Shown here piece after piece: positions 1-64,000 of a DNA stretch of 64,000 nucleotides. Below the pieces are notes generated by a model. The model did not search any database, had not been told where the DNA came from, and saw only the letters and a program-made list of their open reading frames with translations. Both the position numbers and the translations under genes were made by a program. How positions within the stretch are numbered: position 1 is the stretch's first letter; every line of letters begins with the position of its first letter. Origin of the DNA: Dehalogenimonas formicexedens. GTDB taxonomy: Bacteria > Chloroflexota > Dehalococcoidia > Dehalococcoidales > Dehalococcoidaceae. The stretch spans positions 1,888,210 to 1,952,209 of the forward strand of contig NZ_CP018258.1 in assembly GCF_001953175.1 (NCBI RefSeq), given 5' to 3'.

Positions 1-486
1 AAGGACCACGTTTGGAGCTACGACTTTGTTAAACGTAGGACAGAGAACGGCAAGGCTTTCAGGATACTGACCATTATCGATGAGTTCACTAGGGAGTGCC
101 CGGCGCTGCTGGTGGCCCGCAGTATCCCTTCTCATGATGTCATAGACCAGCTTTTCCAACTCTTTGTGCTCCGGGGAATACCTGAGTACATCCGCTCCGA
201 CAATGGAACCGAATTCACCGCCAGGCAGATACGCAAATGGCTGGCCAGGATTGGAGTTAAAACGCTATTCATCGAGCCAGGGAGCCCATGGGAAAACGGC
301 TACATTGAGTCCTTCAATGGCAAGCTCAGTGATGAACTCCTGGACCGGGAAATATTCAGTACGTTAACTGAGGCGAAGGTATTGATTGAGCAGTGGAGGA
401 GGGACTACAATCAGATCCGGCCCCACAGCTCACTCGGCTACCGTCCACCGGCGCCAGAGGCCAAGATAGCTGCAATAACTACTTAA
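1..486 (+). CDS. IS3-family transposase OrfB (5'-truncated by window edge)
   Basis: This is the C-terminal part of a DDE integrase-core transposase. The frame is open from base 1. Visible elements in order are WSYDFV with the first catalytic Asp, TIIDEFTRE, RSDNGTEF with the second Asp, and GYIESFNGKL with the catalytic Glu, followed by the usual tail NQIRPHSSLGYRPPAPEA. All three catalytic acids are present, so this part looks intact. The protein would act with OrfA as the OrfAB fusion to move the element. It ends 29 bases before the putative IS terminus, as is normal for this family. Confidence 0.93.
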   Translation, partial: KDHVWSYDFVKRRTENGKAFRILTIIDEFTRECPALLVARSIPSHDVIDQLFQLFVLRGIPEYIRSDNGTEFTARQIRKWLARIGVKTLFIEPGSPWENGYIESFNGKLSDELLDREIFSTLTEAKVLIEQWRRDYNQIRPHSSLGYRPPAPEAKIAAITT

Positions 487-515
487 GAAGTGGTATCGCT
501 ATCGGGGGCAGGTCA
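1..515 (+). mobile_element. Right end of an IS3-family (IS407-like) element
   Basis: The window opens inside an IS3-type transposase gene whose stop lies at 486. About 29 bases later (504-515) a GGGGGCAGGTCA motif occurs. Its complement, TGACCTGCCCCC, is the kind of terminal end seen in IS407-type elements, so I place the element boundary at 515. The left end, OrfA and the start of OrfB lie outside the window. The neighbouring minus-strand gene (479-1090) reads into this end, which suggests that the insertion truncated it. The exact boundary is an inference because only one end is visible. Confidence 0.7.
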
Positions 516-1090
516 AATTTAGCTACCGCTTTGGTCAACATTATTTTAAGATGTGAATTACTTACCTCTTGTATCGAATACGGTATCCCAACCTTGTCGG
601 CAAATTCGCTTATTATTTGTTCTTCAAACTTGATTCCTTTAAACCTAAGCGCAACCATTTTTGTCACGTTGGAATCAAGGACAACTCTCCCATTTTTTGT
701 GTTTAACCCAAAACCATCAATAACTTCCTTCCTCCATTTAGTCAAAAAGGGTTTACTCAACATCCATTCATTATTCCTTAAGCATTTTCGTAACAACGAA
801 GGGGGAAGTGACATTTCCCAACAATTCTTCCCTCCCAGCATAGATATCGAGTAATCACGGTATTTGTTCATGAGTTTCTCAAGATCAGGATGGCAAGATC
901 CGTAAATAATAATAGTTGATTCATTTGCTATTACTGACTTGTCAATCTGTGTTCTTAACGTTTGACTACCAACTGGAAAAAGGCAACAGGGTAACACCGG
1001 ATATATAGAATAGGCGTTATCAGGTAACGTTTTTGTTACCAATCTTACTTGGTCAAGCATCGAAGCGCAGGTTAAAAGGCCGATTCTCAT
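479..1090 (-). CDS. DUF1638-like protein, C-terminus altered by IS insertion
   Basis: This 203-residue protein resembles the DUF1638 family: it has a Cys near the N-terminus (LLTCASML), an IIIYGSCHPD segment and a Cys in LGGKNCWEM, where the family usually has YGLCG and a Cys-rich binding region. DUF1638 proteins often accompany corrinoid and methyltransferase genes, but their biochemical role is unknown. Its start overlaps the stop of the upstream gene by four bases (ATGA), so the pair is translationally coupled. About the last eleven codons (after KF) lie within the IS end at 479-515, so the native C-terminus has been replaced. The family call is moderate and rests on motif layout only. Confidence 0.55.
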   Translation of the reverse strand: MRIGLLTCASMLDQVRLVTKTLPDNAYSIYPVLPCCLFPVGSQTLRTQIDKSVIANESTIIIYGSCHPDLEKLMNKYRDYSISMLGGKNCWEMSLPPSLLRKCLRNNEWMLSKPFLTKWRKEVIDGFGLNTKNGRVVLDSNVTKMVALRFKGIKFEEQIISEFADKVGIPYSIQEVSNSHLKIMLTKAVAKFDLPPIAIPLLK

Positions 1091-1671
1091 TCCATTTTCT
1101 CCAGCAACGAATCTTTAAGTATAGTAGGAAGGGCCAATATGCTGGGAGGGAAATTGCATGATGATAGGTAATTATCCATTAACTCCGGTTTTAGAATAAA
1201 TATATTCCCCCCCAAGAGAACACGTATATCCTTACCACGTAACAATTTAAGAAATCTGTCTAATAGAATAATGTGGTTATATTGTGGCAAGGTGACTACG
1301 ATGAACCTACCGTTTATGAATTCGGTTTTTTGTCTTTCAGGGTTTAGTATTGACGTGGGTCGAGCTCGAAACCCTGATAATGTCAACAGTAGATAAATTA
1401 GTTCAACGGATTTAGGTATGAACTCAGAAAAATAACAGATTGGGATAACTGTTTCAGATAAATGGTGAGACGCGATAAGCGATAATCCATGATTAACAAA
1501 TTTCAATGCGGCATTTAATTCCGCCGCATTCACATTTCCTGCTTCCCATTGAGTGGTTAAGTCGCAAACAGTGGCGAGCAGTTCCTCACTCGAATATATT
1601 CTTTCAGCATTGAAGTCTTTTTCAAGAAGGTCGTTATAGAACTGTATACGGTTAACGCTGGTCGCTGGCAT
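1087..1671 (-). CDS. Degenerate cobalamin-binding-like protein
   Basis: The 194 residues have the layout of a B12-binding module. A helical cap includes TTQWEAGNVNAAELNAAL (about residues 40-58). A Rossmann-like half follows with EFIPKSVELIYLLLTLSGF, then alternating strands and helices. In true B12-binding domains the second part carries DxHxxG with the cobalt-ligating His, and no such motif is seen here. The gene is coupled to the following DUF1638-like gene by an ATGA overlap and lies about 130 bases after the dehalogenase-like gene at 1801-3144. A corrinoid-related accessory role is plausible but unproven. An unrelated alpha/beta fold remains possible. Confidence 0.4.
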   Translation of the reverse strand: MPATSVNRIQFYNDLLEKDFNAERIYSSEELLATVCDLTTQWEAGNVNAAELNAALKFVNHGLSLIASHHLSETVIPICYFSEFIPKSVELIYLLLTLSGFRARPTSILNPERQKTEFINGRFIVVTLPQYNHIILLDRFLKLLRGKDIRVLLGGNIFILKPELMDNYLSSCNFPPSILALPTILKDSLLEKME

Positions 1672-1800
1672 GTAAGAATTCCTTTTATTAACCAGGAAGT
1701 ATTATAGCATGCCTCATGGTAACAAAATGGTAAAAATAGGTAACGGTATGGTTGGTTTGATCGGGAAAGTTTTATTCGTTTGAAACCAGTTTTCTCTGTC

Positions 1801-3144
1801 CTAAAATGATCGAGGAATATTGAGGAGGCTTGAGCAAAATGGGCATGTGGCCAAACATAAATTGCATTCACTCGATTGTTCGAGGCTGTGTTTCTTACAC
1901 AAATGCGTCTTATTAAAAAACAATTTTTTACCTGGCACTGTATATTCGTTTGACATCCCCTCGAACGTAGGCGGTTCCCAACTCGCTTCAGAATGGTTCG
2001 AAATCGCGCCGCTCGGACATACGGTTGCACATTTAAAGCATGTATGGCAATAGCGAAACACCCCGGAATCTATTGGACCGGTGGGAGCTAACGGGAGATC
2101 TGTGATCATACTGAAATAACTCGAATTGTTCTGAGGCTTTGGACAAAAACAATAATTGTTATTCCTTGTGACCTCGGCTAGTCCTGACAATATCGCGGCG
2201 GCAGCGGCAGGCAACAGCCCCTGTGTATCATCCATGTACCCCATGCCTTGGTATCCGATAGCTCTCAGGAAATCCTGAAGACACGTTTGTACAGCTGTAT
2301 GCGTCCTATAACTGTTATCGTAATAACGCGGTCCCCAGATCGAAGAATTTTCGTGAGTCGAACGAATCGGAGGCATCATGATACTGACAATCCAAAGTTT
2401 TTTCTTTGGTATGACATATCGGTTTGCCGACTCGTATGCCCGGGTAACATCCTCGAATACGATGGGTTTTATAATATCATTTGGTGGCGGCCAATCATGC
2501 GTGAAATCATTTGTTGTAGCTTTTGTCTTCCCATATTTTGCAGGAGGATTATTGTTTCCTCTCGGATAGGTAAAAAGCAATTTACGCTCGAGGCTGTTAA
2601 GCTCCATGGTCCCTATTGTGTATGCGCCAAAGTACCGAGCAGCAGCAGTTAGAATTCCAAGGTTTTCTTCCGGTGTACCTTGCCAAGTTATAGGTTCCCT
2701 GTAAGCGGAAGATGTTTCTGCATGTTCACGCCCCAAAAACGTCTTCGCAAAATACGGTTTGATCCTACTACCTTCGATTAAGGCTTGACGGAAAAGTGTT
2801 AGTCGAGAGTGGCGTATTTCGGATAGTAAAGCCCTGTGTCCCGAGTTGATTGAATCGTAAACTGCTTGGATTCCGCCAATATATTTAGCGAGACTATGGA
2901 TCGTGTGCAAAGACTCTCGTCCGTCAAAACGGTGAATATTTTCCCAATTAATTTCACAAGTGGGGTGGTTGATTTCGAGAGGTGAAACCCACCAAGGTCG
3001 TTGATTTTTGGCTAATTGGGATGCCAGCACCTCGTCAAGGTCATGGAAAGTGTCACTAGCAATTGACTGTTGAAAAACATGTGAAGGGAGATCAAAGTGG
3101 GTTGTGAAGGCTTTTTCTGTGTGGGTAACATGATATTTGGTCAT
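1801..3144 (-). CDS. Reductive dehalogenase homologue lacking Tat signal and C-terminal tail
   Basis: This is a 447-residue RdhA homologue. Two 4Fe-4S motifs are intact: C366, C369, C372, C376 followed by P, and C416, C427, C430, C434. It aligns from its first residue with the RdhA at 4176-5759 (MTKYH against MSKFH, then FHDLDE, WWV and the RFDG/RYDG segment). However, the twin-arginine stretch TRRDFMK is replaced by TEKAFTT and the hydrophobic Ala/Gly core is gone. It also ends about 60 residues earlier, just after the second Fe-S motif. The product should stay in the cytoplasm, unlike respiratory RdhAs. It follows the Crp/Fnr gene by 16 bases and is probably co-transcribed with it. Retention of all eight Cys suggests selection for cofactor binding. 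A catabolic or sensory role is possible, as is early decay. Confidence 0.85.
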   Translation of the reverse strand: MTKYHVTHTEKAFTTHFDLPSHVFQQSIASDTFHDLDEVLASQLAKNQRPWWVSPLEINHPTCEINWENIHRFDGRESLHTIHSLAKYIGGIQAVYDSINSGHRALLSEIRHSRLTLFRQALIEGSRIKPYFAKTFLGREHAETSSAYREPITWQGTPEENLGILTAAARYFGAYTIGTMELNSLERKLLFTYPRGNNNPPAKYGKTKATTNDFTHDWPPPNDIIKPIVFEDVTRAYESANRYVIPKKKLWIVSIMMPPIRSTHENSSIWGPRYYDNSYRTHTAVQTCLQDFLRAIGYQGMGYMDDTQGLLPAAAAAILSGLAEVTRNNNYCFCPKPQNNSSYFSMITDLPLAPTGPIDSGVFRYCHTCFKCATVCPSGAISNHSEASWEPPTFEGMSNEYTVPGKKLFFNKTHLCKKHSLEQSSECNLCLATCPFCSSLLNIPRSF

Positions 3145-3160
3145 AAAACCACTGCATAAG

Positions 3161-3898
3161 TTAAGACTGAGATAGGCATTGGCAATTTAGATTCGGGACT
3201 AGTTCTTCAACTTCATTTCTGGGGTGCAATTCCATCTCTTTTAGGAACCAATTGCTTATGATAAATTTATGTTCCAAATCGTCCTTAACTATGCCAGCCT
3301 TTTTAAGATTTTTCAGGACGTTAGTTACCATTACTCTGGATGTCCCAGTCAGCGCTCCCAATTCATCGTGAGTCATTCTAAAAGCCAATCTTCGGCCATC
3401 CTTTGTTACTTCACCGTGTTCTTGAGCCAGACGGCCAAGCATCCGAGCTAATCTCGTCTGAGTATCACAAATTGCCATGTCAGCCAGCCGCTCATTCATC
3501 GTTCCCAAACGTTCGCTTAAAATTCGGATTGTTTTGATCGCTATTGACGAATTCTGAGCGATAAGTGATTCGAAATCTGTCTTATAACAGGCGCAAAGGC
3601 GGGATCTTTCCATAGCCTGAGCTGAAAGGGCATGAACACTATCGTTGAATAGGACTTCCTCACCGAAAAGATCGTGTGATGTCAGATAGCCCAAGACAAT
3701 TTCTTTGCCCTCATCGGACGTCTTGAAAAGCTTAATTTTGCCCTCGAAAACCATGAACACCGCTGTCGAAGGCTCCCCCTGCATGAACAGGTATTCACCT
3801 TTACCATACATCGGTCGGCGAAACAAAGTCCGAACATATTCTTTCTCTGAAGCATTTAGCGATTCGAACAACCAAAAGTCAGACATACAACCTATCAT
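3161..3898 (-). CDS. Crp/Fnr-family transcriptional regulator
   Basis: The 245-residue protein has an N-terminal cyclic-nucleotide-binding-type beta-barrel (about 10-125, with GEYLFMQGEPSTAVFMVFEGKIKLF and LFGEEVLF). A long dimerisation helix and a C-terminal winged HTH follow (about 150-225, MTHDELGALTGTSRVMVTNVLKNLKKAGIV). There is no N-terminal Cys cluster of the FNR Fe-S type, but Cys residues occur at 4, about 100 and near the C-terminus. In Desulfitobacterium, CprK of this family senses halogenated phenols and activates dehalogenase genes. The position here, divergent from rdhA and leading an rdhA-like gene, suggests a comparable role by inference. The start is supported by a GAGGGTGGG purine-rich stretch upstream. 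Confidence 0.88.
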   Translation of the reverse strand: MIGCMSDFWLFESLNASEKEYVRTLFRRPMYGKGEYLFMQGEPSTAVFMVFEGKIKLFKTSDEGKEIVLGYLTSHDLFGEEVLFNDSVHALSAQAMERSRLCACYKTDFESLIAQNSSIAIKTIRILSERLGTMNERLADMAICDTQTRLARMLGRLAQEHGEVTKDGRRLAFRMTHDELGALTGTSRVMVTNVLKNLKKAGIVKDDLEHKFIISNWFLKEMELHPRNEVEELVPNLNCQCLSQS

Positions 3899-3990
3899 TT
3901 CAATCCCACCCTCTTAACACTAGTAACAAAAATGCCTCTGCGCAGAAAAATCCCTATATCAAAATTATATCACTAGCCTAAGAGACGTGG

Positions 3991-4142
3991 TGTAATCCGT
4001 AATACATAATTTTGGGACAAATTTGTTTGAGGGAGATGAGATAAGTGTAAAAAGGGTCGGGTCGTTCCTAGCCACCCAGGATGTCATCCAGAATACAACT
4101 TCATTGTATTTATATTTACTGCCAAAGAAACGTGTTTGTATT
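3991..4142 (+). promoter_or_regulatory. Candidate operators upstream of rdhA
   Basis: The 277-base gap between the Crp/Fnr gene and rdhA contains three related boxes. At 3991-4006 there is TGTAAT-N4-AATACA, a 16-base dyad with one mismatch and the size of a Crp/Fnr site. At 4092-4110 there is a perfect 7-base inverted repeat, AATACAA-N5-TTGTATT. At 4136-4142 TTGTATT occurs again, exactly 32 bases (about three helical turns) after the previous copy. The boxes share the AATACA/TGTATT half-site. The adjacent Crp/Fnr protein is the obvious candidate ligand. The rdhA start has an AGGAGA ribosome-binding site at 4165-4170. Confidence 0.5.
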
Positions 4143-4175
4143 AGCTTATGGTAAATAAGTTAAAAGGAGAATGAT

Positions 4176-5759
4176 GTGAGCAAGTTCCATAGCACCGTGA
4201 CCCGTCGTGATTTCATGAAGGCGATTGGCTTGGCTGGAGCCGGGGTTGGAGCCGCCGCACTGGCAAACCCAGTATTTCATGACTTGGATGAGCTGGGTGG
4301 AGCAACTGGAATTGGTAAAGCTAAACGCGCCTGGTGGGTAAAAGAGCGCGAGGCATTGGATTCAACTACTCCGGTGGATTGGGATATCTATAAAAGATAC
4401 GATGGTGCGCTCAATACTGTACCGTTCCTTGGGAACATGGCTCCGGACGAAGCCAAGAAACTTACTGATGAAACGGGGATGATCGGTTTACTCGAAACTC
4501 TTCAACACGATTTAGGGAACACTGCAGCGATGATCAAGTTTCCCAAGTGGCAACCAGGTTCACAACACATTGAAGCTATGTTAAATAAGAAACCTGGTTA
4601 CAGCGTCAGGGAATTTGCGTTTGGGCATGGTATGGTGACCTGGCCTTCAAAATTGTTGGAACCTCATGCAATGTTCATGGGGGATAGCCGGATTATGAGC
4701 CGTATTTGGAGCCCACAAGAATTAGGTGTTCCTCCTTGGAGTGGTACCCCTGAAGAAAACAGTGCTCTTCTCCGAACGGTTATCAGGACATTGGGAGGAT
4801 CTACCATCGGTTTTGTACCTCTAAATGAGAAAACAAGGAGGTTTATCAACACTAGACCAATTGGAGATCCCGGAATGCGAATTGAATTTGAAGATGTGGA
4901 TGCGCCGTACCTTAAGTATTCTGGTAAAGACAATTCAGAATCAAAATTTGTTATACCAAACAAATTCACGACTGCAGTGACTTTTAGTTGGCAAATGTCC
5001 AAAGCCATTATGAATGTTCCTGGTATGCATACAGCACAGCAATCTGGAGGTACTTGTATTCAAATAGATGTCCCTCGACATACTTTACTGCAATTTTTTA
5101 AGGCCTTGGGTTGGCACGCAGCTTCGACCGATGCAATAGGTAATCATCTGTTTCCTCCTTTTGGGGTTATGGGGGGGTTAGGCGAGATGGGGCGCATGAC
5201 CATGGTTATAACTCCGGAAAGAGGACCCCAAATACGAGCCACAAGTTGTGTGTTCACTGATCTCCCACTCGCTTATGATAATCCGATTGAATTTGGGGCT
5301 CGTCGCTTTTGCTTTACCTGTAAAAAATGCGCTGATGTCTGTCCAATGGGAGCAATAAGTACAGAAAAAGAGCCATCATGGGACATCACCAAGAAATATG
5401 ATAATTATGTTCAACCCGAGACATTCAACAATGCTGGATTAAATGCCTGGTATCTGGATCACAATAAATGCTATCAAGGCTGGAGAAAATCCCTTTCGGG
5501 GTATTGCGGACTTTGCCAGCCCAACTGCACTTTTTCGAAATTTGATCAAGCAGGAATTCACCAGGTCATCATGGGGACTGCATCAACTACTCCAGTTTTC
5601 AACGGGTTCTTTAGGAAAATGGACGATTTCTTCGGTTATGGGTCCAAAGCCAAAGGTTGGGGAGAAACAACGCAAGAAGAAATTGATGCGTTAATGTATT
5701 CTGGAGAAAACCTCAGTGAATGGGGATATGACGGAACCTACGGGCGCCATAGGTTATAA
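4176..5759 (+). CDS. rdhA: Reductive dehalogenase catalytic subunit RdhA
   Basis: This full-length 527-residue corrinoid and iron-sulfur enzyme removes halogens from organohalides at the outer face of the membrane as terminal respiratory reductase. A twin-arginine signal (TRRDFMK, then a Gly/Ala-rich core LAGAGVGAAALA) occupies residues 8-30. The central part matches the RdhA cobamide/substrate domain. Two 4Fe-4S motifs follow: C379, C382, C385, C389 then P, and C432, C444, C447, C451, the last followed by T instead of the usual P. The GTG start at 4176 is chosen over ATG at 4171/4174, because both upstream ATGs run straight into TGA. No rdhB membrane-anchor gene follows: a strong terminator begins 20 bases after the stop. 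The substrate cannot be told from sequence alone. Confidence 0.95.
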   Translation: MSKFHSTVTRRDFMKAIGLAGAGVGAAALANPVFHDLDELGGATGIGKAKRAWWVKEREALDSTTPVDWDIYKRYDGALNTVPFLGNMAPDEAKKLTDETGMIGLLETLQHDLGNTAAMIKFPKWQPGSQHIEAMLNKKPGYSVREFAFGHGMVTWPSKLLEPHAMFMGDSRIMSRIWSPQELGVPPWSGTPEENSALLRTVIRTLGGSTIGFVPLNEKTRRFINTRPIGDPGMRIEFEDVDAPYLKYSGKDNSESKFVIPNKFTTAVTFSWQMSKAIMNVPGMHTAQQSGGTCIQIDVPRHTLLQFFKALGWHAASTDAIGNHLFPPFGVMGGLGEMGRMTMVITPERGPQIRATSCVFTDLPLAYDNPIEFGARRFCFTCKKCADVCPMGAISTEKEPSWDITKKYDNYVQPETFNNAGLNAWYLDHNKCYQGWRKSLSGYCGLCQPNCTFSKFDQAGIHQVIMGTASTTPVFNGFFRKMDDFFGYGSKAKGWGETTQEEIDALMYSGENLSEWGYDGTYGRHRL

Positions 5760-5779
5760 GGAGATTAGATAAGATGGTG

Positions 5780-5817
5780 CGGGGACGATTTTCAGAAATC
5801 GTCCCCGTCTTTCTTTA
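5780..5817 (+). terminator. Rho-independent terminator after rdhA
   Basis: A perfect 12-base-pair stem (CGGGGACGATTT with its complement, loop TCAG) is followed by a T-rich tail TCTTTCTTTATAT. It closes a single-gene rdhA transcript. The remaining 220 bases up to 6040 show no convincing gene, and no small hydrophobic RdhB-like frame was found there on either strand. Confidence 0.88.
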
Positions 5818-6040
5818 TATAATAGGTCGGTCGCGGAGATAGAAGACGCGGCTCTTTTTCTGCCTAGGTAACAACTTCATCTATGCCTTGGGTATCGGAC
5901 GGAGTTAGGTCTGTCGTCGGTGATGAAGTAGGGAAGCACCACATGGGGATGTTGGGATCGGGCAGGGCAGCGTAATTAGTAACCCGCCGAGAAGGGATCA
6001 AATATAAGGGCCGGTATTCTCCAACCAGACTTTCATTACC

Positions 6041-7546
6041 TTACCTCACCTCTCCACCGCGTGTAATACCCTTGGCTTCATCGAGCTTTTTGTTTTCCTT
6101 ACCTACCCAACCCATCCTTTTAAACAGTTTGAACATCCATGAATCGGAACTGTTGGTTTGGTCCATCATAATGTCGATGTAATACTTTCCCAGGTCCCAG
6201 ACCGAACGGAAGAATTCACCTGGACGTTTGACCGCGGTCAGGAAGAACGCCGGGTTATGTCGCATCATGAAGCGCACTCGCCTCGTGGCATAGCTGCGGC
6301 GAAAGCTGGCCATGGCATCATCCATAGCTTTTTGAGGTACAGAAGACAGGTTCATCTCGTTAGCACACCGGAGAGGGAAATCGGCCCATTCTATTAAGGT
6401 CTTGGGTTGAGCCAGGAGTCCGTGCTCGACACAATAATCGAAAAGCTTAGTACCGGGGTAGGGTACGAATTTCATGTAGAGATAGGGCGGATCGTCAAGT
6501 CGCTTCAACAGGTCCAGGCTTTCCCTGAAATCGGCGAGAGTCTCGTTGGGGTACCCGTAGTACATGAAGATGGTCGGGATGATGCGGTGTTTGACTAAAA
6601 ACCAGAATGTGGATTCCATTTCGGCCACAGTGCCCTTGTCCAGAAAGGTCAGCATTCGTTGGCTGCCGGTTTCAACCTCGAGCAGCACCGAGGTACAACC
6701 GCTCTTAGCCATGAGCTTAACCGTCTCTTCGTCAATGCCACCTGAGACTGGAGCGTTCCAGGTCAATTTCCATTTCTTGGCGATGACAAGATTACAGAAC
6801 TCCTTGAGCCGCTCGCGGTTGATGACGAACCGCTCCCCAGAAAAATAGATGTGCTGGGTTCCAAACTCCTCATGCAGCTTCTCCATCTGCGACACGATGC
6901 GCCTGGCGGAAAGATCACACATCTGGCCGCCCCAGAAATTTGCATCGGAGCAAAAAGTGCATTTATAAGGGCAGCCCCGGGAGGTATTCAGAGTGACGTC
7001 AGAATATTTGTTGACATCTATCAGATGCCAGGCCGGATCCGGCAGGCTGTCGAGATCGGGCATGAAAGATCTGACTTCATTGATTACCGCTTTGCCTTGA
7101 GGGTCCTTGTAGGCCAACCCTTTAATCGATGAAATCTCAATATCACCATTCTGTAAGTAGTCGGTGAGTTCGGCGATAGTGAATTCACCCGCCCCTATCA
7201 CGGCATAATCGACGCAGGGCTCGGCAAGAACATCAGCCGGATAGGCACTGGCGTGCCTGAATCCCCAGGTGATCTTAACTCCAGGCAGCAGTTTTTTATA
7301 TTCCGCTGACTGAGACAGGGCGCTGGCGATATTCGGGCCCGTAGCCACGCCAAACCCGATAAGCGCGGGGGCAAATTCGATAAAGTCTGCCGGCTGACTT
7401 TTCTTATCCAGGTTGCAATCGATTATTTTGACTTCATGTCCGCAGCTTTCCAGCATGCCGCCGATAGACAGCATCTCATCCGGAAATTTGGTGTAACCCG
7501 GCATATTGCCGTACGCCCTGGATGGGATAACGAGTAATATTCTCAT
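6041..7546 (-). CDS. B12-binding-domain radical SAM protein
   Basis: The 501-residue protein has a cobalamin-binding-type N-terminal domain (about 1-135, with FGVATG and WGFRHASAYPADVL in the position of the family's GGxHxTxxP). A radical SAM core follows, with C192xxxC196xxC199 (GCPYKCTFCSD). The C-terminal part includes GYPNETLADF and the YMKFVPYPGT segment seen in class B and related enzymes. Such enzymes use SAM, and often methylcobalamin, for difficult methylations or rearrangements. The target here is unknown. The gene precedes ribBA's end by about 40 bases in the opposite reading order, so the two may share a transcript. The proximity to rdhA may be coincidental. Confidence 0.88.
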   Translation of the reverse strand: MRILLVIPSRAYGNMPGYTKFPDEMLSIGGMLESCGHEVKIIDCNLDKKSQPADFIEFAPALIGFGVATGPNIASALSQSAEYKKLLPGVKITWGFRHASAYPADVLAEPCVDYAVIGAGEFTIAELTDYLQNGDIEISSIKGLAYKDPQGKAVINEVRSFMPDLDSLPDPAWHLIDVNKYSDVTLNTSRGCPYKCTFCSDANFWGGQMCDLSARRIVSQMEKLHEEFGTQHIYFSGERFVINRERLKEFCNLVIAKKWKLTWNAPVSGGIDEETVKLMAKSGCTSVLLEVETGSQRMLTFLDKGTVAEMESTFWFLVKHRIIPTIFMYYGYPNETLADFRESLDLLKRLDDPPYLYMKFVPYPGTKLFDYCVEHGLLAQPKTLIEWADFPLRCANEMNLSSVPQKAMDDAMASFRRSYATRRVRFMMRHNPAFFLTAVKRPGEFFRSVWDLGKYYIDIMMDQTNSSDSWMFKLFKRMGWVGKENKKLDEAKGITRGGEVR

Positions 7547-7589
7547 GAATCCCTTGTTGCTTTACGAAGGACCGATCAAGCTTATCGAC

Positions 7590-8804
7590 CTAGGGATCCG
7601 CCACCAATTCAAGGTGGTGCCCAAGTTTGTTTTTCTTGGCGTTAAGGTACTTTTTGTCGTAAGAATTTGGAGGCGCCTGGATATTCAAAACTTCTGTTAT
7701 TGTTAATCCGTATCCTTCAAGTCCAACCACTTTTCGCGGATTATTGGTCATCAATTTGATACGAGTCAATCCTAAATCGGATAGGATTTGAGCGCCAATT
7801 CCATAATCCCGAAGGTCATCTTCAAACCCCAGCTCATGATTTGCTTCTACCGTATCCAACCCTTGGTCTTGCAAGGCATAAGCTCGTAATTTGTTGTGGA
7901 AACCTATGCCTCTGCCTTCCTGCCGCATATATAGTAGCACCCCAGAACCCTCGTTAATAATGGCTTTCATCGCCATGTCCAATTGTTCACCGCAATCGCA
8001 CCTCAGGCTGCCAAATACTTCCCCGGTAAGACATTCGCTATGCACCCGGACCAAAACAGGTTCATCTCCGTTGATCTTTCCCTTCACCAAAGCAACGTGT
8101 TCACCGCTTTCAACTTCACTACGATAAGCGATCGCTTGAAATTCCCCATAACGGGTCGGCATTTTGGTTTCTGCGACTCGTTGAACCAGATGCTCGGTTC
8201 TTCGGCGATATGCAATTAATTCGGCAACACTGATCATGGTGAAGCCCCATTCTTTGGACATTATTTTGAGTTGGGGAAGACGCGCCATAGTCCCATCAGG
8301 GTTCATAATCTCGCAGATCACTGCGGCCGGATACAATCCTGATAACCTTGCCAAATCTACTGAAGCCTCAGTGTGGCCAGCTCTCTTCAATACGCCACCC
8401 TTGAGGGCTTTCAACGGGAAAATATGCCCGGGTTTCACTAAATCATTTGGTTGAGTTGAGGGATCGATCAAAGCCTTCACCGTTGCCGCCCTATCGGCAG
8501 CCGAAATTCCTGTAGAGACTCCAAAACGAGCCTCTACTGACACTGTGAAAGCGGTGGAATGTTTTGAAGTGTTGTCATGAACCATTAGCGGAAGATTGAG
8601 CATCTCCAAACGATCCGGATCCATGGGGACACAAATTAGACCGCGAGCGTTTTTAGCCATAAAGTTGATTGTTTCAGGTGTAATTGCCTCAGCAGCTATT
8701 GCCAGATCACCTTCGTTTTCGCGGCTGTCATCATCGACAATAATGACAAATTTCCCTTGCCTAAAATCAACTATCGCCTTGTTAAGATTATCCGTATTTA
8801 ACAT
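7590..8804 (-). CDS. ribBA: Bifunctional DHBP synthase / GTP cyclohydrolase II
   Basis: The 404-residue fusion supplies both precursors of riboflavin. Residues 1-200 form the RibB domain (VIVDDDSRENEGDL binding the metal and ribulose 5-phosphate, RAGHTEASVDLARL). Residues 205-404 form RibA (VRVHSECLTGEVFGSLRCDCGEQLD with the zinc cysteines, RQEGRGIGF, NPRKVVGLEGYG). All expected motifs are present and the length is normal. The upstream gap (8805-8970) does not show the conserved boxes of an FMN riboswitch. Flavin supply is consistent with the flavin-fold protein encoded just upstream. Confidence 0.96.
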   Translation of the reverse strand: MLNTDNLNKAIVDFRQGKFVIIVDDDSRENEGDLAIAAEAITPETINFMAKNARGLICVPMDPDRLEMLNLPLMVHDNTSKHSTAFTVSVEARFGVSTGISAADRAATVKALIDPSTQPNDLVKPGHIFPLKALKGGVLKRAGHTEASVDLARLSGLYPAAVICEIMNPDGTMARLPQLKIMSKEWGFTMISVAELIAYRRRTEHLVQRVAETKMPTRYGEFQAIAYRSEVESGEHVALVKGKINGDEPVLVRVHSECLTGEVFGSLRCDCGEQLDMAMKAIINEGSGVLLYMRQEGRGIGFHNKLRAYALQDQGLDTVEANHELGFEDDLRDYGIGAQILSDLGLTRIKLMTNNPRKVVGLEGYGLTITEVLNIQAPPNSYDKKYLNAKKNKLGHHLELVADP

Positions 8805-8918
8805 TCAAATTCCTTCAACCGATTGGTAGATGTGGTACAGGTAAATACCGGAGTTAATGTTTTGCCAGATTTGTTTTCATACTTCTATTGATACGAAGTC
8901 TTATTGTGAAGGACACGA

Positions 8919-8949
8919 GAGCGAGTGAGCCGGTTGGGCTCACTCGCTC
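8919..8949. terminator. Hairpin between flavin-fold gene and ribBA
   Basis: There is a perfect 13-base-pair stem (GAGCGAGTGAGCC and complement) with a 5-base loop. It lies directly downstream of the minus-strand gene 8971-9390. The T-run after it is short on either strand, so termination may be inefficient and could leave some read-through into ribBA. Confidence 0.6.
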
Positions 8950-8970
8950 TTTGTAAGCAGTCAATCCGAA

Positions 8971-9390
8971 TTACGCTAGTTTCTTGCCCTTATCCTGTGG
9001 AGCTTGAGAGAAAATCGAATCCACGTGGACAACTCCCACTCCAGTGATATCTACACCCATCGCTTTCTTCAGACCTTCGGCAAACTTATCAAAAAGTGGA
9101 CCTGAAGTCTCATACTTCTGGAAAGTCCCTTTAACTTGTATTGTGGTGAAAGGAGGGGCGATAGGAATCTTTACAGCGACGATCGCCACTTTTTTGGTTT
9201 CTTCAAGGTTCTTGAATGTCCTGGTAGTTTTGCCATATAGGTCGGCAAAAGCCAGGGTCTCTGCGTCCACCGCGGTCATGCTTGTTTTTGGAGTGACGTT
9301 GAGCTCTCCCTTTTTGTCGACTGTAGCCACCATCTTAGGTACCGAGGCATCTTGGAACAGATCGATAACTTCCTTGGGCATTTTCGCCAT
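8971..9390 (-). CDS. Pyridoxamine 5'-phosphate oxidase-fold (FMN-binding) protein
   Basis: The 139-residue protein has a split-barrel flavin fold: MPKEVIDLFQDASVPKMVATVDKKG, then NVTPKTSMTAVDAETLAFAD, TFKNLEETKKVAIVAV and VKGTFQKYET. These match the small PNPOx-like family that binds FMN or F420. The substrate is unknown. I choose ATG at 9390 over ATG at 9408 because GGAGGG lies between them at normal spacing. A strong promoter lies at 9455-9483. A shortened paralogue lies in inverted orientation at 11089-11247. Confidence 0.85.
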   Translation of the reverse strand: MAKMPKEVIDLFQDASVPKMVATVDKKGELNVTPKTSMTAVDAETLAFADLYGKTTRTFKNLEETKKVAIVAVKIPIAPPFTTIQVKGTFQKYETSGPLFDKFAEGLKKAMGVDITGVGVVHVDSIFSQAPQDKGKKLA

Positions 9391-9454
9391 GTGTTTTCCC
9401 TCCAACAATTTTTCTCAATGAAAACGTATTCTAGTTTTCATTGGAATGGCTGAA

Positions 9455-9495
9455 AGTTTATCATCACCTTACGTCACTGTCAATACCATACGTCA
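9455..9495 (-). promoter_or_regulatory. Promoter and tandem 19-base repeats for the flavin-fold gene
   Basis: Read on the minus strand there is TTGACA (9478-9483), a 17-base spacer and TAAACT (9455-9460). The plus strand carries ACCTTACGTCA at 9466-9476 and ACCATACGTCA at 9485-9495, a near-identical direct repeat with a 19-base period. One copy sits inside the spacer and the other just upstream of the -35. The spacer resembles that of the promoter at 11009-11037. This placement suits a regulator acting on the spacer, such as the nearby MerR protein, but binding is an inference. Confidence 0.65.
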
Positions 9496-9691
9496 GTGTT
9501 TAATTCAAAACGAGATTGCTCTGAAATTTGGGAAATGCCAAATGTAAATCGGGTTCATCGCGATAGTCAACTACGAAAGTCTGCATCATAAGTTAGAACC
9601 GCCTTGTCGTTATCTAGCCGAATTTGTTTGAAGGCTTAGAGAATGGTCTGTATAATCCAGGCCATCTATTTTTGGATCGGAGATAAACTCT

Positions 9692-10429
9692 GTGGCGATT
9701 CAAAACGGCAATACGCCGTCCAAACAGAAACCATTCAATGCTGCAGTGCATTTTAATACCGATCTTGCTGAGAAATATGATGAAAATATCCGCTTATTCT
9801 GCACCTCTTACGATGTTTTACACGAGATGGTTTTGAATTGGCTCCGAAACCAACCTGAGAGGTCTAAATTCCTTTCATCTGGTGCTGGGACCGGAACTGA
9901 AATACTCTGTCTCGGAAAACATTTCCCTTTATGGCAGTTCACCGCTGTTGACGTTTCTGCGAGTATGATTACAACCTGTCAAAAGCGGGTCACTCAGGCA
10001 GGAATGGACAACCGAGTAAAGTTCTCAATTGGCAGGGTGGAAGATTTTCATTCAACCTTCCAGTTCGATTCAGCATCTTCGATTTTTGTATCCCACTTTA
10101 TCAAAGAGCGCGAAGATAAATTAAAGTATTTTGGCTCTATCGCCGCTAATCTAAAATCTGGTGCCCCGTTCATTCTCGCTGATCTGTTCGGTGCTAAAGA
10201 TTCAGATGAATTCCAGTGTTTGTCAGCGGCTTGGTTAGTTTCATGCGAATCACAAGGGTGGTCCGCAGAGGTCCTAATAAAAAACGAAAATCATATTGAA
10301 CGAGATATTTCTTTCATTCCAGAGACCGAGTTGTTCGCAATATTAATAGAGGCGGGATTTGAGGTCCCTGTTCGTTTTTATCAAACATACTTATTTGGTG
10401 CGTGGATTACATGGAAACGTAGTCAATGA
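9692..10429 (+). CDS. Class I SAM-dependent methyltransferase
   Basis: The 245-residue protein has a Rossmann-type methyltransferase core. Motif I is FLSSGAGTGTE (60-70), the acidic ribose-binding end of strand 2 is FTAVDVSASM, and later motifs are FDSASSIFVSHF and LKSGAPFILADLF. The N-terminal FNTDLAEKYDENIR segment resembles small-molecule methyltransferases of the UbiE/Tam type. The start is GTG. It is divergent from the flavin-fold gene, with 301 bases between starts. The substrate is not recognisable. No terminator is obvious before the convergent MerR gene. Confidence 0.82.
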   Translation: MAIQNGNTPSKQKPFNAAVHFNTDLAEKYDENIRLFCTSYDVLHEMVLNWLRNQPERSKFLSSGAGTGTEILCLGKHFPLWQFTAVDVSASMITTCQKRVTQAGMDNRVKFSIGRVEDFHSTFQFDSASSIFVSHFIKEREDKLKYFGSIAANLKSGAPFILADLFGAKDSDEFQCLSAAWLVSCESQGWSAEVLIKNENHIERDISFIPETELFAILIEAGFEVPVRFYQTYLFGAWITWKRSQ

Positions 10430-10495
10430 AGCGGAGCTCGACTTATTCCATCGACATTATGTTAGAGATCAGTGACTAGCAGGTTAGTTGGGGAT

Positions 10496-10960
10496 CTACG
10501 AAAAAATATAAACACTTTGGGGACAGTCCTTGCAACTAGAAGCATCACACTTTAGACAATTTTGAACCGATTCCAAAGCGATTGAGTTATTTTTTCGGAG
10601 TTCGTTTAAAATTTCCTGGTAATCGTCGATTTTTTGTTGGGCAAGGGTAAAAGCACTCAAGGATCGATTCAACACTTCTGCCTTTGTCCCAGCAGAGGAG
10701 CTGTTAACCCCTAGGATTGTCTTGATGTCATCAAGAGAAATATCGAGACGCCTCAGTGTGTTAATGAACCGCAATCTGATAACGTCTTTATTATTGTAAA
10801 GCCTGAGCCCCGATTGAGTGGTTGCGTACGGCTTTAGAAGCCCCGACTCTTCGTAAAATCGAACCATCCTGAGACTGACGCCAACCGCCTTGGCGATGTC
10901 ACTAATTTGGAGAATAGATTCGTGTACTGTCTCTGATTTCATACCGTGATTGTAACGCAA
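10496..10960 (-). CDS. MerR-family regulator with Cys-rich tail
   Basis: The 154-residue protein has an N-terminal MerR winged HTH (ISDIAKAVGVSLRMVRFYEESGLLKP, then RLYNNKDVIRLRFINTLRRLDISLDDIKTIL). A coiled-coil helix follows and a C-terminal tail ends CLKC-x4-SC-x2-C, with four Cys in about twelve residues. Such a cluster could bind a metal or an Fe-S centre, or act as a redox switch. The usual SoxR spacing is not exact. ATG at the internal MKSET could be the real start. It is divergent from the promoter at 11009-11037 and is the likely regulator of this small locus. Confidence 0.88.
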   Translation of the reverse strand: MRYNHGMKSETVHESILQISDIAKAVGVSLRMVRFYEESGLLKPYATTQSGLRLYNNKDVIRLRFINTLRRLDISLDDIKTILGVNSSSAGTKAEVLNRSLSAFTLAQQKIDDYQEILNELRKNNSIALESVQNCLKCDASSCKDCPQSVYIFS

Positions 10961-11008
10961 TGTTATATCTTTTTCAATGAAGGTACGGGATAAACATTAC
11001 TATAGGGA

Positions 11009-11037
11009 TTGACATTGACGCTACGTGATATTATACT
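11009..11037 (+). promoter_or_regulatory. Strong sigma-70-type promoter
   Basis: There is TTGACA (11009-11014), a 17-base spacer and TATACT (11032-11037). The spacer carries TTGACGCTACGTGAT, close to GTGACGTAAGGTGAT in the spacer of the flavin-fold gene promoter (9455-9483). The two promoters therefore look like copies of one ancestral regulatory region. It faces the deleted paralogue and receiver-protein genes. Confidence 0.75.
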
Positions 11038-11088
11038 CCGCCTAAACTTGGGAACCGTTCGAGATAATTGATTCTGAGGAGAGGCACT

Positions 11089-11247
11089 TTGGCTTCAATG
11101 CCCCAGGATGTGGTTGATCGAGTCCAGAATCCCTCACTCCCCAAAATGGTGGCCTTCCAAGCCTTGAAGGAAGCCATGATCGTCAATATTGCTGGTGTGG
11201 GCACGGTTCGAGTCGATACCGTCCTTTCGCAGGCTGTCTGTTTATGA
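11089..11247 (+). pseudogene. Internally deleted copy of the flavin-fold protein
   Basis: The 52-codon frame starts TTG at 11089 (or ATG at 11098). It reads MPQDVVDRVQNPSLPKMVA, matching MPKEVIDLFQDASVPKMVA at the N-terminus of the protein encoded at 8971-9390. It then jumps to ALKEAMIVNIAGVGTVRVDT, matching GLKKAMGVDITGVGVVHVDS near that protein's C-terminus. About 80 central codons, including most of the flavin fold, are missing without loss of frame. A good promoter and a GGAGAGG site remain, so a peptide may still be made. Its TGA overlaps the ATG of the next gene, which may be its only remaining purpose (translational coupling). Confidence 0.75.
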
Positions 11248-11726
11248 AGTTAGTCATAATTGAGAACTCCCCCGAGGTATCGGATCTTGTGTCCTTGGCT
11301 TTTAGTGTCGGCCGGCCTGATACCCAGATAATTGCCGTTACGCCTGAGGTTGATATGATAAGTCTAATACGGGGGACTAATCCGGATGTTGTATTCGTTG
11401 ACCTTGGGTTAAAAAAAATGGCAGGGTTCGAGGCTATAATAAATATAAGATCTTTTTCTGAAGTCGCAATAATAGCCGTGGCGGACCTGAAAACAGTAAA
11501 CGATATTCCTAAGGCAATCAATCTGGGAGCGAATGAGTCCATCGAAAAACCATTAGATTTGATGGATATTCTAGTAAAAATTTGTAGGTTGACTGAAAAA
11601 CGGGAGACTAAAAAACAACAACCGACAAGTCAAAACGATGGGCCCCCAGGCCAGACGGAACTCATTTCAAGCACTAAACCCATTTGCATTCGGACCCCCT
11701 CTTTGCCTAGAACCCTAGCTTCGTAG
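11244..11726 (+). CDS. Stand-alone response-regulator receiver domain
   Basis: The 160-residue protein has a CheY-like receiver in residues 1-112. The phosphoacceptor is D53 (VVFVDLG) and the conserved Lys lies in ESIEKP. The acidic pocket is E7-N8 rather than the usual DD/DE, and the Thr/Ser position in IIAVAD is Ala, so phosphorylation may be weak or absent. The last 45 residues are polar and low in structure, and no output domain follows. No histidine kinase is nearby. The start overlaps the preceding remnant by ATGA. Confidence 0.78.
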   Translation: MKLVIIENSPEVSDLVSLAFSVGRPDTQIIAVTPEVDMISLIRGTNPDVVFVDLGLKKMAGFEAIINIRSFSEVAIIAVADLKTVNDIPKAINLGANESIEKPLDLMDILVKICRLTEKRETKKQQPTSQNDGPPGQTELISSTKPICIRTPSLPRTLAS

Positions 11727-11753
11727 GGTCGTTGTGAGTTTCTGCACATATTT

Positions 11754-12128
11754 GTGTACCCTCGATTGAGGCGACCTATGGATTTTCAACCTGTAATTAT
11801 TGTACAGGTCAGATTTAGACAAGGCCGAGGTGATGGTAATGGTTGGTACCGTGCTGTATGCAAGACATGGATTAACAGGACCGAATCGTATGCCGTTGCA
11901 ATCGCGCCTATCAGTTCAGGCGAGCATGGAGATCTGGACAATTGCGCGATCGTGTGTCCACGTTGCCACGAATGGATCAGGCTAGATCTAGAAAATGATC
12001 CTCACAAGATTTTAAAAGCTGGCGACGTTCCTTACAAGATAATAAAAACCACGCCAAGAATGAAAAACCAGCTTTCTAGAATGTTTATACGTCGAGAGCA
12101 CTCTCCCATCCCACTACATCCATCTTAG
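11754..12128 (+). CDS. Possible degraded HNH-type zinc protein
   Basis: This 124-residue frame is not firmly recognised. Its centre, AIAPISSGEHGDLDNCAIVCPRCHEWI, has the layout of an HNH nuclease core (a P-x-GG-like loop, DN, then CxxCH). The first Cys pair expected upstream appears in a different frame (CNYC around 11783-11794), which suggests an old frameshift. The start could be GTG at 11754 or ATG at 11778. No ribosome-binding site is clear. Treat it as a hypothetical or decaying gene. Confidence 0.4.
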   Translation: MYPRLRRPMDFQPVIIVQVRFRQGRGDGNGWYRAVCKTWINRTESYAVAIAPISSGEHGDLDNCAIVCPRCHEWIRLDLENDPHKILKAGDVPYKIIKTTPRMKNQLSRMFIRREHSPIPLHPS

Positions 12129-12267
12129 CCCGGGTTGTGATTTTAGTTAAATTCAGATATATTCCATTAGAGCTCAACAAAATGACGATTAGTTCAATTC
12201 CACCCGGCCCCCCGATCCGACTTAAATTCAGATGCTTGTAAAGCACCCGAATAATGTAATGATGGTC

Positions 12268-12450
12268 CTACTTTGGACGCATTTTACCTGGGGTAAAGTC
12301 TCCATCCATCCAACGAACAAACCGTTCAGCGTAGTGAAAATATGTTTCGCGTGATATATCGGTTCCGAGATTTGTCCAGCAGGTTTCACGATATTCTTGA
12401 AGTGCACGCTTAACCTCATCTAATGCTTTTATCCCAACTCTTGCTGACAA
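12268..12450 (-). CDS. Small recombinase-core-binding-like protein
   Basis: The 60-residue protein contains DISRETYFHYAERFVRWMDGDFTPG. This resembles the SAM-like core-binding helices at the N-terminus of tyrosine recombinases (a ...TYxxHAxxFVRW pattern). Stand-alone proteins of this type are common beside mobile elements. The TTG start is supported by GAGGAGG eight bases upstream. No catalytic domain follows, because the frame stops at 12268. Its role is unknown, and it marks the left side of the accessory region. Confidence 0.6.
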   Translation of the reverse strand: MSARVGIKALDEVKRALQEYRETCWTNLGTDISRETYFHYAERFVRWMDGDFTPGKMRPK

Positions 12451-12624
12451 GTAAATGACCTCCTCTAATTCGTTGTGGGTATTTAACGGCTCTTCCTATT
12501 GAGGGTCAATATTGATGATATTCTGCTTGTTGACCCTTGATAAGGGTAACACCTTCCAACCGCGCAGTACCGAGTGGGTGAACCCCCCGGTTTAATAAGA
12601 AACCAGCGTCAGCTCAGACACCAT
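12451..12624. other. Non-coding stretch left of the element genes
   Basis: There is no convincing gene from 12451 to 12822. The stretch holds an inverted pair GGGTCAA (12503-12509) / TTGACCC (12530-12536), and GC-rich segments near 12560-12590 (ACCG...CGGT) that could fold. With the terminator that follows, it could be a small untranslated RNA or leader, but no known RNA family was recognised. Confidence 0.35.
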
Positions 12625-12650
12625 AAGGGGAGCTTCAGGCTCCCTTTTTT
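12625..12650 (+). terminator. Rho-independent terminator
   Basis: The stem GGGAGC/GCTCCC is extended by A-T/G-T pairs, with loop TTCAG, and is followed by six T. No complete plus-strand gene precedes it closely, so it may end a short non-coding transcript from 12.5 kb. Its position upstream of the gene at 12823 also allows attenuation. Confidence 0.75.
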
Positions 12651-12781
12651 CATTTCCTGACAGTTAATTCACCCCGGGGGAGGGGTGAAAATCGTGCTAG
12701 TTCTTGAGGATGAACAAAATGACTTTTTGTTTGACAATGAAGCTGGAAAAACAAGCAAACGCACCTTAACAACTGAACGTG

Positions 12782-12808
12782 AAAAGCCTTGACCTGAACG
12801 CTTGCCCT
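12782..12808 (+). repeat. Inverted repeat A, left arm
   Basis: This 27-base arm matches the complement of 13746-13772 at 26 of 27 positions. Its core is ACCTGAACGCTTG. The two arms bracket the zinc/sigma-like gene, and one arm lies directly upstream of each of the two large element genes. Confidence 0.9.
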
Positions 12809-12822
12809 GAAAGGGGGAAAGC

Positions 12823-12836
12823 GTGAGTTCAAGCGT
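12823..12836 (+). repeat. Inverted repeat B, left arm (right arm 15048-15061)
   Basis: GTGAGTTCAAGCGT at 12823-12836 is the exact complement of ACGCTTGAACTCAC at 15048-15061, and weaker matching continues outside the 14 bases. The pair brackets both the sigma-like gene and the clamp gene. The CGCTTGA/TCAAGCG element is also part of repeat A, so the arms form one repeat family. Confidence 0.85.
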
Positions 12837-13656
12837 AACAGTAACGGGGGAGTACAATCGGCCTGGGGGCTTCTGTAACCGGTGTCATAAGGTTTGGGTG
12901 CTAAAAGAACGGCAAGGCGTTTGCCGATGGTGCGGAAAGGTCGCCACCTGTCAGACCAAAGAGACAAGCGCCTTGCGTAGCTTCAAGTCTAGCCGAAGCA
13001 CAAGACCAAAGCAAACCGAAACTGGCGGGTATGACCACCTTAGAGGCCAATGGCTTACCTTCTATACCATCGCCTCGAAGTTCAGCCACAAGGCCAAGCC
13101 GGATGAGCGGGATGACCTGCTCCACGACATTATCATCACCCTTGCCGATATCGAGCGGAATAACGGATACCATCCCTTCACCGAAGCCGCCATGTATCGC
13201 ATCGCCAGCCGCGCCCAAGCCCTGTACTGGCGAAAGCGTTACCGGATAGACAACGGCCTAACCTGCGGGGATTGTAGCAAGGCGCAACGGCAGAAGTGTA
13301 AAGAGAACTGGCTGTTTTCGGCGTGTCCCAAAGCCGTCAAGCTCGAAAGTCTTAACAAGCCCGTCATAGACGATGAAGGCAATACCACCGAACTCGGCGA
13401 TCTGATTGCCGACGACAGGGCGTTAGACCTCGATGCCTGGCTCGATGCCGGCACTTTTCTGCTCCATTGTCCCGACAGGTTAATCGCCATCGCCGAAAAG
13501 CGGCGGGACGGCATAACATTGGATGAGACTGAGCGACAGTACCTATGCCGCTTCCGGCAAAGGGAACAACAATCTTTGTTTTCGGGTGTCACGTTTCGGC
13601 CATATTCCGCAACTAATACAGTGGGAGCTTCGGCTATGCCAGCGAATTGCGGGTAG
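12823..13656 (+). CDS. Zinc-binding, sigma-70 region 2-like element protein
   Basis: The 277-residue protein has an N-terminal zinc ribbon (FCNRCHKVW ... GVCRWCGKV). A helical segment like sigma-70 region 2 follows (DERDDLLHDIIITLADIERNNGYHPF, then AAMYRIASRAQALYWRKRYR). A second Cys cluster (CGDCSKAQRQKC ... CP) and a terminal helix ending REQQSLF complete it. Proteins of this kind occur in phages and integrative elements, and a role in element transcription is inferred. The last 25 residues look unlike coding sequence, and family members seem to end near REQQ-LF, so the 3' end may be altered. The GTG start at 12823 lies within inverted repeat B. Confidence 0.6.
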   Translation: MSSSVTVTGEYNRPGGFCNRCHKVWVLKERQGVCRWCGKVATCQTKETSALRSFKSSRSTRPKQTETGGYDHLRGQWLTFYTIASKFSHKAKPDERDDLLHDIIITLADIERNNGYHPFTEAAMYRIASRAQALYWRKRYRIDNGLTCGDCSKAQRQKCKENWLFSACPKAVKLESLNKPVIDDEGNTTELGDLIADDRALDLDAWLDAGTFLLHCPDRLIAIAEKRRDGITLDETERQYLCRFRQREQQSLFSGVTFRPYSATNTVGASAMPANCG

Positions 13657-13745
13657 CTAGGAGCTTACTACTAGGCGAAGCCGATGGAGTTGCCCAACTG
13701 TCGGATAGCTAAAAGGGGGTCGGACAATCGAACAACTGAATATTG

Positions 13746-13772
13746 AGGGCAAGCGTTCAGGTCAGGGCTTTT
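13746..13772 (-). repeat. Inverted repeat A, right arm
   Basis: This is the complement of 12782-12808 with a single mismatch. It lies inside the 5' extension of the clamp-like gene's frame, 57 bases before the ATG at 13829. Confidence 0.9.
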
Positions 13773-13828
13773 TAGCGCACAAGGCGGTACTGGTCAACGC
13801 CTTATCAAGGACACTCGCCGAAAGGGCG

Positions 13829-15034
13829 ATGCTTCTTGACCTTACCATCGGGCGGAAAGGCTTTCTTACCTACCTGAAGTCTTTAGGCGGATCGAACATC
13901 GTGAAAATCGTCCCGTCTAACGGCGATGCCAGCGTATCGCGGGTCGCCGGAAAATGCCTTAAGGTGGTCTGCGGAGCCAATACCAGCTACCTTGACAACA
14001 TGGCCTGGGTCGGCGAAAAGACACCCCTTACTCTGTGCGACATCAGGATAAGCCCTTCATACTCGGTAAGTCCCAACCTCGGCGCGACGGAGCTTTCGGA
14101 AGCCCTTTCAAGGGTACTGCCATTCACCTCGGATGAGAACACCCGCCCGGTACTTCAATGCGTTCTCTTTCGAGTCAAGGACGGCAAGCTAACCCTCGTT
14201 AGCGCCGATGGCTACCGACTCGCCGTACTCAAACTGGATTTCGTCGGGGATGAGGGACAAGCTCTCGTTAGTCGCGATGAGCTAAAGGGCGTCACCGCCG
14301 CCCTAAGACGGGCGCGACGGGTCAGGCTGTCACTCGAAAAGAGGAAAGACAGCGAGGGGATGGACCTCAATCTGGACACCGAGCTAATCCGCTACGGATG
14401 GCGGGGATGCGCCGGTAACTTTCCAGACTATGAGAAACTCATACCCGCCGACTTCACTGCCCGCGCCAGCTTCGACACCAATGAGGCGCTCAAGGCGGTA
14501 AGCTCGCTCAAGGTCATCGCCAACGTCAAAGCCTATGCCATAGACCTCACCATCGGTAACGGCAAGGTGGTCATGGCGAACACCGACGACAAGGGCGAGG
14601 CCGAGATACCCGCCGACACTACCGGCGAGCCAATCAAGATAAGGCTTGACGGGGGCTATCTCGCCGAAGCTCTAAGGGCTTGCGGCGGGATGGTGGAGCT
14701 TAAACTCGTTGACGCAAGGTCGCCGATGCTTTTTGCCGCGCCGGACTATGAGCTGGTGGTCATGCCAATGCTTCTGCCGGAAGCCAAGAAGCCGAGGGAC
14801 GAAGCCAAAGCCGCCGAAAGCGGGGACAAGGCCGAAGCGAGCCAACCCGTCGAAGCCGTCGAGCCGAAGGTCGAGACAGTCGAAGCGGTCGCCGAGCCGG
14901 AAGCTAAAACCGCCGAGCCGGTCGCCGCCGAGGAAGTCGCCCAAGCCGTCGCCGAGGCCGAGGCCATCACGAAGGCCGAGAAGCCCAAGACCAAGAAACA
15001 CGGCAAGGCGAAAGAACCAGTCGCCGTAGCCTAA
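13829..15034 (+). CDS. Accessory DNA polymerase III beta-clamp-like protein
   Basis: The 401-residue protein contains a DnaN-type sliding-clamp core. LSEALSRVLPFTSDENTRPVLQCVLFRVKDGKLTLVSADGYRLAVLKL (about 95-145) matches clamp domain 1/2, and NFPDYEKLIP and the VMANTDDKGEAEI segment match later clamp repeats. The last 80 residues are a low-complexity Ala/Glu/Lys/Val tail ending in a basic KTKKHGKAKE stretch. It is unlikely to be the host replicase clamp, given the mobile-element neighbours, and may serve element replication or recruit polymerase. The frame stays open upstream of ATG 13829 back to 13709, but no better start is evident. Confidence 0.75.
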   Translation: MLLDLTIGRKGFLTYLKSLGGSNIVKIVPSNGDASVSRVAGKCLKVVCGANTSYLDNMAWVGEKTPLTLCDIRISPSYSVSPNLGATELSEALSRVLPFTSDENTRPVLQCVLFRVKDGKLTLVSADGYRLAVLKLDFVGDEGQALVSRDELKGVTAALRRARRVRLSLEKRKDSEGMDLNLDTELIRYGWRGCAGNFPDYEKLIPADFTARASFDTNEALKAVSSLKVIANVKAYAIDLTIGNGKVVMANTDDKGEAEIPADTTGEPIKIRLDGGYLAEALRACGGMVELKLVDARSPMLFAAPDYELVVMPMLLPEAKKPRDEAKAAESGDKAEASQPVEAVEPKVETVEAVAEPEAKTAEPVAAEEVAQAVAEAEAITKAEKPKTKKHGKAKEPVAVA

Positions 15035-15047
15035 AACCTGAACTGAA

Positions 15048-15061
15048 ACGCTTGAACTCAC
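15048..15061 (-). repeat. Inverted repeat B, right arm
   Basis: This is the perfect 14-base complement of 12823-12836. It lies 14 bases after the clamp gene stop and just before its terminator. Confidence 0.85.
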
Positions 15062-15077
15062 AAAACAGCCGCACATG

Positions 15078-15099
15078 AAGGGGCCTAGTGCCCCTTTTT
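15078..15099 (+). terminator. Terminator after clamp-like gene
   Basis: The stem AAGGGGC/GCCCCTT has a CTAGT loop and is followed by a T-run. It closes the two-gene unit 12823-15034. Confidence 0.85.
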
Positions 15100-15193
15100 G
15101 TGCTTTCTTTTTGTAAGGGGATATTCCTGTCCCTTGGCGGCGGGAATATCCCCTTCCTGTTGTTCTAACGCAACTTGAAAGGAGATGTTAGTT

Positions 15194-15496
15194 ATGGATG
15201 CGCTGCTGGTAATCAACCCCATTGTTCCTTTAGGCCAGGTGGTGGCCACCCGGGGAGTTCACGCGCTGGCCGGTGAGAAGCCGGAGTTTGCCGAGTTCAT
15301 GCGCCGTTCTCTGAATCGCCATGCTCAAGGCGACTGGGGCAATCTCGATGACGCAGACAAGCAGGAGAATGAGTTAAGCCTGAAACAGGGCTTCAGAACA
15401 CTCTCAGCCTATGAAGCCGAAGGGATGCCCAAAATCTGGATCATCACCGAAGCAGACCGGTTGTCAACGACGATCCTATTCCCCGAGGAATACTGA
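15194..15496 (+). CDS. Conserved mobile-element protein (unknown function)
   Basis: The 100-residue protein contains FMRRSLNRHAQGDWGNLDDADKQENELSLKQGFRTLSAY and ends PKIWIITEADRLSTTILFPEEY. This pattern recurs in plasmids, phages and integrative elements of many bacteria. Some databases attach restriction-modification names to it without experimental basis. I start at ATG 15194, which has GGAGA at a normal distance; the ATG at 15185 is too close to that site. The first of four consecutive element genes. Confidence 0.7.
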   Translation: MDALLVINPIVPLGQVVATRGVHALAGEKPEFAEFMRRSLNRHAQGDWGNLDDADKQENELSLKQGFRTLSAYEAEGMPKIWIITEADRLSTTILFPEEY

Positions 15497-15578
15497 CCCA
15501 TCACGGGCTTGTCCGCCGGCTAGGGTTATCAAAGTCGGTAAATATGAAGGGGTAAGTCTGCCCGAATGGAGGTGAAAA

Positions 15579-15992
15579 ATGCGGCAGAAATCATGCCAGG
15601 AACGGCTTGAAGCTGAACTTCAAGACCGGTTACGGGACATCCGAACGCTCTGGCGGCTATACCAGAGAAACCCCGAGGCCTCTCACAGAGAACTGGGACG
15701 CTTCGAGGAATACGGTTTGGGCTGCGATTACGTGGCCAAGGGAACATTCCAAGACCAGAAGCGGGGATATTTCCGCTGGCAACTGTCATGGGGTGGTCCG
15801 GCGGATGAGTTCCGCTTTTACATGGATGAGAATCTCGAAGCGGTTGAAATCGAATACTGTTTTCTGGACTGGTATGACGGGGCAAGCCGGAGTCTGTCAG
15901 GGGAAGACTACAGCTTACTCGACGAGATCTTTCAGAACTTCAAAGACCTCGGCCTGGTGAAAACCGAGCACGCCAGGTCTTCTGGTAATTAG
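15579..15992 (+). CDS. Conserved element protein (unknown function)
   Basis: The 137-residue protein is acidic and aromatic-rich in its centre (GYFRWQLSWGGPADEFRFYMDE, then IEYCFLDWYDGASRSLSGEDYSLLDEIFQNFKDLG). The DWYDGA...L.GED..LL..IF..F pattern is familiar from proteins of integrative elements, without known function. GGAGGTG precedes the ATG. There is no signal peptide or membrane segment. Confidence 0.65.
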   Translation: MRQKSCQERLEAELQDRLRDIRTLWRLYQRNPEASHRELGRFEEYGLGCDYVAKGTFQDQKRGYFRWQLSWGGPADEFRFYMDENLEAVEIEYCFLDWYDGASRSLSGEDYSLLDEIFQNFKDLGLVKTEHARSSGN

Positions 15993-16062
15993 CCGCTTCA
16001 CGGGGCTGCGCATCCGTAACCACGCAGGAATACAGAGCTGTTTACTGAAAGGAGGGGAAGCT

Positions 16063-16359
16063 ATGCCAATCAAGTGGAGTGCTCTTAAGGTCGGCGAGGC
16101 GATGGATATGGTCGAGGAGTTCATTGATCAAACTATCGAACCGCTGGAACAAGCGAAAATCGTGGCGATTGAAGCCCGGAAAATAGCGAACATTCCTCAG
16201 TATGTCGATGGACGTCTCGCCGGTCTCATTGTCAACATTGAGCGCATTGACAGTATTAGAAGCTCTATCGAGGCCGTCCGGGAATCTCTACCCATTGGTG
16301 CCGCGGCGGAAGAACAGGTGCGAATCGAAAGCGGCAGCCAACTCGTCCTCGTAAGTTAA
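16063..16359 (+). CDS. Small helical element protein (unknown)
   Basis: The 98-residue protein is mainly helical: MDMVEEFIDQTIEPLEQAKIVAIEARKIANIPQYVDGRLAGLIVNIERIDSIR, with a beta-like tail. AAAGGAGG precedes the ATG. The family is unrecognised. The position between two element-type genes on the same strand suggests a shared transcript. Confidence 0.65.
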   Translation: MPIKWSALKVGEAMDMVEEFIDQTIEPLEQAKIVAIEARKIANIPQYVDGRLAGLIVNIERIDSIRSSIEAVRESLPIGAAAEEQVRIESGSQLVLVS

Positions 16360-16423
16360 TCAACCGCTGAGTCTGAATTCAAACGGATACCCATGTCAAA
16401 ATCTGATGGAGAAGGAGAATGCT

Positions 16424-16906
16424 ATGACAGGTGAGCTCGATCTGTTCCAGGGAATTAATTTGTCCGAGCCGGAGCCGAAAACGACGGTGAAGCTCGGCCG
16501 GAGGGCTGCCCAGATACCGCTGCGAACAAAGCAACGAGAAGCTGCAAAACGTCTCATGGAAATATTGAAAGAATTGGAGGGTAACGACATTTTCATCGGT
16601 TCATACAGCGCCGGTGGCGGCCACTTCTGGATGGACAACTTGAAGCTTTCCAAGCTGAGAGTGGAATCGTTCAGGACAGAGCGTGACGAAACCTGCCTGC
16701 CATCGGTCATCGTCTTGTGGGGAAACAAAGGAGCTTGCATCAGGATATTCGCCGATTGCCTGTTAGCTGTTCGAGAGCAGGAGTACCAAGATTACTACCA
16801 CTATCTTTTGGATTTCTGGAATGGTTTCGGCCAAAGCCCGATCAACACTTTCCGGTCACACTGTGCTTGTTTGGCAATAACAAAGTTCACGGACCCGCTA
16901 AAATAA
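16424..16906 (+). CDS. Conserved hypothetical element protein
   Basis: The 160-residue protein begins MTGELDLFQGINLSEP and includes FIGSYSAGGGHFWMDNLKLSKLRVESF. The start at 16424 is preferred over 16406 because GAAGGAG lies just ahead of it. A basic stretch (KLGRRAAQIPLRTKQREAAKRLM) is followed by a mixed alpha/beta region. The function is unknown. The gene ends 35 bases before a strong bidirectional terminator that separates the element genes from the BREX operon. Confidence 0.6.
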   Translation: MTGELDLFQGINLSEPEPKTTVKLGRRAAQIPLRTKQREAAKRLMEILKELEGNDIFIGSYSAGGGHFWMDNLKLSKLRVESFRTERDETCLPSVIVLWGNKGACIRIFADCLLAVREQEYQDYYHYLLDFWNGFGQSPINTFRSHCACLAITKFTDPLK

Positions 16907-16940
16907 AGGCCACGAGTGACTAGCCTTCATCTAAAAGAAA

Positions 16941-16983
16941 CGCAAAAAAAGAGCTGGATAAAATTCCCAGCTCTTTTTTTGCG
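16941..16983. terminator. Bidirectional terminator with 17-bp perfect stem
   Basis: CGCAAAAAAAGAGCTGG and its exact complement flank a 9-base loop, giving T-runs in both directions. It lies between the plus-strand element genes and the minus-strand BREX operon. The following 200 bases up to 17191 contain no complete gene. On the minus strand near 17005-17065 a short frame (YRNEPMHIIASEVAPQN, then stop) looks like the tail of a lost gene. Confidence 0.9.
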
Positions 16984-17191
16984 TATACAACAATCTATCT
17001 AGTTCTGGGGGGCCACCTCAGAGGCTATAATGTGCATCGGCTCGTTGCGGTAGGTTTCAGCAATGCATTAAGCGTATACTAACTAGAGGCATCGCCGTAT
17101 TGTTCACGCAAAAACGGAAGCTTCTACACAAAAGCCGACCAGATATTTGTATCGTAGCGGCGTTGTCAGCGTAAATCACGGTATCACCTTT

Positions 17192-17389
17192 TCAGAAAAA
17201 TATGCAGCCCTGCTCTTTGAACTCCTCGACTTTGGCGAGGAGGAACTCTGTATCCACTTCCAGATATTCTGCAAGGCAATCAAGGCAAAAGAACCCCTTC
17301 GAGTCTTTGTTAAGCAACTTCTTGGTCAACCCGATTTCGTTTTTGCTCAGGGATTCTTTCTGGCACATATAACAGCTTTTCTTTTCCAT
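17192..17389 (-). CDS. Small zinc-ribbon protein at the 3' end of the BREX operon
   Basis: The 65-residue protein has two CxxC knuckles (SCYMCQKE ... GFFCLDCLAEYL), then an acidic helix and a terminal EEFKEQGCIFF. The pattern matches a small conserved zinc-ribbon family of unknown role. The ATG at 17389 lies five bases past the brxL stop (17394), so it is translated with the operon. It may be an accessory component or simply a passenger. Confidence 0.7.
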   Translation of the reverse strand: MEKKSCYMCQKESLSKNEIGLTKKLLNKDSKGFFCLDCLAEYLEVDTEFLLAKVEEFKEQGCIFF

Positions 17390-17393
17390 ACAA

Positions 17394-18884
17394 TTACACA
17401 ACTTCTTCAAGGTCTGGTCTGACGCTGAACGCAGGGATGTCCTTCCCGCGATATTCTACATCGAGTATACCCAGTTGGTACTTGATGGTATCCCTCATTT
17501 TACGTGCTCTGTCGAGGCAGTAACGTTTGAACTCGCGTGCGCTGATGTCGTCCGCACTGCGAACCTGCGGGAACAGCAATTTCAAGTATGCGGTAGCAAT
17601 GCGCTTAACCGCTTCAGTATCGCGTGTGTCCGCGGCTTCAGGAACCTCAACAAGTTCATCCACAATGGCGCGGTAGCTCATATCGTCACGCAGTTCGTGC
17701 ATTATCGAACAGAAGTATTCCGAGTTCAGTGCCCAACCCGCAATCTTAAGGTCGTCGTTCATTCGGGGTATATTCCACCCCTTTATGAAGCCGTGGAAAC
17801 GCTCAATTAACGCCGACTCATGGAATACAGACGGCAGTTCTTCAAACATATTGGCAAAGCCGTCCTCGTCCATCGTTTCCTTTTTGATGTTGCCGCAAAG
17901 GATAACGGCCGCCTCGGCGGTCCCCTCATAATTACCAACGGTGAAGATGCCCGATTCAAGATAACCTTTCAACGCTGCTCGCATTTCGTCAACGTCCGGG
18001 AAGGAAATGGTCTGTACTTCATCAAGCGTTATAAAGTCGTTGCCGGACACCAACCCCTCAACCCGTTTGTTCTGGTCATAGAACATCTTCGCCCGGCTCA
18101 TAACGCCACCGCTCGAAAGCCACCCGAAACGGCTGACACGACCGAACAGGTACGACTTGCCAGTTCCCTTTGGGGCAAGTTCAATTAGATTCAGTCGCTT
18201 TTCAACGAACGGAAGCAAACGGGTGAGCATCGTGAGTTTCTTTTCCTCGTCGCCGAGGTAACCGCTCGCGTTGTAGTCCACTGCGCCGAGTAGAACATCA
18301 AGCCACTCTGTCGTGGTGAATTCCCGACGGGCATCTTTGTAATAGTCGATATCAATGGTGTAAGGGCAAAATGTCTTAAACGCAGTTAGTTTAATTTTAC
18401 CCCTGTTTGCGCCCTTTGCCTTGTTTTTTGAAAACTCCATATCGTAGTCATCGGGCGGGCGATAGCCGATTTCGACCATTCCCCAAGTTTCGCGCCCGCG
18501 CACCAAGTCTTCCTTGCAGATTTGCCACACTGAATCTTCAATTATTGTATCCTTGCTCGTCAAGCCAAAGTCAGGCAAAGCAAACGACACCACACTCGTC
18601 CTGATGTCAATATCAACAGACACCTTAGCTAGGAACTTCACTCGCTCGTGTTCAATTACCACCTGATTCTTTATAGAAGTCCAATCGTCCTTTCGCGGCA
18701 AGTAAGTCCGTATGAAACGAACCAATTCTTCGGAGTCGAAGTGACCGTTCTCGTCCTCGAATTTTTTCAAGAGCCAGTCGCGCATAAAGGAAGGCAGGCT
18801 CAGAGCGGAGAAGAAGTTACTTCTTTTAAGGTCTTTATATACCACCATCTCGTCAAAACAATTTCGGAGTTTTTCAATCATCAT
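17394..18884 (-). CDS. brxL: BREX ATPase of the BrxL family (Lon-like)
   Basis: The 496-residue protein has an AAA+ core with Walker A LAPKGTGKS (236-244) and a Walker B-like FITLDEVQTISF. Conserved surroundings include TEWLDVLLGAVDYNASGY and FHGFIKGWNIPRM, typical of the BREX Lon-like protein. BrxL forms DNA-binding rings needed for phage exclusion in type 1 systems. This version is short and I see no C-terminal serine-protease domain with its Ser/Lys dyad. It follows pglZ by eight bases with GGAGG upstream and is the fourth core gene of a type 4-like order. Confidence 0.85.
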   Translation of the reverse strand: MMIEKLRNCFDEMVVYKDLKRSNFFSALSLPSFMRDWLLKKFEDENGHFDSEELVRFIRTYLPRKDDWTSIKNQVVIEHERVKFLAKVSVDIDIRTSVVSFALPDFGLTSKDTIIEDSVWQICKEDLVRGRETWGMVEIGYRPPDDYDMEFSKNKAKGANRGKIKLTAFKTFCPYTIDIDYYKDARREFTTTEWLDVLLGAVDYNASGYLGDEEKKLTMLTRLLPFVEKRLNLIELAPKGTGKSYLFGRVSRFGWLSSGGVMSRAKMFYDQNKRVEGLVSGNDFITLDEVQTISFPDVDEMRAALKGYLESGIFTVGNYEGTAEAAVILCGNIKKETMDEDGFANMFEELPSVFHESALIERFHGFIKGWNIPRMNDDLKIAGWALNSEYFCSIMHELRDDMSYRAIVDELVEVPEAADTRDTEAVKRIATAYLKLLFPQVRSADDISAREFKRYCLDRARKMRDTIKYQLGILDVEYRGKDIPAFSVRPDLEEVV

Positions 18885-18892
18885 CGTACCTC

Positions 18893-21136
18893 CTAAAACA
18901 AGTCATTAAAAGCATCATTGACTTTGCCGCTCTTGCTTTTCGCCTTAATTATGATTTTACCGATCAGATTGTCGCCTGCATAAACGTCCGCCGGATAATC
19001 ACTCGCCCGTTTTAAGTCGGGCAGTTTTACGGCATAGTGGTTGGCATCAATTTGCGTGGCAGGGTGTGGTTTTCCATCCAGGACAACGGACACATCCTGA
19101 ACGGGTGAGTTGAAGAACAAAATAACCTCTGTTCCAGTGCGGAAGTCAACGATCACTACCTCATTGACCAGTTTGACTGTTACGTTTCCGTTTTTCAGCG
19201 ATAGTTCTATAATCGGGACGATAACTTCTTCCAACGATGCGCCGCCGTGAACCTCCACGTTCGCTGCCCGGCTTCCTTTGAAACGGCCGTAATCGGCAAG
19301 TACAAGGTATCCATTTTCTTCTGCGGCAAACGGGAGATCATAAGGTTGGAACAGCTTACAGCAACGCCCCGAATGCGTGCCCTTTGTATCGGTTTCGTAC
19401 TGTTCCTCTTTGCAGCGCAGAACAGCAAGCCGTGACGCACCGTGGTCACTTACAATCAGGAAGCGTTTACAATGCCTTAGTGCAAGGTCCGTGGCTGCCT
19501 TACCAATCATTGCCTCTATAATGGCTATCTCTTTGGCGAGGTGGATAGGCAGTTCGTTGTTTGTGAAGTTGTAGCCACCCACATCATTGTGCTTGGTGTC
19601 ATCAAGTTCATTGTTCTTTTCCTTACGGCCTGGCCAAGCATCGAAAAAGTCACGATTCATTGACGTTATCGTCGGTAACTCCGCACGGGCGATGTTAACC
19701 CGAACCGATAGCCCTCGTTTCTGAGCTAGGGCTTCAATAAGAGCCAAATATTCAACGCCGAGCGCGTCTAGCCAGTATAGGTATGTGTCGGTTTTATCCA
19801 AACCGTCTATGATTTCGTTTCGTGTAGGCAAACGATTGAATTTCCGCGGACTGTGGGCGAGTTCATCAACCTTTTCCAAAAATCCAGGTTCAAGCCTGTT
19901 CGAAATCTTTTGCTGCTTGTACGCCTCGAAATAATCGGACAGCAGGTCGGCCATTTCGGGGCATTTGAAAACATACCTCTTCAAATATGCCGCTAACGCC
20001 GGATAAATGCTTTCAATTTGTGTAATCATGCCGTTCTGGGAAAGCCAAGCGATAATCTCCTCACGCTCGGATTTTGTGCTATCTGTCAGCTTATAAATGC
20101 TTTCAGACTCAACCTTTCGATTGTTCACAACGAAATCGGCGATGTCCGATTCCGGGAACTTCTCGACCAGCATCTTTCGTTCCCGATAGAACGCGACAAA
20201 TCGTGTGTCTGAGTGTTTAATTTCAATTATTGTATTAAGGACATTTCCGACGAAGTCTTCAAAACGCCTTGTTCTTTCTAACACAAAGCGGAGGTAACCA
20301 TTGGGCAATGTATCGGCTTTACATTTCAAGCAGATGAAATAGAGCCAATTGCAATAGTCATTACCCGAAACACGAGCATAGAAATCAGATTCCAGATTAC
20401 CGCCCAGTCCATGTTTCTCAAACACTTCATCGAGCGAGCCGTTACTCTTGTTCAATTCAGTCAATAGTTCTGTCCAACGAGTATCACTTCCACAGGAGCG
20501 TGGCAAAGCAAAGCAAATAGTGGAAAATTTAACTCCCTCGTAGGCACTGCTTATTCTGTGTACGGTGAACATAGCCTCATCGAGATCCACCGCTGTGTTA
20601 ACGACAACATTCCCACACCGACCGTTTTCAAGATCCGCGAGCATTACCTTGAAACCAGATAGTGCCGATAGTCCAACCGATGGAGCGGCAAGTGTAAACG
20701 ACAAGTTGCACTCCGCCTTATCAATTACACAATATCGACGGTTGTCAAAACGCGGGTCGGTCTGCAACCCGACAATTTGAGAAGCAAGCCCTCGTAGTAG
20801 TAACACGACTTTTACCCTGGTGATGTTAAGATCTTTTAATCGCGACAGGGCGCGTTTGGCTTCGTTGTTTCCGCGAAGCGCAAGGTATTCCCCAAACCCC
20901 GTCACAACGAACTTGTTACCTTTTGTGTTTACATCAATAGCTTCGATATAGGAGAGCAGTCCGTCAATGTCAGGCAGTTTGTCATTGCCGCTACAAAAGC
21001 TACTCATCTGGACAAAATCAAGCCCCAAGACTGATAACTCGGCTATCGCGGAAGCGTATTGTCCGTCGCTAACGAACAAGAAAAATGGCGTCTTGTCGGA
21101 AGATGCCAGGTATTTCTTCACCGAGTCAATCTGCAT
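18893..21136 (-). CDS. pglZ: BREX alkaline-phosphatase-fold protein PglZ
   Basis: This protein of about 747 residues has a PglZ domain in its C-terminal half: TYLYWLDALGVEYLALIEAL (metal/nucleophile region), RFLIVSDHGASRL (metal-binding D and H) and later EVHGGASLEEVIVPIIEL. The N-terminal half is specific to the subtype. PglZ is the hallmark of BREX systems and interacts with the modification/ATPase components. I place the start at ATG 21136 (MQIDSVKKYL), which has GGCGGGG upstream; 21154 is an alternative. Both overlap the end of the upstream brxC part (stop at 21126). Confidence 0.9.
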   Translation of the reverse strand: MQIDSVKKYLASSDKTPFFLFVSDGQYASAIAELSVLGLDFVQMSSFCSGNDKLPDIDGLLSYIEAIDVNTKGNKFVVTGFGEYLALRGNNEAKRALSRLKDLNITRVKVVLLLRGLASQIVGLQTDPRFDNRRYCVIDKAECNLSFTLAAPSVGLSALSGFKVMLADLENGRCGNVVVNTAVDLDEAMFTVHRISSAYEGVKFSTICFALPRSCGSDTRWTELLTELNKSNGSLDEVFEKHGLGGNLESDFYARVSGNDYCNWLYFICLKCKADTLPNGYLRFVLERTRRFEDFVGNVLNTIIEIKHSDTRFVAFYRERKMLVEKFPESDIADFVVNNRKVESESIYKLTDSTKSEREEIIAWLSQNGMITQIESIYPALAAYLKRYVFKCPEMADLLSDYFEAYKQQKISNRLEPGFLEKVDELAHSPRKFNRLPTRNEIIDGLDKTDTYLYWLDALGVEYLALIEALAQKRGLSVRVNIARAELPTITSMNRDFFDAWPGRKEKNNELDDTKHNDVGGYNFTNNELPIHLAKEIAIIEAMIGKAATDLALRHCKRFLIVSDHGASRLAVLRCKEEQYETDTKGTHSGRCCKLFQPYDLPFAAEENGYLVLADYGRFKGSRAANVEVHGGASLEEVIVPIIELSLKNGNVTVKLVNEVVIVDFRTGTEVILFFNSPVQDVSVVLDGKPHPATQIDANHYAVKLPDLKRASDYPADVYAGDNLIGKIIIKAKSKSGKVNDAFNDLF

Positions 21137-23429
21137 TATAATCCCCGCCCCCATTCGTCAGTATTTCAATTCCGACCGTAATGCTATCCTTAACAAGCCG
21201 TTTGAGGTACTGCTTCAACTGGGTATCGTCCATCTGGTCGATTTTCAAGAGTACCTTATCGCTGCCGCCGGCGTTGTATTCGGCTTCGGCGAGCTGCTTT
21301 ACCTTGCCCTTTACACTTGGATTTTCACGCCAATCATAAGTATCAACGGAAAGACGGTCGAGGGTATCCCTAACCTTATCAAGGTGAGGAAGCAACGTAC
21401 TGTATTCGCCGACGATGTCACACTTGAACGCAGCGTTTCGCTTTTCGTCGTCCGCTAAACAGTCGAAAAGTGTTGTGGTTTCGAGGAATGCAAGAGCAGA
21501 TTTGATTTCGGCATCCGTTCCCCAATTCCTGTTTAGCGTTTCAAAGGCTTTCTTTGCCTTCTCAAACTCAGCTTCGGTAACACAGCACAGAATGGGCGTC
21601 CTGTAACGGTTCGACCACTCGCGTGGGTTTTTCGTTCCAGTCTTGTCTTTCCACAAGCGGAAAAGCTGCGACTTCAGCTGGTTCTTTCGGAACTCCTCAG
21701 CGGCTTCTTTCACCTTGACGTTACAATCGGTTTTTGGTAATTCAAACAAGCCTGTCTGCAGTTTGCTCTTAACGTCGGCAATATCGTTATCGCTCAGGTC
21801 TTCGAGGTATGGCTTATAAAACTCAGCAAAGACCCGCCTGTCATTGTTTAGTAACTCCCTGATTGCGGTGCCGTGCGCCACCAGTTCTGAATGGAACGCC
21901 TTTAGATGTTCGGGTAAGAGATCTTCCTGCTTGCAGATTTTCAGTAGAATGTCGAGGACTTTTACCAGCGCGGGGTATTTCGTCCGCAGAGCCTCGCAGG
22001 AAATGCCGATGAACTTCATCCGGTCGCGCCACTCTTTGCATGCTTCTGCCAGGGAATGCGCCGAAACGCTCAGAATTGAGTTGCTTTCTTTAACCATGCC
22101 ATACTCAGTCAATAGCTTGCGGATTTCGTCCTCTCCGGTTTGCTTGTTCCACAGGCACGAGTGTTTTACCTCAAACAAACGGCGAGTGTCGGCAAGCACA
22201 TTATTCTCCGCGCCGATTGCCGTAGCGAGTTCCATTATCTTGCCGCCCTCAAACGAGCGAAGGTACTCGCGCATACCCTTTTGGCAGTTGTCACTCGTGA
22301 TCAAAGCGAACAGATTTTCACCGAGCGATGGTTTCGCGGATGCAATCTTACCAATCTCAACAGCCTTTTTATGTGCCTCGTTTCCTTCTTTCTGCACGAG
22401 TTCGATGTATTTCTGAACCATATCGAAAATGGCAACGGTGTCCACTTCTTCAAGGCACCATACAGGAAGGCTTAAGCCCCGCATTTTTGCGGTTACGGCC
22501 ATAGCCGCCTGTCCCGCAGATGAACACGAATTCGGTTGAATACCCCATGCTTTTTCAGTGAGTTCGTAAAACGCCATCTCATCTGCGGTCATCTTTACGA
22601 TATAAGTCGGTTTCGGTGATTTGCCGATATAGTTGCCGATCATCTCCGCAAGTTTGTCTTGCGTGATCTGCTCGTGGCCGCCGGATGAATCGCTGTAACG
22701 GAACGGCTCGCTGCCATACTCTTTCAAGAGGAATCCCGTAATGAACGCCGAGAGATTGCACGGAGCAAAACCATAGGTCTCCTCGAGGAAGTCGTAGATC
22801 TCGCCGATTGAAATCTGTCCGTCACGGGCAAATGCGACTTCGATTCGCTTATCAATCTCAACCTTAATTTTAGAGATGGGTAGCGAAGATGCCATCGGGC
22901 TTTCCCAATACTTGTCAATCTTCCAAACGGTCGGCAGCACGTGCTTTTCAACGCCGACGACTACACCGCTTGTGGTCTGCATAATGCCGGACTTCGCTGA
23001 CTGCCTCATCGCCGGAGTTATCTTCAATTGGCTCTCTGTAAGGTTCTTGGCAAAGTCGAATACATACGGGAATTTCGTTGCCACAATCGTCTGAAGGACA
23101 CTTGCCACGCCTTGCCCGTTGCCAAGTTTCTCGCCTTCCTGGTTGGCATAGGTGTACACGACAAACTGACCGTTACAGATGCGGTTTTTCCAGTCTTGGT
23201 CTAAAACGCGCTTTGCCTTGTCTGAATTTTCTCGCGATGGCGTGTTGTTGTTGCGTTGGTAATATAACGCCATAGCTGAGAAGTCCACATACTGCTCAAA
23301 CGCCTCTGAGCCAAGTGGCGTAGAAAGCGCGTCAATAAACACGATGTTTTCGTACTGCTTATCAGCGACCGCCGTCTTGATGGTCTTACGGAACGTCGCC
23401 CCCTTCCGCCTCGTCCTTGGCGAAGGCAA
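21126..23429 (-). CDS. brxC: BrxC, C-terminal part (separated by frameshift)
   Basis: This 767-codon frame continues the BREX ATPase. Its proper sequence starts at GATFRKTIKTAVADKQYENIVFIDALSTPLG, directly where the upstream frame (23386-25302) loses sense. It carries helical regions including GEIYDFLEETYGFAPCNLSAFITGFLLKEYG and a KSPKPTYIVKMT segment. The nominal ATG at 23429 lies inside the overlap and is unlikely to be a real start. Removing one G from the G5 run (C5 at 23399-23403 on the plus strand) would fuse both parts into a protein of about 1,390 residues, within the size range of BrxC/PglY proteins. Confidence 0.85.
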   Translation of the reverse strand: MPSPRTRRKGATFRKTIKTAVADKQYENIVFIDALSTPLGSEAFEQYVDFSAMALYYQRNNNTPSRENSDKAKRVLDQDWKNRICNGQFVVYTYANQEGEKLGNGQGVASVLQTIVATKFPYVFDFAKNLTESQLKITPAMRQSAKSGIMQTTSGVVVGVEKHVLPTVWKIDKYWESPMASSLPISKIKVEIDKRIEVAFARDGQISIGEIYDFLEETYGFAPCNLSAFITGFLLKEYGSEPFRYSDSSGGHEQITQDKLAEMIGNYIGKSPKPTYIVKMTADEMAFYELTEKAWGIQPNSCSSAGQAAMAVTAKMRGLSLPVWCLEEVDTVAIFDMVQKYIELVQKEGNEAHKKAVEIGKIASAKPSLGENLFALITSDNCQKGMREYLRSFEGGKIMELATAIGAENNVLADTRRLFEVKHSCLWNKQTGEDEIRKLLTEYGMVKESNSILSVSAHSLAEACKEWRDRMKFIGISCEALRTKYPALVKVLDILLKICKQEDLLPEHLKAFHSELVAHGTAIRELLNNDRRVFAEFYKPYLEDLSDNDIADVKSKLQTGLFELPKTDCNVKVKEAAEEFRKNQLKSQLFRLWKDKTGTKNPREWSNRYRTPILCCVTEAEFEKAKKAFETLNRNWGTDAEIKSALAFLETTTLFDCLADDEKRNAAFKCDIVGEYSTLLPHLDKVRDTLDRLSVDTYDWRENPSVKGKVKQLAEAEYNAGGSDKVLLKIDQMDDTQLKQYLKRLVKDSITVGIEILTNGGGDYNAD

Positions 23430-25302
23430 TAACGGCGTGGAAATTCCACCCCGTAGCCTTGTCCCGGAGAATGTTGAGCGTACGGGTTAAGTCTGCGGCG
23501 GTCACGGGCATGATTTTCCCCGTACCCGGTTCCGACTCAAAGCGTAGACGGAGAGCGGGTGAAAGCGACAAAACGGTAGAAAGCCCCCCCTCAGTTACCA
23601 GTTTCGAGGTTGTGCTATTCTGCCGCACATCTTTCTTGTGGGCGTCAATTTTGGCTTGATCTCCCGCAAGCACGGCCGCCGCATAAGCATACCGTCCACC
23701 GCTTATCGGATTGGCGACTAGAACTCCCTTTTCCTTGAGACCTTTGGCAATATTCTTGCAGGACACGTCCAGACCAGATGAGATACCTGCAAATACATAA
23801 CTGAGGTTCTGTTCGGTTGCTTTGAAAAGGTCAATCGCACCACCCAACCTCTGGTCAATCGCCTGCATAATAAGAATGGCTTTCAGAACAGCTTTCTCGT
23901 CCTCGCGTAAATTCTGTTGCTGTTGAAAGGTATCCAGAATCAGGCGGATATCGGAGGTAAGATGATTTTTGCCTTTCTCGTAGAAGAAGTTCCAAAGCAT
24001 ATCCACCGTGAGAAGTGGGTGATCATCAAAGGGGCCTGCGTGATCAATGAACCATTGGAACGCCTTCACATCGTCCGTATTCGAAGTCTTTATGAAGTCG
24101 AACATACTGCGCTGGTTTGATTTGAAAGCGGAGGCTATGTTTTTCAAGAGTAGTGCTGTCATCGGATGAATAGGCAATATTTTCTTCATCACTTGATGAT
24201 CTATAATATTTGTCGCCTTCATTACCGCTGTGCGAGCACTATTTGTTTGCGAGCCTAAATCGCCATCCACCAAAGTATCCCAATCCAACCTTGCGGCGGG
24301 TTTTACAGTAAAAGCTTCACCGATGAGGTCGAACGCGATGTTGTCGGGCAAGACAATGGGTATTGAGATAAAACGATCACTCACCTTGGATTGATTTCCC
24401 CTGTCGTTGTCTGCCACGTAGATTTGTTGAGGCTCATGTGTCACCACAATGAAGTAGAAGGGCTTATTCTGAACCAGAGCGGCAATTTTTTGAAACTCCG
24501 AAAGGCTTTCCCGGTTGTTCTTGAAGTAATCTGAGAATTCATCCCAAATAAAGACAATCCTGACGTTGTTGTGGTCGATGATGTCAGTCAGCCAATTGAT
24601 GAGCCTATCTGAATCGATGGTCAGCGCGGTAATACCCTCTTTATTTGCGAGACGGAAGATGTTACTCACTAAAGACTTAACTTCGCCATTCTTGCGGAGC
24701 ATATTCAACACATCATCGGCGGTGGACTGGGAGAATAGTGCTCTCCATTCCTTACCAAGGTTTTGCAGCAGGCTGTTGAACATCAGCTTATGATCGGTGT
24801 CTTCGAGCCACGCAATAATGCTTTCCTTAAGAGTATTCTCGCCAAGATAGGACACTTTCTGCTGCACAAGGGCGGACTTTACGCTTTCCTGAATGGCAAA
24901 GAAAAGGTCACGGGCCGACATAATACCGCCAGAAGCATAACGGTGAGCCACCACGATTCCCTTTTTCTTATGACCAATCAGCTTTTCAAGCAGGTCGCTT
25001 TTCTTTTTCAGGGGATCATATATGTCCCAATATGCACGCAGTTCCACCTCCGGCACTTCGAGGATTTTTCGAAGGGCATAGGCGCATTGGGACTTGCCTG
25101 TTCCGTATGCACCCTCAATCCAGAGCGTCTTGCCGTTGTTTTGCCGCGCCAAAGCACGCTCCATTTCGGTGAGCATATCAATAAACGTGCTGTGCGGATA
25201 GGTGTTGTCCCAGGGAGCACCGGCTTTGATTGCGGCATCGTCAATGCAAGGGAAATACCTCTCGTCGATGTCGAAGTATTCGCGGTATTTATTATTGGTC
25301 AT
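23386..25302 (-). CDS. brxC: BrxC, N-terminal ATPase part (frameshifted)
   Basis: The 638-residue frame has Walker A GAYGTGKS (64-71), a Walker B IVFIWDEFSDYF near residue 250, and a following RESLSEFQKIAALVQNKPFYFIVVTHEPQQ sensor region. Together these mark the P-loop ATPase BrxC/PglY. Its start overlaps the brxP stop by four bases. It ends DEAEGGDVP, where a +1 shift at a G5 run breaks the frame. The split may be a real mutation, a slippery site allowing occasional full-length product, or a sequencing error. Confidence 0.87.
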   Translation of the reverse strand: MTNNKYREYFDIDERYFPCIDDAAIKAGAPWDNTYPHSTFIDMLTEMERALARQNNGKTLWIEGAYGTGKSQCAYALRKILEVPEVELRAYWDIYDPLKKKSDLLEKLIGHKKKGIVVAHRYASGGIMSARDLFFAIQESVKSALVQQKVSYLGENTLKESIIAWLEDTDHKLMFNSLLQNLGKEWRALFSQSTADDVLNMLRKNGEVKSLVSNIFRLANKEGITALTIDSDRLINWLTDIIDHNNVRIVFIWDEFSDYFKNNRESLSEFQKIAALVQNKPFYFIVVTHEPQQIYVADNDRGNQSKVSDRFISIPIVLPDNIAFDLIGEAFTVKPAARLDWDTLVDGDLGSQTNSARTAVMKATNIIDHQVMKKILPIHPMTALLLKNIASAFKSNQRSMFDFIKTSNTDDVKAFQWFIDHAGPFDDHPLLTVDMLWNFFYEKGKNHLTSDIRLILDTFQQQQNLREDEKAVLKAILIMQAIDQRLGGAIDLFKATEQNLSYVFAGISSGLDVSCKNIAKGLKEKGVLVANPISGGRYAYAAAVLAGDQAKIDAHKKDVRQNSTTSKLVTEGGLSTVLSLSPALRLRFESEPGTGKIMPVTAADLTRTLNILRDKATGWNFHAVIAFAKDEAEGGDVP

Positions 25303-27749
25303 TTGTTATATCCCCTCTCAAACAAGTCGAGTACATCTTTGGACGATTTGTCCTCCGCAAGCGTTATCTTTTCAAGGTCATGCGTGAATGACGCGGTTAT
25401 GAAATTAGGATACTTCGCCGACAACCCTAAGAGTATCGGTGTCATGTCGTCGCGGTCAAGCCCGAAGATACGTGTGGGACTTATGCCATCGCGATCAATT
25501 CTATCGTTTAAGAGCGTGGCGAGAGTGAATTCCTTGTAGTCGTTGCACTTCTCCGCAAACTTAAACAAACCGTAGAGCACCACCCGTGGATCGCTCACCA
25601 TACATTTCGTGCGGACAAGGTCGCCATCATCGGTGATAAAGCCCCAGTGAAGACTTGTCCCGAGGGGCGTTTTGACCAGACGCTTATAGGATTTAGCGAT
25701 TGATTTAGCGTCTTTCGGCTTGACATCAACGGCTGTCAGCATATCCTCGACCCTCTGACGTGGGTAAGTTCTGCCGATATCGAACTTGTTGACATACCAC
25801 TCCATCTGTGGATTTTCGGAGACAAGGTTGATAAGAATCAAACCTTGCGCCGTGTCCGTTTCCCAGCCAATCTGAGAGGTTAACTCTGCAAATGGCGTGA
25901 AGTGGTTATTTTCATTTAAGGAAGCATCCTTAAGGAAACGCCTAAATATATCGAACATCATCGGTCCCAGGGTATGTTCCGAAAAAAATGCCTCCTTCAG
26001 TTCAAAGAATGAGCGCAGCCACTCTGGTTTCGGTGCGTGGTCAGCAAATGAGTTTAGGCTTTTCATCGAGTTCCCTCCTCCTTGTGGATGGCGTAACGAG
26101 TGGAACAACAAACAACCGCTATCTATTGCATGGCACTCATGACACCTGATACAGTCATTTATTTGGACTTTACCTTCCGCAAAACTTATACATCCATTTC
26201 GGCAGTTCGTTTCACAAACTCGGCAACCTTTGCAGTACGACGCTTTTCGGAACACCTGCCGGAATATTTTCCCGAACGCGGGCTTCTCTTTCAAAATGGA
26301 TTCAGGTAATGCCACGATGTATCCGTTTTTATTTGCCCGAACGGAAAACCAAATACGTTCGCTCTCGAAGATAACTGAATACTGGCCGTTGCAGCCGGTT
26401 AAGTCTCCAAGTGTCTTTATCCATTCCAGCCAGTTGGAATCAGGGTCCGTAATTGTTAGCGTTAGGTTTCCATTTGTGATCTTTTCAATGCATCGGAATG
26501 CATTGTTCGATAACTCCCGACCATTTTTCCTGGCATTCCAGCCACCGTTTAGGATATAAGACTCCGTGTTGCTTGTCTTGCGCTTGTCGCCGTCGTAGGT
26601 AGACTTAATTAAGTCGATATATATATCAATCTCAGCGGGGTAGCTGCTTCGCCGCAGATAGTCACTCGAGCCGCCCGACATAGGACAGAACAAGCAACCA
26701 GCACGACCGTTACCTTTTTTATAAGTTTCGTTGATTAGAACGTCATTCGTATATATATAAAGCCATATCTCCGCAGACGTCCATTCAAGGATTGAATTAT
26801 GACTGAACTGTCCCTTTTGTTTTGCGCCGTAATTCTCGTACTTGTATGTACTTCGCGCCACACTCTCCTGTGCTCGGACTCCAACAAAGTCCAGACCGAT
26901 AAAGTCGTTCTTGCTGGTTACTTCTCTAAGTTTCAATGTCTGTGGGGTGCTTTTGTGTACAGAACAGCACCAACGAAGGACACGCGACGGGGGGCCGAAC
27001 AACTCCCACGACTCCTTTGGGTTGAGGTGCGATTTTGCAATGTAGAAAGGTATCTCGTCCTCAACGCACTGTTGCTTTGTTTTCCTGATAACCTCGTAGG
27101 TGTCGGGAAACTCCATGCCCGTATCGCCGAACACCACAACAAAGCTACCTTTGGGCAAAGCTTTCTTTACAAGATCAAGAAGGACACAACTGTCCTTGCC
27201 GCCCGAAAACGCCACGTGGAAGCAGTTGAGCCTGTTCTTGTATATGGTGTAGATAGCAAGGATCTTTTTGACAGTGGTCTGCTCGATGATTTCAAGCATT
27301 GCGCGGTTTGCCTCAACCATTGCCACAACATCAATAGGGCGTAGAAAGTTTCCGTTTGGCTCTGGTTTTACAATACCGAATACATTGCCCTTTTTATCAA
27401 TGAATGACGGACGTTTGTCAGGTAAGTCACAGATCACCTTCTGGGTTACTTTGCCATCGGGAGTTTCCTTGTATTCACTGCACAAATACGCGAGGTGTAT
27501 CTCAGGTGCTGTGTACAGATTTCCACCTTTTAACATAGCAACAAGCTTACCACGATACCAATAGGTGTTCGCCTCTGCCCACATATAGGGTCGATCGATT
27601 TGGTTATCGTACTTCCAATACTTATCGAAGCCCAGTACGTCCAATTCAGGCGCGTAAACCGGGCGGGGTTCTTTTGAGAATCCGGTCGGCGAGGAATTAA
27701 GAAGTATCCCGCCCGTTTCACAATCGTAGGTATACGAGTACACCTTCAA
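25299..27749 (-). CDS. brxP: BREX type 4 PAPS-reductase-like protein BrxP
   Basis: The 816-residue protein has an N-terminal region, then a PP-loop PAPS-reductase domain with SGGKDS (182-187), GDTGMEFPDTYEV and the family's GCLFCPMSGG. A ferredoxin-like cluster follows (CKGCRVCETNCRNGC ... CIRCHEC, about 510-550). A C-terminal DUF4007-like region (about 560-816, NHFTPFAELTSQIGW) completes it. PAPS-reductase-like enzymes with DUF4007 also occur as DndC partners in DNA phosphorothioation. In type 4 BREX this gene takes the place of the PglX methylase. It overlaps both neighbours by four bases. Confidence 0.88.
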   Translation of the reverse strand: MKVYSYTYDCETGGILLNSSPTGFSKEPRPVYAPELDVLGFDKYWKYDNQIDRPYMWAEANTYWYRGKLVAMLKGGNLYTAPEIHLAYLCSEYKETPDGKVTQKVICDLPDKRPSFIDKKGNVFGIVKPEPNGNFLRPIDVVAMVEANRAMLEIIEQTTVKKILAIYTIYKNRLNCFHVAFSGGKDSCVLLDLVKKALPKGSFVVVFGDTGMEFPDTYEVIRKTKQQCVEDEIPFYIAKSHLNPKESWELFGPPSRVLRWCCSVHKSTPQTLKLREVTSKNDFIGLDFVGVRAQESVARSTYKYENYGAKQKGQFSHNSILEWTSAEIWLYIYTNDVLINETYKKGNGRAGCLFCPMSGGSSDYLRRSSYPAEIDIYIDLIKSTYDGDKRKTSNTESYILNGGWNARKNGRELSNNAFRCIEKITNGNLTLTITDPDSNWLEWIKTLGDLTGCNGQYSVIFESERIWFSVRANKNGYIVALPESILKEKPAFGKIFRQVFRKASYCKGCRVCETNCRNGCISFAEGKVQINDCIRCHECHAIDSGCLLFHSLRHPQGGGNSMKSLNSFADHAPKPEWLRSFFELKEAFFSEHTLGPMMFDIFRRFLKDASLNENNHFTPFAELTSQIGWETDTAQGLILINLVSENPQMEWYVNKFDIGRTYPRQRVEDMLTAVDVKPKDAKSIAKSYKRLVKTPLGTSLHWGFITDDGDLVRTKCMVSDPRVVLYGLFKFAEKCNDYKEFTLATLLNDRIDRDGISPTRIFGLDRDDMTPILLGLSAKYPNFITASFTHDLEKITLAEDKSSKDVLDLFERGYNK

Positions 27750-30151
27750 CCCCTCCTTTCACGTATGGCTTTCGCCTTATATATAATTTCATTAACTTTG
27801 CTTGTTGTACTTCTGCCTGTGTATCCGGCATCAAAGAGGAATCTGCCAACGGTCCTGTCCGTCAAAGGGACATCGGCATTCGCAACAGCGTCGGTCATAA
27901 TCTCTGTGTAGTCCAGGCTGCAAATTTTGCGTATAACCGCTCCAGCGTTGCGCGAGTTCACTGACGGGGTATCGAATCGAAACTTTTTGCTGAACCGTCG
28001 GCAATAACTTTCGAGGAGAAACAAGTTCCAAGTCTGCCTGCAATCAGGGAAAGCCCCGAAGGTTGTGAAAGATTTAAGTGGCAAGTAGTCGCCATCGATA
28101 AACAGTTCAATTGCGGCATCAACCGCCTCGGCATCGAAGTGAACATACTTATCTGCGACGTATGTGTCTTTATCGATACGAACCAGAACAGCGTTGCCAG
28201 CTTCCATCGGAATCCAACGATGAACTTCACCCGTTAGTTCCTTTTCGTAGTTCAGTAGGTCGTCAAGCGAGCATTTGTCGATGGTTCGGCAACGATCTTT
28301 CATAATGGTCAGTGCGTTAAGGGTGTCGCCTTTACGCGTAACGATTTTGCCGCACTTGTCGAACTTGTCCGATAGGCAAATGCAGAAGACGGCATTGTGA
28401 ACCGCTGTGACAGACAGTTCATAGTTGCGCTCCTGGATGTTCCTGAAAGGTAAGTCGGTGATGGAGGTATAACCGCGAGCGTTGCACTCTTGCATAGCCG
28501 CTTCGGTGATGATTTTACGTTCCTCATTGCTGATATCAATTCGGTTGACGTGCGTGAAGGTCTCCACTTTGCTCCATATGAAATTGCCGTTCTGACCAAG
28601 GGCGTACTTAATTCTATCGATGGGTATGTACTGCAACCGTTTAGCAAGTTGCTCGTAGGTAAGAAGCACATCGTCTCCCCAGACACGGAGGATTTCGCTC
28701 TCAAGAGCCGAAAAAACCGAAGCGTCCATGTGGCCAAAATAAGTTTGTGTGAACGATAGCTTCGGGAACAGCCTACGGAGAATGCCAACCAGCATATCCT
28801 CGGAGACTACACTCGCGCCGAATAGCCAATTCTCGTTCTTGGCATAGAATTCGGCAAAGAAGATAGCTTGGGCTCCATCGGAGAAGTATTCATCTACTAA
28901 TTCTTTGATTCGCCCTTTAGTCTCTGCCGACACGGCATATACCTTGCCGTCATAGGTAGTTCCACAAGCCGAAATGTACCCTTTCAATTCCTCGTCAGGC
29001 AGCACGATTTCCTCGCCAAAATCCTTTGCGGCAAAAGACCTGAATCGCGCCAACTCAATAGGGGAGTTCAGCCTGTATCCATTGGCGAAATGTGCCGAAA
29101 GAACATTAGTCAAGTTATCGACGGCCACAGGATCAAGCGCAGGCTTTGTCGAAAGCGCAGGGGCAACATGCGCAGGGTGCGAGTCTGTTGGTTTATACCA
29201 CCAAGCATCCCTGTAGTCGGTACTTCTCCCGCCACCTTCCTTAAATAAAAAGTGAAACCCTGTGCCGCGCAACTTCATCATTATGGTGGTCAATTTTCTG
29301 TCTCCAATGACCCATAACGCCCCGCCAGAATTACGTTTATCCACATATTCTAATTTAAGGCTCTCAACCAACTGAATCACGTCAGTCTCGTCAGTTTTCT
29401 CGACCCTTGACGTGGCTTCCGAAATGTGTTGCAAGTATCTCATTAAACATCCAATACCGGCAGAAAACATCCCCGAGCTTGACGTGTTCACTTGCTTGTA
29501 GTTTGGAGCAGCTTTGAAAATGTCCCAATAGGTGTTTAGTTCTTCTGGTGTATGACATGAGAAAACGCACCTATCATCCAATATGACAGGTGTCTCAAGT
29601 TTTCCGGGTGCGGAGCGGAGTGCGTTCATATACTGCCGTGCCACATTTTCTAGATACAAAGTGCCGTTAGCATTAGGTTGCATAACCAGCCATGTGATTA
29701 CAGCTTCGGGGTCGATAACTCCCTCTGACGAACGGTCGGGAACGATAGCCGATCCCCCCTCTTTATCCTCGACAAAGGCGGCAATAGCCGCTTTGTGGAC
29801 AAACGGCTTCTCCCTAAGAAACTGCAAATATAATTGCCCGGCAACGACGAATACCTTGTATGTATTCCTGTCAGTTATGCGTAGTAACTTTGCTCCAATG
29901 AGTTTGTTGTAAATAGATTGAAATATACTAAACTGCGTGTATCCCCAAACGCTGGTGGAACTAATCTTTTTTCGGACGGCATATCCCGAAATCTTCTCCA
30001 AACAGGATAAAATATCTTCAGGGGAATACTTCTTTGTGTTGCCGTCAGTGAGCCAGTTTTGAAACGATTCTCTCATGCTCGAAACGGACGCCAAGGAAAC
30101 CTGCTCAACACCAGGATTCACGGCTGTATTCACGAGATCTAATACAGCCAT
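27746..30151 (-). CDS. Uncharacterised 801-residue protein heading the BREX operon
   Basis: I do not recognise this family. The start is set at ATG 30151 because AAGGAGG lies nine to fifteen bases upstream, so the longer GTG reading from 30232 is unnecessary. The N-terminal 100 residues look like a helical DNA-binding module (FQNWLTDGNTKKYSPEDILSCLEKIS ... VWGYTQFSIFQSIYNKLI). The middle and C-terminal parts have winged-helix-like segments (VLLTYEQLAKRLQYIPIDRIKYAL; TDRTVGRFLFDAGYTGRSTTSKVNEIIY). There is no obvious nuclease, methylase or P-loop motif. The four-base overlap with brxP ties it to the defence system, and it may provide target recognition or phage sensing. Confidence 0.8.
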   Translation of the reverse strand: MAVLDLVNTAVNPGVEQVSLASVSSMRESFQNWLTDGNTKKYSPEDILSCLEKISGYAVRKKISSTSVWGYTQFSIFQSIYNKLIGAKLLRITDRNTYKVFVVAGQLYLQFLREKPFVHKAAIAAFVEDKEGGSAIVPDRSSEGVIDPEAVITWLVMQPNANGTLYLENVARQYMNALRSAPGKLETPVILDDRCVFSCHTPEELNTYWDIFKAAPNYKQVNTSSSGMFSAGIGCLMRYLQHISEATSRVEKTDETDVIQLVESLKLEYVDKRNSGGALWVIGDRKLTTIMMKLRGTGFHFLFKEGGGRSTDYRDAWWYKPTDSHPAHVAPALSTKPALDPVAVDNLTNVLSAHFANGYRLNSPIELARFRSFAAKDFGEEIVLPDEELKGYISACGTTYDGKVYAVSAETKGRIKELVDEYFSDGAQAIFFAEFYAKNENWLFGASVVSEDMLVGILRRLFPKLSFTQTYFGHMDASVFSALESEILRVWGDDVLLTYEQLAKRLQYIPIDRIKYALGQNGNFIWSKVETFTHVNRIDISNEERKIITEAAMQECNARGYTSITDLPFRNIQERNYELSVTAVHNAVFCICLSDKFDKCGKIVTRKGDTLNALTIMKDRCRTIDKCSLDDLLNYEKELTGEVHRWIPMEAGNAVLVRIDKDTYVADKYVHFDAEAVDAAIELFIDGDYLPLKSFTTFGAFPDCRQTWNLFLLESYCRRFSKKFRFDTPSVNSRNAGAVIRKICSLDYTEIMTDAVANADVPLTDRTVGRFLFDAGYTGRSTTSKVNEIIYKAKAIRERRG

Positions 30152-30176
30152 TCCTTGGACTCCTCCTTCTTTCTGA

Positions 30177-30406
30177 TTAGCTAGACTCCATTTGATTCCC
30201 AGTGCGAACGTAGTAAATACGCGCGGGACCAACCTGGCGAAAAGTTACGTCCCCTCTTTCTTCGAGCACTTTAAGTATTCCAGCCATATATTGCCGGTTA
30301 GTCTTTAGTCTCTCTGCCAGTTCTTTAACACTAAGGCCAGGCTCTTTACTTAAATATCTCTAACTTGTCCCGCAAAATCAGGCTTGTTGGTAATGTGTGT
30401 AGTCAT
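30177..30406 (-). pseudogene. Frameshifted winged-helix regulator upstream of BREX
   Basis: From ATG 30406 the frame reads MTTHITNKPDFAGQVRDI and then stops. In the next frame it continues without a start: YLSKEPGLSVKELAERLKTN, then RQYMAGILKVLEERGDVTFRQVG, then PARIYYVRTG, ending at 30177. Joined, the two parts give a 75-residue winged-helix protein of the KELAERL...RQYMAGIL type. One base is missing near 30350-30362. The gene sits 26 bases ahead of the BREX operon, where a transcriptional regulator would be expected, so the loss may have changed operon control. Confidence 0.78.
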
Positions 30407-30423
30407 AACAGCTATCCTTGTGT

Positions 30424-30445
30424 TAACGTTAGTGATTGCATTATA
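30424..30445 (-). promoter_or_regulatory. Candidate promoter/operator of the BREX operon
   Basis: On the minus strand a consensus -10 TATAAT lies at 30440-30445 with no good -35 hexamer at 16-18 bases. Just downstream, over the expected start point, is the 8-base palindrome TAACGTTA (30424-30431) inside GTTAACGTTAG. A weak -35 plus an operator over +1 suggests regulated expression, perhaps by the broken winged-helix gene. Confidence 0.45.
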
Positions 30446-30578
30446 CTTGCTTCACCAACGGACCTCCAGTGCCAGAGGCCAACCGATCGGGGACACATGA
30501 ACTGTCGCGTTTGATATCATTGGGTCTAACAACTCCTACAGCCCGCCGCAGATCATTGGATGGTACAATGTTATCAGA

Positions 30579-31472
30579 ATGAGTATTAGTTTCCCGGTAG
30601 GCAGGAATCCTTCGGCCATTTGCTTCGATGGCAATAACATTTGGGTAGCGAACGCTGGTAATAATAGCGTCAGCAAGTTACGGATGGACGATGGAAGTCT
30701 CCTGGGAGATTATAAGGTAAGCGGTCGCCACCCTTGCGCGATTTGTTTTGATGGCACCAATATATGGGTAGCCAACAGTGGTAGCAACAGTGTCTCGAAG
30801 CTACGAGTCAGTGATGGCAGCCTCTTGGGAAACTACACCGTAAATGCCAAGCACCCTTGCGCTGTTTGTTTCGACGGCACCAATATTTGGGTGGTTAATT
30901 ATCGAAGTGAATACGTCTCCAAGCTACAGGCGAGCGACGGTGTTCTACAAGGACATTACGATGTAGCTTCCGCCGGTTTGGATAGTAGCCATCCTTGCGC
31001 AATTTGTTTTGATGGCGACAACATCTGGGTGGCAGACGTGAATAGCAATATTCTCAGCAAGTTATGTGCAAGCAATGGTGGTCTATTAGGGAATTATCCA
31101 GTGGCTGGAACTGAGAACCAACAACCTTGCGCGATTTGTTTTGATGGAGCCAATATTTGGGTAGCAAATAATCGAAGCGATAGCGTCTCAAAGCTGTTGG
31201 CCAGTGATGGCACTTTGTTAGGGACCTATCCTGTCGCCGGTTCCGGTAGGCATCGACCTTGCGCAATCTGTTTTGATGGCGCCAACGTTTGGGTAGCAAA
31301 TAATAAAAGTAATAGCATATCCAAAATTCGCACGAGTGATGGGTTTTTGTTAGGAAATTATCGCGTCACCGGAATAGCGTCTAGAAACTGTCATCCCCGG
31401 GCTCTTTGTTTCGATGGAGCGGATATTTGGGTAGCAAATAATAACGATAACAGCGTCAGCAAATTGGATTAA
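30579..31472 (+). CDS. Seven-bladed beta-propeller repeat protein
   Basis: The 297-residue protein consists of seven consecutive repeats of about 40-47 residues. Each has the form PCAICFDGxNIWVANxxSNSVSKLxxSDGxLLGxYxV. The last repeat breaks off after SVSKLD and the N-terminal MSISFPVG could supply the missing strand, giving a closed seven-bladed propeller of the YncE/Vgb type. Most blades carry two Cys in PCAICFD, which is unusual. There is no signal peptide, so the protein is probably cytoplasmic. No Shine-Dalgarno site is evident. It directly follows the divergent BREX promoter region. A ligand- or protein-binding role is a guess. Confidence 0.8.
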   Translation: MSISFPVGRNPSAICFDGNNIWVANAGNNSVSKLRMDDGSLLGDYKVSGRHPCAICFDGTNIWVANSGSNSVSKLRVSDGSLLGNYTVNAKHPCAVCFDGTNIWVVNYRSEYVSKLQASDGVLQGHYDVASAGLDSSHPCAICFDGDNIWVADVNSNILSKLCASNGGLLGNYPVAGTENQQPCAICFDGANIWVANNRSDSVSKLLASDGTLLGTYPVAGSGRHRPCAICFDGANVWVANNKSNSISKIRTSDGFLLGNYRVTGIASRNCHPRALCFDGADIWVANNNDNSVSKLD

Positions 31473-31494
31473 TGAGCCCATTCAGGAGTGTATC

Positions 31495-32082
31495 ATGAGG
31501 GAAAAATGGTACGGCGATGCCCGTGATCTTGTGAAATGGGGAGTGCTGCTCACATTAGCGGAATACTACGGCGTAAAACAGATCCTTCAAGTTGCCTATC
31601 TTCGTTCGACCACATGGGAAAACGTCGAGATTGACGGGGAATTCAAACCCATTCCCCACTGTGTAATCAAACATTTTAGGGATATACAAAATGTTGAGAA
31701 GCTAGTGGGCGAACCACGAATCCAAGTTCTCGATTTACGATTTGAAGACCGTGCCCTATATGAAGAAACCATCATAAAGAGTGTGGGTGAAAGCCAGCAC
31801 CCGTGTATCTTGTTCCTAGATCCAGACACCGGTTTGGAACCTCAAGGTCAACCAAGTTACGAGCATGTGTTGGAGAAGGAGCTTTCAAACGTATGGGGAA
31901 ACTTATACAAGGGAGATGTGTTGGTGTTGTATCAACATCAGACGAATAGAAATGGTCAACCGTGGATCGAACAGAAACATGCCCAGTTCGCAAAGGCATT
32001 GAGTGTGGCATTTGACCAGGTAAAAATTGGTAGAAGTCTCAAGATTGCACGTGACGTTGTATTACTATATTGCTCTAAATGA
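31495..32082 (+). CDS. Conserved hypothetical protein next to defence genes
   Basis: The 195-residue protein has features MREKWYGDARDLVKWGVLLTLAEYYG, LQVAYLRSTTW, PCILFLDPDTGLEPQ and a terminal RDVVLLYCSK. LDPDTGLE in a beta-strand-turn context recalls proteins of the three-Cys-motif partner type, but I cannot assign a family. GGAG lies 13 to 16 bases upstream. It lies 22 bases after the propeller gene and is probably co-transcribed. Confidence 0.7.
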   Translation: MREKWYGDARDLVKWGVLLTLAEYYGVKQILQVAYLRSTTWENVEIDGEFKPIPHCVIKHFRDIQNVEKLVGEPRIQVLDLRFEDRALYEETIIKSVGESQHPCILFLDPDTGLEPQGQPSYEHVLEKELSNVWGNLYKGDVLVLYQHQTNRNGQPWIEQKHAQFAKALSVAFDQVKIGRSLKIARDVVLLYCSK

Positions 32083-32259
32083 GATCCAATCCAGGAACTC
32101 GCCAGGTATTTCAGCGGTGCTAAAGGTATTGCCCTCAACGCAAAGAGCCCCCACATCGCCTTATTCGTTTAAAAACATATTGAGGAATAGAAGATGATGG
32201 CAAAAGAGGTAGACGAACAATACCAAAGTGAGACTTAGCAGCCAAAGGAGCAAATCTGA

Positions 32260-32653
32260 ATGATCGAGTTCGTGGTTGATAGGCTGATTATTCTTCTGGG
32301 AAATCTGAAAGTATTTGGTCGGGATAGAAGAGAATTGCGCGACAATGCTTTAAGGGCTATCTCATATGCTCTGAACGAAACCTACCTATATTACCGATAA
32401 TGGAAAAGAACGTGACTTAGATATTGAAGCTCAATTATCGAGGTATTGGGCTGCTGCGGCGATTCCCTTACGTCACATAGATGCCAATTTAGCTGAGATA
32501 TGCGAAAACAAGTCAGAGTATTGGATTAACCCACAATCCTATGATCAATCGAAGATAAAACATTTGGGCATTGGGCTTAAAGAAGTACGAGAACGATATC
32601 GTAACTTGCTACATCCGCAGTTTGCACGGAGAAGCCAAAATATGCGCATATAG
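32260..32653 (+). pseudogene. Frameshifted gene of unknown family
   Basis: The ATG at 32260 has AAAGGAG upstream. It reads MIEFVVDRLIILLGNLKVF, then GRDRRELRDNALRAISYALN, then ETYLYYR and a stop at 32398. The next frame continues DNGKERDLDIEAQLSRYWAA and on through KSEYWINPQSYDQ to a stop at 32651. Together the parts would make a helical protein of about 130 residues. A one-base deletion near 32395-32400 explains the break. The family is not recognised, but the position among defence genes is suggestive. Confidence 0.7.
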
Positions 32654-32954
32654 AAAATAGGTGGCTCAAATCACCTTAGCTTCATCGCGATGTGATACTG
32701 AAAGCCAATTCCAACATGGGAGTGCTGTCTCATCCCCAACGCTGGACTCGAACCTATACAATTAATTCAAACTCCGTCCTAAAAGTTCTATATTTTAAAC
32801 AGCCTGGGCTAGCATATCGGATCCGAACTTCGTGGTAGGGTGTGTTCCCTCTGAGGCCACAAGAAGGTTATCGAAAAGACCCTCCCCGGACAAAGGCCGC
32901 CCGGTTCTCGGTATCGTCACCTTTGGTGGGCCGTTTATGTTGGATAGCAATCTT
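32654..32954. other. Gap without recognised gene
   Basis: No supported gene lies between the broken gene and the dNTPase stop. Frames on both strands are short and compositionally unlike coding sequence. Confidence 0.5.
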
Positions 32955-34271
32955 TCATCCGCGAAGGACGACGTCGACGATAGAACCCATCCCATGTCCG
33001 GTTATCCGGTCATACATATCGATTATTTGTTGTTCAGTCATTGAACTAATCATGTCAGCCACGATCCGAGCAAGCTCGCTATCCGTCCTGGCAGGCAATT
33101 GAGATCTGAAAACTTCTGGGAAGGTTAGAGGATACCCTCCAACTCTACCGGTTTCCATGAAAGCATTGAAAACCGTCCTGATAATGGTCCGTTGTCCTAT
33201 CTGCTGTGTTAGAAGTGATGGGGTTTCAATCACGTAATACCAGTTCAATTGCTTTAAGACGAATATTTCTTTTGTCGTTTCTGGATTTAACTCGACGCGT
33301 CGAGGCGATGATTTCGAAGGTACCTTGACAGTGATACCCGTTCCGAGAAACCTTCCGATTAATAAGGATGTCCATGCCTTTAGAGCGGATCTCTGATCTC
33401 CGGAACCAGAATAAGGTCTTGTAAGCGGTTTGCCTAATGAAGCCACTGCAAAAACCCGTTGTATCGTCTCATCGATCTCAGATTGGGAATATGGAAGTTT
33501 TTCGCTTTTAGTCTGGAAACGCTTAACAATCCCCTCAACTAACCTTGATCTCTCCTCACCATCTAAGATTAGGGAATGCATGGGGATAAGTCTTGCTCTG
33601 TAAAAATCTTCAACATCGTGAACTGAGTATGCGATGTCATCCGAGAAGTCCATGATTTCCGCTTCGATCGAACGTTCGTGGTCACCCGCTGGCAGGAGTG
33701 CTCTTGCAAAATCGAAGTCTTTTGTTTCAGTTGTGTAAGCCCCCCATTTATTTTGGCCAGGATCACCGAGATCCCTGATAGGATACTTTAATATTGCAGC
33801 TAGTGTCGCACGAGTTAAGTTTAGTCCAGGACAGTTGTCATGGCGGAATTCAAGCTTGGTGACAATCCGAAAGGATTGGGCGTTTCCATCAAAACTGTCG
33901 ACGTTGCAATGATTCTTGAGAAGGGTTCGTAATTCTAATTCTGCTAAGTGCCCGAACGGTGGATGACCGAGGTCATGGGCTAGAGCGGCCGCCTCAGCAA
34001 CATCAGGGTCAAGATCACCTGCTTGTTTAAGTATTTCGGGCGAAGTCTGTCTTTTAAGATGCTGGGCGAGCCGGAGGCTTATCTGAGCAACTTCATAGGT
34101 GTGGGTGAGTCTATTGTGGTAAATATGACCTTCGACGGCCGATGCAACTTGGGACACCCCACCTAATCGACGGAGAGCGGGCGAGTATAAAATTCGGTCT
34201 CTATCACGCTCGCCTGGTCGCCTTTGATCGGCATGGATCCCTTTTGGAGGATGCAGTCTGTCGTCTCGCAT
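32955..34271 (-). CDS. HD-domain dNTP triphosphohydrolase (dGTPase-like)
   Basis: The 438-residue protein has the dGTPase family signature: RDRDRILYSPALRRLGGVSQV, then HNRLTHTYEVAQI with the first metal His, AALAHDLGHPPFGHLAE with the HD pair, and MDFSDDIAYSVHDVEDFY with the last Asp. Family members hydrolyse dNTPs to deoxynucleosides and triphosphate, and several act in phage defence by draining dNTP pools. The location in a defence-rich region fits such a role. The start at 34271 gives the canonical N-terminus. The upstream small HTH gene is on the same strand. Confidence 0.9.
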   Translation of the reverse strand: MRDDRLHPPKGIHADQRRPGERDRDRILYSPALRRLGGVSQVASAVEGHIYHNRLTHTYEVAQISLRLAQHLKRQTSPEILKQAGDLDPDVAEAAALAHDLGHPPFGHLAELELRTLLKNHCNVDSFDGNAQSFRIVTKLEFRHDNCPGLNLTRATLAAILKYPIRDLGDPGQNKWGAYTTETKDFDFARALLPAGDHERSIEAEIMDFSDDIAYSVHDVEDFYRARLIPMHSLILDGEERSRLVEGIVKRFQTKSEKLPYSQSEIDETIQRVFAVASLGKPLTRPYSGSGDQRSALKAWTSLLIGRFLGTGITVKVPSKSSPRRVELNPETTKEIFVLKQLNWYYVIETPSLLTQQIGQRTIIRTVFNAFMETGRVGGYPLTFPEVFRSQLPARTDSELARIVADMISSMTEQQIIDMYDRITGHGMGSIVDVVLRG

Positions 34272-34304
34272 CAGCCGTTATTGTCCAACGCGGTGCGCCA
34301 GTAG

Positions 34305-34505
34305 CTAATGCCCAGAAGCTAAAATTAGACGCATACGTCCATCGAGGGTAATCTCGCCTTCGTCAAGAAGGCGCCAAGTGACGGCACGCACGTTCGAGTC
34401 AGAAACGCCCCGTTCGACAAGCTGATTTACAAGCTGGTTTGGGGATAGTGCGGGAGTTTCTTTTAGGGTTGCTTTGACCTGTTTTTCGATTTCTCGTACG
34501 GTCAT
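34305..34505 (-). CDS. Small winged-helix protein
   Basis: The 66-residue protein MTVREIEKQVKATLKETPAL, SPNQLVNQLVERGVSDSNVR, AVTWRLLDEGEITLDGRMRL forms a single winged helix. The ATG at 34505 with GGGAGAG upstream is chosen; a longer reading from 34544 would begin at the -10 element itself and cannot be transcribed. It lies 33 bases ahead of the dNTPase on the same strand and its promoter is flanked by identical palindromes, which suggests that it represses itself and the dNTPase. Confidence 0.72.
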   Translation of the reverse strand: MTVREIEKQVKATLKETPALSPNQLVNQLVERGVSDSNVRAVTWRLLDEGEITLDGRMRLILASGH

Positions 34506-34536
34506 ATCTCTCCCTACATGGAATTGGTGTGTGTTC

Positions 34537-34573
34537 GTGTACACATTATAAGGTGTACACGTGATAGTTACAA
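34537..34573 (-). promoter_or_regulatory. Promoter flanked by twin GTGTACAC palindromes
   Basis: On the minus strand there is TTGTAA (34568-34573), a 17-base spacer and TATAAT (34545-34550). Perfect 8-base palindromes GTGTACAC lie at 34553-34560 (in the spacer) and at 34537-34544 (directly after the -10), 16 bases apart. A dimeric repressor at either would block RNA polymerase. The following winged-helix gene is the likely source. Confidence 0.78.
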
Positions 34574-34619
34574 CAACTGATTTGAGTACATATCTGAGAG
34601 CCGATCGTGCTTAGATGTT

Positions 34620-34799
34620 TTACACCGTCAAAAAGCTCATCGAACCGTTATGCCGCGCCCGCCTCCTGTAACCCCGCGCCATATGATTGAAAGTATCTAA
34701 GCTGAACTCGATGTTAGAATGCCCTAGCTCTCTCAGACGATCTTGGGTGGCTCCTAACTTCAGCATTATTGATGCATGGCTGTGGCAAGCGTCATAAGG
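34620..34799 (-). pseudogene. Tyrosine recombinase C-terminal remnant
   Basis: The minus-strand frame reads DACHSHASIMLKLGATQDRL, then RELGHSNIEFSLDTFNHMAR, and stops at 34620. It corresponds to box II and the tyrosine region of phage-type integrases (DLRHTHASLML..., LGHSSIxxTLDTYxH). The catalytic Arg of the LRH motif is Cys and the nucleophilic Tyr is Phe, and the frame is closed upstream. This is a dead integrase and a boundary marker for the accessory region. Confidence 0.8.
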
Positions 34800-34897
34800 T
34801 CATAGATTTTTTCATTGGAGTGACAATTACGTCCGCGATCATAAACGTGATTGGCTCACCTTGATGGCCTAGCAGGAAAGGCCCGGACCAACACGCA

Positions 34898-35034
34898 ACT
34901 CGAAGTCCTGTCCGTTCTGCCCATTGATACCTCCTACTCCACCTGTGGCGACTCGAACTATCGGGTTAAAGGCTAAGGCCAAAAACCACTTCGAAGTCAT
35001 GGCCGGTTCTACCTATTGATACTCCGGCTCCACC
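34898..35034. repeat. Two imperfect ~47-base direct repeats
   Basis: Segments 34898-34943 and 34988-35034 share CGAAGTC, a CCG-TTCT-CC block, ATTGATAC and CTCCACC with scattered differences. The second ends CGGCTCCACCA, like the 3' end of a tRNA or tmRNA. They lie beside the integrase remnant, so decayed attachment sites are possible. The gap 34800-35154 has no gene. Confidence 0.45.
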
Positions 35035-35154
35035 ATTCTCCCTGCTTTCTTTATCTACAATTTTGACCTCAACCCCGCTTTATGATCCGACGGCAGCGAG
35101 AGGTTTGCCTACGGCCGGTACCTTTTTTCTTGGAATTTCGTTTAAGATAATGAT

Positions 35155-35664
35155 GTGAAATTCAGACGGATTCTGGGCTTAATATTATCGCTGGCAATGA
35201 TTCCGGGTTTAATCGCCTCCGGTTGCACCGGTCAAAAGGGAGAAGGCTTCGCTATCTATCTGACCGTCCGGGAGAACCCCGGCGTATGGCAGCCATCGGA
35301 ATCGCCCGATATCCAAGACACGCCGGTTATAAGCCTGTCCGACATTCAAGCTTACGACAGAAACCACCACTGGTTGACGCTCACCAGCGCCGCCATCGAA
35401 AGGTTAGCGCAACTCGAAGTGCCCGTCGGCGGCCGGGAGTTTGCGGTTTGCGTGGACAGGGAAGTAATCTACACCGGGGCGTTTTGGTCGCCGGTATCCT
35501 CGCTTTCATACAACGGACCGGTGATTGTACAACCGGCAAAAGGTCAGGATTCGAGGGTATTGACCATCGAACTCGGCTATCCCTCCAGCGCCTACGTCAC
35601 AGCCTCGGATCCGAGATCGGACCCGAGGATACTGGCCGGGTTGGCAGGGCGGCTGGTCGGGTAG
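35155..35664 (+). CDS. Predicted lipoprotein of unknown function
   Basis: The 169-residue protein has a lipoprotein signal, MKFRRILGLILSLAMIPGLI with a lipobox ASGC (Cys24), followed by a soluble domain (FAIYLTVRENPGVWQP ... VCVDREVIYTGAFWSPVSS). The GTG start follows an AT-rich stretch without a clear Shine-Dalgarno site. Extracellular anchoring on the single membrane is expected. No family is recognised. Confidence 0.75.
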   Translation: MKFRRILGLILSLAMIPGLIASGCTGQKGEGFAIYLTVRENPGVWQPSESPDIQDTPVISLSDIQAYDRNHHWLTLTSAAIERLAQLEVPVGGREFAVCVDREVIYTGAFWSPVSSLSYNGPVIVQPAKGQDSRVLTIELGYPSSAYVTASDPRSDPRILAGLAGRLVG

Positions 35665-35744
35665 CTCTCCCGGTTCCGCTGCTTCTGCCCGGAAGGGCTT
35701 CGTGATAGAATGAGACATTTCTGGGCTTCACCGGAGTTGTCTCT

Positions 35745-37442
35745 TTGGAAAACCTTGGCCTCGGATTTGAACTCATCATCGTGCTGGTGGCCGCGGTAGC
35801 CGGAGGCATCCTGGCCCACCGCCTGAAACTGCCGGTCCTGCTTGGATATTTGGTTGCCGGCATCCTGGTAAGTCCCCACGGCCTGGGATTGGTCCAGGAC
35901 ACCGACGCCATCAAGAACCTGGCCAGCCTGGGCGTTATCCTGCTTCTTTTCACCCTGGGACTCGAGTTTTCCCTCGACGAACTGAGGCGCATCGGTCGGG
36001 TGGCGGTTCTGGGGGGCATCGCCCAGATATTATTGACCGCCGCTGCAGGTGTCATCCTGGGTAAAGTCCTGGGCTGGGCCACACCCGAGGCGATTTTCTT
36101 CGGATTTCTCATCTCCCTGTCGTCGACCCTGATAGTTTTGAAATTGCTGCTCGAACGGGGTGAGCTGGATACCGTCCACGGGAGAGTCATGACCGGAATC
36201 CTCCTCATGCAGGACCTTTCGCTCGTGCCGCTGATGATCATCCTGCCCACCCTGGGCAAGTCAGGCTCAGAAATCGCCCCGGCGCTTCTCGACGCCGGAG
36301 CCAAGGCGGTCGGGTTCGTCGTGGTCATGGCCGGCCTGGGATTGTTTTTGTTGCCCAAGGTCCTCGACAAAGTGGCTCAAGCCCGGTCGCGCGAGCTGTT
36401 CCTCATCACGGTGGTATCGTTGTCCCTGGCAGCGGCGATCACCGCCCAATTCTTCGGCGTGTCCGCCGCCGTCGGGGCTTTCATCGCGGGCTTGCTTATC
36501 GGCCGATCGATCTTCGCCCGCCAGGCCCTGGCCGATATCGTTCCCTTCCGGGATGCCTTCGGGGCGCTGTTCTTTGTCTCGCTGGGCACCCTGGCTGACC
36601 TGTCGTTCATCACCAATAATCCCGGGCTGGTCATCGGCGTGGTCGCCTTTATAATCGTGGTGAAATTCATCATCTGCGGCGGCGTACCGCTGGTTTTCGG
36701 CTACAACATCCGCACCGCCATTTTCACTGGGTTCGGTTTAACTCAGATAGGCGAATTCAGTTTCGTTTTAGCCGGCGTCGGCGTCACCGCCGGCATATTG
36801 AGCAACTCAACTTACGCGCTGACCCTGGGCGCGGCCATTACCACCATGATTCTGACTCCATTTGCCTTGAGCCTGGCCAATTTTTCATACCGCCAACTGG
36901 AACGTTTCCCGGTAGGCCAGAGATTAATCAGCTCACGAGCCGCTTCGGATCGGAAGCACGTTGTCCAACCTCTTTCGGGCCATGCCGTTATCTGCGGCGG
37001 CGGCCGGTCTTCGGAATCATTGATCAAGGTCCTCGCGCGGCGTAACATCTCTCACCTCATCATCGATCTGGATCCCCAGGTGATTACAAAGTTCCGGAAA
37101 ATGGGTATCCCATGTATCTATGGAGACGCCTCCAATCCGGAGATCCTCGACCGGGCCAGCCTTGAAAAGGCCAAGCTTCTTATCTGCACTTTCCCGAGCT
37201 TTCTCGATGTCGAATTGACGGTGAAAAATGCCCGAAAAGTCAATCCCAAGTTGGATATCGTCGCCAGGGTGGAGAGGGACCGCGACGCCAACGCTCTGCT
37301 TAACATCGGGGTCAACGAACTCGTGAAACCCGAGTTCGAGTCCAGCCTGGAAATTACCCGCCATTGCTTGCACCGCTACGGCCTGACAGCGACGGAGATC
37401 CAGTACCTGTTGAACAGCCTGCGTCAGGGGACGATGAGTTGA
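35745..37442 (+). CDS. CPA2-type K+/H+ antiporter with TrkA-N domain (KefB-like)
   Basis: The 565-residue protein has about 12-13 membrane segments in residues 1-385: LGYLVAGILVSPHGLGL, LFTLGLEFSLDELRRIG and the LMQDLSLVPLMIIL motif with its conserved Asp. A cytoplasmic Rossmann RCK/TrkA-N domain follows (about 400-520: GHAVICGGGRSSESLI, IDLDPQVI, YGDASNPEIL). It would exchange cations for protons under control of nucleotide binding to the RCK part. The nucleotide loop GGGRSSE departs from GxGxxG. TTG at 35745 is the start. No partner KefG/F-like flavoprotein is next to it. Confidence 0.93.
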   Translation: MENLGLGFELIIVLVAAVAGGILAHRLKLPVLLGYLVAGILVSPHGLGLVQDTDAIKNLASLGVILLLFTLGLEFSLDELRRIGRVAVLGGIAQILLTAAAGVILGKVLGWATPEAIFFGFLISLSSTLIVLKLLLERGELDTVHGRVMTGILLMQDLSLVPLMIILPTLGKSGSEIAPALLDAGAKAVGFVVVMAGLGLFLLPKVLDKVAQARSRELFLITVVSLSLAAAITAQFFGVSAAVGAFIAGLLIGRSIFARQALADIVPFRDAFGALFFVSLGTLADLSFITNNPGLVIGVVAFIIVVKFIICGGVPLVFGYNIRTAIFTGFGLTQIGEFSFVLAGVGVTAGILSNSTYALTLGAAITTMILTPFALSLANFSYRQLERFPVGQRLISSRAASDRKHVVQPLSGHAVICGGGRSSESLIKVLARRNISHLIIDLDPQVITKFRKMGIPCIYGDASNPEILDRASLEKAKLLICTFPSFLDVELTVKNARKVNPKLDIVARVERDRDANALLNIGVNELVKPEFESSLEITRHCLHRYGLTATEIQYLLNSLRQGTMS

Positions 37443-37573
37443 ACTTCTGGCTCTCTTGATCCTTGAGCCCGCGTCGATCACCATCTTTAAAGCACCCGGT
37501 TTCTGCGGTGGTCGCTGTGAGTTGTTAAGGTTCCAATGTAACATATATTTGGAGAAACATTAGGAGACCAGGG

Positions 37574-38704
37574 ATGACAACGCGCTGGAAAGTAGCTCTC
37601 GGAAGCCTTCTTTCGATAATACTCCTGTCCGCCTCTTTTGGTTTGGGATACATCACCGCGGCTTTTGCCCCTCCCGGGGACACCTATCTTAACCGGGTGG
37701 TCGAAGCGTGGGATACCATCACCAGTAATTACGTAGACCAGGCCAAGGTGGACGAGAACGCGCTGGCCGAAGCCGCCATAAGGGGAATGATGGGGTTTAT
37801 CGATGACCCCTATTCCGCTTACCTCGATGCCGAAGGGTTTATTTCGTTACAGCAGAATTTCGAGGGTTCATATGTGGGCATCGGCGCCGAGATGGCGGTC
37901 CGTGACGGCGCGGTGATCGTATTGACCGTGTATCCCGGTTCGCCGGCTGCCCGGGCGGGAATTATGCCGGGTGACCACATAGTGACCGTGGACGGAACAT
38001 CAACTGAAGGAATGACGATAGCTGAATTGGCTCCCCTGGTCAGGGGCGATGCCGGCACCTCGGTGACCCTCGGAATCGAAAGGGACGGCGCCAGTCTGTT
38101 GTTTACCATGGCGCGCGAAAAAATCACCCCGCCTTCGGTCACGATGGAGATGGAAGGCACGATCGCTTATATCCAGATCTCAAGTTTCACCGAACACGCC
38201 GATGAAGACATGCTCCCCATCCTTCAGCAAATAGCCGCCAACGGCGCCACCGGCATCATTCTGGACCTGCGGGGCAACCCGGGAGGCCTGGTGACCACTG
38301 TGATCAATATCGCCAGCTATTTCATCACCGACGGCGTGGTTTTGACGATACGCGACCGCGACGGCAAAACGACAACCTACGATGTGATCAAGCAGCCGAC
38401 TACCACGAATCTGCCGATGGTCGTGCTGGTCGACGGGTATTCGGCGTCAGGTTCAGAGGTTCTTTCGGGGGCTTTGCAGGACCACCATCGGGCGGTCATC
38501 GCCGGAGCGCAAACGTTTGGGAAAGGCAGCGTCGACCAGTTATTCGAACTTCCCGGAGGGACTGGCATCTACCTGACTATCGCCCGCTGGCTGACACCCA
38601 ATGGGAACCTGATCGAGGGCCAGGGGATCACCCCGGACTTTCCTTCGGACCTCACCGGGAATGATCTGCTCAACTGGGGAATAGGGTATCTCAAGGGAAC
38701 TTAA
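37574..38704 (+). CDS. S41-family C-terminal processing protease (Ctp)
   Basis: The 376-residue protein has an N-terminal signal anchor (WKVALGSLLSIILLSASFGL). A PDZ domain follows (about 95-165, YVGIGAEMAVRDGAVIV ... GIMPGDHIVTVDG). The S41 protease core has the GYSASGSEVLSG motif (about 288-299) and Lys317 in FGKGSVDQ. It trims or degrades proteins at the outer face of the membrane. The catalytic Ser/Lys pair is intact. GGAG precedes the ATG. Confidence 0.94.
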   Translation: MTTRWKVALGSLLSIILLSASFGLGYITAAFAPPGDTYLNRVVEAWDTITSNYVDQAKVDENALAEAAIRGMMGFIDDPYSAYLDAEGFISLQQNFEGSYVGIGAEMAVRDGAVIVLTVYPGSPAARAGIMPGDHIVTVDGTSTEGMTIAELAPLVRGDAGTSVTLGIERDGASLLFTMAREKITPPSVTMEMEGTIAYIQISSFTEHADEDMLPILQQIAANGATGIILDLRGNPGGLVTTVINIASYFITDGVVLTIRDRDGKTTTYDVIKQPTTTNLPMVVLVDGYSASGSEVLSGALQDHHRAVIAGAQTFGKGSVDQLFELPGGTGIYLTIARWLTPNGNLIEGQGITPDFPSDLTGNDLLNWGIGYLKGT

Positions 38705-38736
38705 ACGGGCATTGACCCGTATTGATATTTTCCAGC

Positions 38737-38961
38737 TTAATTGGCGGCGGCGTTTTCCAAAACGGTGTTGACCAAGGCCGCGGTAGTGTCCAGGCTGTCA
38801 AGGTCAAGAGCTAAACCGAGCGCCCGAAGTTCAGGGTATCCCAGACCCATAAACCTTTTTTTGGCAGCCGACCGGCACATCTCGTCATATAGATCCGGCC
38901 AATGATTCCCGGCGCGATTGGCGCACGACAGGATGAATTCGTGGAGGTGGGGGTGGCTCAT
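38737..38961 (-). CDS. Small hypothetical protein
   Basis: The protein of about 74 residues begins MSHPHLHEFILSCANRAGNHWPDLYDEMCRSAAKKRF and ends with an acidic Leu-rich helix. TATAAT lies about 12 bases before this ATG, so the mRNA would be almost leaderless; starting further upstream (38991) would place the promoter inside the gene. The family is not recognised. Confidence 0.6.
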   Translation of the reverse strand: MSHPHLHEFILSCANRAGNHWPDLYDEMCRSAAKKRFMGLGYPELRALGLALDLDSLDTTAALVNTVLENAAAN

Positions 38962-39196
38962 AACGGCGCGTATTATAACCGACCCCGCCAATACCGATTC
39001 AAGGCTATTCTGGGCGGTTTAGCGGCAACGGCGCAACCGTGTCACGGCTGATGTGCAGTGTACCACGCAAGATTGCCTGATATTTTTGCTACTACCACTC
39101 TGTGACAGGCTGGACAATTCACCTGGCGGCGGTTGTATTGCCACATTGTCGAGGCTGTATTGACGATGGCAAAGGGGCATAAAAATCAGAAAGAAG

Positions 39197-39568
39197 TGCC
39201 AAGCAGAGCTGTAAGCCGAGTTCTGTATCCCGATATTCTCGGGACGGCAGCCATCTATCTAGTCCAGCCGTTACCGGCAGGCTCATGCGGCCAACCCGGG
39301 GACAGCGCGGACACGCCTTTTTGTCCCCCTATTTGGCCTTGCTCCGGGTGGGGTTTTCACGGCCAGCCGGTCTCCCGGCTGCCGGTGAGCTCTTAACTCG
39401 CCATTTCACCCTTACCCGCATCCCGACGAGTCGGGACCGCTGGCGGTGTGTTTCTGTTGCACTTTCCGTAGGGTCGCCCCTCCCGGGTGTTACCCGGCAC
39501 CCCGTCCGACGGAGCTCGGACTTTCCTCTCCGATAAAACCGGAGCGACTGCCCGCTCTGCTTGGCAAG
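39197..39568 (-). ncRNA. rnpB: RNase P RNA, bacterial type A
   Basis: On the minus strand the RNA begins GCCAAGCAGAGC (P1) and carries the signature GAGAGGAAAGTCCGAGCTCC, the GGGTGAAA...GTAAGAGC core and the 3' ACAGAACTCGGCTTA, ending with the P1 complement GCTCTGCTTGGC. A -10 TATAAT at 39576-39581 places the 5' end near 39568. The RNA is the catalytic part of RNase P, which removes 5' leaders from tRNA precursors. The P1 ends define the boundaries within a few bases. Confidence 0.96.
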
Positions 39569-39614
39569 CTACTCTATTATAAACGGGTTATTATGTCAAT
39601 TGAGCCGAGGGGCG

Positions 39615-39839
39615 TTACTCAACCTTGATCCGGGTTTTTTCTTCTTCCGGGGCGGCGGCGGCTTCTGTCTTGTTGATGGCTTCATCCAGCAGGCTGCGCA
39701 GCGCCATGAGCATCTCCTTCTTGGCACCGATCAGGTGTTGGGCGGTTTCGCCCTTCATCATCTTGAGATTCGGCGGACGCAGGCGAATGACGACTTCTTC
39801 TCCAGGTTGGAATGAGATCTCGAACATGCTGTCGTTCAT
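39615..39839 (-). CDS. Small protein coupled to ArsA-type ATPase
   Basis: The 74-residue protein has a beta-rich start (MFEISFQPGEEVVIRLRPP), a helix (GAKKEMLMALRSLLDEAINK) and a charged tail. Its ATG overlaps the stop of the ATPase gene (ATGA), so the two are co-translated and probably work together. The family is unknown. Confidence 0.72.
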   Translation of the reverse strand: MNDSMFEISFQPGEEVVIRLRPPNLKMMKGETAQHLIGAKKEMLMALRSLLDEAINKTEAAAAPEEEKTRIKVE

Positions 39840-41056
39840 GGTTTTCCTCCAAGATGTTTTTGTTTTTTACCCTTGATCTCTTCAGGCGTTGCTTCCTGCA
39901 GGAAATGGATTCGGAGTACATGCCCATCCATTTTAGCTTCGGAAACCTTGAGGTTGATCAAGACGTGAGGCAGTGTGACCGTGCGCCGGTAAGAACCGAC
40001 CTTTACATTCAATTCATCCCGGCTATGGATCAAAGACACCTGCTCCTTGCTGGCAAAAGGCAGTTCAAGGTTAAGAACGTATCCGTCTTCGACTTTGTCG
40101 ATCGTTTGGACATGCCCTTTGTAATAGAACCTGGTTGGGTCGGTTTCGCCAAAGACCGCGGCAGCCATGCGGCGGAGCATGTCTACCCCCACTACCTCCT
40201 GGTCTAATAGCGGCATGTTCAGAATCGGCAGCGGCGAGAACGCCTCGTCGATGTATTCGATATATTTCCGCTGGCTCTCCTTCCAACCGCTGAAGTAATC
40301 GTCGGTGACGGACTGCGGCAGGATACGGTTAACGATGACTGAGTCTGTGGAATAACCGAACAGGTTCAGGTAGGTCAAGGTGCGCTGAGCCTCCTTGATG
40401 ACCATCTTTTCCGGGTTGACCACGAGCCTTATCGAAGTTTGTTCCCCGTCGAGGAGCAGCTTATGGACGTCCTCAAGCTCTGCGTATAGTTCAACCACGG
40501 CATCCATGACCGAATTCGACGGCAACGGAATATCTGAAAGGGCGCCGACAACCGGCCGGACAACAGCGGCCACTTTGCGCTGCAACGGGAATAAGCGGTT
40601 CATCCACCAGTGAAGCATGTCCGGAAACGACAGCAACCGCAGGGTTTCCCCAGTGGGAGCGGAATCGACGATTACCACGTCGTAGGCGCCTTCCCGGCGG
40701 TAGCGCTCGATGTATAACAGATTAGCCAGTTCCTCCATCCCGGGCAGAACGGCGACTTCATCAGCTACGATGCTGTTCATCCCACGCCAGGCCATCAGGG
40801 CGGATATATAGCGCTGGATAACGCCCCAATAGGTTTCCAGCGTCTTATAAATCTCGGTCTCCTGGCCCCAGAGGTTCGGGATGACCTCGCGGGGTTCGTT
40901 TGCCAGTTCGACATCCAAGGAGTCCGCCAGGCTGTGGGCGATATCGGTCGAAAGGACCAGGGTCCGTTTTCCCATGTCGGCGGAGCGGACGGCGGTAGCC
41001 GCCGCGAGAGAGGTCTTGCCCACGCCTCCTTTGCCGGTGAAGAGGATGACCCTCAT
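39836..41056 (-). CDS. ArsA/Get3-family ATPase
   Basis: The 406-residue protein has a deviant Walker A FTGKGGVGKTSLAAATA near the N-terminus, STDIAHSLADSLDV (A-loop/switch I) and VDSAPTGETLRLLSFPD (switch II with the family's DxAPTGxTLR). The C-terminal region carries a small beta domain (GYVLNLELPFASKEQVSL ... RRTVTLPHVL) like HSP20-type folds seen in some bacterial ArsA homologues. Family members are arsenite-pump ATPases or tail-anchored protein chaperones. No ars genes are nearby, so the chaperone-like role is favoured. Confidence 0.9.
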   Translation of the reverse strand: MRVILFTGKGGVGKTSLAAATAVRSADMGKRTLVLSTDIAHSLADSLDVELANEPREVIPNLWGQETEIYKTLETYWGVIQRYISALMAWRGMNSIVADEVAVLPGMEELANLLYIERYRREGAYDVVIVDSAPTGETLRLLSFPDMLHWWMNRLFPLQRKVAAVVRPVVGALSDIPLPSNSVMDAVVELYAELEDVHKLLLDGEQTSIRLVVNPEKMVIKEAQRTLTYLNLFGYSTDSVIVNRILPQSVTDDYFSGWKESQRKYIEYIDEAFSPLPILNMPLLDQEVVGVDMLRRMAAAVFGETDPTRFYYKGHVQTIDKVEDGYVLNLELPFASKEQVSLIHSRDELNVKVGSYRRTVTLPHVLINLKVSEAKMDGHVLRIHFLQEATPEEIKGKKQKHLGGKP

Positions 41057-41126
41057 CGATAGCCCTCCGATTGACTTTAGAATGCTAAGCTCAGTATAAT
41101 TGACACTTGCCTGTAATCAAAACCGC

Positions 41127-41212
41127 GCCGAAGTGGCGGAACGGCAGACGCGCTACGTTCAGGGCGTAGTGTCCGTAAGGGCATGAGAGTTCAAATCTCT
41201 CCTTCGGCACCA
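41127..41212 (+). tRNA. tRNA-Leu (CAG)
   Basis: The acceptor GCCGAAG pairs with CTTCGGC. The anticodon stem CTACG/CGTAG encloses loop TTCAGGG with anticodon CAG. There is a long variable arm as in type II tRNAs, the T-arm loop TTCAAAT, and CCA is encoded. Confidence 0.96.
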
Positions 41213-41231
41213 ATCGTTCAGGTTTTCACGG

Positions 41232-41308
41232 GCGCTTGTAGCTCAGTTGGATAGAGCGCGGCCCTGCGAAGGCCGAGGTCGTGGGTTCGAGCCCCGCCAA
41301 GCGCGCCA
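41232..41308 (+). tRNA. tRNA-Arg (GCG)
   Basis: The acceptor GCGCTTG pairs with CAAGCGC. The anticodon stem CGGCC/GGCCG encloses CTGCGAA, giving anticodon GCG (codon CGC). The T-arm is GTGGG-TTCGAGC-CCCGC and CCA is encoded. G34 is unusual, because most bacteria read CGN with an ACG tRNA that is deaminated to ICG. Confidence 0.95.
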
Positions 41309-41975
41309 CCTTGATTCCTCTTTCGAACTTCATCGATATTCCCGCCGGGGCATTGTGTCTCACCATTATGTGTTTTTAAGACGCCAAAACGGCTGAAACG
41401 ACTCATTTCGTCTTCTTGAACCTTGCCCCCATAACCCTTTCCCGCGAGGCCGCGGACGAGAGGATTAAATCCAGAGGTTTCAAAGCTCGTAACCCGATCG
41501 CCTAAACCTCCAAACTTGGGCATCGTTCTCGGGAACGGTATGGACTAAGCCAGGACCGCGGAGTTTTTCCACCCTCACCGCATTCACTTAGCCAATGCAG
41601 GCTCTAACCCTCGCCTCCTTCGACAGGCTCAGGACAGGCCATCGTCAGCGCGTGAGAGGATGAACACCGAGATTCTTCACTGCGTTAAGAATGACAAAGT
41701 GGAAAGTCGTGAGTGCTATTATAGAACGTATGTGCACTGTCAACCGTCCCGTGTCGTTTTTGGTACGATATTTTATTATGTTCAGCGGTGAATCAATATG
41801 AACCGGCCTGCAGGATGGTTAACAAATCCTCCCAATCCTCTTTTTTCCATGGAAGAACAATAGCTTGAAGCTGTTTCATTGTCAGTGCATATAGTTTTTG
41901 CTAATATTGACTAGTCGCGGGTGAACATAATTAACCGGCGGATTTTTTGATGATAACTTCTTTTGGGAGATCTTC
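41309..41975. other. Long intergenic region with repeat-like segments
   Basis: No supported gene is present. The stretch CCTTCGACAGGCTCAGGAC (about 41619-41637) and the following GATTCTTCACTGCG...AATGACA phrase belong to a dispersed intergenic type seen in many environmental genomes. The rest is AT-rich and non-coding. A minus-strand frame across the tRNA-Arg is a typical false ORF. Confidence 0.55.
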
Positions 41976-42638
41976 TTGCGTCAACAGGTTGTAGCATCCT
42001 GGAGCGGCGGTAAAGATTCCTGCCTGTCGCTTGCCCTGGCTCAGGACTCCGGGATGATGGTGAGCCATCTTTTAAATATCCTGAACGAGGATGGTGTGAC
42101 TTCTTGCACCCACGGCCTGTCATCCGAACTGATGCGAGCCCAGGCAAAAGCCCTCGGGCTGCCGTTGATCCAGTTGGTGACCAACGGCTTTCGTTATGAG
42201 GCTGATTTCAAGAGGTGCCTCAACGAACTCAAAACACAAGGCGTCGACGGAGGAGTATTCGGCAACGGCGACGTGGACCGCCAATGGATAGACTGCGTCT
42301 GCCGCGAAGCCGGAATGAGCGCCCACCTGCCTCTGGAGGGCATGACCAAGGACCGCATCCTGAAAGAATTTATCAGCCGCGGCTTTGAGGCCATCGTCGT
42401 CACCACCCGCGCCAACGTTATGAGTGAGGAATGGCTCGGCAGGAAGCTGGATGCTGATTTCCTGAAAGCATGGGACAATGTCCGCCGCGAAAAGAATATT
42501 TCGAGGGCAGCCGAAGCGGGAGCCTACCACACCACTGTGCTGGGCGGACCGCTGTTCCAAAAGACGCTCAAAATCGTTGAATCGAAAAAGGTCCTCGATG
42601 ATGGCTTCTGGTACCTCAATATCCTAAAAGTTGAGTAA
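41976..42638 (+). CDS. PP-loop ATPase of the diphthine-ammonia ligase family
   Basis: The 220-residue protein has the N-terminal PP-loop SWSGGKDSCLSLALA, a GVDGGVFGNGDVD segment, the Cys-containing WIDCVCREAGM and LPLEGMTKDRIL. It ends with EAGAYHTTVLGGPLF, matching the family's GE.GE..T.V...P.F. Archaeal and eukaryotic members amidate diphthine; bacterial members have no diphthamide and their substrate is unknown. TTG start with GGGAG upstream. Confidence 0.88.
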   Translation: MRQQVVASWSGGKDSCLSLALAQDSGMMVSHLLNILNEDGVTSCTHGLSSELMRAQAKALGLPLIQLVTNGFRYEADFKRCLNELKTQGVDGGVFGNGDVDRQWIDCVCREAGMSAHLPLEGMTKDRILKEFISRGFEAIVVTTRANVMSEEWLGRKLDADFLKAWDNVRREKNISRAAEAGAYHTTVLGGPLFQKTLKIVESKKVLDDGFWYLNILKVE

Positions 42639-42705
42639 ATTCGAAGCACGAATATCGAAATCCGAAGAAAATCCCAATGTCCAAAGCCCAAACTTCAAAA
42701 ACCCT
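42639..42705 (+). repeat. Dispersed A/C-rich repeat, copy 1
   Basis: The segment is rich in CGAA-phrases (CGAAGCACGAATATCGAAA, TCCGAAGAAAATC), then CAAAGCCCAAACTTCAAAA. It closely resembles 44487-44562 on the far side of the RNR gene. It runs into the first codons of that gene. Confidence 0.7.
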
Positions 42706-44482
42706 ACCCACTCAAGCTTGCGATCAAATCGAAATCACCCCCAACGCCCGGCGGGTGCTGGAAAAGCGCTACCTCCGGAAAGACTCCCGCGGGAGGGTGA
42801 TCGAAACCCCCGAAGGCCTTTTTCGCCGGGTGGCCAAAGCCCTGGCTGCCGCCGAACTAATTTATGACCCCAAGGCCGACGTCGCCGCCAAAGAAGAAGA
42901 GCTCTTCGGCGTGATGTCGCGCCTGGAATTCCTGCCCAACTCCCCCACTCTGCTGAACGCCGGCAAGAAAAACGGACAGCTAGCCGCCTGCTTCGCTTTG
43001 CCGGTGGAGGATTCCGTCGAGGGCATTTTCGACGCCATGAAATACACCGCCCTGATCCACAAAAGCGGGGGCGGCACCGGTTTCTCGTTCTCGCGATTGC
43101 GCCCGGCCGGTGATTCTGTCGACGGTGAAGCCGGTATTGCAGGAGGACCGGTCAATTTCCTGAACGCCCTGTCAATCGCTTCTGACGTCATCCGGCAGGG
43201 AGGCGTGCGCCGCGGCTGCAGCATCGGCCTGCTTTCGGTGCACCACCCGGATATTTTGAAATTCATCGCCGCCAAAGACGACCCAATGGCGCTGACCAAT
43301 TTCTGCATCTCGGTGGCCATCACCGACGCCTTCATGGACAGCCTGGACAAGGGCACCGATTACGATCTGATCAATCCGCGCACTGGCAAGGTGACCGGCC
43401 ATTTGAACGCCGTCGAGGTCTTCAAGAAGATCGTCGCCCAGTCATGGAAGACCGGCGACCCGGGACTGGTGTTCATCGACAGGATCAACCGCGGCAACCC
43501 GACACCGAACCTCGGGCCCATCGAGACGGTCACCGGCTGCGCCGAACAGGCGCTGTTGCCCTACGAGTCCTGCAACCTCGGCTCGATCAACCTGGCAAAG
43601 ATGGTCAAAACCGACGGCAGTAAATCCGTCGTCGATTACGAAAAACTGGGCACCGTCATCAAAACCGCGATAAACCTGCTCGACAACGTCATCGACGTCA
43701 ACCATTACCCCCTGCCGCAGATCGAAGAAGTCACCAAAAAGACTCGCAAGATCGGCCTCGGGGTCATGGGTTTCGCCGACATGCTGGTACTCCTGGGCAT
43801 CCCGTACGATTCCGGCGAGGCCGTCAAGATCGCCGAATACGTCATGGCTTTCATCACCGACACCGCCCACGATGCGTCGGAGGAACTGGCCAAAAAGCGC
43901 GGCGTTTTCCCGGCATGGAAAGGCAGCGTATGGGATGCCCCCGTCGGCCGCCCCCAACGACATGCCTCCTGCACCACCGTCGCCCCGACCGGCACCATCA
44001 GCCTCATCGCTGGATGCAATGTCGGCATCGAGCCGTTTTACGCCACGGTGTTCGTCAGGAACGTCCTCGACGGCGAGAACCTGCTGGAGATCAACCCCTA
44101 TTTCGAAGCCGCCGCCCGCCACCAGGGTTTTTATTCCGGCGATCTACTGCAAGAACTAGTCACCTGTGCCGACCTGCAAAAAGCCGAATCGGTACCGGAC
44201 ACCGTCAAGCGCGTCTTCGCCACCTCCAACCGGATCAGCCCCGAAGCACACGTCCGCATCCAGGCGGCTTTCCAGCGACACACCGACGGCGCGGTGTCCA
44301 AGATGACCAACGTGCCGAATACGACGACGCCCCAGGAACAGGCCGATATCTTCCTGTTCGGCTATCGCGAAGGGGTCAAGGGCATCACACTTTACCGCGA
44401 CGCCAGCCGCGAACTTGAATCCTTGTGCGCGGACGAAAAGGCACACAAGCTGGTTACTGAGTACATCAAAGCCAATCCATAG
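42677..44482 (+). CDS. nrdJ: Adenosylcobalamin-dependent (class II) ribonucleotide reductase
   Basis: The 601-residue enzyme makes deoxyribonucleotides using coenzyme B12, which suits a strict anaerobe with corrinoid metabolism. Motifs seen: RVLEKRYLRKDSRG, LEFLPNSPTLLNAG, LAACFALPVEDSVEGIF, HKSGGGTGFSFSRLRP, YESCNLGSINLAKM, and AAFQRHTDGAVSKMTNVP. It is shorter than long NrdJ forms and lacks an obvious C-terminal CxxC tail for re-reduction. The first ten codons are made of the adjacent dispersed repeat, and no other start lies before the conserved EITPNARRVLEK segment. Confidence 0.94.
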   Translation: MSKAQTSKTLPTQACDQIEITPNARRVLEKRYLRKDSRGRVIETPEGLFRRVAKALAAAELIYDPKADVAAKEEELFGVMSRLEFLPNSPTLLNAGKKNGQLAACFALPVEDSVEGIFDAMKYTALIHKSGGGTGFSFSRLRPAGDSVDGEAGIAGGPVNFLNALSIASDVIRQGGVRRGCSIGLLSVHHPDILKFIAAKDDPMALTNFCISVAITDAFMDSLDKGTDYDLINPRTGKVTGHLNAVEVFKKIVAQSWKTGDPGLVFIDRINRGNPTPNLGPIETVTGCAEQALLPYESCNLGSINLAKMVKTDGSKSVVDYEKLGTVIKTAINLLDNVIDVNHYPLPQIEEVTKKTRKIGLGVMGFADMLVLLGIPYDSGEAVKIAEYVMAFITDTAHDASEELAKKRGVFPAWKGSVWDAPVGRPQRHASCTTVAPTGTISLIAGCNVGIEPFYATVFVRNVLDGENLLEINPYFEAAARHQGFYSGDLLQELVTCADLQKAESVPDTVKRVFATSNRISPEAHVRIQAAFQRHTDGAVSKMTNVPNTTTPQEQADIFLFGYREGVKGITLYRDASRELESLCADEKAHKLVTEYIKANP

Positions 44483-44486
44483 CTCG

Positions 44487-44562
44487 TCAGACGAGAAATC
44501 CGAAATCCGAAGCACGAAATCCGAAACAAATTCAGAATTCAAAGTCCCAAATTCAAAACGGC
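44487..44562 (+). repeat. Dispersed A/C-rich repeat, copy 2
   Basis: ATCCGAAGCACGAAATCCG, then AATTCAGAATTCAAAGTCC and CAAATTCAAAAC. It shares phrasing with 42639-42705. The two copies bracket nrdJ in the same orientation. Confidence 0.7.
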
Positions 44563-44619
44563 CTCGGAGTTAATCCCTTTTACATCACCCGGCGGTTGGT
44601 TTACAATTACAGTTCACGC

Positions 44620-44696
44620 GGGCGGTTAGCTCAGCTGGTTAGAGCACCTGCTTTACACGCAGGGTGTCACAGGTTCGAATCCTGTACTGCCCACCA
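44620..44696 (+). tRNA. tRNA-Val (TAC)
   Basis: The acceptor GGGCGGT pairs with ACTGCCC (one G-T). The anticodon stem CCTGC/GCAGG encloses TTTACAC, giving anticodon TAC. The T-loop is TTCGAAT and CCA is encoded. The CBASS-like pair begins 170 bases downstream, so the 3' end could have served as an insertion site, but no duplicate was found. Confidence 0.97.
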
Positions 44697-44864
44697 CTAC
44701 TCATTGCAAAGCCAATCTTTCATAAAGACACATTACGCATCTGTTTTAGTACAGTTTTGCGTATCCTACGAAAGAGTTGCTAACAAACGGGGTAAACCCG
44801 CATGGAACAAAATAACGCATGGCACCAGGCAGATATTTGGAGTTTTAAAGGAGGCCTACTTGTT

Positions 44865-45647
44865 TTAGGGAATTACAGGAAAGATTTTTTTAATTTCAGA
44901 TTCTGCTGTATATGGCATGTTGTTATTCTCGTAGAGTTTTGTCGCGCTTATGACATCCTTTGCGCGCTGCAACTTGTTTTTTGATGTTTGAGACGCATTT
45001 TGATTAAGTTCTATACTTTCGAATACGGAGTAAACATAATCCTTAACGTTATTACAACTGAAATACCATTTGTCAACAATATATTTTTCTAGGGGAAATG
45101 AAGTAAATACGCCATTCAGCGCGTTCCAATATTTTATAATTCGTATAAGGGGTTTGATTTGATAGTTGTTGTCGACGTTTTTCTGTATGAGACTAGAGTT
45201 AAACCCTATTGGGTCAGTTGACATCCATTCACCGGTATAGTTATTTGTCGAGGGTATTTTATACATTCCCCAGTCTAATATAGCTGGCACAAGTTCAAAC
45301 TTAATGTGTTCAAGATCGAGCGCTATCACTGGGAAAGATTGGGATATTTCCGATGTTGAATAATAGTATTCAACAAATCTTTTGAGTCTATCTAGATATG
45401 TTTGGGGTTTATAAGAATTGTCCTTAAATACAATCATATAATCCACATCGGAAGATGAATCGATCTTACGAGGAAGTATAGTTTCTCGCGTATGAGAACC
45501 AAATGTAAAATGAAGGGATAATTCTTGACCAAAATAAGAATCTAATCGGTTTTCGATAGTTTTTATCGATCTTTGAATACTTCCCTTTTCGGTATCTGAG
45601 AGAACAATACTACTAGCTGTATCCGTGAGATGTGATAAAACCGACAT
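44865..45647 (-). CDS. CD-NTase (SMODS-type nucleotidyltransferase)
   Basis: The 260-residue protein has a polymerase-beta-like core: G50-S51 (FTFGSHTRET), then D67-V-D69 (SSSDVDYMIVF) and a third acid at E118 (IKFELVPAI). These give the GS...DxD...E metal site of cGAS/DncV-like enzymes. The C-terminal helices (PLIRIIKYWNALNG) match the SMODS/OAS-type helical domain. It would make a cyclic nucleotide second messenger on phage infection. GGAGG overlapping the stop of the upstream SLATT gene shows co-translation. The DNA is clearly more AT-rich than its flanks. Confidence 0.88.
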   Translation of the reverse strand: MSVLSHLTDTASSIVLSDTEKGSIQRSIKTIENRLDSYFGQELSLHFTFGSHTRETILPRKIDSSSDVDYMIVFKDNSYKPQTYLDRLKRFVEYYYSTSEISQSFPVIALDLEHIKFELVPAILDWGMYKIPSTNNYTGEWMSTDPIGFNSSLIQKNVDNNYQIKPLIRIIKYWNALNGVFTSFPLEKYIVDKWYFSCNNVKDYVYSVFESIELNQNASQTSKNKLQRAKDVISATKLYENNNMPYTAESEIKKIFPVIP

Positions 45648-45656
45648 AACATCCTC

Positions 45657-46859
45657 CTAGTTTTTGTCTACTTGATAAGAAGCCTCCCCTTTAGAAATTC
45701 CGTCTTTCGCTTTTCCGTAAGCTCGTTTAGATATTGCTGGGGCGCACTTATTTATGCTATTTTTTTCTTGTGAGAATTCTTGGATTTTTATTGTAAGCAC
45801 CTTTGCAGTTATTCCTGCTCGTAAATCAACCTCTGTGAATAGTCTGATTCGGTCTCTTAACCCCTGCAACTGTGCTCCGGCCTCGTGGTGAGACTTGGAT
45901 TTTTCGATGGGATTAATCAGAATATTAGTACCAGATAATACTGCTGCAATTAATGCAGATATTCCCGATAAAATGTTCACGCTCACAAATGCGGTAAAGC
46001 TAGCGATTGAAGCAAATACAATAGTAGGTATAGCCAAAGAATAGTAAAGGGTATTGTAAAAAGCGGCGTCGTTGAAATGCCCCTTAAATGAAAGTAAAGC
46101 GTCCTCTTCAATTCGTTTGGCTTCTTTTTCGATAGCTTCTATTGGTGTCATTCTATTCCCCACCTTAAGTTTACCTTGCGTCGCAATATTACCGGTTGTA
46201 GCTTGAATTTTTCGAGTCTCTTTCAATGGATATCTAAATGCCCATACCAGATCGATGATTCCCAAGGAAAAGAGAAATAGACCACCATAAAATAAGGGAG
46301 TACCTGTGATCCAAAAAAAGAAGAAACGCGTTATTGCTTTGGAATCAAAAGCGAATTGATAAAGATTAATCCCATTTAGGCTTGAATTATCAATAAAATA
46401 TAGTGAAGGGACCGCGATCAAAAGCAATACTGTGGAAAGAATAAGTTTTTTTGATGCATTAATTAATTCTTCTTGTGTTTGGGGATTCAACCTTGCGTTG
46501 GATGATATTGTGGAAATTATTGCCCCTATTGTAGGAGCAATTAAAAAGAACCCCGATGAAAAAGTATTTAGTTCGTCATTCAGAATAAGATAAATTGAAA
46601 AAGTCAGAAAAATGAAGGCGGAAATAGTAACACGCCAAGACAACTGCTCCCAATCAGACTCTCCTATTATATTTCTGAATTGTTGGGATTTACCGAATAA
46701 TAAAACGATTGCAGAGAGTTCGATAAATAAAACTATCGCAGGTGCAGGAAAATTTTGTATTTGGTCATAATCGATGAAGAACTTAATTAAAAAAACAATT
46801 GATAGTGCGATAATGAGAACCGTCGTTAGGGACAGAGATGATTTTCGCACGTTTGACAT
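45657..46859 (-). CDS. SLATT-domain membrane effector with extra N-terminal membrane region
   Basis: The 400-residue protein has about six hydrophobic segments before residue 210 (for example LTTVLIIALSIVFLIKFFI and FSSGFFLIAPTIGAIISTI). A SLATT module follows at about 245-360: EKEAKRIEEDALLSFKGHFN, two close membrane helices (IPTIVFASIASFTAFVSVNI; LSGISALIAAVLSGTNILI), then KSHHEAGAQLQGLRDRIR. SLATT proteins are predicted pore-forming effectors activated by CD-NTase products. The extra membrane half is longer than in simple SLATT proteins. It precedes the CD-NTase by nine bases, forming a two-gene CBASS-like cassette. Confidence 0.85.
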   Translation of the reverse strand: MSNVRKSSLSLTTVLIIALSIVFLIKFFIDYDQIQNFPAPAIVLFIELSAIVLLFGKSQQFRNIIGESDWEQLSWRVTISAFIFLTFSIYLILNDELNTFSSGFFLIAPTIGAIISTISSNARLNPQTQEELINASKKLILSTVLLLIAVPSLYFIDNSSLNGINLYQFAFDSKAITRFFFFWITGTPLFYGGLFLFSLGIIDLVWAFRYPLKETRKIQATTGNIATQGKLKVGNRMTPIEAIEKEAKRIEEDALLSFKGHFNDAAFYNTLYYSLAIPTIVFASIASFTAFVSVNILSGISALIAAVLSGTNILINPIEKSKSHHEAGAQLQGLRDRIRLFTEVDLRAGITAKVLTIKIQEFSQEKNSINKCAPAISKRAYGKAKDGISKGEASYQVDKN

Positions 46860-47298
46860 TATACACTCGAATCAGAGTTTGACAAGCTTTCTTGGAGAAG
46901 AATAAATAATGAGCTAATGAGAACGTTCACTCTCCGCCTTTTTGTAATTGTTTTACACCCACTATTCGAATCTGATAGTTTCCCCCATTACTCAAGCCAA
47001 TAGCCAATCCAGGTTCTTACTGAATGGAAACAAGTCGTTTATTCGACGTAAAATTCATCGACGTAACACCAGGCCCAATCCTGACCGGGATAAGACCTGA
47101 TAATTGGTGTCCCGTCTCAAGAGAATGCTTGGTGGCGTGTTTGTTTTTCGAGGAATTGCAGCGACCCACGTGGCTGCGGGTTCTGCATAATCGCAACTCC
47201 ACCCACCATCCCCTGCCTCCGGAAAATTCCTTGTAACCGAAACTTTCATCAGAAATAAAATTTGAAATGCCGCTTTTCACTGGCGTTATAATTTCCCA
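46860..47298. other. Intergenic region between CBASS-like pair and next gene
   Basis: No supported gene. Near 47024-47236 both strands have short open frames without recognisable motifs; these may be remains of a lost gene. Composition returns to higher GC after about 47.0 kb, so the right edge of the imported segment is probably near 46.9-47.0 kb. Confidence 0.45.
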
Positions 47299-47949
47299 AT
47301 GGTCGAACAATCCAACGACGTCTTAATTCGGTCCTACCTTACCTTGCGTAAGGCCGTGGGTATAATCGGAATCTCATTGCCGTTCGTCCTGGTGATCGGC
47401 AAATGGTTATTTGAGAGCCCGGGCATTCAAAATTCCATCAGTTCCTATTACTACACCGGAATGCGCAATATATTCGTCGGTAGCCTGTGCGCAATCGGAG
47501 TTTTTCTTTTTTCATACCGAGGGTACAAGGGTGACGGCCCGGCAGGCATCATGGCATGCATGTTTTCGATCGGCGTTGCCCTTTTTCCGGCGACTCCGGA
47601 AATGCAGCCGTCCGACCTGGCAAAGACCATCGGCACGTTTCACCTGATCTTCGCGGCCGGCATGTTTCTGACACTGGCCTATTTTTCGTTATTCCTATTT
47701 ACAAAAACAGATCCCACCCAAACGCCGACACCCCGCAAGCTGGAGCGCAACATCGTTTACAGAATCTGCGGCTGGGTGATCCTGGGGTGCATCCTGATAA
47801 TGTTACTCGGGGGAATACTGCCAAAGAACGATTCGATCAACGCGCTCCATCCGACTTTCTGGCTGGAATCGATCGCCATCGTAGCCTTCGGCGTGTCGTG
47901 GCTGGTGAAGGGCGAGGCGATACTTGGAGATTTGCCGCCAAACCGATAA
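47299..47949 (+). CDS. Six-helix membrane protein (unknown family, DUF998-like)
   Basis: The 216-residue protein has about six membrane segments (ISLPFVLVIGKWLF; IFVGSLCAIGVFLFSYRGYK; GIMACMFSIGVALFP; LIFAAGMFLTLAYFSLFLF; ICGWVILGCILIMLLGGIL; WLESIAIVAFGVSWLVKG). SISSYYYTGMRNIFVG is a conserved mark of a widespread bacterial family of unknown function. There is no clear operon partner. It is followed by the promoter of the next leader RNA. Confidence 0.75.
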   Translation: MVEQSNDVLIRSYLTLRKAVGIIGISLPFVLVIGKWLFESPGIQNSISSYYYTGMRNIFVGSLCAIGVFLFSYRGYKGDGPAGIMACMFSIGVALFPATPEMQPSDLAKTIGTFHLIFAAGMFLTLAYFSLFLFTKTDPTQTPTPRKLERNIVYRICGWVILGCILIMLLGGILPKNDSINALHPTFWLESIAIVAFGVSWLVKGEAILGDLPPNR

Positions 47950-47985
47950 GCCGTGCATGAACCGAGAATAATGAAAGATCCCAGA

Positions 47986-48015
47986 TTGACAGTACTAGTA
48001 CCGTTGGACTACAAT
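47986..48015 (+). promoter_or_regulatory. Sigma-70-type promoter for leader RNA and Fur gene
   Basis: There is TTGACA (47986-47991), an 18-base spacer and TACAAT (48010-48015). Transcription would start near 48022 and produce a leader of about 317 bases before the Fur-family start codon. Confidence 0.78.
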
Positions 48016-48062
48016 TTAGCCGCTAACGCATAAATGGCGATAGCTCTTCGAGTCCTGATAAC

Positions 48063-48165
48063 CTAAAACAAGCTAAAGTTATGGTTCCAGGACCGGTGAG
48101 CCGAAAGGCTCCGAGGGTGCAAGGTGGAAACACCGGCGCCTCCCGAATTCGGAAAGGAGAACACG
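48063..48165 (+). ncRNA. Structured leader RNA, possible Moco-type riboswitch
   Basis: Helices can be drawn directly: a GAGCC-GAAA-GGCTC hairpin (about 48098-48111), then CTCCGAGGGTGC, then a GGTG-GAAA-CACC hairpin (48123-48134), then GCGCCTCCCG, which pairs back to GAGGGTGC with one bulge, then AAAGGAG. The order CTCCGAG, GAAA-capped hairpin, GCCTCCCG and AAAGGAG resembles molybdenum-cofactor (Moco/Tuco) RNAs. Outer pairing GTCCTG/CAGGAC supports a closed domain. The regulated gene would be a Fur-family regulator, not a Moco gene, so the ligand assignment is uncertain. Confidence 0.5.
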
Positions 48166-48186
48166 ATGGGAGCAAAGCACTTATTC

Positions 48187-48222
48187 AGAGGCGCCTCATA
48201 GCCAGGCGTCTCTTTGTGTTTT
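48187..48222 (+). terminator. Terminator/attenuator hairpin after the leader
   Basis: AGAGGCGCCT pairs with AGGCGTCTCT (one G-T), loop CATAGCC, followed by TTTGTGTTTT. Its left arm GAGGCGCC is also complementary to GGCGCCTC in the leader domain (48135-48142), so the two structures may be mutually exclusive, as in attenuating riboswitches. Confidence 0.75.
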
Positions 48223-48338
48223 CTTCATAGATCTCCACCTCTTTTTCGAGTCCGGCGAAGGGTTACATCCATACTGCGTTCGCAAAGAACAGCGAGGGGA
48301 ATTGGTTTTCCCGAAACTGAATAAGCGAGTGCAAGAGA

Positions 48339-48749
48339 ATGGAAAATTACGGGCTTTTAAAAAAGAAGGGGTTGAAGCTTTCACTCCCGCGTAAACTGGT
48401 GCTGAACTACCTCAGTGAGAGCGCGGCCCCACCGACAGCCGAACAGATCATTGATAGTATTCGAGAACGTTATTTCCGGGTCTCACCATCCACCCTAAAA
48501 CGCACCGTTGATTTTCTTGAACACGAAGGCTGTATTTGCGCCTATGAATCCGATGCCCAGCGGTTCTACTACCTCTCCAAGGACGGCCCGCACCACCACC
48601 TCATCTGCGAAAAATGCGGCAAAGTTATTCCCTGCGACGATAAATCCGTGTCTTCGTTCCTGCGGGTACTCAAATCAAAATACGGATTCCAGATAAACCA
48701 GCCAAAGTACGTCGTCAGAGGATCGTGCGCCAAGTGCGCGGCTTGTTGA
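48339..48749 (+). CDS. Fur-family metalloregulator
   Basis: The 136-residue protein has an N-terminal winged helix (KLSLPRKLVLNYLSESAAPPTAEQIIDSIRER, STLKRTVDFLEHEGCI). A C-terminal metal/dimer domain follows with DGPHHHLICEKCGKVIPC and a terminal GSCAKCAAC, giving two CxxC structural zinc pairs. PHHHLxC is the family's regulatory site region. Whether it is an iron, zinc or peroxide sensor cannot be told. It lies downstream of a long structured leader with a terminator, an unusual arrangement for a Fur gene. Confidence 0.92.
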   Translation: MENYGLLKKKGLKLSLPRKLVLNYLSESAAPPTAEQIIDSIRERYFRVSPSTLKRTVDFLEHEGCICAYESDAQRFYYLSKDGPHHHLICEKCGKVIPCDDKSVSSFLRVLKSKYGFQINQPKYVVRGSCAKCAAC

Positions 48750-48754
48750 TTGTT

Positions 48755-49147
48755 TTAATCGTTAATTGATTCTGGTACGACTGTTAAAATCAGGGCGTTC
48801 TGCCCAACAACTTCAACTTCGATCCCCGGTTCGATGTCCCGTCCGTCGGTTCTAGCCGCCCAGTTCTGCCTGCCGATCCTAACCAGCCCTTTTTTCTTGC
48901 CGATGACGGTTACGGCGATCCCTTTTAACCCGATCTGATTCTCGAAACCTAAGTTAGGTTTTCGCTTTACGACCACAAAAGCCCAGGATCCTGAGAATAA
49001 GAACATGACTGCCAGCAATATCACTAGCCAGACAGGCACCGTTATGCCGAATTTCGGCAGAATCCACACCACCGCAACCACCAGCAGCAGCTCATCGAGA
49101 AGCGAGGCGATGATGGCGACGACTATCCTGGGGTTCAGCTTTCTCAC
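48755..49147 (-). CDS. NfeD-like membrane protein
   Basis: The 130-residue protein has two membrane segments (IVVAIIASLLDELLLVVAVV; VWLVILLAVMFLFSGSWAF) followed by an OB-fold NfeD domain (IGLKGIAVTVIGKKKGLVRIGRQNW, then GIEVEVVGQNALILTV). NfeD proteins usually act with SPFH/stomatin proteins or ClpP-class proteases in membrane quality control. None is adjacent. It converges with the Fur gene, with five bases between stops. Confidence 0.88.
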   Translation of the reverse strand: MRKLNPRIVVAIIASLLDELLLVVAVVWILPKFGITVPVWLVILLAVMFLFSGSWAFVVVKRKPNLGFENQIGLKGIAVTVIGKKKGLVRIGRQNWAARTDGRDIEPGIEVEVVGQNALILTVVPESIND

Positions 49148-49174
49148 AAGGCAAATTATACAACGAGTGTGTAA

Positions 49175-49202
49175 AAAAGAGCCCTCTTTCGAGGGCTCTT
49201 TT
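49175..49202 (-). terminator. Terminator of the secreted repeat protein gene
   Basis: The stem AAAAGAGCCCTC/GAGGGCTCTTTT has a four-base loop, with a T6 run on the minus strand. It directly follows the gene 49218-49646. Confidence 0.9.
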
Positions 49203-49217
49203 AAACGTACCTCAGTG

Positions 49218-49646
49218 TTATTTGTTGTGTATTTTCTCCCAGGCGGCAGTGATCCTGTCGGCCTGTTCCTGAGTTATCCTGCCGTTGGTTACCGCCTGAC
49301 TCAATATTTCGTTAAGCCGGCCTTCGTCCTGGACGCGAAGCAAGTTCCGCAAGACTACCCTTTTGGTGAACTGGGCATGATGGTCGGCCCAGAAATCGTC
49401 AATCCTGGCGGCCTGATCGCCGGTCAGTTTGCCGTTGGCGACCGCATTGGCCAGCAGTTGATCGACTTTGGCTTGGTCCTGGACGAGCAGCAACCTGGCC
49501 AGCATGGCGGCCCGTCCGAACTTACCGATATTTTGCGCGGTCGCAGGAGCAGTACCGCCGGGGTCGGCGGCGTAGAGGGGGACGGCCACTCCCGCGAAGA
49601 TGCCGACTGTCAGAACCAGTGACACTATTGCTATCAGTTTTTTCAT
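49218..49646 (-). CDS. Secreted protein with two helical repeats
   Basis: The 142-residue protein has a signal peptide, MKKLIAIVSLVLTVGIFAGV, with AVPLYA cleavage. Two repeats follow: LLVQDQAKVDQLLANAVANG, then KLTGDQAARIDDFW; and LLRVQDEGRLNEILSQAVTN, then GRITQEQADRITAAW. The pattern of (N)GKLTxxQAxxIxxxW is typical of small secreted proteins such as the DUF2680 group. The function is unknown. GGAGG precedes the ATG. Confidence 0.8.
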   Translation of the reverse strand: MKKLIAIVSLVLTVGIFAGVAVPLYAADPGGTAPATAQNIGKFGRAAMLARLLLVQDQAKVDQLLANAVANGKLTGDQAARIDDFWADHHAQFTKRVVLRNLLRVQDEGRLNEILSQAVTNGRITQEQADRITAAWEKIHNK

Positions 49647-49674
49647 TCCGCTACCTCCTCAATAACACAAGCTT

Positions 49675-50964
49675 TTACGAGGCCAGATTTACCTCAACCG
49701 GAGCGCGCTCGAACGTAGCGGCTTCAAGCAGGTCCATCGGTTTGAAACCGAGCAGCCTGCCCAGGACCCCGTCCGGGAAAATTTCCAGCCTGGTCCGATA
49801 GAAGGTGGCGATGGAGTTATAATAATCCCGCGCCAGGGCCAGGCGTTGTTCCGTTTCGGATAACGACTTCTGCAAAGCCAGGAAAGACTCGCTGGCCTTG
49901 AGGCTGGGGTACTTTTCGGCGATGATCGTTAGCCGGGCGGCAACACCCTTAAGCTCGCCGTCCCTGGTGTCCATCGTGAGGGTCTGCTGGCTGCGGAGTT
50001 CGGCCACCATCTGCTGCAACCCGCTTTCATGCGAGCGGTAGCCTTCGACGGCGGCGACCAGATTGGGTATGAGATCGGCGCGGCGCTTGAGTTCCACGTC
50101 TATCTGGGAGAAACCCTGGCAGACCCGCGCCCGGAGGTTTACCAGGCTGTTGTAGGCGGTCCAGACCCAGCCGATCAATGTCGCCAGCGCGTAAACGAGC
50201 CCTGCAACGACGATCGGGACAGCCACGCTGCTTCCTGGAGAAGCCTGGCTGAAATAGACGCCCGAACCTGCCATCGTCGCAACCAGCCCGATTCCGAGCC
50301 ACACCCAGTACCACACGCGGAACATATCGCTATGCTTTTTTTCCGAATGAACGGAGACGATGAAGAGCGATCCTTTACTGGCGGCGATCTCCGCGGCTAC
50401 AGCGTCGGTCCTGACACGCGCCTGGCCGATGACATAGATGGTGTCATGGAGGCAGATTGCCTCCTCGATGAAGCGCCGCCGGTGGGTCGAGCCGGAAATG
50501 GATCTGTCCGGGCCTTTGCCGTAGTAGAGCGGATCGTCGCGCTTGACCTCTTTTTTGAATACTTCCCGTCCGTGGACCTCGGCGCCTTCCGGCAACACCC
50601 TGATGACGCCGGTGTCATCCTTGAGAAAGACTGGAACGCTCTTCGACCCCCTGGCGACATTCTCCCAGCCGCTGTGAGTCGTCGGGCGGCCTTTAGCGTC
50701 GACGGAAGTGCGGACGTAGTGTTCCTCCACTCGATAGCGGTACCAGACGCTGCGGACGGCGGCCAGGTAACTCTGAAGAGGCGCCTCGGTTTCGGCGGTG
50801 CCTTTAAGTTCGGACAAGCCGATGAAGACGCCCTGGGTTTTCGACGTCGGCGTATCATCGATCAACCGACGGCGGCGATAGAAATGGAAACCGACCACCA
50901 GGCACGCCAGAGCGATGATTCCGGCTCCGATGAGGATCCACGGCGAGACGTACGAATTCGGCAT
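49675..50964 (-). CDS. GIDE-like domain fused to LemA domain
   Basis: The 429-residue protein starts with a membrane segment (WILIGAGIIALACLVVGFHF). A region like the GIDE/MUL1 BAM domain follows (about 45-180, GLSELKGTAETEAPLQSYLA, SVWYRYRVEEH), then two membrane segments (about 215-265). A C-terminal LemA-type helical domain completes it (AYNSLVNLRARVCQGFSQID, ELKRRADLIPNLVAAVEGY, TEQRLALARDYYNSIATFYR). The two domains are usually separate proteins in bacteria. There is no RING domain, so a ubiquitin ligase function is not implied. The likely role is in the envelope. Confidence 0.85.
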   Translation of the reverse strand: MPNSYVSPWILIGAGIIALACLVVGFHFYRRRRLIDDTPTSKTQGVFIGLSELKGTAETEAPLQSYLAAVRSVWYRYRVEEHYVRTSVDAKGRPTTHSGWENVARGSKSVPVFLKDDTGVIRVLPEGAEVHGREVFKKEVKRDDPLYYGKGPDRSISGSTHRRRFIEEAICLHDTIYVIGQARVRTDAVAAEIAASKGSLFIVSVHSEKKHSDMFRVWYWVWLGIGLVATMAGSGVYFSQASPGSSVAVPIVVAGLVYALATLIGWVWTAYNSLVNLRARVCQGFSQIDVELKRRADLIPNLVAAVEGYRSHESGLQQMVAELRSQQTLTMDTRDGELKGVAARLTIIAEKYPSLKASESFLALQKSLSETEQRLALARDYYNSIATFYRTRLEIFPDGVLGRLLGFKPMDLLEAATFERAPVEVNLAS

Positions 50965-51104
50965 GGGGTTATATTAGCACTTTCTCAAATGGCGTTCAGA
51001 GGAACCAATCAGATCGTTTCCGACTCTCACAAGATGTCTTTCATTATGACGAGTCAGAAAGGCGGAGTAATATTTTATTGAATACAAACTTCAGGAGGTC
51101 GCTA

Positions 51105-51620
51105 ATGGCTGACACAACCATCACCGCTGACCACGGCAAACAAGAGATCCTGATAGAGAGGGAGTTAGATTATCCGCGCGACCTGGTTTTCCGCTGCCAC
51201 GTTCATTCGGAGCTTATGGTCCAGTGGATGGGGCCGCGAGACCTGGAGACGACTTTCACCTACCTTGAGGCCAAACCCGGCGGCTCCTACCGCTTCACCC
51301 AACGGGACCCCAAGGGCGGGGAGTTCAGTTTCCATGGGGTGTATCACGAGGTCAAGTCGCCGCAATTGATTATCGACACGTTCGAGTATGAGGATACGCC
51401 GCAGCACGTATCTTTAATAACGCAGACGTTTGAAGAACTGGCTGATCGCCGCAGCAAGGTCAGGCAGCAGTCCCTGTTCCAGTCCGTCGCCGACAGGGAT
51501 GCCATGCTGGACTCGGGGATGCGAGCGGGCATCATCGAGGGTTACGAGCGCCTCGATGAACTGCTGGAGAAACTTTCGAACGAGGCAGAGCTCAGAGAAA
51601 CCCGACGGGACCATATTTGA
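51105..51620 (+). CDS. SRPBCC/AHSA1-type protein
   Basis: The 171-residue protein has the START-like fold of the Aha1 C-terminal family: ILIERELDYPRDLVFRCHVH, MVQWMGPRDLETTF, GGSYRFTQRDPKGGEFSFHG and YERLDELLEKLSNE. Such proteins bind small hydrophobic ligands. The substrate is unknown. Start at ATG 51105 with AGGAGG upstream. Confidence 0.88.
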   Translation: MADTTITADHGKQEILIERELDYPRDLVFRCHVHSELMVQWMGPRDLETTFTYLEAKPGGSYRFTQRDPKGGEFSFHGVYHEVKSPQLIIDTFEYEDTPQHVSLITQTFEELADRRSKVRQQSLFQSVADRDAMLDSGMRAGIIEGYERLDELLEKLSNEAELRETRRDHI

Positions 51621-51742
51621 TGATCCAGAAAGAGGCGCCCTAAAACAGCCCGCCTCTTTCATTCGTACAGCGGTCCGGTCGGTCTCCTCGACCGATATTT
51701 CCGTTTGTCCCCTCCCCTCCCTCTCCCCTATAATGTCCCCCA

Positions 51743-52297
51743 ATGAACACACCCAAAATCATCGCCATGGTCGGCATGGCCGGAGCCGGCAAGACAGCCG
51801 CCTCGAAAATGTTCGAGAACCACGGCTACACCCGCATCCGCTTCGGCGACGTTACCGACGACGAGGTTAAGAAGCGAGGTTTGCCTCTCAACGAAGCCAA
51901 CGAGCGCGCCGTACGCGAAGCACTGCGTTCCGAACTCGGCATGGCCGCCTACGCCAAGCTGAACCTGCCCCGCATCGATGAAGCCCTTAAGACGGGACCG
52001 GTAGTTATCGACGGCATGTATTCCTGGGAGGAGTACCTGTTCCTTAAAGAGCGCTACGGCGACAACCTGGCGGTGGCGGCAGTATGGGCATCGCCCACAA
52101 CCCGCACCCAAAGGCTCTCCACCCGCGCCGTGAGGCCGCTAACCCGGGAAGAGACCTTCTCCCGCGACAAGTCCGAGATCGAAAAGGTCTCAAAGGCGGG
52201 TCCGATCGCCGTGGCAGACTATATGGTAGTCAACAGCGGCAGTTTCGAGGAACTGCGGGCGCAGGTTGAAAATCTCATTCACGAATTGAAGTGCTGA
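51743..52297 (+). CDS. P-loop nucleotide kinase (dephospho-CoA kinase-like)
   Basis: The 184-residue protein has Walker A GMAGAGKT (11-18), a following KMFENHGYTRIRFGDV typical of dephospho-CoA kinase-like and archaeal UPF0200 proteins, VVIDGMYSWEEYLFLKE, and a terminal VADYMVVNSGSFEELRAQVE. It probably phosphorylates a small nucleotide or coenzyme. The function is uncertain. It lies 54 bases before the dCMP deaminase and may be co-transcribed. Confidence 0.8.
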   Translation: MNTPKIIAMVGMAGAGKTAASKMFENHGYTRIRFGDVTDDEVKKRGLPLNEANERAVREALRSELGMAAYAKLNLPRIDEALKTGPVVIDGMYSWEEYLFLKERYGDNLAVAAVWASPTTRTQRLSTRAVRPLTREETFSRDKSEIEKVSKAGPIAVADYMVVNSGSFEELRAQVENLIHELKC

Positions 52298-52351
52298 AAC
52301 CCCTCTCCTTCAAATCCTCTCCCACAGGGGGCGAGGAAAGAAAAAAACGAT

Positions 52352-52831
52352 ATGCAGATAAACAGACCCAACATTGACGAGTATTTCCTGAAGATCGCGG
52401 CGGTGGTTGCCGAAAGAAGCACCTGCCGGCGCCATCACGTCGGGGCGGTGGCGGTCAAGAACAAGCACATCCTGACCACGGGCTACAACGGCGCCCCGGC
52501 CGGCACCCGCGACTGCCTGGAACTCGGCTGCCTGCGTGATCAGAACAATATCCCCTCCGGGACCCGCCACGAGATCTGCCGGGCCGTCCATGCCGAGCAG
52601 AACGCCATTATCCAGGCGGCTCAGCACGGTGTGAATCTGGAGGGGTCGACGGTCTACTGCACCCATACGCCGTGCATCCTGTGCGCCAAGATGCTGGCTA
52701 ATGTCAGGATCAAGCGCTTCGTCAGCTACGGCAAATACGCCGATGACAGCTTCATAGAATTGTTCAAAGAAGTTGGAATCGAGGTCGAGTTAAGGCCGCG
52801 GCCACCTGCCTGCATCGAGTTTCTGGATTAA
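52352..52831 (+). CDS. Deoxycytidylate deaminase
   Basis: The 159-residue protein converts dCMP to dUMP for thymidylate synthesis. Zinc-site motifs are VHAEQNAI (His and catalytic Glu) and HTPCILCAKML (PCxxC). CRRHHVGAVAVKNKHILTTGYNGAPAGT and an inserted Cys/His region (CLELGCLRDQ...H) match the dCMP deaminase/ComEB type, with a likely second zinc. All key residues are present. Confidence 0.95.
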   Translation: MQINRPNIDEYFLKIAAVVAERSTCRRHHVGAVAVKNKHILTTGYNGAPAGTRDCLELGCLRDQNNIPSGTRHEICRAVHAEQNAIIQAAQHGVNLEGSTVYCTHTPCILCAKMLANVRIKRFVSYGKYADDSFIELFKEVGIEVELRPRPPACIEFLD

Positions 52832-52883
52832 TTTGTCCGAATCCTCGCCTCATGTTCCCACGCTTGGCGGGCAAGAAGAAACA

Positions 52884-53288
52884 TCACCTCTTACCGAGGG
52901 TTTCGAAAACTTCCCGCCATTCCTCTGGTAAAGAACAATTTGCGGGGCAGTCCTTGAACATCGGCAGAATCTGGTAGTTCTTATATCTCGCCAACCCGCA
53001 TCCGATCCTGGTGATGAAGAACTTTTTTGCCGGATTTTTCCGGGCGTACTCGATGAATTCGGTGACCGATTTTTCGATTTCAGGCAAAGTCCTCGGTTTG
53101 AATATCAAGGTCTCCGTAGGAATTGCATAAGATTTGCCCGTAGGCCCGGCGCCGACTCCGGGTTCAGCGCCAAATCGTTCCCTGGCGACAAGCGCCGCCC
53201 CCGCGGTGTGAAGCCCCTTGAGGTTGCTGCCGAAAACAAAGATCTCCGAATCAGCGGGGAGGGTGTGGTCAGTGTGGTACTGCGCCAT
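52884..53288 (-). CDS. Macro-like fold protein of phage-related family
   Basis: The 134-residue protein has SEIFVFGSNLKGLHTAGAAL near the N-terminus, GPTGKSYAIPT, and FFITRIGCGLARYKN. This pattern matches a conserved family found in phages and bacteria (IFVFGSN..G.HGAGAA...FGA), probably related to macrodomains and ADP-ribose binding. The catalytic role is unknown. No operon partner is clear. Confidence 0.8.
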   Translation of the reverse strand: MAQYHTDHTLPADSEIFVFGSNLKGLHTAGAALVARERFGAEPGVGAGPTGKSYAIPTETLIFKPRTLPEIEKSVTEFIEYARKNPAKKFFITRIGCGLARYKNYQILPMFKDCPANCSLPEEWREVFETLGKR

Positions 53289-53404
53289 GTCCCATACTTC
53301 CTTTCCCTGTTTCGATCGGGTGATGCCAAATATTACAAAATATCACTTCATTAAACAAGAAAAAGATATTTAATAATTAATTCCGATCCACCAAAACAAA
53401 AGGA

Positions 53405-53431
53405 AAGGGCTGGCGCAGTGCGCCAGCCCTT
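53405..53431 (-). terminator. Terminator after secreted protein gene
   Basis: A perfect 12-base-pair stem (AAGGGCTGGCGC and complement, loop of three bases) with a T-rich minus-strand tail TTTCCTTTTGTTTT, 30 bases after the stop of 53461-54189. Confidence 0.88.
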
Positions 53432-53460
53432 AAGCACGATATTCTGTTATGTACGTGGTA

Positions 53461-54189
53461 TTAGTTGACAGGATAGAACCGTACTTGAATTAACTTGGCG
53501 CCATCGTTCTGGAACTGCCAGAAGTAAGCCAGATCGGATAAGTTGTAGTCGTCGGTTACCCAGGCATCGAGGCCGGCCATGTAGTCGAAGACCCACATTC
53601 CAAGCCCGGGTTCGTAATTTGCTTCGCTGCCGGTCAGGAAATCGAAGGTGTCTTCTGTTGTATTCACGTAGAACAGGGTAGAGGCATCTGTCCAGGTCTT
53701 GTTCTTGCTGACGGTCACCGTCCCAACATTGATGTAGTACCAGAGTTGGCCGAGGTTGTCGTATGCTTCGACCCAGCCGTCGATCTGGACGTTGCCCGGG
53801 GTCTTGGGCATTTTAGCCTTCACGGCAATGTAAACACGATATTTGCCAGGCCCCAGTTGGAAGGATCCCTCGCCATCGGTGGCATTGCCGTCGAGAACAG
53901 CAAATTCAGAACCCTGGGTCATGTTGATTTTGACCCCGGCCATGGTCTCCTGGTCCAGGTTGTTAGGGGTATTCAGATTGAACGAGAAATCGGAGGTATC
54001 GGTTGGCACAAACATGGTGTGACGGTCGGGATTGTTATAGTCGCCCGGCATCGTCTTAGCTTTACCAATCAGGTTCAGATTGAAATGGGCACCGTTGAAG
54101 TCAATGCCTTTTGGTGCGGCTGAAACGGCTAGAGCTCCCGAAAGGACCATTACAAGAGCCATGGCAACCATGAGTAAAACCTTTTTCAC
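53461..54189 (-). CDS. Secreted hypothetical protein
   Basis: The protein of about 242 residues starts at GTG 54189 with GGAGG upstream. It has a signal peptide MKKVLLMVAMALVMVLSGAL with AVSAA cleavage. The mature part is beta-rich and Asn/Asp-rich (FNLNLIGKAKTMPGDYNNPD; GPGKYRVYIAVKAKMPKTPG; WYYINVGTVTVSKNKTW). No family is recognised. It resembles single secreted surface proteins of this lineage. Confidence 0.8.
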   Translation of the reverse strand: MKKVLLMVAMALVMVLSGALAVSAAPKGIDFNGAHFNLNLIGKAKTMPGDYNNPDRHTMFVPTDTSDFSFNLNTPNNLDQETMAGVKINMTQGSEFAVLDGNATDGEGSFQLGPGKYRVYIAVKAKMPKTPGNVQIDGWVEAYDNLGQLWYYINVGTVTVSKNKTWTDASTLFYVNTTEDTFDFLTGSEANYEPGLGMWVFDYMAGLDAWVTDDYNLSDLAYFWQFQNDGAKLIQVRFYPVN

Positions 54190-54503
54190 TGTTTCTCCTC
54201 CATTTTTGTAATGGTGACTGTCCATGGGTCGTCGGGCGTTATTGATTGGCACCACCCCCTCCATTCATGAATATCCAGTTGTAATTTTGTAAATTCCTAC
54301 CAATTATTTGCCCGGCAACAGTATTTTTCAAGATGCATTTAGTTTATCTAACCTACCCTAAAGTACCATTTTTGGTGATCTATAATTTTCATCAAAATGA
54401 TGTCAACAAATCATGACATCCGATCGTAATTATGGTGTATATTTATTTAATTATAAAATATTATTTTGTATTTATCATAATAATTTCCGCAGTTCGCCCA
54501 TAT
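54190..54503. other. AT-rich upstream region
   Basis: About 310 bases of very AT-rich DNA without a gene. It contains several A/T-rich hexamers and ATCAAAATGATG (54393-54404), which could act as promoter/operator for the secreted protein gene, but no canonical pair stands out. Confidence 0.4.
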
Positions 54504-54538
54504 AATTGAGAAGAGACCTTAACGGCCTCTTCTCAATT
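54504..54538. terminator. 12-bp palindromic hairpin
   Basis: AATTGAGAAGAG and its exact complement flank an 11-base centre that can extend the stem (CC/GG). A T-run is weak. It lies downstream of the minus-strand HTH gene (54621-54809) and may terminate it. Confidence 0.6.
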
Positions 54539-54620
54539 ATCAGAGAGTGTCCGGAACTATAATTCAGGGTGGAGATGAAAATCCGGAAAGGCTTCGCTTT
54601 AAAGGGAAAATAGTCCTCAG

Positions 54621-54809
54621 CTAAGGGCCGAAGATGTCCTCGATTTTTTTACCGAATAGCTCCGCCATCCTGAATGCCAGCGGCAGGCTAGGGTCGTACT
54701 TTTCCTTTTCGATGGCGATGATGGCCTGGCGAGAGACGCCTAAACGTTGAGCAAGTTCTTCCTGAGTCCAGTCACGTTCTGCCCGAAGCACTCGCAACCG
54801 GTTTTTCAC
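54621..54809 (-). CDS. Small XRE-type HTH regulator
   Basis: The 62-residue Cro/CI-type helix-turn-helix protein (MKNRLRVLRAERDWTQEELA, QRLGVSRQAIIAIEKEKYDP) is of the YozG/YgzD group. Such regulators pair with a neighbouring membrane protein. Here the start overlaps the stop of the upstream membrane gene by ATGA. Confidence 0.93.
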   Translation of the reverse strand: MKNRLRVLRAERDWTQEELAQRLGVSRQAIIAIEKEKYDPSLPLAFRMAELFGKKIEDIFGP

Positions 54810-55186
54810 TGGTAATGCCTCCAGGCGATGGTGTAGCCGATAACCAGCATTACTTCCAGAAAATAGCCGGCGTCGATGAACCGAAATGGCAAGCTCACGC
54901 CTGCTTCCATGAGAAACCCGACAAAGAAAATCACCGGCAGGGAGATCATAAAGGCAATAGACAATCCCTCGAGGATTATCCTTCTCTGGACCTCATCCTG
55001 GCTAAGGGTATATCGATAAGCCAGACTAACCTGGTAAACTAGAACGGCTACCGGCACCATACCGATAAGGATTCGGACGGCAAGGTTGGTGTGAACCAGC
55101 GCTAACAACGTTGCGGCAAAGACCCAGGCTACCGCCATCAACCCGGCGGTCACGTAGATGGCGGTATCAGTGACTCTGTTCTTCAT
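54806..55186 (-). CDS. Four-helix membrane protein paired with HTH regulator
   Basis: The 126-residue protein has membrane segments AIYVTAGLMAVAWVFAATLL, IRILIGMVPVAVLVYQVSLA-like, IAFMISLPVIFFVGFLMEAG and YFLEVMLVIGYTIAW. ATG at 55186 with GGGGGAGGG upstream is the start. This membrane-protein plus small HTH arrangement is frequent in bacteria, and the function is unknown. Confidence 0.82.
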   Translation of the reverse strand: MKNRVTDTAIYVTAGLMAVAWVFAATLLALVHTNLAVRILIGMVPVAVLVYQVSLAYRYTLSQDEVQRRIILEGLSIAFMISLPVIFFVGFLMEAGVSLPFRFIDAGYFLEVMLVIGYTIAWRHYQ

Positions 55187-55307
55187 ATTCACCCTCCCCC
55201 AAGATTTTGAGACCATTGTAATGCTTTATTGCCATAATGTCAAGTATTATTTACATTTCGCTAGCCATTCCAAGTCTTTCTGGCGGTAACCGGAAATTTG
55301 TCCGAAC

Positions 55308-56009
55308 TTACGCGAAGAGGATATGGCCGATGACCCCAACCAGAAACCCGAGGGTGAAAACAACCGCGGGAATCCGATTTTCCTTGATTCGAGCCTTAGG
55401 GGCAACCTCCTGGAAGACCAGGTAGAGGATGCCGCCGGCAGAGAACATCATGATAAAGGCGACCAGGGCGACTGTCCCGGTCAAAAAATAAAAACCGATC
55501 AAGGCGGCAACCACACCCACCAGACTGAATGGAGCCATGACGGCAAAGGTCCGTCGGCGGCTGAAACCGCTTCCGACAAATTCGAAATAAGCGCTATAGC
55601 TCTCCGGTAAATTCTGAAGGCCGATATATATAGCTAGCAGCAGTCCGGTAGCTTTGCTGGCGGAGAAGACAGCACCAAGGGCCAATGCCTCCGGAATAAA
55701 ATCCAAAAGCATGACGAGAAATAAGGCCACGCGTCCGGTGCGTGACTTTATAAACCAGTTTAGAACCGCGAAGAAAAAGACCCCGATGACGAAGGCAACA
55801 ATGATGCGGGGAATCCCCAAACCAGCTATCCCCTCGGGGACGAGGACGAGGGCTACGGCAGCTGTAATGATCCCGGCGCCGAAGGCTGTGATGCTGTGCA
55901 GGAATGTCGATCCGCTCTCGAGGACGCGAAAACCCGCCAGGCCCCATCCCAGGATGACAGTAACTCCGGAAGCGAAGGAGAAAAGGATGATCTCCAGGAC
56001 TTCAGGCAC
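55308..56009 (-). CDS. ZIP-family metal transporter-like protein
   Basis: The 233-residue protein has about eight membrane segments. The typical ZIP motifs in helices 4 and 5 are altered: DFIPEALALGA is found where HNFPEG-like sequences are usual, and GLQNLPESYSAYFE where HNIPEG is usual. His ligands are therefore replaced by Asp and Gln, while the Pro-Glu is kept. The GTG at 56009 with CTGGAGG upstream is chosen over 56045. Metal specificity may differ, or the protein may transport something else. Confidence 0.82.
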   Translation of the reverse strand: MPEVLEIILFSFASGVTVILGWGLAGFRVLESGSTFLHSITAFGAGIITAAVALVLVPEGIAGLGIPRIIVAFVIGVFFFAVLNWFIKSRTGRVALFLVMLLDFIPEALALGAVFSASKATGLLLAIYIGLQNLPESYSAYFEFVGSGFSRRRTFAVMAPFSLVGVVAALIGFYFLTGTVALVAFIMMFSAGGILYLVFQEVAPKARIKENRIPAVVFTLGFLVGVIGHILFA

Positions 56010-56202
56010 GTGTTTCCTCCAGGACCGCCGTTTGTAGCGATCCAATTCAAGAGTAATCGTAAACGGTGCCGAAGGAAATACGTAGAAATACCTATTTTAG
56101 GTGTGTGTCCGACACCTTTTCCCTTTACGGGAAAAGACATGGTTATCGGGGCTGAGGATGAACGGGGTTTGACGACAAGATGCGGTTTTCGGCGGGCGGA
56201 GC

Positions 56203-56763
56203 CTAATCACCAAGTGCCTGTCGAACACCAGTCTGCTCTATCATTTCGGCGAGTTTTTGAACTGTGGTGAAGTCACGAAAAGAAATTGACCGATACACCG
56301 GCTTCGACATCAACCTGTTGAGGCGACTCCGGGTCCGGCCGCTTAAAAGTATTGAGAAATAAAGAACGCCCGGACCCTCTTTCACGGAGTCAATTCCTTC
56401 TTTGAGTTCCACCTCAGGTAGAACATCGCCGGGATCAAGCGGTTCACTGATAAAAGCAACGTAGCGACGTAAATCGTCGCGGCTGTGCCATGCTTCCGGG
56501 GCATTCTGGGCAACTTGTTTCAGCTGTTCCCGAGTTTTAACGATCACGAGGGTATCGATCTTGAATTTTGCTTTGAGCAAGTCTTCCAGTTTATGCCTGA
56601 CAGTAGCAACATCATCGTTGGTTTCGAAAAGGATGTTGCCGCTCTGAATATAGGTTCGGACTTCTCTAAAACCGAGCCCATTCAACTCGGCCTTCAGGTC
56701 CGTCATGCTGACAAGACCCTTCCCGCCGACATTGACGCCCCGAAGTAGAGCTACATAAACCAT
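56203..56763 (-). CDS. DUF1697 protein
   Basis: The 186-residue protein has the full DUF1697 pattern: YVALLRGVNVGGKGLVSMTDLK, LGFREVRTYIQSGNILFET, and a terminal YRSISFRDFTTVQKLAEMI. The family is widespread and without established function. It is a single gene with no operon neighbours. Confidence 0.93.
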   Translation of the reverse strand: MVYVALLRGVNVGGKGLVSMTDLKAELNGLGFREVRTYIQSGNILFETNDDVATVRHKLEDLLKAKFKIDTLVIVKTREQLKQVAQNAPEAWHSRDDLRRYVAFISEPLDPGDVLPEVELKEGIDSVKEGPGVLYFSILLSGRTRSRLNRLMSKPVYRSISFRDFTTVQKLAEMIEQTGVRQALGD

Positions 56764-56908
56764 ATCACAAGTGTACCAGCAACAATCGCCAGGGAAAACA
56801 TGCCGATTAAAGCCTCTGGAACCCGCTACCCGGCAATTTTACGGATTTTGAAGGGGGTGTTTGCGGGGGTAAGATTTACATTGGAGGAAATGTATGAGAG
56901 GCTGAAAT

Positions 56909-57306
56909 ATGGCAGAGACACAGAAACAACGCGACATTGTAAACGAATTCTTCAAATTAGTGACGGCCCAAAAATTCGATGGCATATTGAGACTCTGTTC
57001 TCCGGACTGCCAGATCCACAACCCTTATGTCACGGGTACAATGGCGGATCTGACAAAGGCGATGGCAGCCGCAAATAAAGAAGGTCGCGCCCAGAACCCT
57101 GATGCCGGTTTTTAGGTCCGTTACGTTATCGTCGAAGGAAATATGGCGGCGGCATATACGCAATTGTTGAACGATAAGGCCAAACCATCGGCCGGCGGCC
57201 TGAGGCAGGTACACCTTTTCCGTTCGATGGCGGCAGGATAGCCGAGTACTGGGACATCACCCAGCAGATAATGCCAGACATGCCTAACGCGGGAGGGTCG
57301 TTCTGA
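56909..57306 (+). pseudogene. Broken SnoaL-like (NTF2-fold) gene
   Basis: The frame begins MAETQKQRDIVNEFFKLVTA and runs to PDAGF, then TAG at 57113. It continues in the same frame VRYVIVEGNMAAAYTQLLND and then shifts frame near 57220 to FDGGRIAEYWDITQQIMPDM with a stop at 57304. Both lesions sit in a recognisable SnoaL-like polyketide-cyclase fold (FDGGRIxEYWD is a family hallmark). A GGAGG precedes the ATG. The gene is inactive unless the stop and the shift are errors. Confidence 0.82.
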
Positions 57307-57361
57307 GGTCGATCCAAGACATAGCTTCCTCAGACATCTATCCGAGGTGGAGGAGAAGAAG

Positions 57362-57384
57362 AAGGCCGGAACAAATCCGGCTTT
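57362..57384. terminator. Hairpin after SnoaL-like remnant
   Basis: AAGGCCGGA pairs with TCCGGCTTT (one G-T), followed by CTTCAT. It would end transcription of the broken gene. Confidence 0.65.
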
Positions 57385-57584
57385 CTTCATATATCCGATT
57401 ATCAAAAATATTTTTACCGACCGTGTTGCTGTTGACTGTTGGGAAAAAGGGAAGAAGGGGATATTTTTCTAAGTTTTGGAACCGCAGTCATTGAATGGAC
57501 GTTCAAAAAGCTATTGACACCGGGAATATAATTTTACATCAGATAACAATTCGTGACACATTTTGTTGGTTTGGAGAAGTTTCA

Positions 57585-57923
57585 ATGATCAAGGCAATCG
57601 TCGGGTTCAGAAAGAAGCCAAACGCAGACATCAAACCCCTACTGCAAAGGATGATGTCTTACGCCGGGTCGTTTAGCGGCTTCTCGAAGGTCGAGTGCAT
57701 CGAAATGCTGCCGGAGCGCTCGGTCGTCGCCCTGGTTTACGAATGGAAAAGCCTCGACGACTGGAAATCATGGGAACTCTCCAGGGTAAGAAAGCAACTG
57801 ATGGAGAGCGCCGAGCAACTTCTCGTGGATAAACCTCATGTCACCGTCTACAAGGAAGAGCCCATGCCCGGATGGACCTACACTGCGCTGAAACAAGACC
57901 GGCAACTGGCTGGCGTGGCGTAA
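57585..57923 (+). CDS. ABM-type (antibiotic biosynthesis monooxygenase fold) protein
   Basis: The 112-residue ferredoxin-like fold protein: MIKAIVGFRKKPNADIKPLL, SYAGSFSGFSKVECIEMLPE, VVALVYEWKSLDDWKSWELS. This fits the ABM/heme-monooxygenase superfamily. No heme-binding His or Asn pair can be assigned, so the function is open. The ATG at 57585 is preferred over 57495, because the upstream part is not conserved-looking and contains promoter-like TTGACA. Confidence 0.8.
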   Translation: MIKAIVGFRKKPNADIKPLLQRMMSYAGSFSGFSKVECIEMLPERSVVALVYEWKSLDDWKSWELSRVRKQLMESAEQLLVDKPHVTVYKEEPMPGWTYTALKQDRQLAGVA

Positions 57924-57974
57924 CCCCGAGAACCCGATAAAAGCTTCGTTGCAAAGGAAGGAACTCCTCCCCTT

Positions 57975-58481
57975 CTAGGGCGCAATGTTCTGGGTGGACA
58001 ATACCGCCGTGTACACCACCCTGAAACTGTCATAATCTACGGCTACCTGTTTCTGATAAACCACACTGGTCCCGATAAGAGTTACTGTCGCCGCAGGGTA
58101 CCACAGGGCATTCGGGTTGATATACTCAGGCACCCCCTTCAGCGCAGCATCTTCATCTAGCGTCCAGACGGTGGCAGGTACCGCATTTTCATCCCAGATG
58201 ATTGCCAGCCATTCAAACTTTGAACCCAATAACTGGTAGACCGGCCCCTGGGCGATGAGGGTGAGAAGCGATTTGTCCTCGGCGGTCAGAGTAACCGGCG
58301 TGGGCAGGCCGAGAATGCCGTCCGGGCGTTTGCCCTGGGCCGGCCAATTGATTGACGAAGGCGACGGGGTAGAGGATGTTTCACTCGCGGGTGAAGGCGT
58401 TCCGACACACCCCGCCATGAGCGTGATCGCTACGACTGAAATAACGGCGACCTTCAGAATCCGACACCAGTTCGTGTTCAT
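57975..58481 (-). CDS. Predicted lipoprotein
   Basis: The 168-residue protein has the signal VAVISVVAITLMAGC (lipobox LMAGC, Cys25), then a Ser/Pro/Thr linker (GTPSPASETSSTPSPSS) and a soluble domain with FEWLAIIWDENAVPATVWTL. The family is unrecognised. The linker suggests presentation at a distance from the membrane. Confidence 0.78.
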   Translation of the reverse strand: MNTNWCRILKVAVISVVAITLMAGCVGTPSPASETSSTPSPSSINWPAQGKRPDGILGLPTPVTLTAEDKSLLTLIAQGPVYQLLGSKFEWLAIIWDENAVPATVWTLDEDAALKGVPEYINPNALWYPAATVTLIGTSVVYQKQVAVDYDSFRVVYTAVLSTQNIAP

Positions 58482-58656
58482 ATCCTGAATAATATAACGC
58501 CGAGGCTTTCAAAATACGAGCCACGGAAACCGGCTCATCCTCGAAATTTTGGCAACCATATTTAATTGTAATTACTGAAAAGTTACAATAAAAGTGGTTC
58601 CCGTGTGCGCAAACTATTTCGCACTTCGGTCGTTATCATGGTTGGCAGGCTAAAAG

Positions 58657-59115
58657 ATGAAACGTCGAGCGCACAAAATCCTGAGATGCTGGTTGGCGAT
58701 CGGAATCTCCCTGGTGTCGATCTCCTTGTTTGGAGGCTGCAAAGGGGCGACTCAGACCCCGGCTTTGATAACCTTCAACGATCTCGTCAGCCAACCGGCT
58801 TCGTACAATAACCGGGCGGTCACCGTGGAGGGCTACTTCTTTGCCGGCTTCGAAATCTCCGCCCTTTCATCCGGACTCGTCCCGTCTATATATGATCCGG
58901 CACGCCTCACCCCGGTCCAACCGCTCATCTGGATAACCGGGGACCTGGGACAGTCGGTTTATCAGAATCTGCAGCAGCAGTCGGACACGCCGTCAGGCTA
59001 TCCCGAAAAGTTCGGCCACATTCGACTTACCGGGTTATTCCAGCAAGGAAAGTTCGGGCATCTAGACGCCTATAACTTCCAGATCAGTGTGACCCAGGCG
59101 ACGATTTTACCCTAG
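58657..59115 (+). CDS. Predicted lipoprotein
   Basis: The 152-residue protein has a lipobox SLFGGC (Cys28) and a soluble domain TFNDLVSQPASYNNRAVTVE, GYFFAGFEISALSSGL, which resembles OB-fold-like tokens of the type LxxxPxxYxGKxVxVxG. Its stop is seven bases from the convergent stop of the next gene. The function is unknown. Confidence 0.78.
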   Translation: MKRRAHKILRCWLAIGISLVSISLFGGCKGATQTPALITFNDLVSQPASYNNRAVTVEGYFFAGFEISALSSGLVPSIYDPARLTPVQPLIWITGDLGQSVYQNLQQQSDTPSGYPEKFGHIRLTGLFQQGKFGHLDAYNFQISVTQATILP

Positions 59116-59121
59116 CGGCTG

Positions 59122-59856
59122 CTACGGTCCGAGATACTGGCCATGCCAAGAATGGTACCAGACCTGCCCCGTATAGCCATTCACCGACAGCATACCGTAG
59201 GTCCTGCCATTCAGCGTGAAATCGAGCGTGTAGTAACCGTAGAACTGCGACACGTCCGATACCTTGGACCCCTTGAGATAGCCATCGAGGAACGATTGGG
59301 CGTAGGCCTGGGCTTGTGACGGCGATACGGTCATCGGAGTGGCATTTGAAGCCGCCCCCCACAGGACACCCGACATCATGCCATATTTGGTGTTCCACAT
59401 TACGCTGGGCCCCGGCTCAGGGTAAAGATCGCCGGTGTACGGATCGACCAACGCCTCGAATCCGTGAAGGCCGGTGCTGCTTTCAACGTAATCGACGTAG
59501 AAGTTGTACTGGAACTCCATGATCTCGCCGAGCTTGAAACCGAGATCGGTTCTCGATTGGATAAAATTGTTGGCGATAGTCGTGGCCTGGGCCAGCGTCA
59601 TCCTCTGGGCGTTAGGCTGGTAGATGCCGCTTCCCGGACCCATCATTCCGCCGATGCCGATCATCCCTCCGGGGCCGTAACCACCCCCGGGATAATAAGT
59701 CCCCGGCGGCAGCGTAGTTATCGGCGGTGTGGTCGTGGGCGGCGCAGTCGTTTGATTGGTTGTGGTCGTCGGGTTGTTATTGACGCAACCCGCTGCGGCC
59801 AGCGCAAACAACATTAAAGCCGAAGAAACCGCAATGTAAACGCCTTTCATCTTCAT
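59122..59856 (-). CDS. Lipoprotein with Thr/Pro linker and Gly/Met-rich segment
   Basis: The 244-residue protein has a signal with lipobox ALAAAGC (Cys24), then an Asn/Thr/Pro linker. A GGGYGPGGMIGIGGMMGPGS segment follows, then a domain with TLAQATTIANNFIQSRTDLG and VDPYTGDLYPEPGPSVMWNT that recalls PepSY-like folds. MMGPGSG and Met clusters could bind soft metals such as copper; that is speculation. Confidence 0.72.
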   Translation of the reverse strand: MKMKGVYIAVSSALMLFALAAAGCVNNNPTTTTNQTTAPPTTTPPITTLPPGTYYPGGGYGPGGMIGIGGMMGPGSGIYQPNAQRMTLAQATTIANNFIQSRTDLGFKLGEIMEFQYNFYVDYVESSTGLHGFEALVDPYTGDLYPEPGPSVMWNTKYGMMSGVLWGAASNATPMTVSPSQAQAYAQSFLDGYLKGSKVSDVSQFYGYYTLDFTLNGRTYGMLSVNGYTGQVWYHSWHGQYLGP

Positions 59857-59930
59857 CTAACACCATCCTCAAAGTGAACGCTTAACCTGTCACCAAAAGC
59901 ATAACACCCGTTGTTCTGAGGTCAAAAAGA

Positions 59931-59958
59931 AGGAGACCCGGCTTTCGCCGGGTCTCCT
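59931..59958 (-). terminator. Terminator after heme-stalk protein gene
   Basis: The 12-base-pair stem AGGAGACCCGGC and complement with a four-base loop has TTCTTTTTG on the minus strand, 28 bases after the stop of 59986-60549. Confidence 0.9.
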
Positions 59959-59985
59959 CTATTCGGTTTTCTATTCAGTTTTCAG

Positions 59986-60549
59986 CTAGTGACAGGAAGC
60001 GCACAACCCCTGGTATGCCGGCAGCGTCATGTGGGTCTTGATCAGGCTGCCGGTGGGAACCGCCGGTAGAGCGGGAGCCGGGGTAGTCGCGGGCGGAGGC
60101 GGCGTGGTCACCGTCGGCACCGGGGTAGGAATTGGAGTCGGAGTAGGAGTCGGTACAGGCACCGGGGTGGGGATGGGAACCGGCGTGGTCGTGGGGACGG
60201 GCGCCGGAACCGGATCAGGAACCACCGTCGGAACGGGAGCCGGAACAACAACAGTCGGAACCGGAGCGGGGGTGGTGGCGGGTACCGGAGGGACGGTCGT
60301 CGGTCCGGCGGTAGTCACCGCCGGAACCGTGGCGGGTTCAACTACGGGAGCGGTGGTGCCGGGAATCAGGGCTGCAAGATTACTATCATCGGCAACCGGG
60401 GCGGGCGTGATCGTCGCAGCATCGAAGGAAACGGGGACGGGAAGGACAATCGTAGCCGGGCTATCGTTATTGAAAAGGAGACCGGCGGCGCTTCCGATCC
60501 ACAGGGTGCAAAGCGCGACAACCGTGGTGATGAGTGTTTGGCGTTTCAT
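59986..60549 (-). CDS. Exported Pro/Val/Thr-rich stalk ending in a CxxCH heme motif
   Basis: The 187-residue protein has an N-terminal signal segment (LITTVVALCTLWIGSAAGLL). About 120 residues follow made almost only of Pro, Val, Thr and Ala (repeats such as PVPTVV, TPTPTPIPTP). The last residues are LIKTHMTLPAYQGLCASCH, then stop. CASCH is a c-type heme attachment motif at the extreme C-terminus, without the rest of a cytochrome c fold. An extended, heme-tipped stalk is suggested. The GC-rich repeat also makes the frame prone to length change. GGAGG precedes the ATG. Confidence 0.75.
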   Translation of the reverse strand: MKRQTLITTVVALCTLWIGSAAGLLFNNDSPATIVLPVPVSFDAATITPAPVADDSNLAALIPGTTAPVVEPATVPAVTTAGPTTVPPVPATTPAPVPTVVVPAPVPTVVPDPVPAPVPTTTPVPIPTPVPVPTPTPTPIPTPVPTVTTPPPPATTPAPALPAVPTGSLIKTHMTLPAYQGLCASCH

Positions 60550-60868
60550 TTTTCCTCCATTCAGGTCGTATCTGGGGTGTTATGTTAAGTCTAGCCGGGA
60601 AAAGCCTTTTCGAACATTCCTCAAAATAGGTATTTTTTAAGGAATCCGAGTAATCCTTTTGGGTATCAAAGCTGAAACTTGAAGCTATTTGAGGCTATCC
60701 CGGGGAATTTGAGGGTGGTTATTGTCTGACGGGGTTATGCGGTTCAACTTTGCGTGGCTATTTTAATACTTTGGGCTGAGGACAAATATGACGAATGTCA
60801 CACCGATCCAAGCTATCAGGCTTCAGCGGTCAGCTTTCAGCGTCGTTACAGTGAAGGTCCATGAAGCG
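60550..60868. other. Intergenic region
   Basis: No supported gene. The segment near 60670-60700 contains short repeats of AAGCT/TGAAGC type. A frame on the plus strand (60788-61258) is the mirror of the next gene and is not credible. Confidence 0.5.
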
Positions 60869-61276
60869 TCATGCCATCACGGCAGCATCGATAAACGTCT
60901 GGCCGAGGAACTGGCCGTTGACCCAGAGCTGGAAATCGTAGCGGCCTTCGGCGGTAATGGGGAGAGGTGGATACTGAAGGTTAAGCTCGACCGTGCCGAG
61001 CTTGTCCTTGGCGGTAAATTCGCCCTTGGCCTCGGCGAGGGTCTCGCCGGTGTTAGAGTAAACGTATTTGGCCTGGAACTGGTAGTTGCCCTCGGCCTCG
61101 GTCAGCTTGGCGTAAAGGGAAACGGGCCGCTGGGCGGGAAACTGCTTGACGTGGACTTTATCGAAGATGCCGATCAGGGAGATTTTCCCGGTGGTAGGGT
61201 CTTTCATCGCCACATCGCAAACAAGCGCGGCGATGAGTACCGGTTTGACCTGGCTTAAGGGTCTGAATTCAGACAT
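60869..61276 (-). CDS. Conserved hypothetical protein (DUF6941-like)
   Basis: The 135-residue protein contains VLIAALVCDVAMKDPTTGKI, SLIGIFDKVHVKQFPAQRPV and a beta-rich body. The pattern CDxxxxDxxTGKxSLIGIFDxI matches a small widespread family of unknown function. The ATG at 61276 is chosen; the reading from 61300 adds eight non-conserved residues. Confidence 0.78.
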   Translation of the reverse strand: MSEFRPLSQVKPVLIAALVCDVAMKDPTTGKISLIGIFDKVHVKQFPAQRPVSLYAKLTEAEGNYQFQAKYVYSNTGETLAEAKGEFTAKDKLGTVELNLQYPPLPITAEGRYDFQLWVNGQFLGQTFIDAAVMA

Positions 61277-61337
61277 AGAGTTTTCGGCTTTCAACCACAA
61301 CGTTACGACGCATTTTAAGCATCCCGACCAACTTTAA

Positions 61338-61766
61338 TCAACCGGTCCCAACCGCCTTCTTGACAAGTGCGGTTATCCGCGCCTCTTCGGCGGCGGTCAA
61401 CTCCATCAAAGCGTATGAGGTCGGCCACATATTGCCTTCGTCGAGCTTCGCGGCGTCCTGGAAGCCGAACGTCGAGTATCTGGTTTTGTACTTGATCCCG
61501 CTCTGAAAGAAGCAAACTACCTTGCCGTTTTTGGTCGCCCAGGCGGGCATGCCGTACCACGTTTTTGGCGTCAAGCCGGGGGCGGCAGCCTTGACGATGG
61601 CGTGCAGCCGCGTGGCCAGGGACATGTCCGGCTCAGACATTTCGCCGATCTTGGCCATCACGGCGCCTTCCCCCTCCGCCGCCTTGCCCGCCGCCAACTC
61701 TTCAAGGTGTTCCCTCAGTGAGGCCTTTTCGCCTTCCGATAACTGGGCAACTTTCTTTTCAGCCAC
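61338..61766 (-). CDS. DUF1801-family protein
   Basis: The 142-residue protein ends in a YdhG/DUF1801 domain: [55 protein letters not shown]-like tail. The N-terminal half is a charged helix. Some relatives bind iron or frataxin-like partners, but the role is unproven. GGAG precedes the ATG. Confidence 0.88.
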
Positions 61767-61930
61767 GGCCTTCTCCTTGTGGTATATGAACTCGATTTAA
61801 CTGTACCCACCTGACCCGGTTAGGTCAAACAGATCCCACCTTTTGTCTCCCCGGGCCGACATGGTAGATTAAAGGCTGAAATCCGAGGCGTTTTCGGCGC
61901 CCGTCTCCGACCAGGATGGAGGACTTTTCC

Positions 61931-62290
61931 ATGCCCAAACATAAGATCTATACCATGCCCGTCGCCGAGGTGTATCCCCATTACATTGCCAAGGCCGAGA
62001 GAAAGGGGCGCACCAAGACCGAAGTCGACGAGATCATCCGCTGGCTAACCGGGTACAGCCAGATCGAGCTGGAGGCGGTTCTTGAAAAGAGGACCGACTT
62101 CGAGACCTTCTTCGCCGAAGCGCCCCACCTCAACCCCTCCCGCACCCTTATCAAAGGCCTGATCTGCGGCATCCGGGTAGAGGACATCGAAGAGCCGACA
62201 ATGCGGGAAATCCGCTTTATGGATAAGCTGGTTGATGAGTTGGCACAGGGGAAAGCGATGGAGAAGATTTTACGGCCGAAGACCTGTTAG
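61931..62290 (+). CDS. DUF2200 protein
   Basis: The 119-residue protein [51 protein letters not shown] matches the DUF2200 family along its length, including [20 protein letters not shown] and LDKLVDEL-type ending. The function is unknown. Start at ATG 61931, with GGAGGA upstream. Confidence 0.93.
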
Positions 62291-62345
62291 TATGATATAT
62301 TCCTTCAAAGTTGGCATTTTACCAGAAGCCACACTCAGTCATTTT

Positions 62346-62873
62346 TCAAATGTAGAAGCCAATTTTTTGTCTGCGACCTCTTCGTTTCGGAAGAGATATT
62401 ATTCCAAGGAAGGTTAGAATCAACGGCATACCAACAATGCCCCAAAATGTATATGTATTCCACCCTAGTGGCGCGCTCATGTTGCGTGAATAGTCGTAAA
62501 CAACGTCAATCGGATCTCCCTGTTTAAGTGGCTTATATAAATTATAAGAAAGCGAATGCGTTGCCGTCCACGATCTGCCATCGTTCGCTGTAAACGCATA
62601 TGTAACGCGGTAGTCAGTTGAATACCTGCCTGTCGAGACCGCTTTCGTGCTAACTACCACCGCTGTAGCATGTGTTCCTGTGTTTAAAAAAACAGCTTCC
62701 TGAATATGCATATATAAGAAATATGAGAACCACGCAACAGCGCCAATAAAAAATAGTACAGGAACAACCATTGTGGGAAGATGGAAATTTGGGAAGAAAC
62801 GACGTTTTTTCCTTTCTGTAGTGTTTACAACTTCGTAATTGATTTTTTGGTTAGTGCTACCAGCGGTCAGCAA
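62346..62873 (-). CDS. DUF3592-like membrane protein
   Basis: The 175-residue protein has an N-terminal membrane helix (MVVPVLFFIGAVAWFSYFLY), an exported domain (THATAVVVSTKAVSTGRYST, DYRVTYAFTANDGRSWTATH) and a second helix (FWGIVGMPLILTFLGIISL). DVVYDYSRNMSAPLGWN matches the VxYdP.nP...w motif of DUF3592. The function is unknown. Its lower GC differs from its neighbours. Confidence 0.82.
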   Translation of the reverse strand: MLTAGSTNQKINYEVVNTTERKKRRFFPNFHLPTMVVPVLFFIGAVAWFSYFLYMHIQEAVFLNTGTHATAVVVSTKAVSTGRYSTDYRVTYAFTANDGRSWTATHSLSYNLYKPLKQGDPIDVVYDYSRNMSAPLGWNTYTFWGIVGMPLILTFLGIISLPKRRGRRQKIGFYI

Positions 62874-63045
62874 CTAGTGGAAAGGCGGGGCTATCCTCCC
62901 CGGCGCCTTGTCGTTACAAACAGATGAGCGCAGGTGTTACCATCGTAATATTTCTAAAGAAATTGGATACAGGCCGGAAAACTCGTGCTATAATACCGGC
63001 AAATTCGGAAGTACGTTTGGAATGTCAGGAGGGTAAAGCAGGCAG

Positions 63046-64000
63046 ATGAAGATTAAAACGTTGTTAAGGGTGTTCCCCGCTCTGATAATTGCTGCGTCGA
63101 TCGCGATCGGAGTGTTCATTTCTCCGGTGTCCGCGGTTAGTTCGGCACCGATAACAGGACACGTAGGCTCCACGGTGACCTTTAGTACAGATCCGACCCC
63201 GGTAACAGGGACTAATTATACTGTCCATTTTATTGGTATCGATGCCGGAAACAACAGTATAAATGTGACCGTGATCCAGTCGACGGTTATACCGACAAAT
63301 GGATTCGTTTCCGGGAATTTCCCGGTTCCCGCAGTACCCAAAGGGAACTATAAAATAAGCGTGCTTGGGGATGGCAACCCGACAGCGGTAGATGTAGGTA
63401 ATTTTGCCGTAACTCCTTCGATCACATTATCCACAATCTCCGCCACGGCAGGAACGCCAATAATCGTTTACGGTAGCGGATTTGGAGCCAATCTAGCCGT
63501 AAACATCTATTTTGGGACAACCCAAACTACAACCGGTACCCCATTGATGACTGTGAGCACAACGCAGAATGTTAATGGATCATTCACTAGCAACCCATTT
63601 AATCTCCCTCAAACTCCTTACCTGCCTGTCCCCTACTACATAACTGCCTTCGACTCAGCATCGAATATCGCCAGCACCCAATTCGCCATTCTTTCAAGGA
63701 TTATCAGTCTTTCCCAAGAAGCCGGAGCTGTAGGCGATTCGGTTACTGTTAACGCCGACGGCTTCACCGCCCTTGGTTCGGTCAGTGTCTTCTTTGACAG
63801 CATCACCAACACCCCGCTGGTCACAGTGGCCGCCAACTCCTTGGGTGCCATTCCAGCCACAAGTATAGTGATCCCGCCTGCTACCAGAGGACAGCATACC
63901 ATTTATGTCCGGGACAACACCTACACCACGGTTTTTGCGCTAAAAGCCTTTACCATCAACCAGTCCAAGATCATCCTCAGCCCGGCCTCCGGCCCGGTTG
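63046..64000 (+). CDS. Secreted surface protein with Ig/IPT-like repeats (3' end outside window)
   Basis: The frame is open from ATG 63046 to the window end (318 codons seen). AGGAGGG lies 13 bases upstream and TATAAT at 62989-62994. The signal peptide MKIKTLLRVFPALIIAASIA ends near SPVSA. The mature part is Thr/Ser/Asn-rich with repeated beta-sandwich units of about 85-95 residues: VGSTVTFSTDPTPVTGTNYT, then ATAGTPIIVYGSGFGANLAV, then GAVGDSVTVNADGFTALGSV. GxxG-D-S-V-T-V-x-G-x-G-F is typical of IPT/TIG-like domains in cell-surface proteins. The role is probably adhesive or structural. Confidence 0.85.
   Translation, partial: MKIKTLLRVFPALIIAASIAIGVFISPVSAVSSAPITGHVGSTVTFSTDPTPVTGTNYTVHFIGIDAGNNSINVTVIQSTVIPTNGFVSGNFPVPAVPKGNYKISVLGDGNPTAVDVGNFAVTPSITLSTISATAGTPIIVYGSGFGANLAVNIYFGTTQTTTGTPLMTVSTTQNVNGSFTSNPFNLPQTPYLPVPYYITAFDSASNIASTQFAILSRIISLSQEAGAVGDSVTVNADGFTALGSVSVFFDSITNTPLVTVAANSLGAIPATSIVIPPATRGQHTIYVRDNTYTTVFALKAFTINQSKIILSPASGPV

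Follow-up and report, generated by a model that had tools for sequence, protein, structure and literature searches.

Gene content of the locus

The window, meaning the whole 64,000-nt stretch of Dehalogenimonas formicexedens DNA analysed (host genome G000; 2,092,789 bases, one contig), encodes a Tat-less, C-terminally shortened homologue of the reductive dehalogenase RdhA (1801..3144, minus strand). The coordinates and frame given for this gene in the original prediction are right: translation from an ATG start yields 447 aa with zero internal stops. The protein scores 203.5 bits against TIGR02486 (cut-off 160.35; positions 2-279 of 314 covered) and matches Pfam Dehalogenase, and Pfam and NCBIfam scans of its 447 aa gave no reductase family. 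The gene has no adjacent rdhB; beyond an IS element in the same island there is an orphan rdhB, and an rdhA remnant has been described there (PMC4918011).

A CRP/FNR-type regulator of 245 aa (3161..3898, minus strand; cNMP_binding and HTH_Crp_2 over cut-off) is encoded 16 nt upstream of the rdhA-like gene; the 2026 genus paper records a CRP/FNR gene adjoining an rdhA as Dform_02002 / DEALK_00320. Divergent from this pair is the gene for a complete, Tat-bearing RdhA (4176..5759, plus strand), beside which no rdhB was found. A candidate operator before the exported RdhA gene (4092..4110, no strand assigned), an inverted repeat with 7-nt arms and a 5-nt spacer, is not beyond chance: with up to 3 mismatches it occurs 3 times against 2.8 expected, only the 4092-4110 occurrence being exact. 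No repeat common to the stretches before CRP relatives was seen.

Downstream lies the gene for a 194-aa protein (1087..1671, minus strand) that in related genomes is the partner of DUF1638 histidine kinases, followed by a 203-aa DUF1638 fragment of a ~600-aa histidine kinase (479..1090, minus strand), which ends at the IS element; the end of the IS transposase gene occupies 1..486 (plus strand), its start lying left of the window. In several related loci the 194-aa protein is paired with a complete DUF1638 histidine kinase of ~600 aa, and a response regulator comes after the two, near an rdhA. Because the kinase gene ends at the IS element, the two-component system of the present locus looks broken, with the CRP-type protein as the regulator left. 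The family of the 1087-1671 product (194-207 aa) adjoins DUF1638 histidine kinase genes in the eight loci aligned. Cobamide binding by the 194-aa protein was considered and rejected, the resemblance of its GG motif region to a cobamide-binding one being an impression by eye and no Pfam family scoring over cut-off; its profile found no credible match among solved structures.

Loss of the Tat leader and the C-terminal module

Comparisons are drawn from a survey of 267 near-full-length RdhA ORFs from 10 of 11 Dehalogenimonas and Dehalococcoides genomes, reduced by six duplicate rows to 261 distinct RdhAs; the eleventh genome (G007, 23 matches) and four stretches (five places in all) in G002, G020, and G056 lie outside it. 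RdhA matches number 20 to 53 per genome. Genomes G103, G005, and G004 are presumably D. mccartyi 195, strain WBC-2, and D. lykanthroporepellens BL-DC-9, respectively; G003 matches strain W, and G001 is taken as D. alkenigignens IP3-3.

The former leader region of the 1801-3144 protein (residues 1-32; 3049..3144, minus strand) has neither twin arginine nor hydrophobic core, as originally predicted: TEKAFTT stands where the neighbouring RdhA has TRRDFMK, and hydropathy over 19 residues, for stretches that start before residue 30, peaks at 0.24, vs. 1.54 in the neighbour. The distance to the end of the FHDLDE motif is 38 residues, vs. 39 in the neighbour, so that the length of a Tat leader is kept and the region was altered by substitution, not deletion. 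The frame can be extended upstream by 14 codons at most (461 vs. 447), which leaves no room for a hidden in-frame Tat signal. The N-terminal transmembrane helices of hybrid RdhAs are likewise absent, given the best N-terminal 19-residue hydropathy of 0.24, and no 19-residue stretch anywhere in the protein exceeds 1.25. Neither twin arginine nor hydrophobic core is found in 5 of the 267 ORFs: the two identical copies of the 1801-3144 gene and three copies of a gene situated before dcpA (the dcpA companion; see below). Twin arginine is absent from eight ORFs in all, the others being one copy truncated at the edge of its locus and a pair of short G004 ORFs in which hydrophobic core and C-terminal module persist; RK leaders occur in three further ORFs. 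One ORF of 740 aa likewise had a low hydropathy score, because the stretch scored lay outside its leader.

All eight Fe-S cysteines named in the original prediction are kept, in motif 1 (CX2CX2CX3C, residues 366-376; 2017..2049, minus strand) and motif 2 (CX10CX2CX3C, residues 416-434; 1843..1899, minus strand), that is, in two cluster motifs. Tyr279 (2308..2310, minus strand) aligns with the catalytic Tyr of PceA and is Tyr in 204 of 261 RdhAs; Arg327 (2164..2166, minus strand) aligns with the active-site Arg of PceA and is invariant (261/261). The retention of both residues suggests that the core could still handle substrate and cobamide. A structure prediction built from 17 sequences was too poor for use (mean pLDDT 44.8).

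The chain ends 13 residues past the last Fe-S Cys (1804..1842, minus strand), with Asn442 at a near-invariant His column and the C-terminal module absent. From the start of Fe-S motif 1 to the C-terminus there are 82 residues, vs. a median of 136 across the 267 ORFs (next shortest, 106), so that ~54 residues are gone, close to the tail of about 60 that had been reported missing. A frameshift as the cause was rejected: five queries detected no tail remnant downstream of the gene, and in the positive control, a single intact gene, the same queries do detect a tail. The C-terminal His is present in 256 of the 261 distinct RdhAs, and is missing only from the 1801-3144 protein, three dcpA companions, and one WBC-2 protein. 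In the same way, among the 267 ORFs only the two 1801-3144 copies, the three companions, and the WBC-2 protein have an RdhA-profile match that stops by position 417 of 476, the next one reaching 431.

The C-terminal His of a DET0876-type RdhA aligns with a His of the PceA chain 8q4h. In PceA2B2, the domain S486-Q551 contributes two helices that lie in the membrane and, with PceB, enclose menaquinone, H495 being nearest (PMC10624902), and on our reading of the alignment the near-invariant RdhA His probably corresponds to H495. Quinones are not required in Dehalogenimonas (PMC10624902), so that the C-terminal module is better read there as a contact with RdhB or the membrane.

Relatives and phylogenetic position

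The core and Fe-S region of the 1801-3144 protein align with the exported PceA of Sulfurospirillum (4uqu; E 2.7e-20) and with that of Desulfitobacterium (8q4h; E 3.8e-12); the latter docks with PceB via its C-terminal domain, the part missing here. NpRdhA (4ras), which is cytoplasmic and catabolic, also lacks Tat (PMC4959651) and matches in the region of Fe-S motif 1, but it is an NADPH-dependent chain of 704 aa, and the 1801-3144 protein has no such extra domain. RdhAs without Tat have been described from marine sediments and in BL-DC-9 (PMC3939436; PMC4959651). Like the marine Smkt1 and DEH-C11 proteins, eight RdhAs in our data (L161-L168) have no twin arginine; they come mostly from uncultured Dehalococcoidales plus one deltaproteobacterial bin, and their Tat leaders are eroded, two being nearly deleted. 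Since L161-L168 retain the C-terminal module, Tat loss alone is not the mark of the trimmed class.

A copy of the protein in a second species (G001) is 100% identical. It corresponds to DEALK_00310 of IP3-3, which Table 5 of PMC4918011 lists at 447 aa, with both Fe-S motifs and without Tat or rdhB; that 2016 listing assigns no function, and the same paper reports Tat motifs in 27 of the 29 RdhAs of IP3-3. In the literature searched with five locus tags, PMC4918011 was the only paper found to name any of them. The Tat-less state is therefore already published for an identical protein; what is new is the repeated trimming and the pairing with regulators, and the value of the present analysis lies there.

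Apart from the identical copy, the nearest relatives are Tat-bearing DET0876-type RdhAs (G103 803653, and in L070), which have the same core at 40% identity but in which the Tat leader is complete and the C-terminal module present. A scan of the genome contigs with the protein found no further close relatives, and a contig scan with the alignment gave 15 loci at 23-31% identity. The neighbouring exported RdhA, with which the original prediction had aligned the N-terminus residue by residue, is rejected as the parent of the gene (26-29% identity vs. 40% to the DET0876-type genes).

A tree of 134 RdhA rows was built by a quick method with SH-aLRT support only. For polarity and INDEPENDENCE, the 1801-3144 protein groups with the Tat-bearing DET0876-type RdhAs (eight rows, support 91, inner order unresolved); it thus nests among Tat-bearing RdhAs. 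A phylogeny of RdhAs with and without Tat had been called for in the original prediction. Its branch is long (1.23, vs. 0.54 for DET0876). In the same tree the dcpA companion is sister to the DcpA of G004 (support 99) and the WBC-2 protein is sister to a complete RdhA of G006 (support 93). From these separate positions, the C-terminal module was lost at least three times among RdhAs.

Other trimmed RdhAs

The dcpA companion (L110 12040-13416; G000 1402039-1403415) lies directly before dcpA and rdhB, the RdhA pair with rdhB spanning 1,402,039-1,405,337 in G000; the dcpA island has been placed at 1,384,297-1,407,259 in D. formicexedens NSZ-14 and at 1,612,218-1,635,409 in IP3-3 (2026 genus paper), and the G001 companion is at 1,629,697. 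Like the 1801-3144 protein, the companion (DEALK_17180 / Dehly_1523) is Tat-less, lacks the C-terminal His and the FNGFF segment, has the F365Y change, and is preceded directly by a regulator gene. It differs in arising from the DcpA branch, in having an XRE-type regulator, and at the catalytic column, where Tyr is absent, as it is from DcpA. At residue 365 (2050-2052), just before the first Fe-S Cys, Tyr replaces Phe in 4 of 261 RdhAs, namely the 1801-3144 protein and three companions, the same change in two separate lineages.

The companion was found in 5 of the 11 genomes and is Tat-less in all five; it is intact in G000, G003, and G006, carries one TGA in G001, and is interrupted by an IS in G004. 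The four copies without the IS give pairwise dN/dS values of 0.03-0.14 (core, 0.02-0.10); for the first 120 codons the values are 0.11-0.34 in five of six pairs, the sixth having no differences there, and partial pairs with G004 reach 0.27. For dcpA itself the value is 0.148, from the sole pair measured (G000/G001). The low dN/dS of the dcpA companion (0.03-0.14) shows that purifying selection on it is strong. The G000 and G001 companions match exactly at either end and have diverged in between, which indicates that recombination is present.

The WBC-2 protein (L230 8605-10056; G005 1515621-1517072) is encoded before a transporter-like gene, near a divergent RdhA gene. Its leader keeps RR and has a weak core (hydropathy 0.81 vs. 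a median of 1.61).

Regulator genes before the trimmed RdhAs

All five RdhAs without the C-terminal His have a regulator gene (CRP, XRE, or MerR) upstream on the same strand at 16-84 nt: the dcpA companion is 22-23 nt behind an 82-aa XRE-type regulator, and the likely start of the WBC-2 protein is 84 nt from a MerR-type regulator gene. Of the remaining 256 distinct RdhAs, 74 are preceded within 150 nt by an ORF of at least 60 aa on the same strand, and by eye nine of these ORFs encode regulators, of which six are response regulators and three are small HTH proteins; among the matches listed, which cover 25 of 31 families, Pfam supports at least seven (six Trans_reg_C, one small HTH). The contrast of 5/5 with 9/256 gives a Fisher p of 2e-7, or 8e-5 when counted by lineage (3/3), values that are descriptive only, hypothesis and test coming from the same data.

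Relatives of the 3161-3898 CRP occur in 10 of the 11 genomes. None of the 13 other loci read has an RdhA of the trimmed kind behind the CRP relative, and the idea of a conserved CRP-RdhA pair was rejected, the pairing being confined to the two identical copies. In 7 of these 13 loci the CRP relative lies beside a small pyridoxamine-oxidase-like gene.

Selection on the 1801-3144 gene

The protein has six changes at near-invariant sites, the joint highest count among 261 RdhAs: three in the leader, one at the C-terminal His, and two in the core (G338Q and F365Y). Two such core changes place it at the 95th percentile of the 261. Neutral drift was simulated with point changes only, in 300 runs per identity level; the frame stayed free of stops in 5% of runs at 90% identity, in 1.3% at 80%, and in 0 of 300 at 70% or below, which indicates that the gene was maintained over most of its branch. 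We conclude that it has been kept by selection for most of its history, a recent loss of function being compatible with these data. Simple decay over the whole history, which the original prediction had set against its own reading, is disfavored by the same simulation.

Proposed function

The missing leader and module suggest that the 1801-3144 protein is soluble and cytoplasmic, probably an offshoot of a respiratory RdhA, and the regulator genes before all five trimmed RdhAs suggest a read-out by transcription. We therefore lean, tentatively, toward a cytoplasmic, cofactor-loaded sensor or co-regulator as the best account of the gene. A respiratory RdhA has shed its Tat leader and the C-terminal module that in PceA docks with PceB and the quinone, and has kept the cobamide/Fe-S core, the Tyr, and the Arg; a cytoplasmic organohalide (or the cobamide or redox state) would alter the state of the protein, the altered state would be passed on by contact to the CRP-type regulator, and the regulator would then tune the neighboring exported RdhA gene. 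In this scheme we infer the cytoplasmic location, cofactor loading, co-transcription with the CRP gene, contact with the regulator, and sensing itself.

Several observations favor a sensor: the loss of the C-terminal His is confined to five RdhAs, all behind regulator genes; the dcpA companion is Tat-less in every genome that has it, at low dN/dS (0.03-0.14); and Tyr279, Arg327, and the eight Cys are retained, with F365Y common to both Tat-less lineages. Against it, the CRP-RdhA pairing is limited to two identical copies, and one and the same data set both suggested the regulator association and served to test it; a stop disrupts the companion in one genome and an IS does so in another; the candidate operator does not stand out from chance; the retained catalytic pair fits an enzyme equally well; and the long branch (1.23) comes with six near-invariant changes, one of them in the core at Gly338.

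Less probable, though still to be taken seriously, is a cytoplasmic dehalogenase for detoxification or catabolism whose expression the CRP merely controls; a soluble donor such as ferredoxin would feed the Fe-S end opened by the loss of the module. Retention of the catalytic Tyr, the Arg, and all Fe-S Cys fits such an enzyme, and NpRdhA and the marine Dehalococcoidia RdhAs provide Tat-less precedents (PMC4959651; PMC6797604). However, no fused reductase, or adjacent one among the flanking ORFs, accompanies the gene; the dcpA companion lacks Tyr at the catalytic column, although DcpA lacks it too; and a regulator before all five trimmed RdhAs is compatible with an enzyme yet not predicted by it. 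As to the catabolic dehalogenase or sensor originally envisaged, the regulator genes lean toward the sensor.

It is unlikely that the gene is instead decaying on a damaged mobile island, having lost its export and membrane parts first with the rest to follow. The adjacent kinase gene cut at the IS, with the orphan rdhB beyond (PMC4918011), would fit such a history, as would the long branch with its joint-highest count of near-invariant changes and the disruption of two of the five companion copies; the identical copies of the gene come from recent transfer and are silent on selection. Yet there is no stop or frameshift after long divergence, in contrast to the drift simulation (0/300 stop-free at 70% identity or below), four of the six near-invariant changes are concentrated in the leader and C-terminal module, and the same trimmed form is strongly selected in the dcpA companion. 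Escape from the cytoplasm as a passenger of another Tat-bearing protein, or of the orphan RdhB encoded on the same island, is most improbable: a missing Tat motif is no proof of absent Tat targeting (Kawai et al., 2014; PMC3939436), but the leader region is hydrophilic, with no 19-residue stretch above 1.25, and the protein lacks the module through which PceA contacts RdhB.

Returning to the sensor or co-regulator that we prefer, the respiratory-to-cytoplasmic conversion originally proposed holds as far as the sequence goes, since the protein nests among Tat-bearing RdhAs and has lost leader and module with the core mostly kept. It is conceivable, if doubtful, that Dehalococcoidia have undergone at least three conversions of an exported RdhA into a cytoplasmic, cofactor-bearing organohalide receptor by trimming of Tat leader and membrane/quinone module, each with its own type of regulator (CRP, XRE, or MerR) and each beside the gene for an exported dehalogenase. 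If true, this would be a direct sensing mechanism for organohalide respiration, made from the respiratory enzyme itself. Cytoplasmic sensing by kinases without membrane helices was proposed, and called unvalidated, in a 2026 genus survey (PMC13390414). For the choice among the many dehalogenases of Dehalogenimonas and Dehalococcoides, the trimmed RdhAs behind regulator genes are concrete candidates, the best being the dcpA companion, conserved as it is next to the gene that serves 1,2-dichloropropane dehalogenation. Should the trimmed RdhAs turn out to be enzymes, they would dehalogenate in the cytoplasm of organisms known for dehalogenation at the membrane.

Genomic island carrying the gene

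The gene lies on a tRNA-Ala island of ~52 kb (G000 about 1847790-1900408), the right part of which forms the first 12.2 kb of the window (1-12199). Compared with G001, 32.3 kb of the island are identical and 15.5 kb are 99.9% identical, the 4.9 kb between them, at a G001 contig end, being outside the comparison; to the right of the island the two genomes are collinear at roughly 80-90% identity. On the left the island ends within the 3' half of a tRNA-Ala gene in G000 and G001 alike, the anticodons differing (different Ala isoacceptor genes); no right-hand attachment repeat of the island was found. The island carries two phage-type integrases, and both strains come from one contaminated site (2026 genus paper). 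Recent sharing of the island explains the identical 1801-3144 copies in two species and says nothing on selection.

Cobamide-salvage genes also lie on the island: left of the window, L056 343-10695 encodes two CbiZ, CbiB, CobA/BtuR, and a tetrapyrrole methylase, and in addition radical SAM and Diphthami_syn_2 proteins. The gene order near the rdh genes of the island resembles that beside an rdhA of G103.

Follow-up and report, generated by a model that had tools for sequence, protein, structure and literature searches.

BREX systems are anti-phage defenses of bacteria, and type 4 is a rare kind that marks host DNA with sulfur. The original paper on the BREX types is reportedly that of Goldfarb in 2015, and that on phosphorothioation by type 4 is said to be that of Yuan in 2026. 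Phosphorothioates are made by brxPCZL (PMC11931770, PMC12839542), with sulfur supplied and transferred by the PAPS-reductase and a desulfurase (PMC12839542). The main text of the 2026 BREX census lists as type-4 components BrxC, PAPS-reductase, DUF4007, BrxL, PglZ, a desulfurase and a small zinc finger, so that the zinc-ribbon protein discussed below has already been mentioned, and it proposes that DUF4007 in BrxP is a BrxA-like DNA scanner (PMC12839542). BrxC is the hub ATPase of type I BREX, where BrxA attaches to it and modulates the binding of BrxC to DNA (PMC13326643). The available text of PMC11931770 and PMC12839542 gives no explanation of how a phosphorothioate BREX selects its sites.

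We have analyzed a window of 64,000 nucleotides from Dehalogenimonas formicexedens, whose genome is a single 2.09-Mb contig. An operon on the minus strand, running from 30151 to 17192, comprises in order an 801-residue leading gene (the lead), brxP, brxC, pglZ, brxL and the gene of a 65-residue zinc ribbon (Table 1). An earlier note on this DNA had read the order brxP, brxC, pglZ, brxL as that of type 4 and had seen a small zinc-ribbon protein at the end; both observations are borne out, the former by matches to PADLOC and NCBIfam models. The range of 17192 to 30406 that it gave includes the operon, but 30406 is the start of a small, frame-broken wHTH ORF upstream.

Table 1. Features of the BREX locus, in coordinates of the window.
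Feature	Coordinates	Strand	Description
small wHTH-type regulator ORF	30180..30406	(-)	frame-broken: starts MTTHITNKPDFAGQVRD-, continues -YLSKEPGLSVKELAERLKTNRQYM... in another frame
lead gene	27746..30151	(-)	801 aa; ATG 30151, AAGGAGG upstream
lead module m1	29804..30073	(-)	~90-aa helical repeat, predicted tyrosine-recombinase core-binding (SAM-like) fold
lead module m2	29423..29716	(-)	~98-aa repeat related to m1
lead ZorC-like segment	29120..29404	(-)	short match, C-terminal ~57 residues of ZorC (PADLOC 'EH signature')
lead C-terminal core	27749..29119	(-)	~455 aa, conserved, predicted tandem winged helices (pLDDT about 93)
brxP	25299..27743	(-)	PAPS-reductase/PP-loop sulfurtransferase with 4Fe-4S-like cysteines; most likely start GTG 27743
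brxC N-terminal part	23386..25302	(-)	638 aa, Walker A GAYGTGKS
brxC C-terminal part	21126..23429	(-)	767-aa ORF; frame break near 23407-23394
pglZ	18893..21154	(-)	BREX-4 type, 753 aa
brxL	17394..18884	(-)	496 aa, BrxL_N + AAA ATPase, short form
zinc-ribbon gene	17192..17389	(-)	65 aa, CxxC...CxxC, weak DUF2197 similarity
desulfurase remnant	17153..17179	(-)	nine codons, VIYADNAAT, of a DndA/NifS-like cysteine-desulfurase gene; homology then lost

Family searches assign all the core genes to type-4 BREX with very strong scores. BrxP contains the SGGKDS loop and matches PADLOC PDLC02510 (E = 3e-256) and PF01507 (1e-29); over residues 571-808 it is also similar to the short BrxP model PDLC02511 (1e-6), with no match from Pfam DUF4007, a BrxA-like module that in type 4 is frequently part of BrxP. 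This PAPS-reductase takes the place of the PglX methyltransferase, and ORF and family searches found no methyltransferase gene between 30406 and 17192. A BrxC-family ATPase is encoded between brxP and pglZ by two ORFs that jointly span positions 2-1374 of the 1376 in PDLC02485. PglZ is of the BREX-4 class, matching PDLC02554 (1e-273), the NCBIfam model 'BREX-4 system phosphatase PglZ' (3e-185) and NF033445 (617.8 bits against a cut-off of 140). BrxL lies 3′ of pglZ and matches PDLC02505 (2e-228), PF13337 (3e-110), PF20442 (3e-30) and, above its cut-off, TIGR02688. By its gene content the operon is a BREX system of type 4, the kind that phosphorothioates DNA.

The window thus shares with the brxPCZL systems (PMC12839542, PMC11931770) a PAPS-reductase BrxP, BrxC, BREX-4 PglZ and BrxL in the same order. 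PglX is likewise absent, and relatives of the window have a zinc-finger protein and a cysteine desulfurase downstream. It differs in having a conserved lead gene 5′ of brxP and a long C-terminus of BrxC and, in the window copy itself, in the splitting of brxC and loss of the desulfurase. There is also a resemblance to the Ssp system of single-stranded phosphorothioation (SspBCD), in that the N-terminal part of BrxC matches SspC models and BrxP matches SspD, but the Ssp-like loci (L025, L156) have neither lead, PglZ nor zinc-ribbon gene. The operon was probably acquired horizontally, because a BrxP match of comparable strength is absent from seven congeners, and a BrxP search of 400 Chloroflexota genomes returned only its own copy and one Ssp-like locus. 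No convincing integration repeats flank the operon. The genome scan described below found a lead-bearing operon in another chloroflexote, Flexilinea (L049).

Other genes of the window may be recorded here. To the left of the operon a DnaN-like protein (beta clamp) whose tail is rich in A, E and K is encoded at 13829-15034, near inverted repeats (12782-12811/13743-13772), and is possibly part of a mobile element. A beta-propeller (Vgb/NHL-like) gene at 30579-31469, with about seven repeats spaced by 123-138 bp, is divergent from the BREX operon. At 4176-5759 there is a complete gene for a reductive dehalogenase, and a related shorter ORF on the opposite strand (1801-3144) looks like a decayed paralogue.

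The lead had been described as belonging to no known family, and this holds. No Pfam, NCBIfam or PHROGs model matches it, its sole PADLOC match is the 57-residue segment from the C-terminus of ZorC, and no sequence relative was found in the PDB. Searches of plasmids and, with a single-sequence query, of viral contigs found nothing, while a search of 301 Chloroflexota genomes for the family gave, outside its own genome, only the short ZorC-like segment. A match in a phage collection (MT835511) was rejected as a phage genome; it is an unverified gut scaffold carrying bacterial housekeeping genes.

When 84,980 species genomes were scanned with an alignment of five lead sequences, 46 loci were obtained. 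In 42 of them brxP lies directly 3′ on the same strand, the other four being fragments or contig ends, and brxC, pglZ and brxL follow wherever the contig is long enough. The survey of brxP neighborhoods that the earlier note proposed therefore rejects the absence of this gene from all other brxP loci. The hosts span about ten phyla, many of them being metagenome bins, and include Desulfobacterota, Bacillota, Synergistota, Spirochaetota, Bacteroidota, Chloroflexota, Verrucomicrobiota, Planctomycetota, Thermotogota and Fibrobacterota, together with the archaeon Methanoregula.

The bias of a search based on the lead is removed by selecting instead on PglZ (NF033445). The genomes searched in this way comprised ~344 Lachnospirales, 344 Bacteroidales and 345 Desulfobacterota, the group names being inferred from the center genomes. 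Neighborhoods were annotated and whole genomes searched with the core of the lead, and exclusion of the three search centers left 21 type-4 systems. The core found in the window (core I) is present in 11 of these, including weak or partial matches in G683 and G481. Two more (G754, G620) have at the same position a gene whose N-terminal modules are shared and whose core is divergent, and in another two (G650, G1314) the ORF in the lead position is unrelated or not matched to the lead. In six systems the lead was not found: four Bacteroidales, G1273, and G725, whose contigs are short. For two of the four Bacteroidales the contigs are too short to include an upstream gene, and no core was found anywhere in the genome. 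This comparison of sequences shows the lead gene to be a conserved part of a lead-bearing type-4 subtype. Its place at the head of operons from dozens of unrelated bacteria makes it probable that it genuinely belongs to the system, as a part that recognizes DNA. The main text of the 2026 census makes no mention of it (PMC12839542), although an earlier mention in the supplements, in Goldfarb 2015 or in Yuan 2026 is possible.

The zinc ribbon was surveyed in the same way, and is present in all 29 lead-bearing genomes with 41-86% identity. In the PglZ-selected set, with G725 set aside, it occurs in all 13 genomes that carry core I or core II and in one of the seven others, a co-occurrence with a chance probability of about 2e-4 (hypergeometric). 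BrxC of lead-bearing loci is about 1378-1426 aa long, against 1137-1186 aa in the lead-less loci L024, L226, L227 and L228; the missing part corresponds to residues ~1091-1346. Type-4 systems of Bacteroidales and Methanosphaera are without lead, zinc ribbon and long BrxC C-terminus. From this joint presence and absence across genomes we infer that the lead, the zinc ribbon and the C-terminal segment of BrxC are largely one co-inherited unit. The exception is L231/G1273, with a long BrxC and neither lead nor zinc ribbon. Type 4 thus splits into two testable subtypes, one having all three elements and the other none. Separately, we observe in L231 an extra ORF of 243 aa resembling the C-terminus of BrxP, between brxP and brxC (8499-9227).

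A four-base overlap of the lead with brxP, previously proposed by taking the first available start codon, does not survive, but coupling of the two genes does, through a different layout. BrxP of the relatives begins MYSYTYD, and the equivalent start in the window is a GTG two bases after the lead stop, with its ribosome site, GAAAGGAGG, within the last codons of the lead. A Shine-Dalgarno sequence in the 3′ end of the lead, with NTG-TAC/T soon after the stop, is shared by the majority of the 34 loci compared, and this conservation supports the coupling.

Comparison of the loci shows that the C-terminal core of the lead is constant and that the array of modules forming its N-terminus varies. 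Its length ranges from 446 to about 1320 aa, with 0-3 copies of the m1/m2-type repeat (~90-100 aa). Several leads of 485-510 aa are nearly core only, as are those of L030, L034, L036, L042, L044 and L063. Between the window and L029 the lead core is 82% and BrxP 88% identical, and the N-terminal parts of the lead give no significant alignment; a relative of module m2 lies in a separate upstream frame in L029.

The position 5′ of brxP is sometimes occupied by other genes. In L213, L214 and L078 the gene directly 5′ of brxP has a second core (core II, with the motif IIRDIQPxWxxxLPxLPGxxxWTPLLLQSxLRF) and N-terminal modules in common with core I; remote homology between the two cores is suggestive (hhalign P 1e-4, probability 58%). 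A third kind, seen in L215 (98-1054) and L232 (5040-6152), encodes mutually similar proteins of 319 and 371 aa with no supported similarity to core I, even remote, or to core II; that of L232 matches PADLOC PDC-S57. A further N-terminal domain of ~110 aa with an RNxNG motif, found at L023:13133-13460 and in the lead N-termini of L027, L028 and L213, is reminiscent of the N-domain of ScoMcrA-type HNH restriction proteins. L213 has a PADLOC HNH match.

An AlphaFold2 model of the lead calculated with 43 sequences has a mean pLDDT of 80.6, rising to about 93 over residues 340-801, where successive helix-helix-helix-hairpin units are predicted. With this core, Foldseek found at E < 0.001 only the tandem winged-helix proteins of the UFL1 complex (UFL1/DDRGK1, E 1.5e-4), followed by ESCRT-II and the C-terminus of SelB (E 0.028 for SelB). 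Residues 478-537 match single winged helices with Z up to 9.2 (60 residues, rmsd 2.3). The N-terminal pair of repeats (pLDDT 84.5) has its best fold match in the core-binding domains of tyrosine recombinases, led by the integron integrase 2a3v (VIA Z 7.0, 80 aligned, rmsd 3.0) and including Brujita integrase, XerA, lambda Int and Cre; retroviral matrix proteins score similarly. The VIA Z values, those of the winged helices included, are modest, of a size common by chance and not alone proof of homology. Independently of the fold comparison, Pfam Phage_int_SAM_5 (PF13102) matches the relative L023 with 9e-12. A viral structure library gave nothing significant with the lead. Structure prediction therefore supports the DNA-binding-like modules suspected in the earlier note: in the prediction the core consists of winged helices in series, and the repeat most often seen in the N-termini has the DNA-clamping fold of tyrosine recombinases. 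Unlike those enzymes, the lead has no catalytic recombinase domain, and carries the fold in up to three tandem copies.

The ZorC-like segment of the window lead matches the C-terminus of ZorC (Zorya, EH-signature) with E 4.5e-6, but only over 57 of 570 residues and beside brx genes, so the lead is not a Zorya protein; the segment is nearly absent from other leads, and so is a borrowed module. A second copy lies elsewhere in the genome, at G000:C1:262513-262749 (L022), in a frame with two stops, possibly the remnant of another defense gene. BrxA/DUF4007, with its tripartite HTH, is like the lead a multi-winged-helix and probably DNA-binding BREX accessory. It has three HTH units as against the longer string of the lead, which also possesses the variable N-terminal array, shows no sequence similarity detectable in family searches (Pfam, NCBIfam, PADLOC BrxA), and occurs beside, not in place of, the C-terminal region of BrxP. 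The fold comparison of the lead with BrxA is dominated by a single winged helix.

The reading that we prefer, with a probability of about 0.5, is that the window carries a degraded copy of a lead-bearing type-4 subtype in which the lead would be a DNA-recognition or adaptor subunit. The core would dock on the BrxC-BrxP machine, while the exchangeable N-terminus, largely of DNA-clamping folds, would contact DNA and direct the machine there. The lead would be made in step with BrxP, whose ribosome site sits inside its gene. It would help to pick both the sites thiolated by BrxP and BrxC, with sulfur from the cysteine desulfurase, and the unmodified DNA on which PglZ and BrxL act. Against a role on DNA, winged helices also mediate protein-protein contacts, as they do in UFL1 and ESCRT-II, the best fold matches of the predicted core. 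DUF4007 of BrxP has been proposed as a scanner, so that target choice may already be provided for, and the lead is not needed for phosphorothioation in general, because the Bacteroidales and Methanosphaera systems do without it. A more specific proposal, which we offer tentatively, is that in the larger of the two subtypes the lead is an exchangeable specificity subunit, whose docking core and swappable DNA-recognition modules set both the sites of sulfur and the foreign DNA attacked. Its role would then be comparable to that of HsdS in type I restriction, with which it has no shared sequence.

The N-terminal arrays vary freely in kind and length where the cores are 75-85% identical, a pattern like that of sensors subject to an arms race, and they include defense-type modules (the ZorC-like segment, DUF4357, DUF7662, sigma-r4 and the HNH-associated N-domain). 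These properties would suit a sensor and trigger, or an adaptor for phage proteins: products or structures of the phage would be recognized by the variable N-terminus, and the signal passed on through the core to BrxC or PglZ. We consider this possible but somewhat doubtful, as the commonest module has a recombinase-type DNA-clamping fold and the core is winged-helix, both pointing to nucleic acid. By its sequence the lead could serve either in site selection or in the sensing of an invader.

As to the state of the window copy, brxC had been taken as a single gene, its split having gone unnoticed, and the operon, by implication, as intact. The two brxC ORFs overlap by 44 nt and match positions 2-627 and 627-1374 of PDLC02485. 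In 31 of 32 complete relatives, L041 being the exception, there is one ORF of full length, and the window junction sequence (23407-23394) is in none of the relatives examined. Beyond the zinc ribbon there is a nine-codon stub where 16 of 29 relatives have, 14-71 nt on, a full NifS/DndA-like gene. This fraction is close to the 56% of taxa in which, according to the main text of the census, a linked cysteine desulfurase occurs without being obligatory (PMC12839542), so that its loss is no bar to membership of type 4; three other cysteine desulfurases in the genome could replace it. The upstream wHTH gene is probably frame-broken too. With two frame breaks and a truncated gene, the operon looks like a recent pseudo-operon, and the BREX system of this genome is probably inactive. 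Breaks in brxC, brxP or the lead occur, at other positions, in L041, L214, L229, L077 and L230, which are mostly metagenome-derived. In L077 (6656-12007) a 146-aa N-terminal part of brxP is separated from the rest by an intervening sequence of about 2.9 kb, as might result from the insertion of a mobile element or an intron.

The frames are long and undecayed, so that sequencing error or very recent loss may account for the breaks. The breaks are of single bases, one at a G run, and the brxC frame remains open for 767 codons downstream. It is conceivable, if on balance improbable, that they are base-calling errors in the genome record and that the operon is intact but for its lost desulfurase; that a one-contig genome should have two breaks and a truncated gene together in a single operon argues otherwise, and the breaks elsewhere, although most are metagenome-derived, suggest real, recurrent loss. 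We think it quite unlikely that the operon as recorded is fully functional, with BrxC assembled from two pieces or made by programmed frameshifting and the desulfurase acting in trans. Both halves of brxC are long open frames that overlap, other desulfurases are available, and 13 of 29 lead-bearing genomes have none directly after the zinc ribbon; yet brxC is a single ORF in nearly all complete relatives, programmed frameshifting is rejected by the lack of conservation, the desulfurase is a stub and the adjacent wHTH gene is apparently broken. No homologue of the wHTH ORF was found in the fetched loci besides the window's own genome, and other loci have different small HTH genes. That the lead is itself merely an operon-linked transcriptional regulator is very improbable, for although it has tandem HTH-like domains and no large gene precedes it in the operon, other, small HTH genes are frequently present upstream, and a size of 446-1320 aa, a constant core, tight coupling to brxP and co-variation with the zinc ribbon and BrxC length are not regulator-like.

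On the preferred reading of a degraded lead-bearing system, the window copy is a natural example of the decay of a BREX operon. For the family, the lead is a direct candidate for the component that selects sites, being conserved, missing from the component list in the main text of the census, and built of a constant core with swappable N-terminal modules. Reconstitutions with brxPCZL only may omit a needed subunit.
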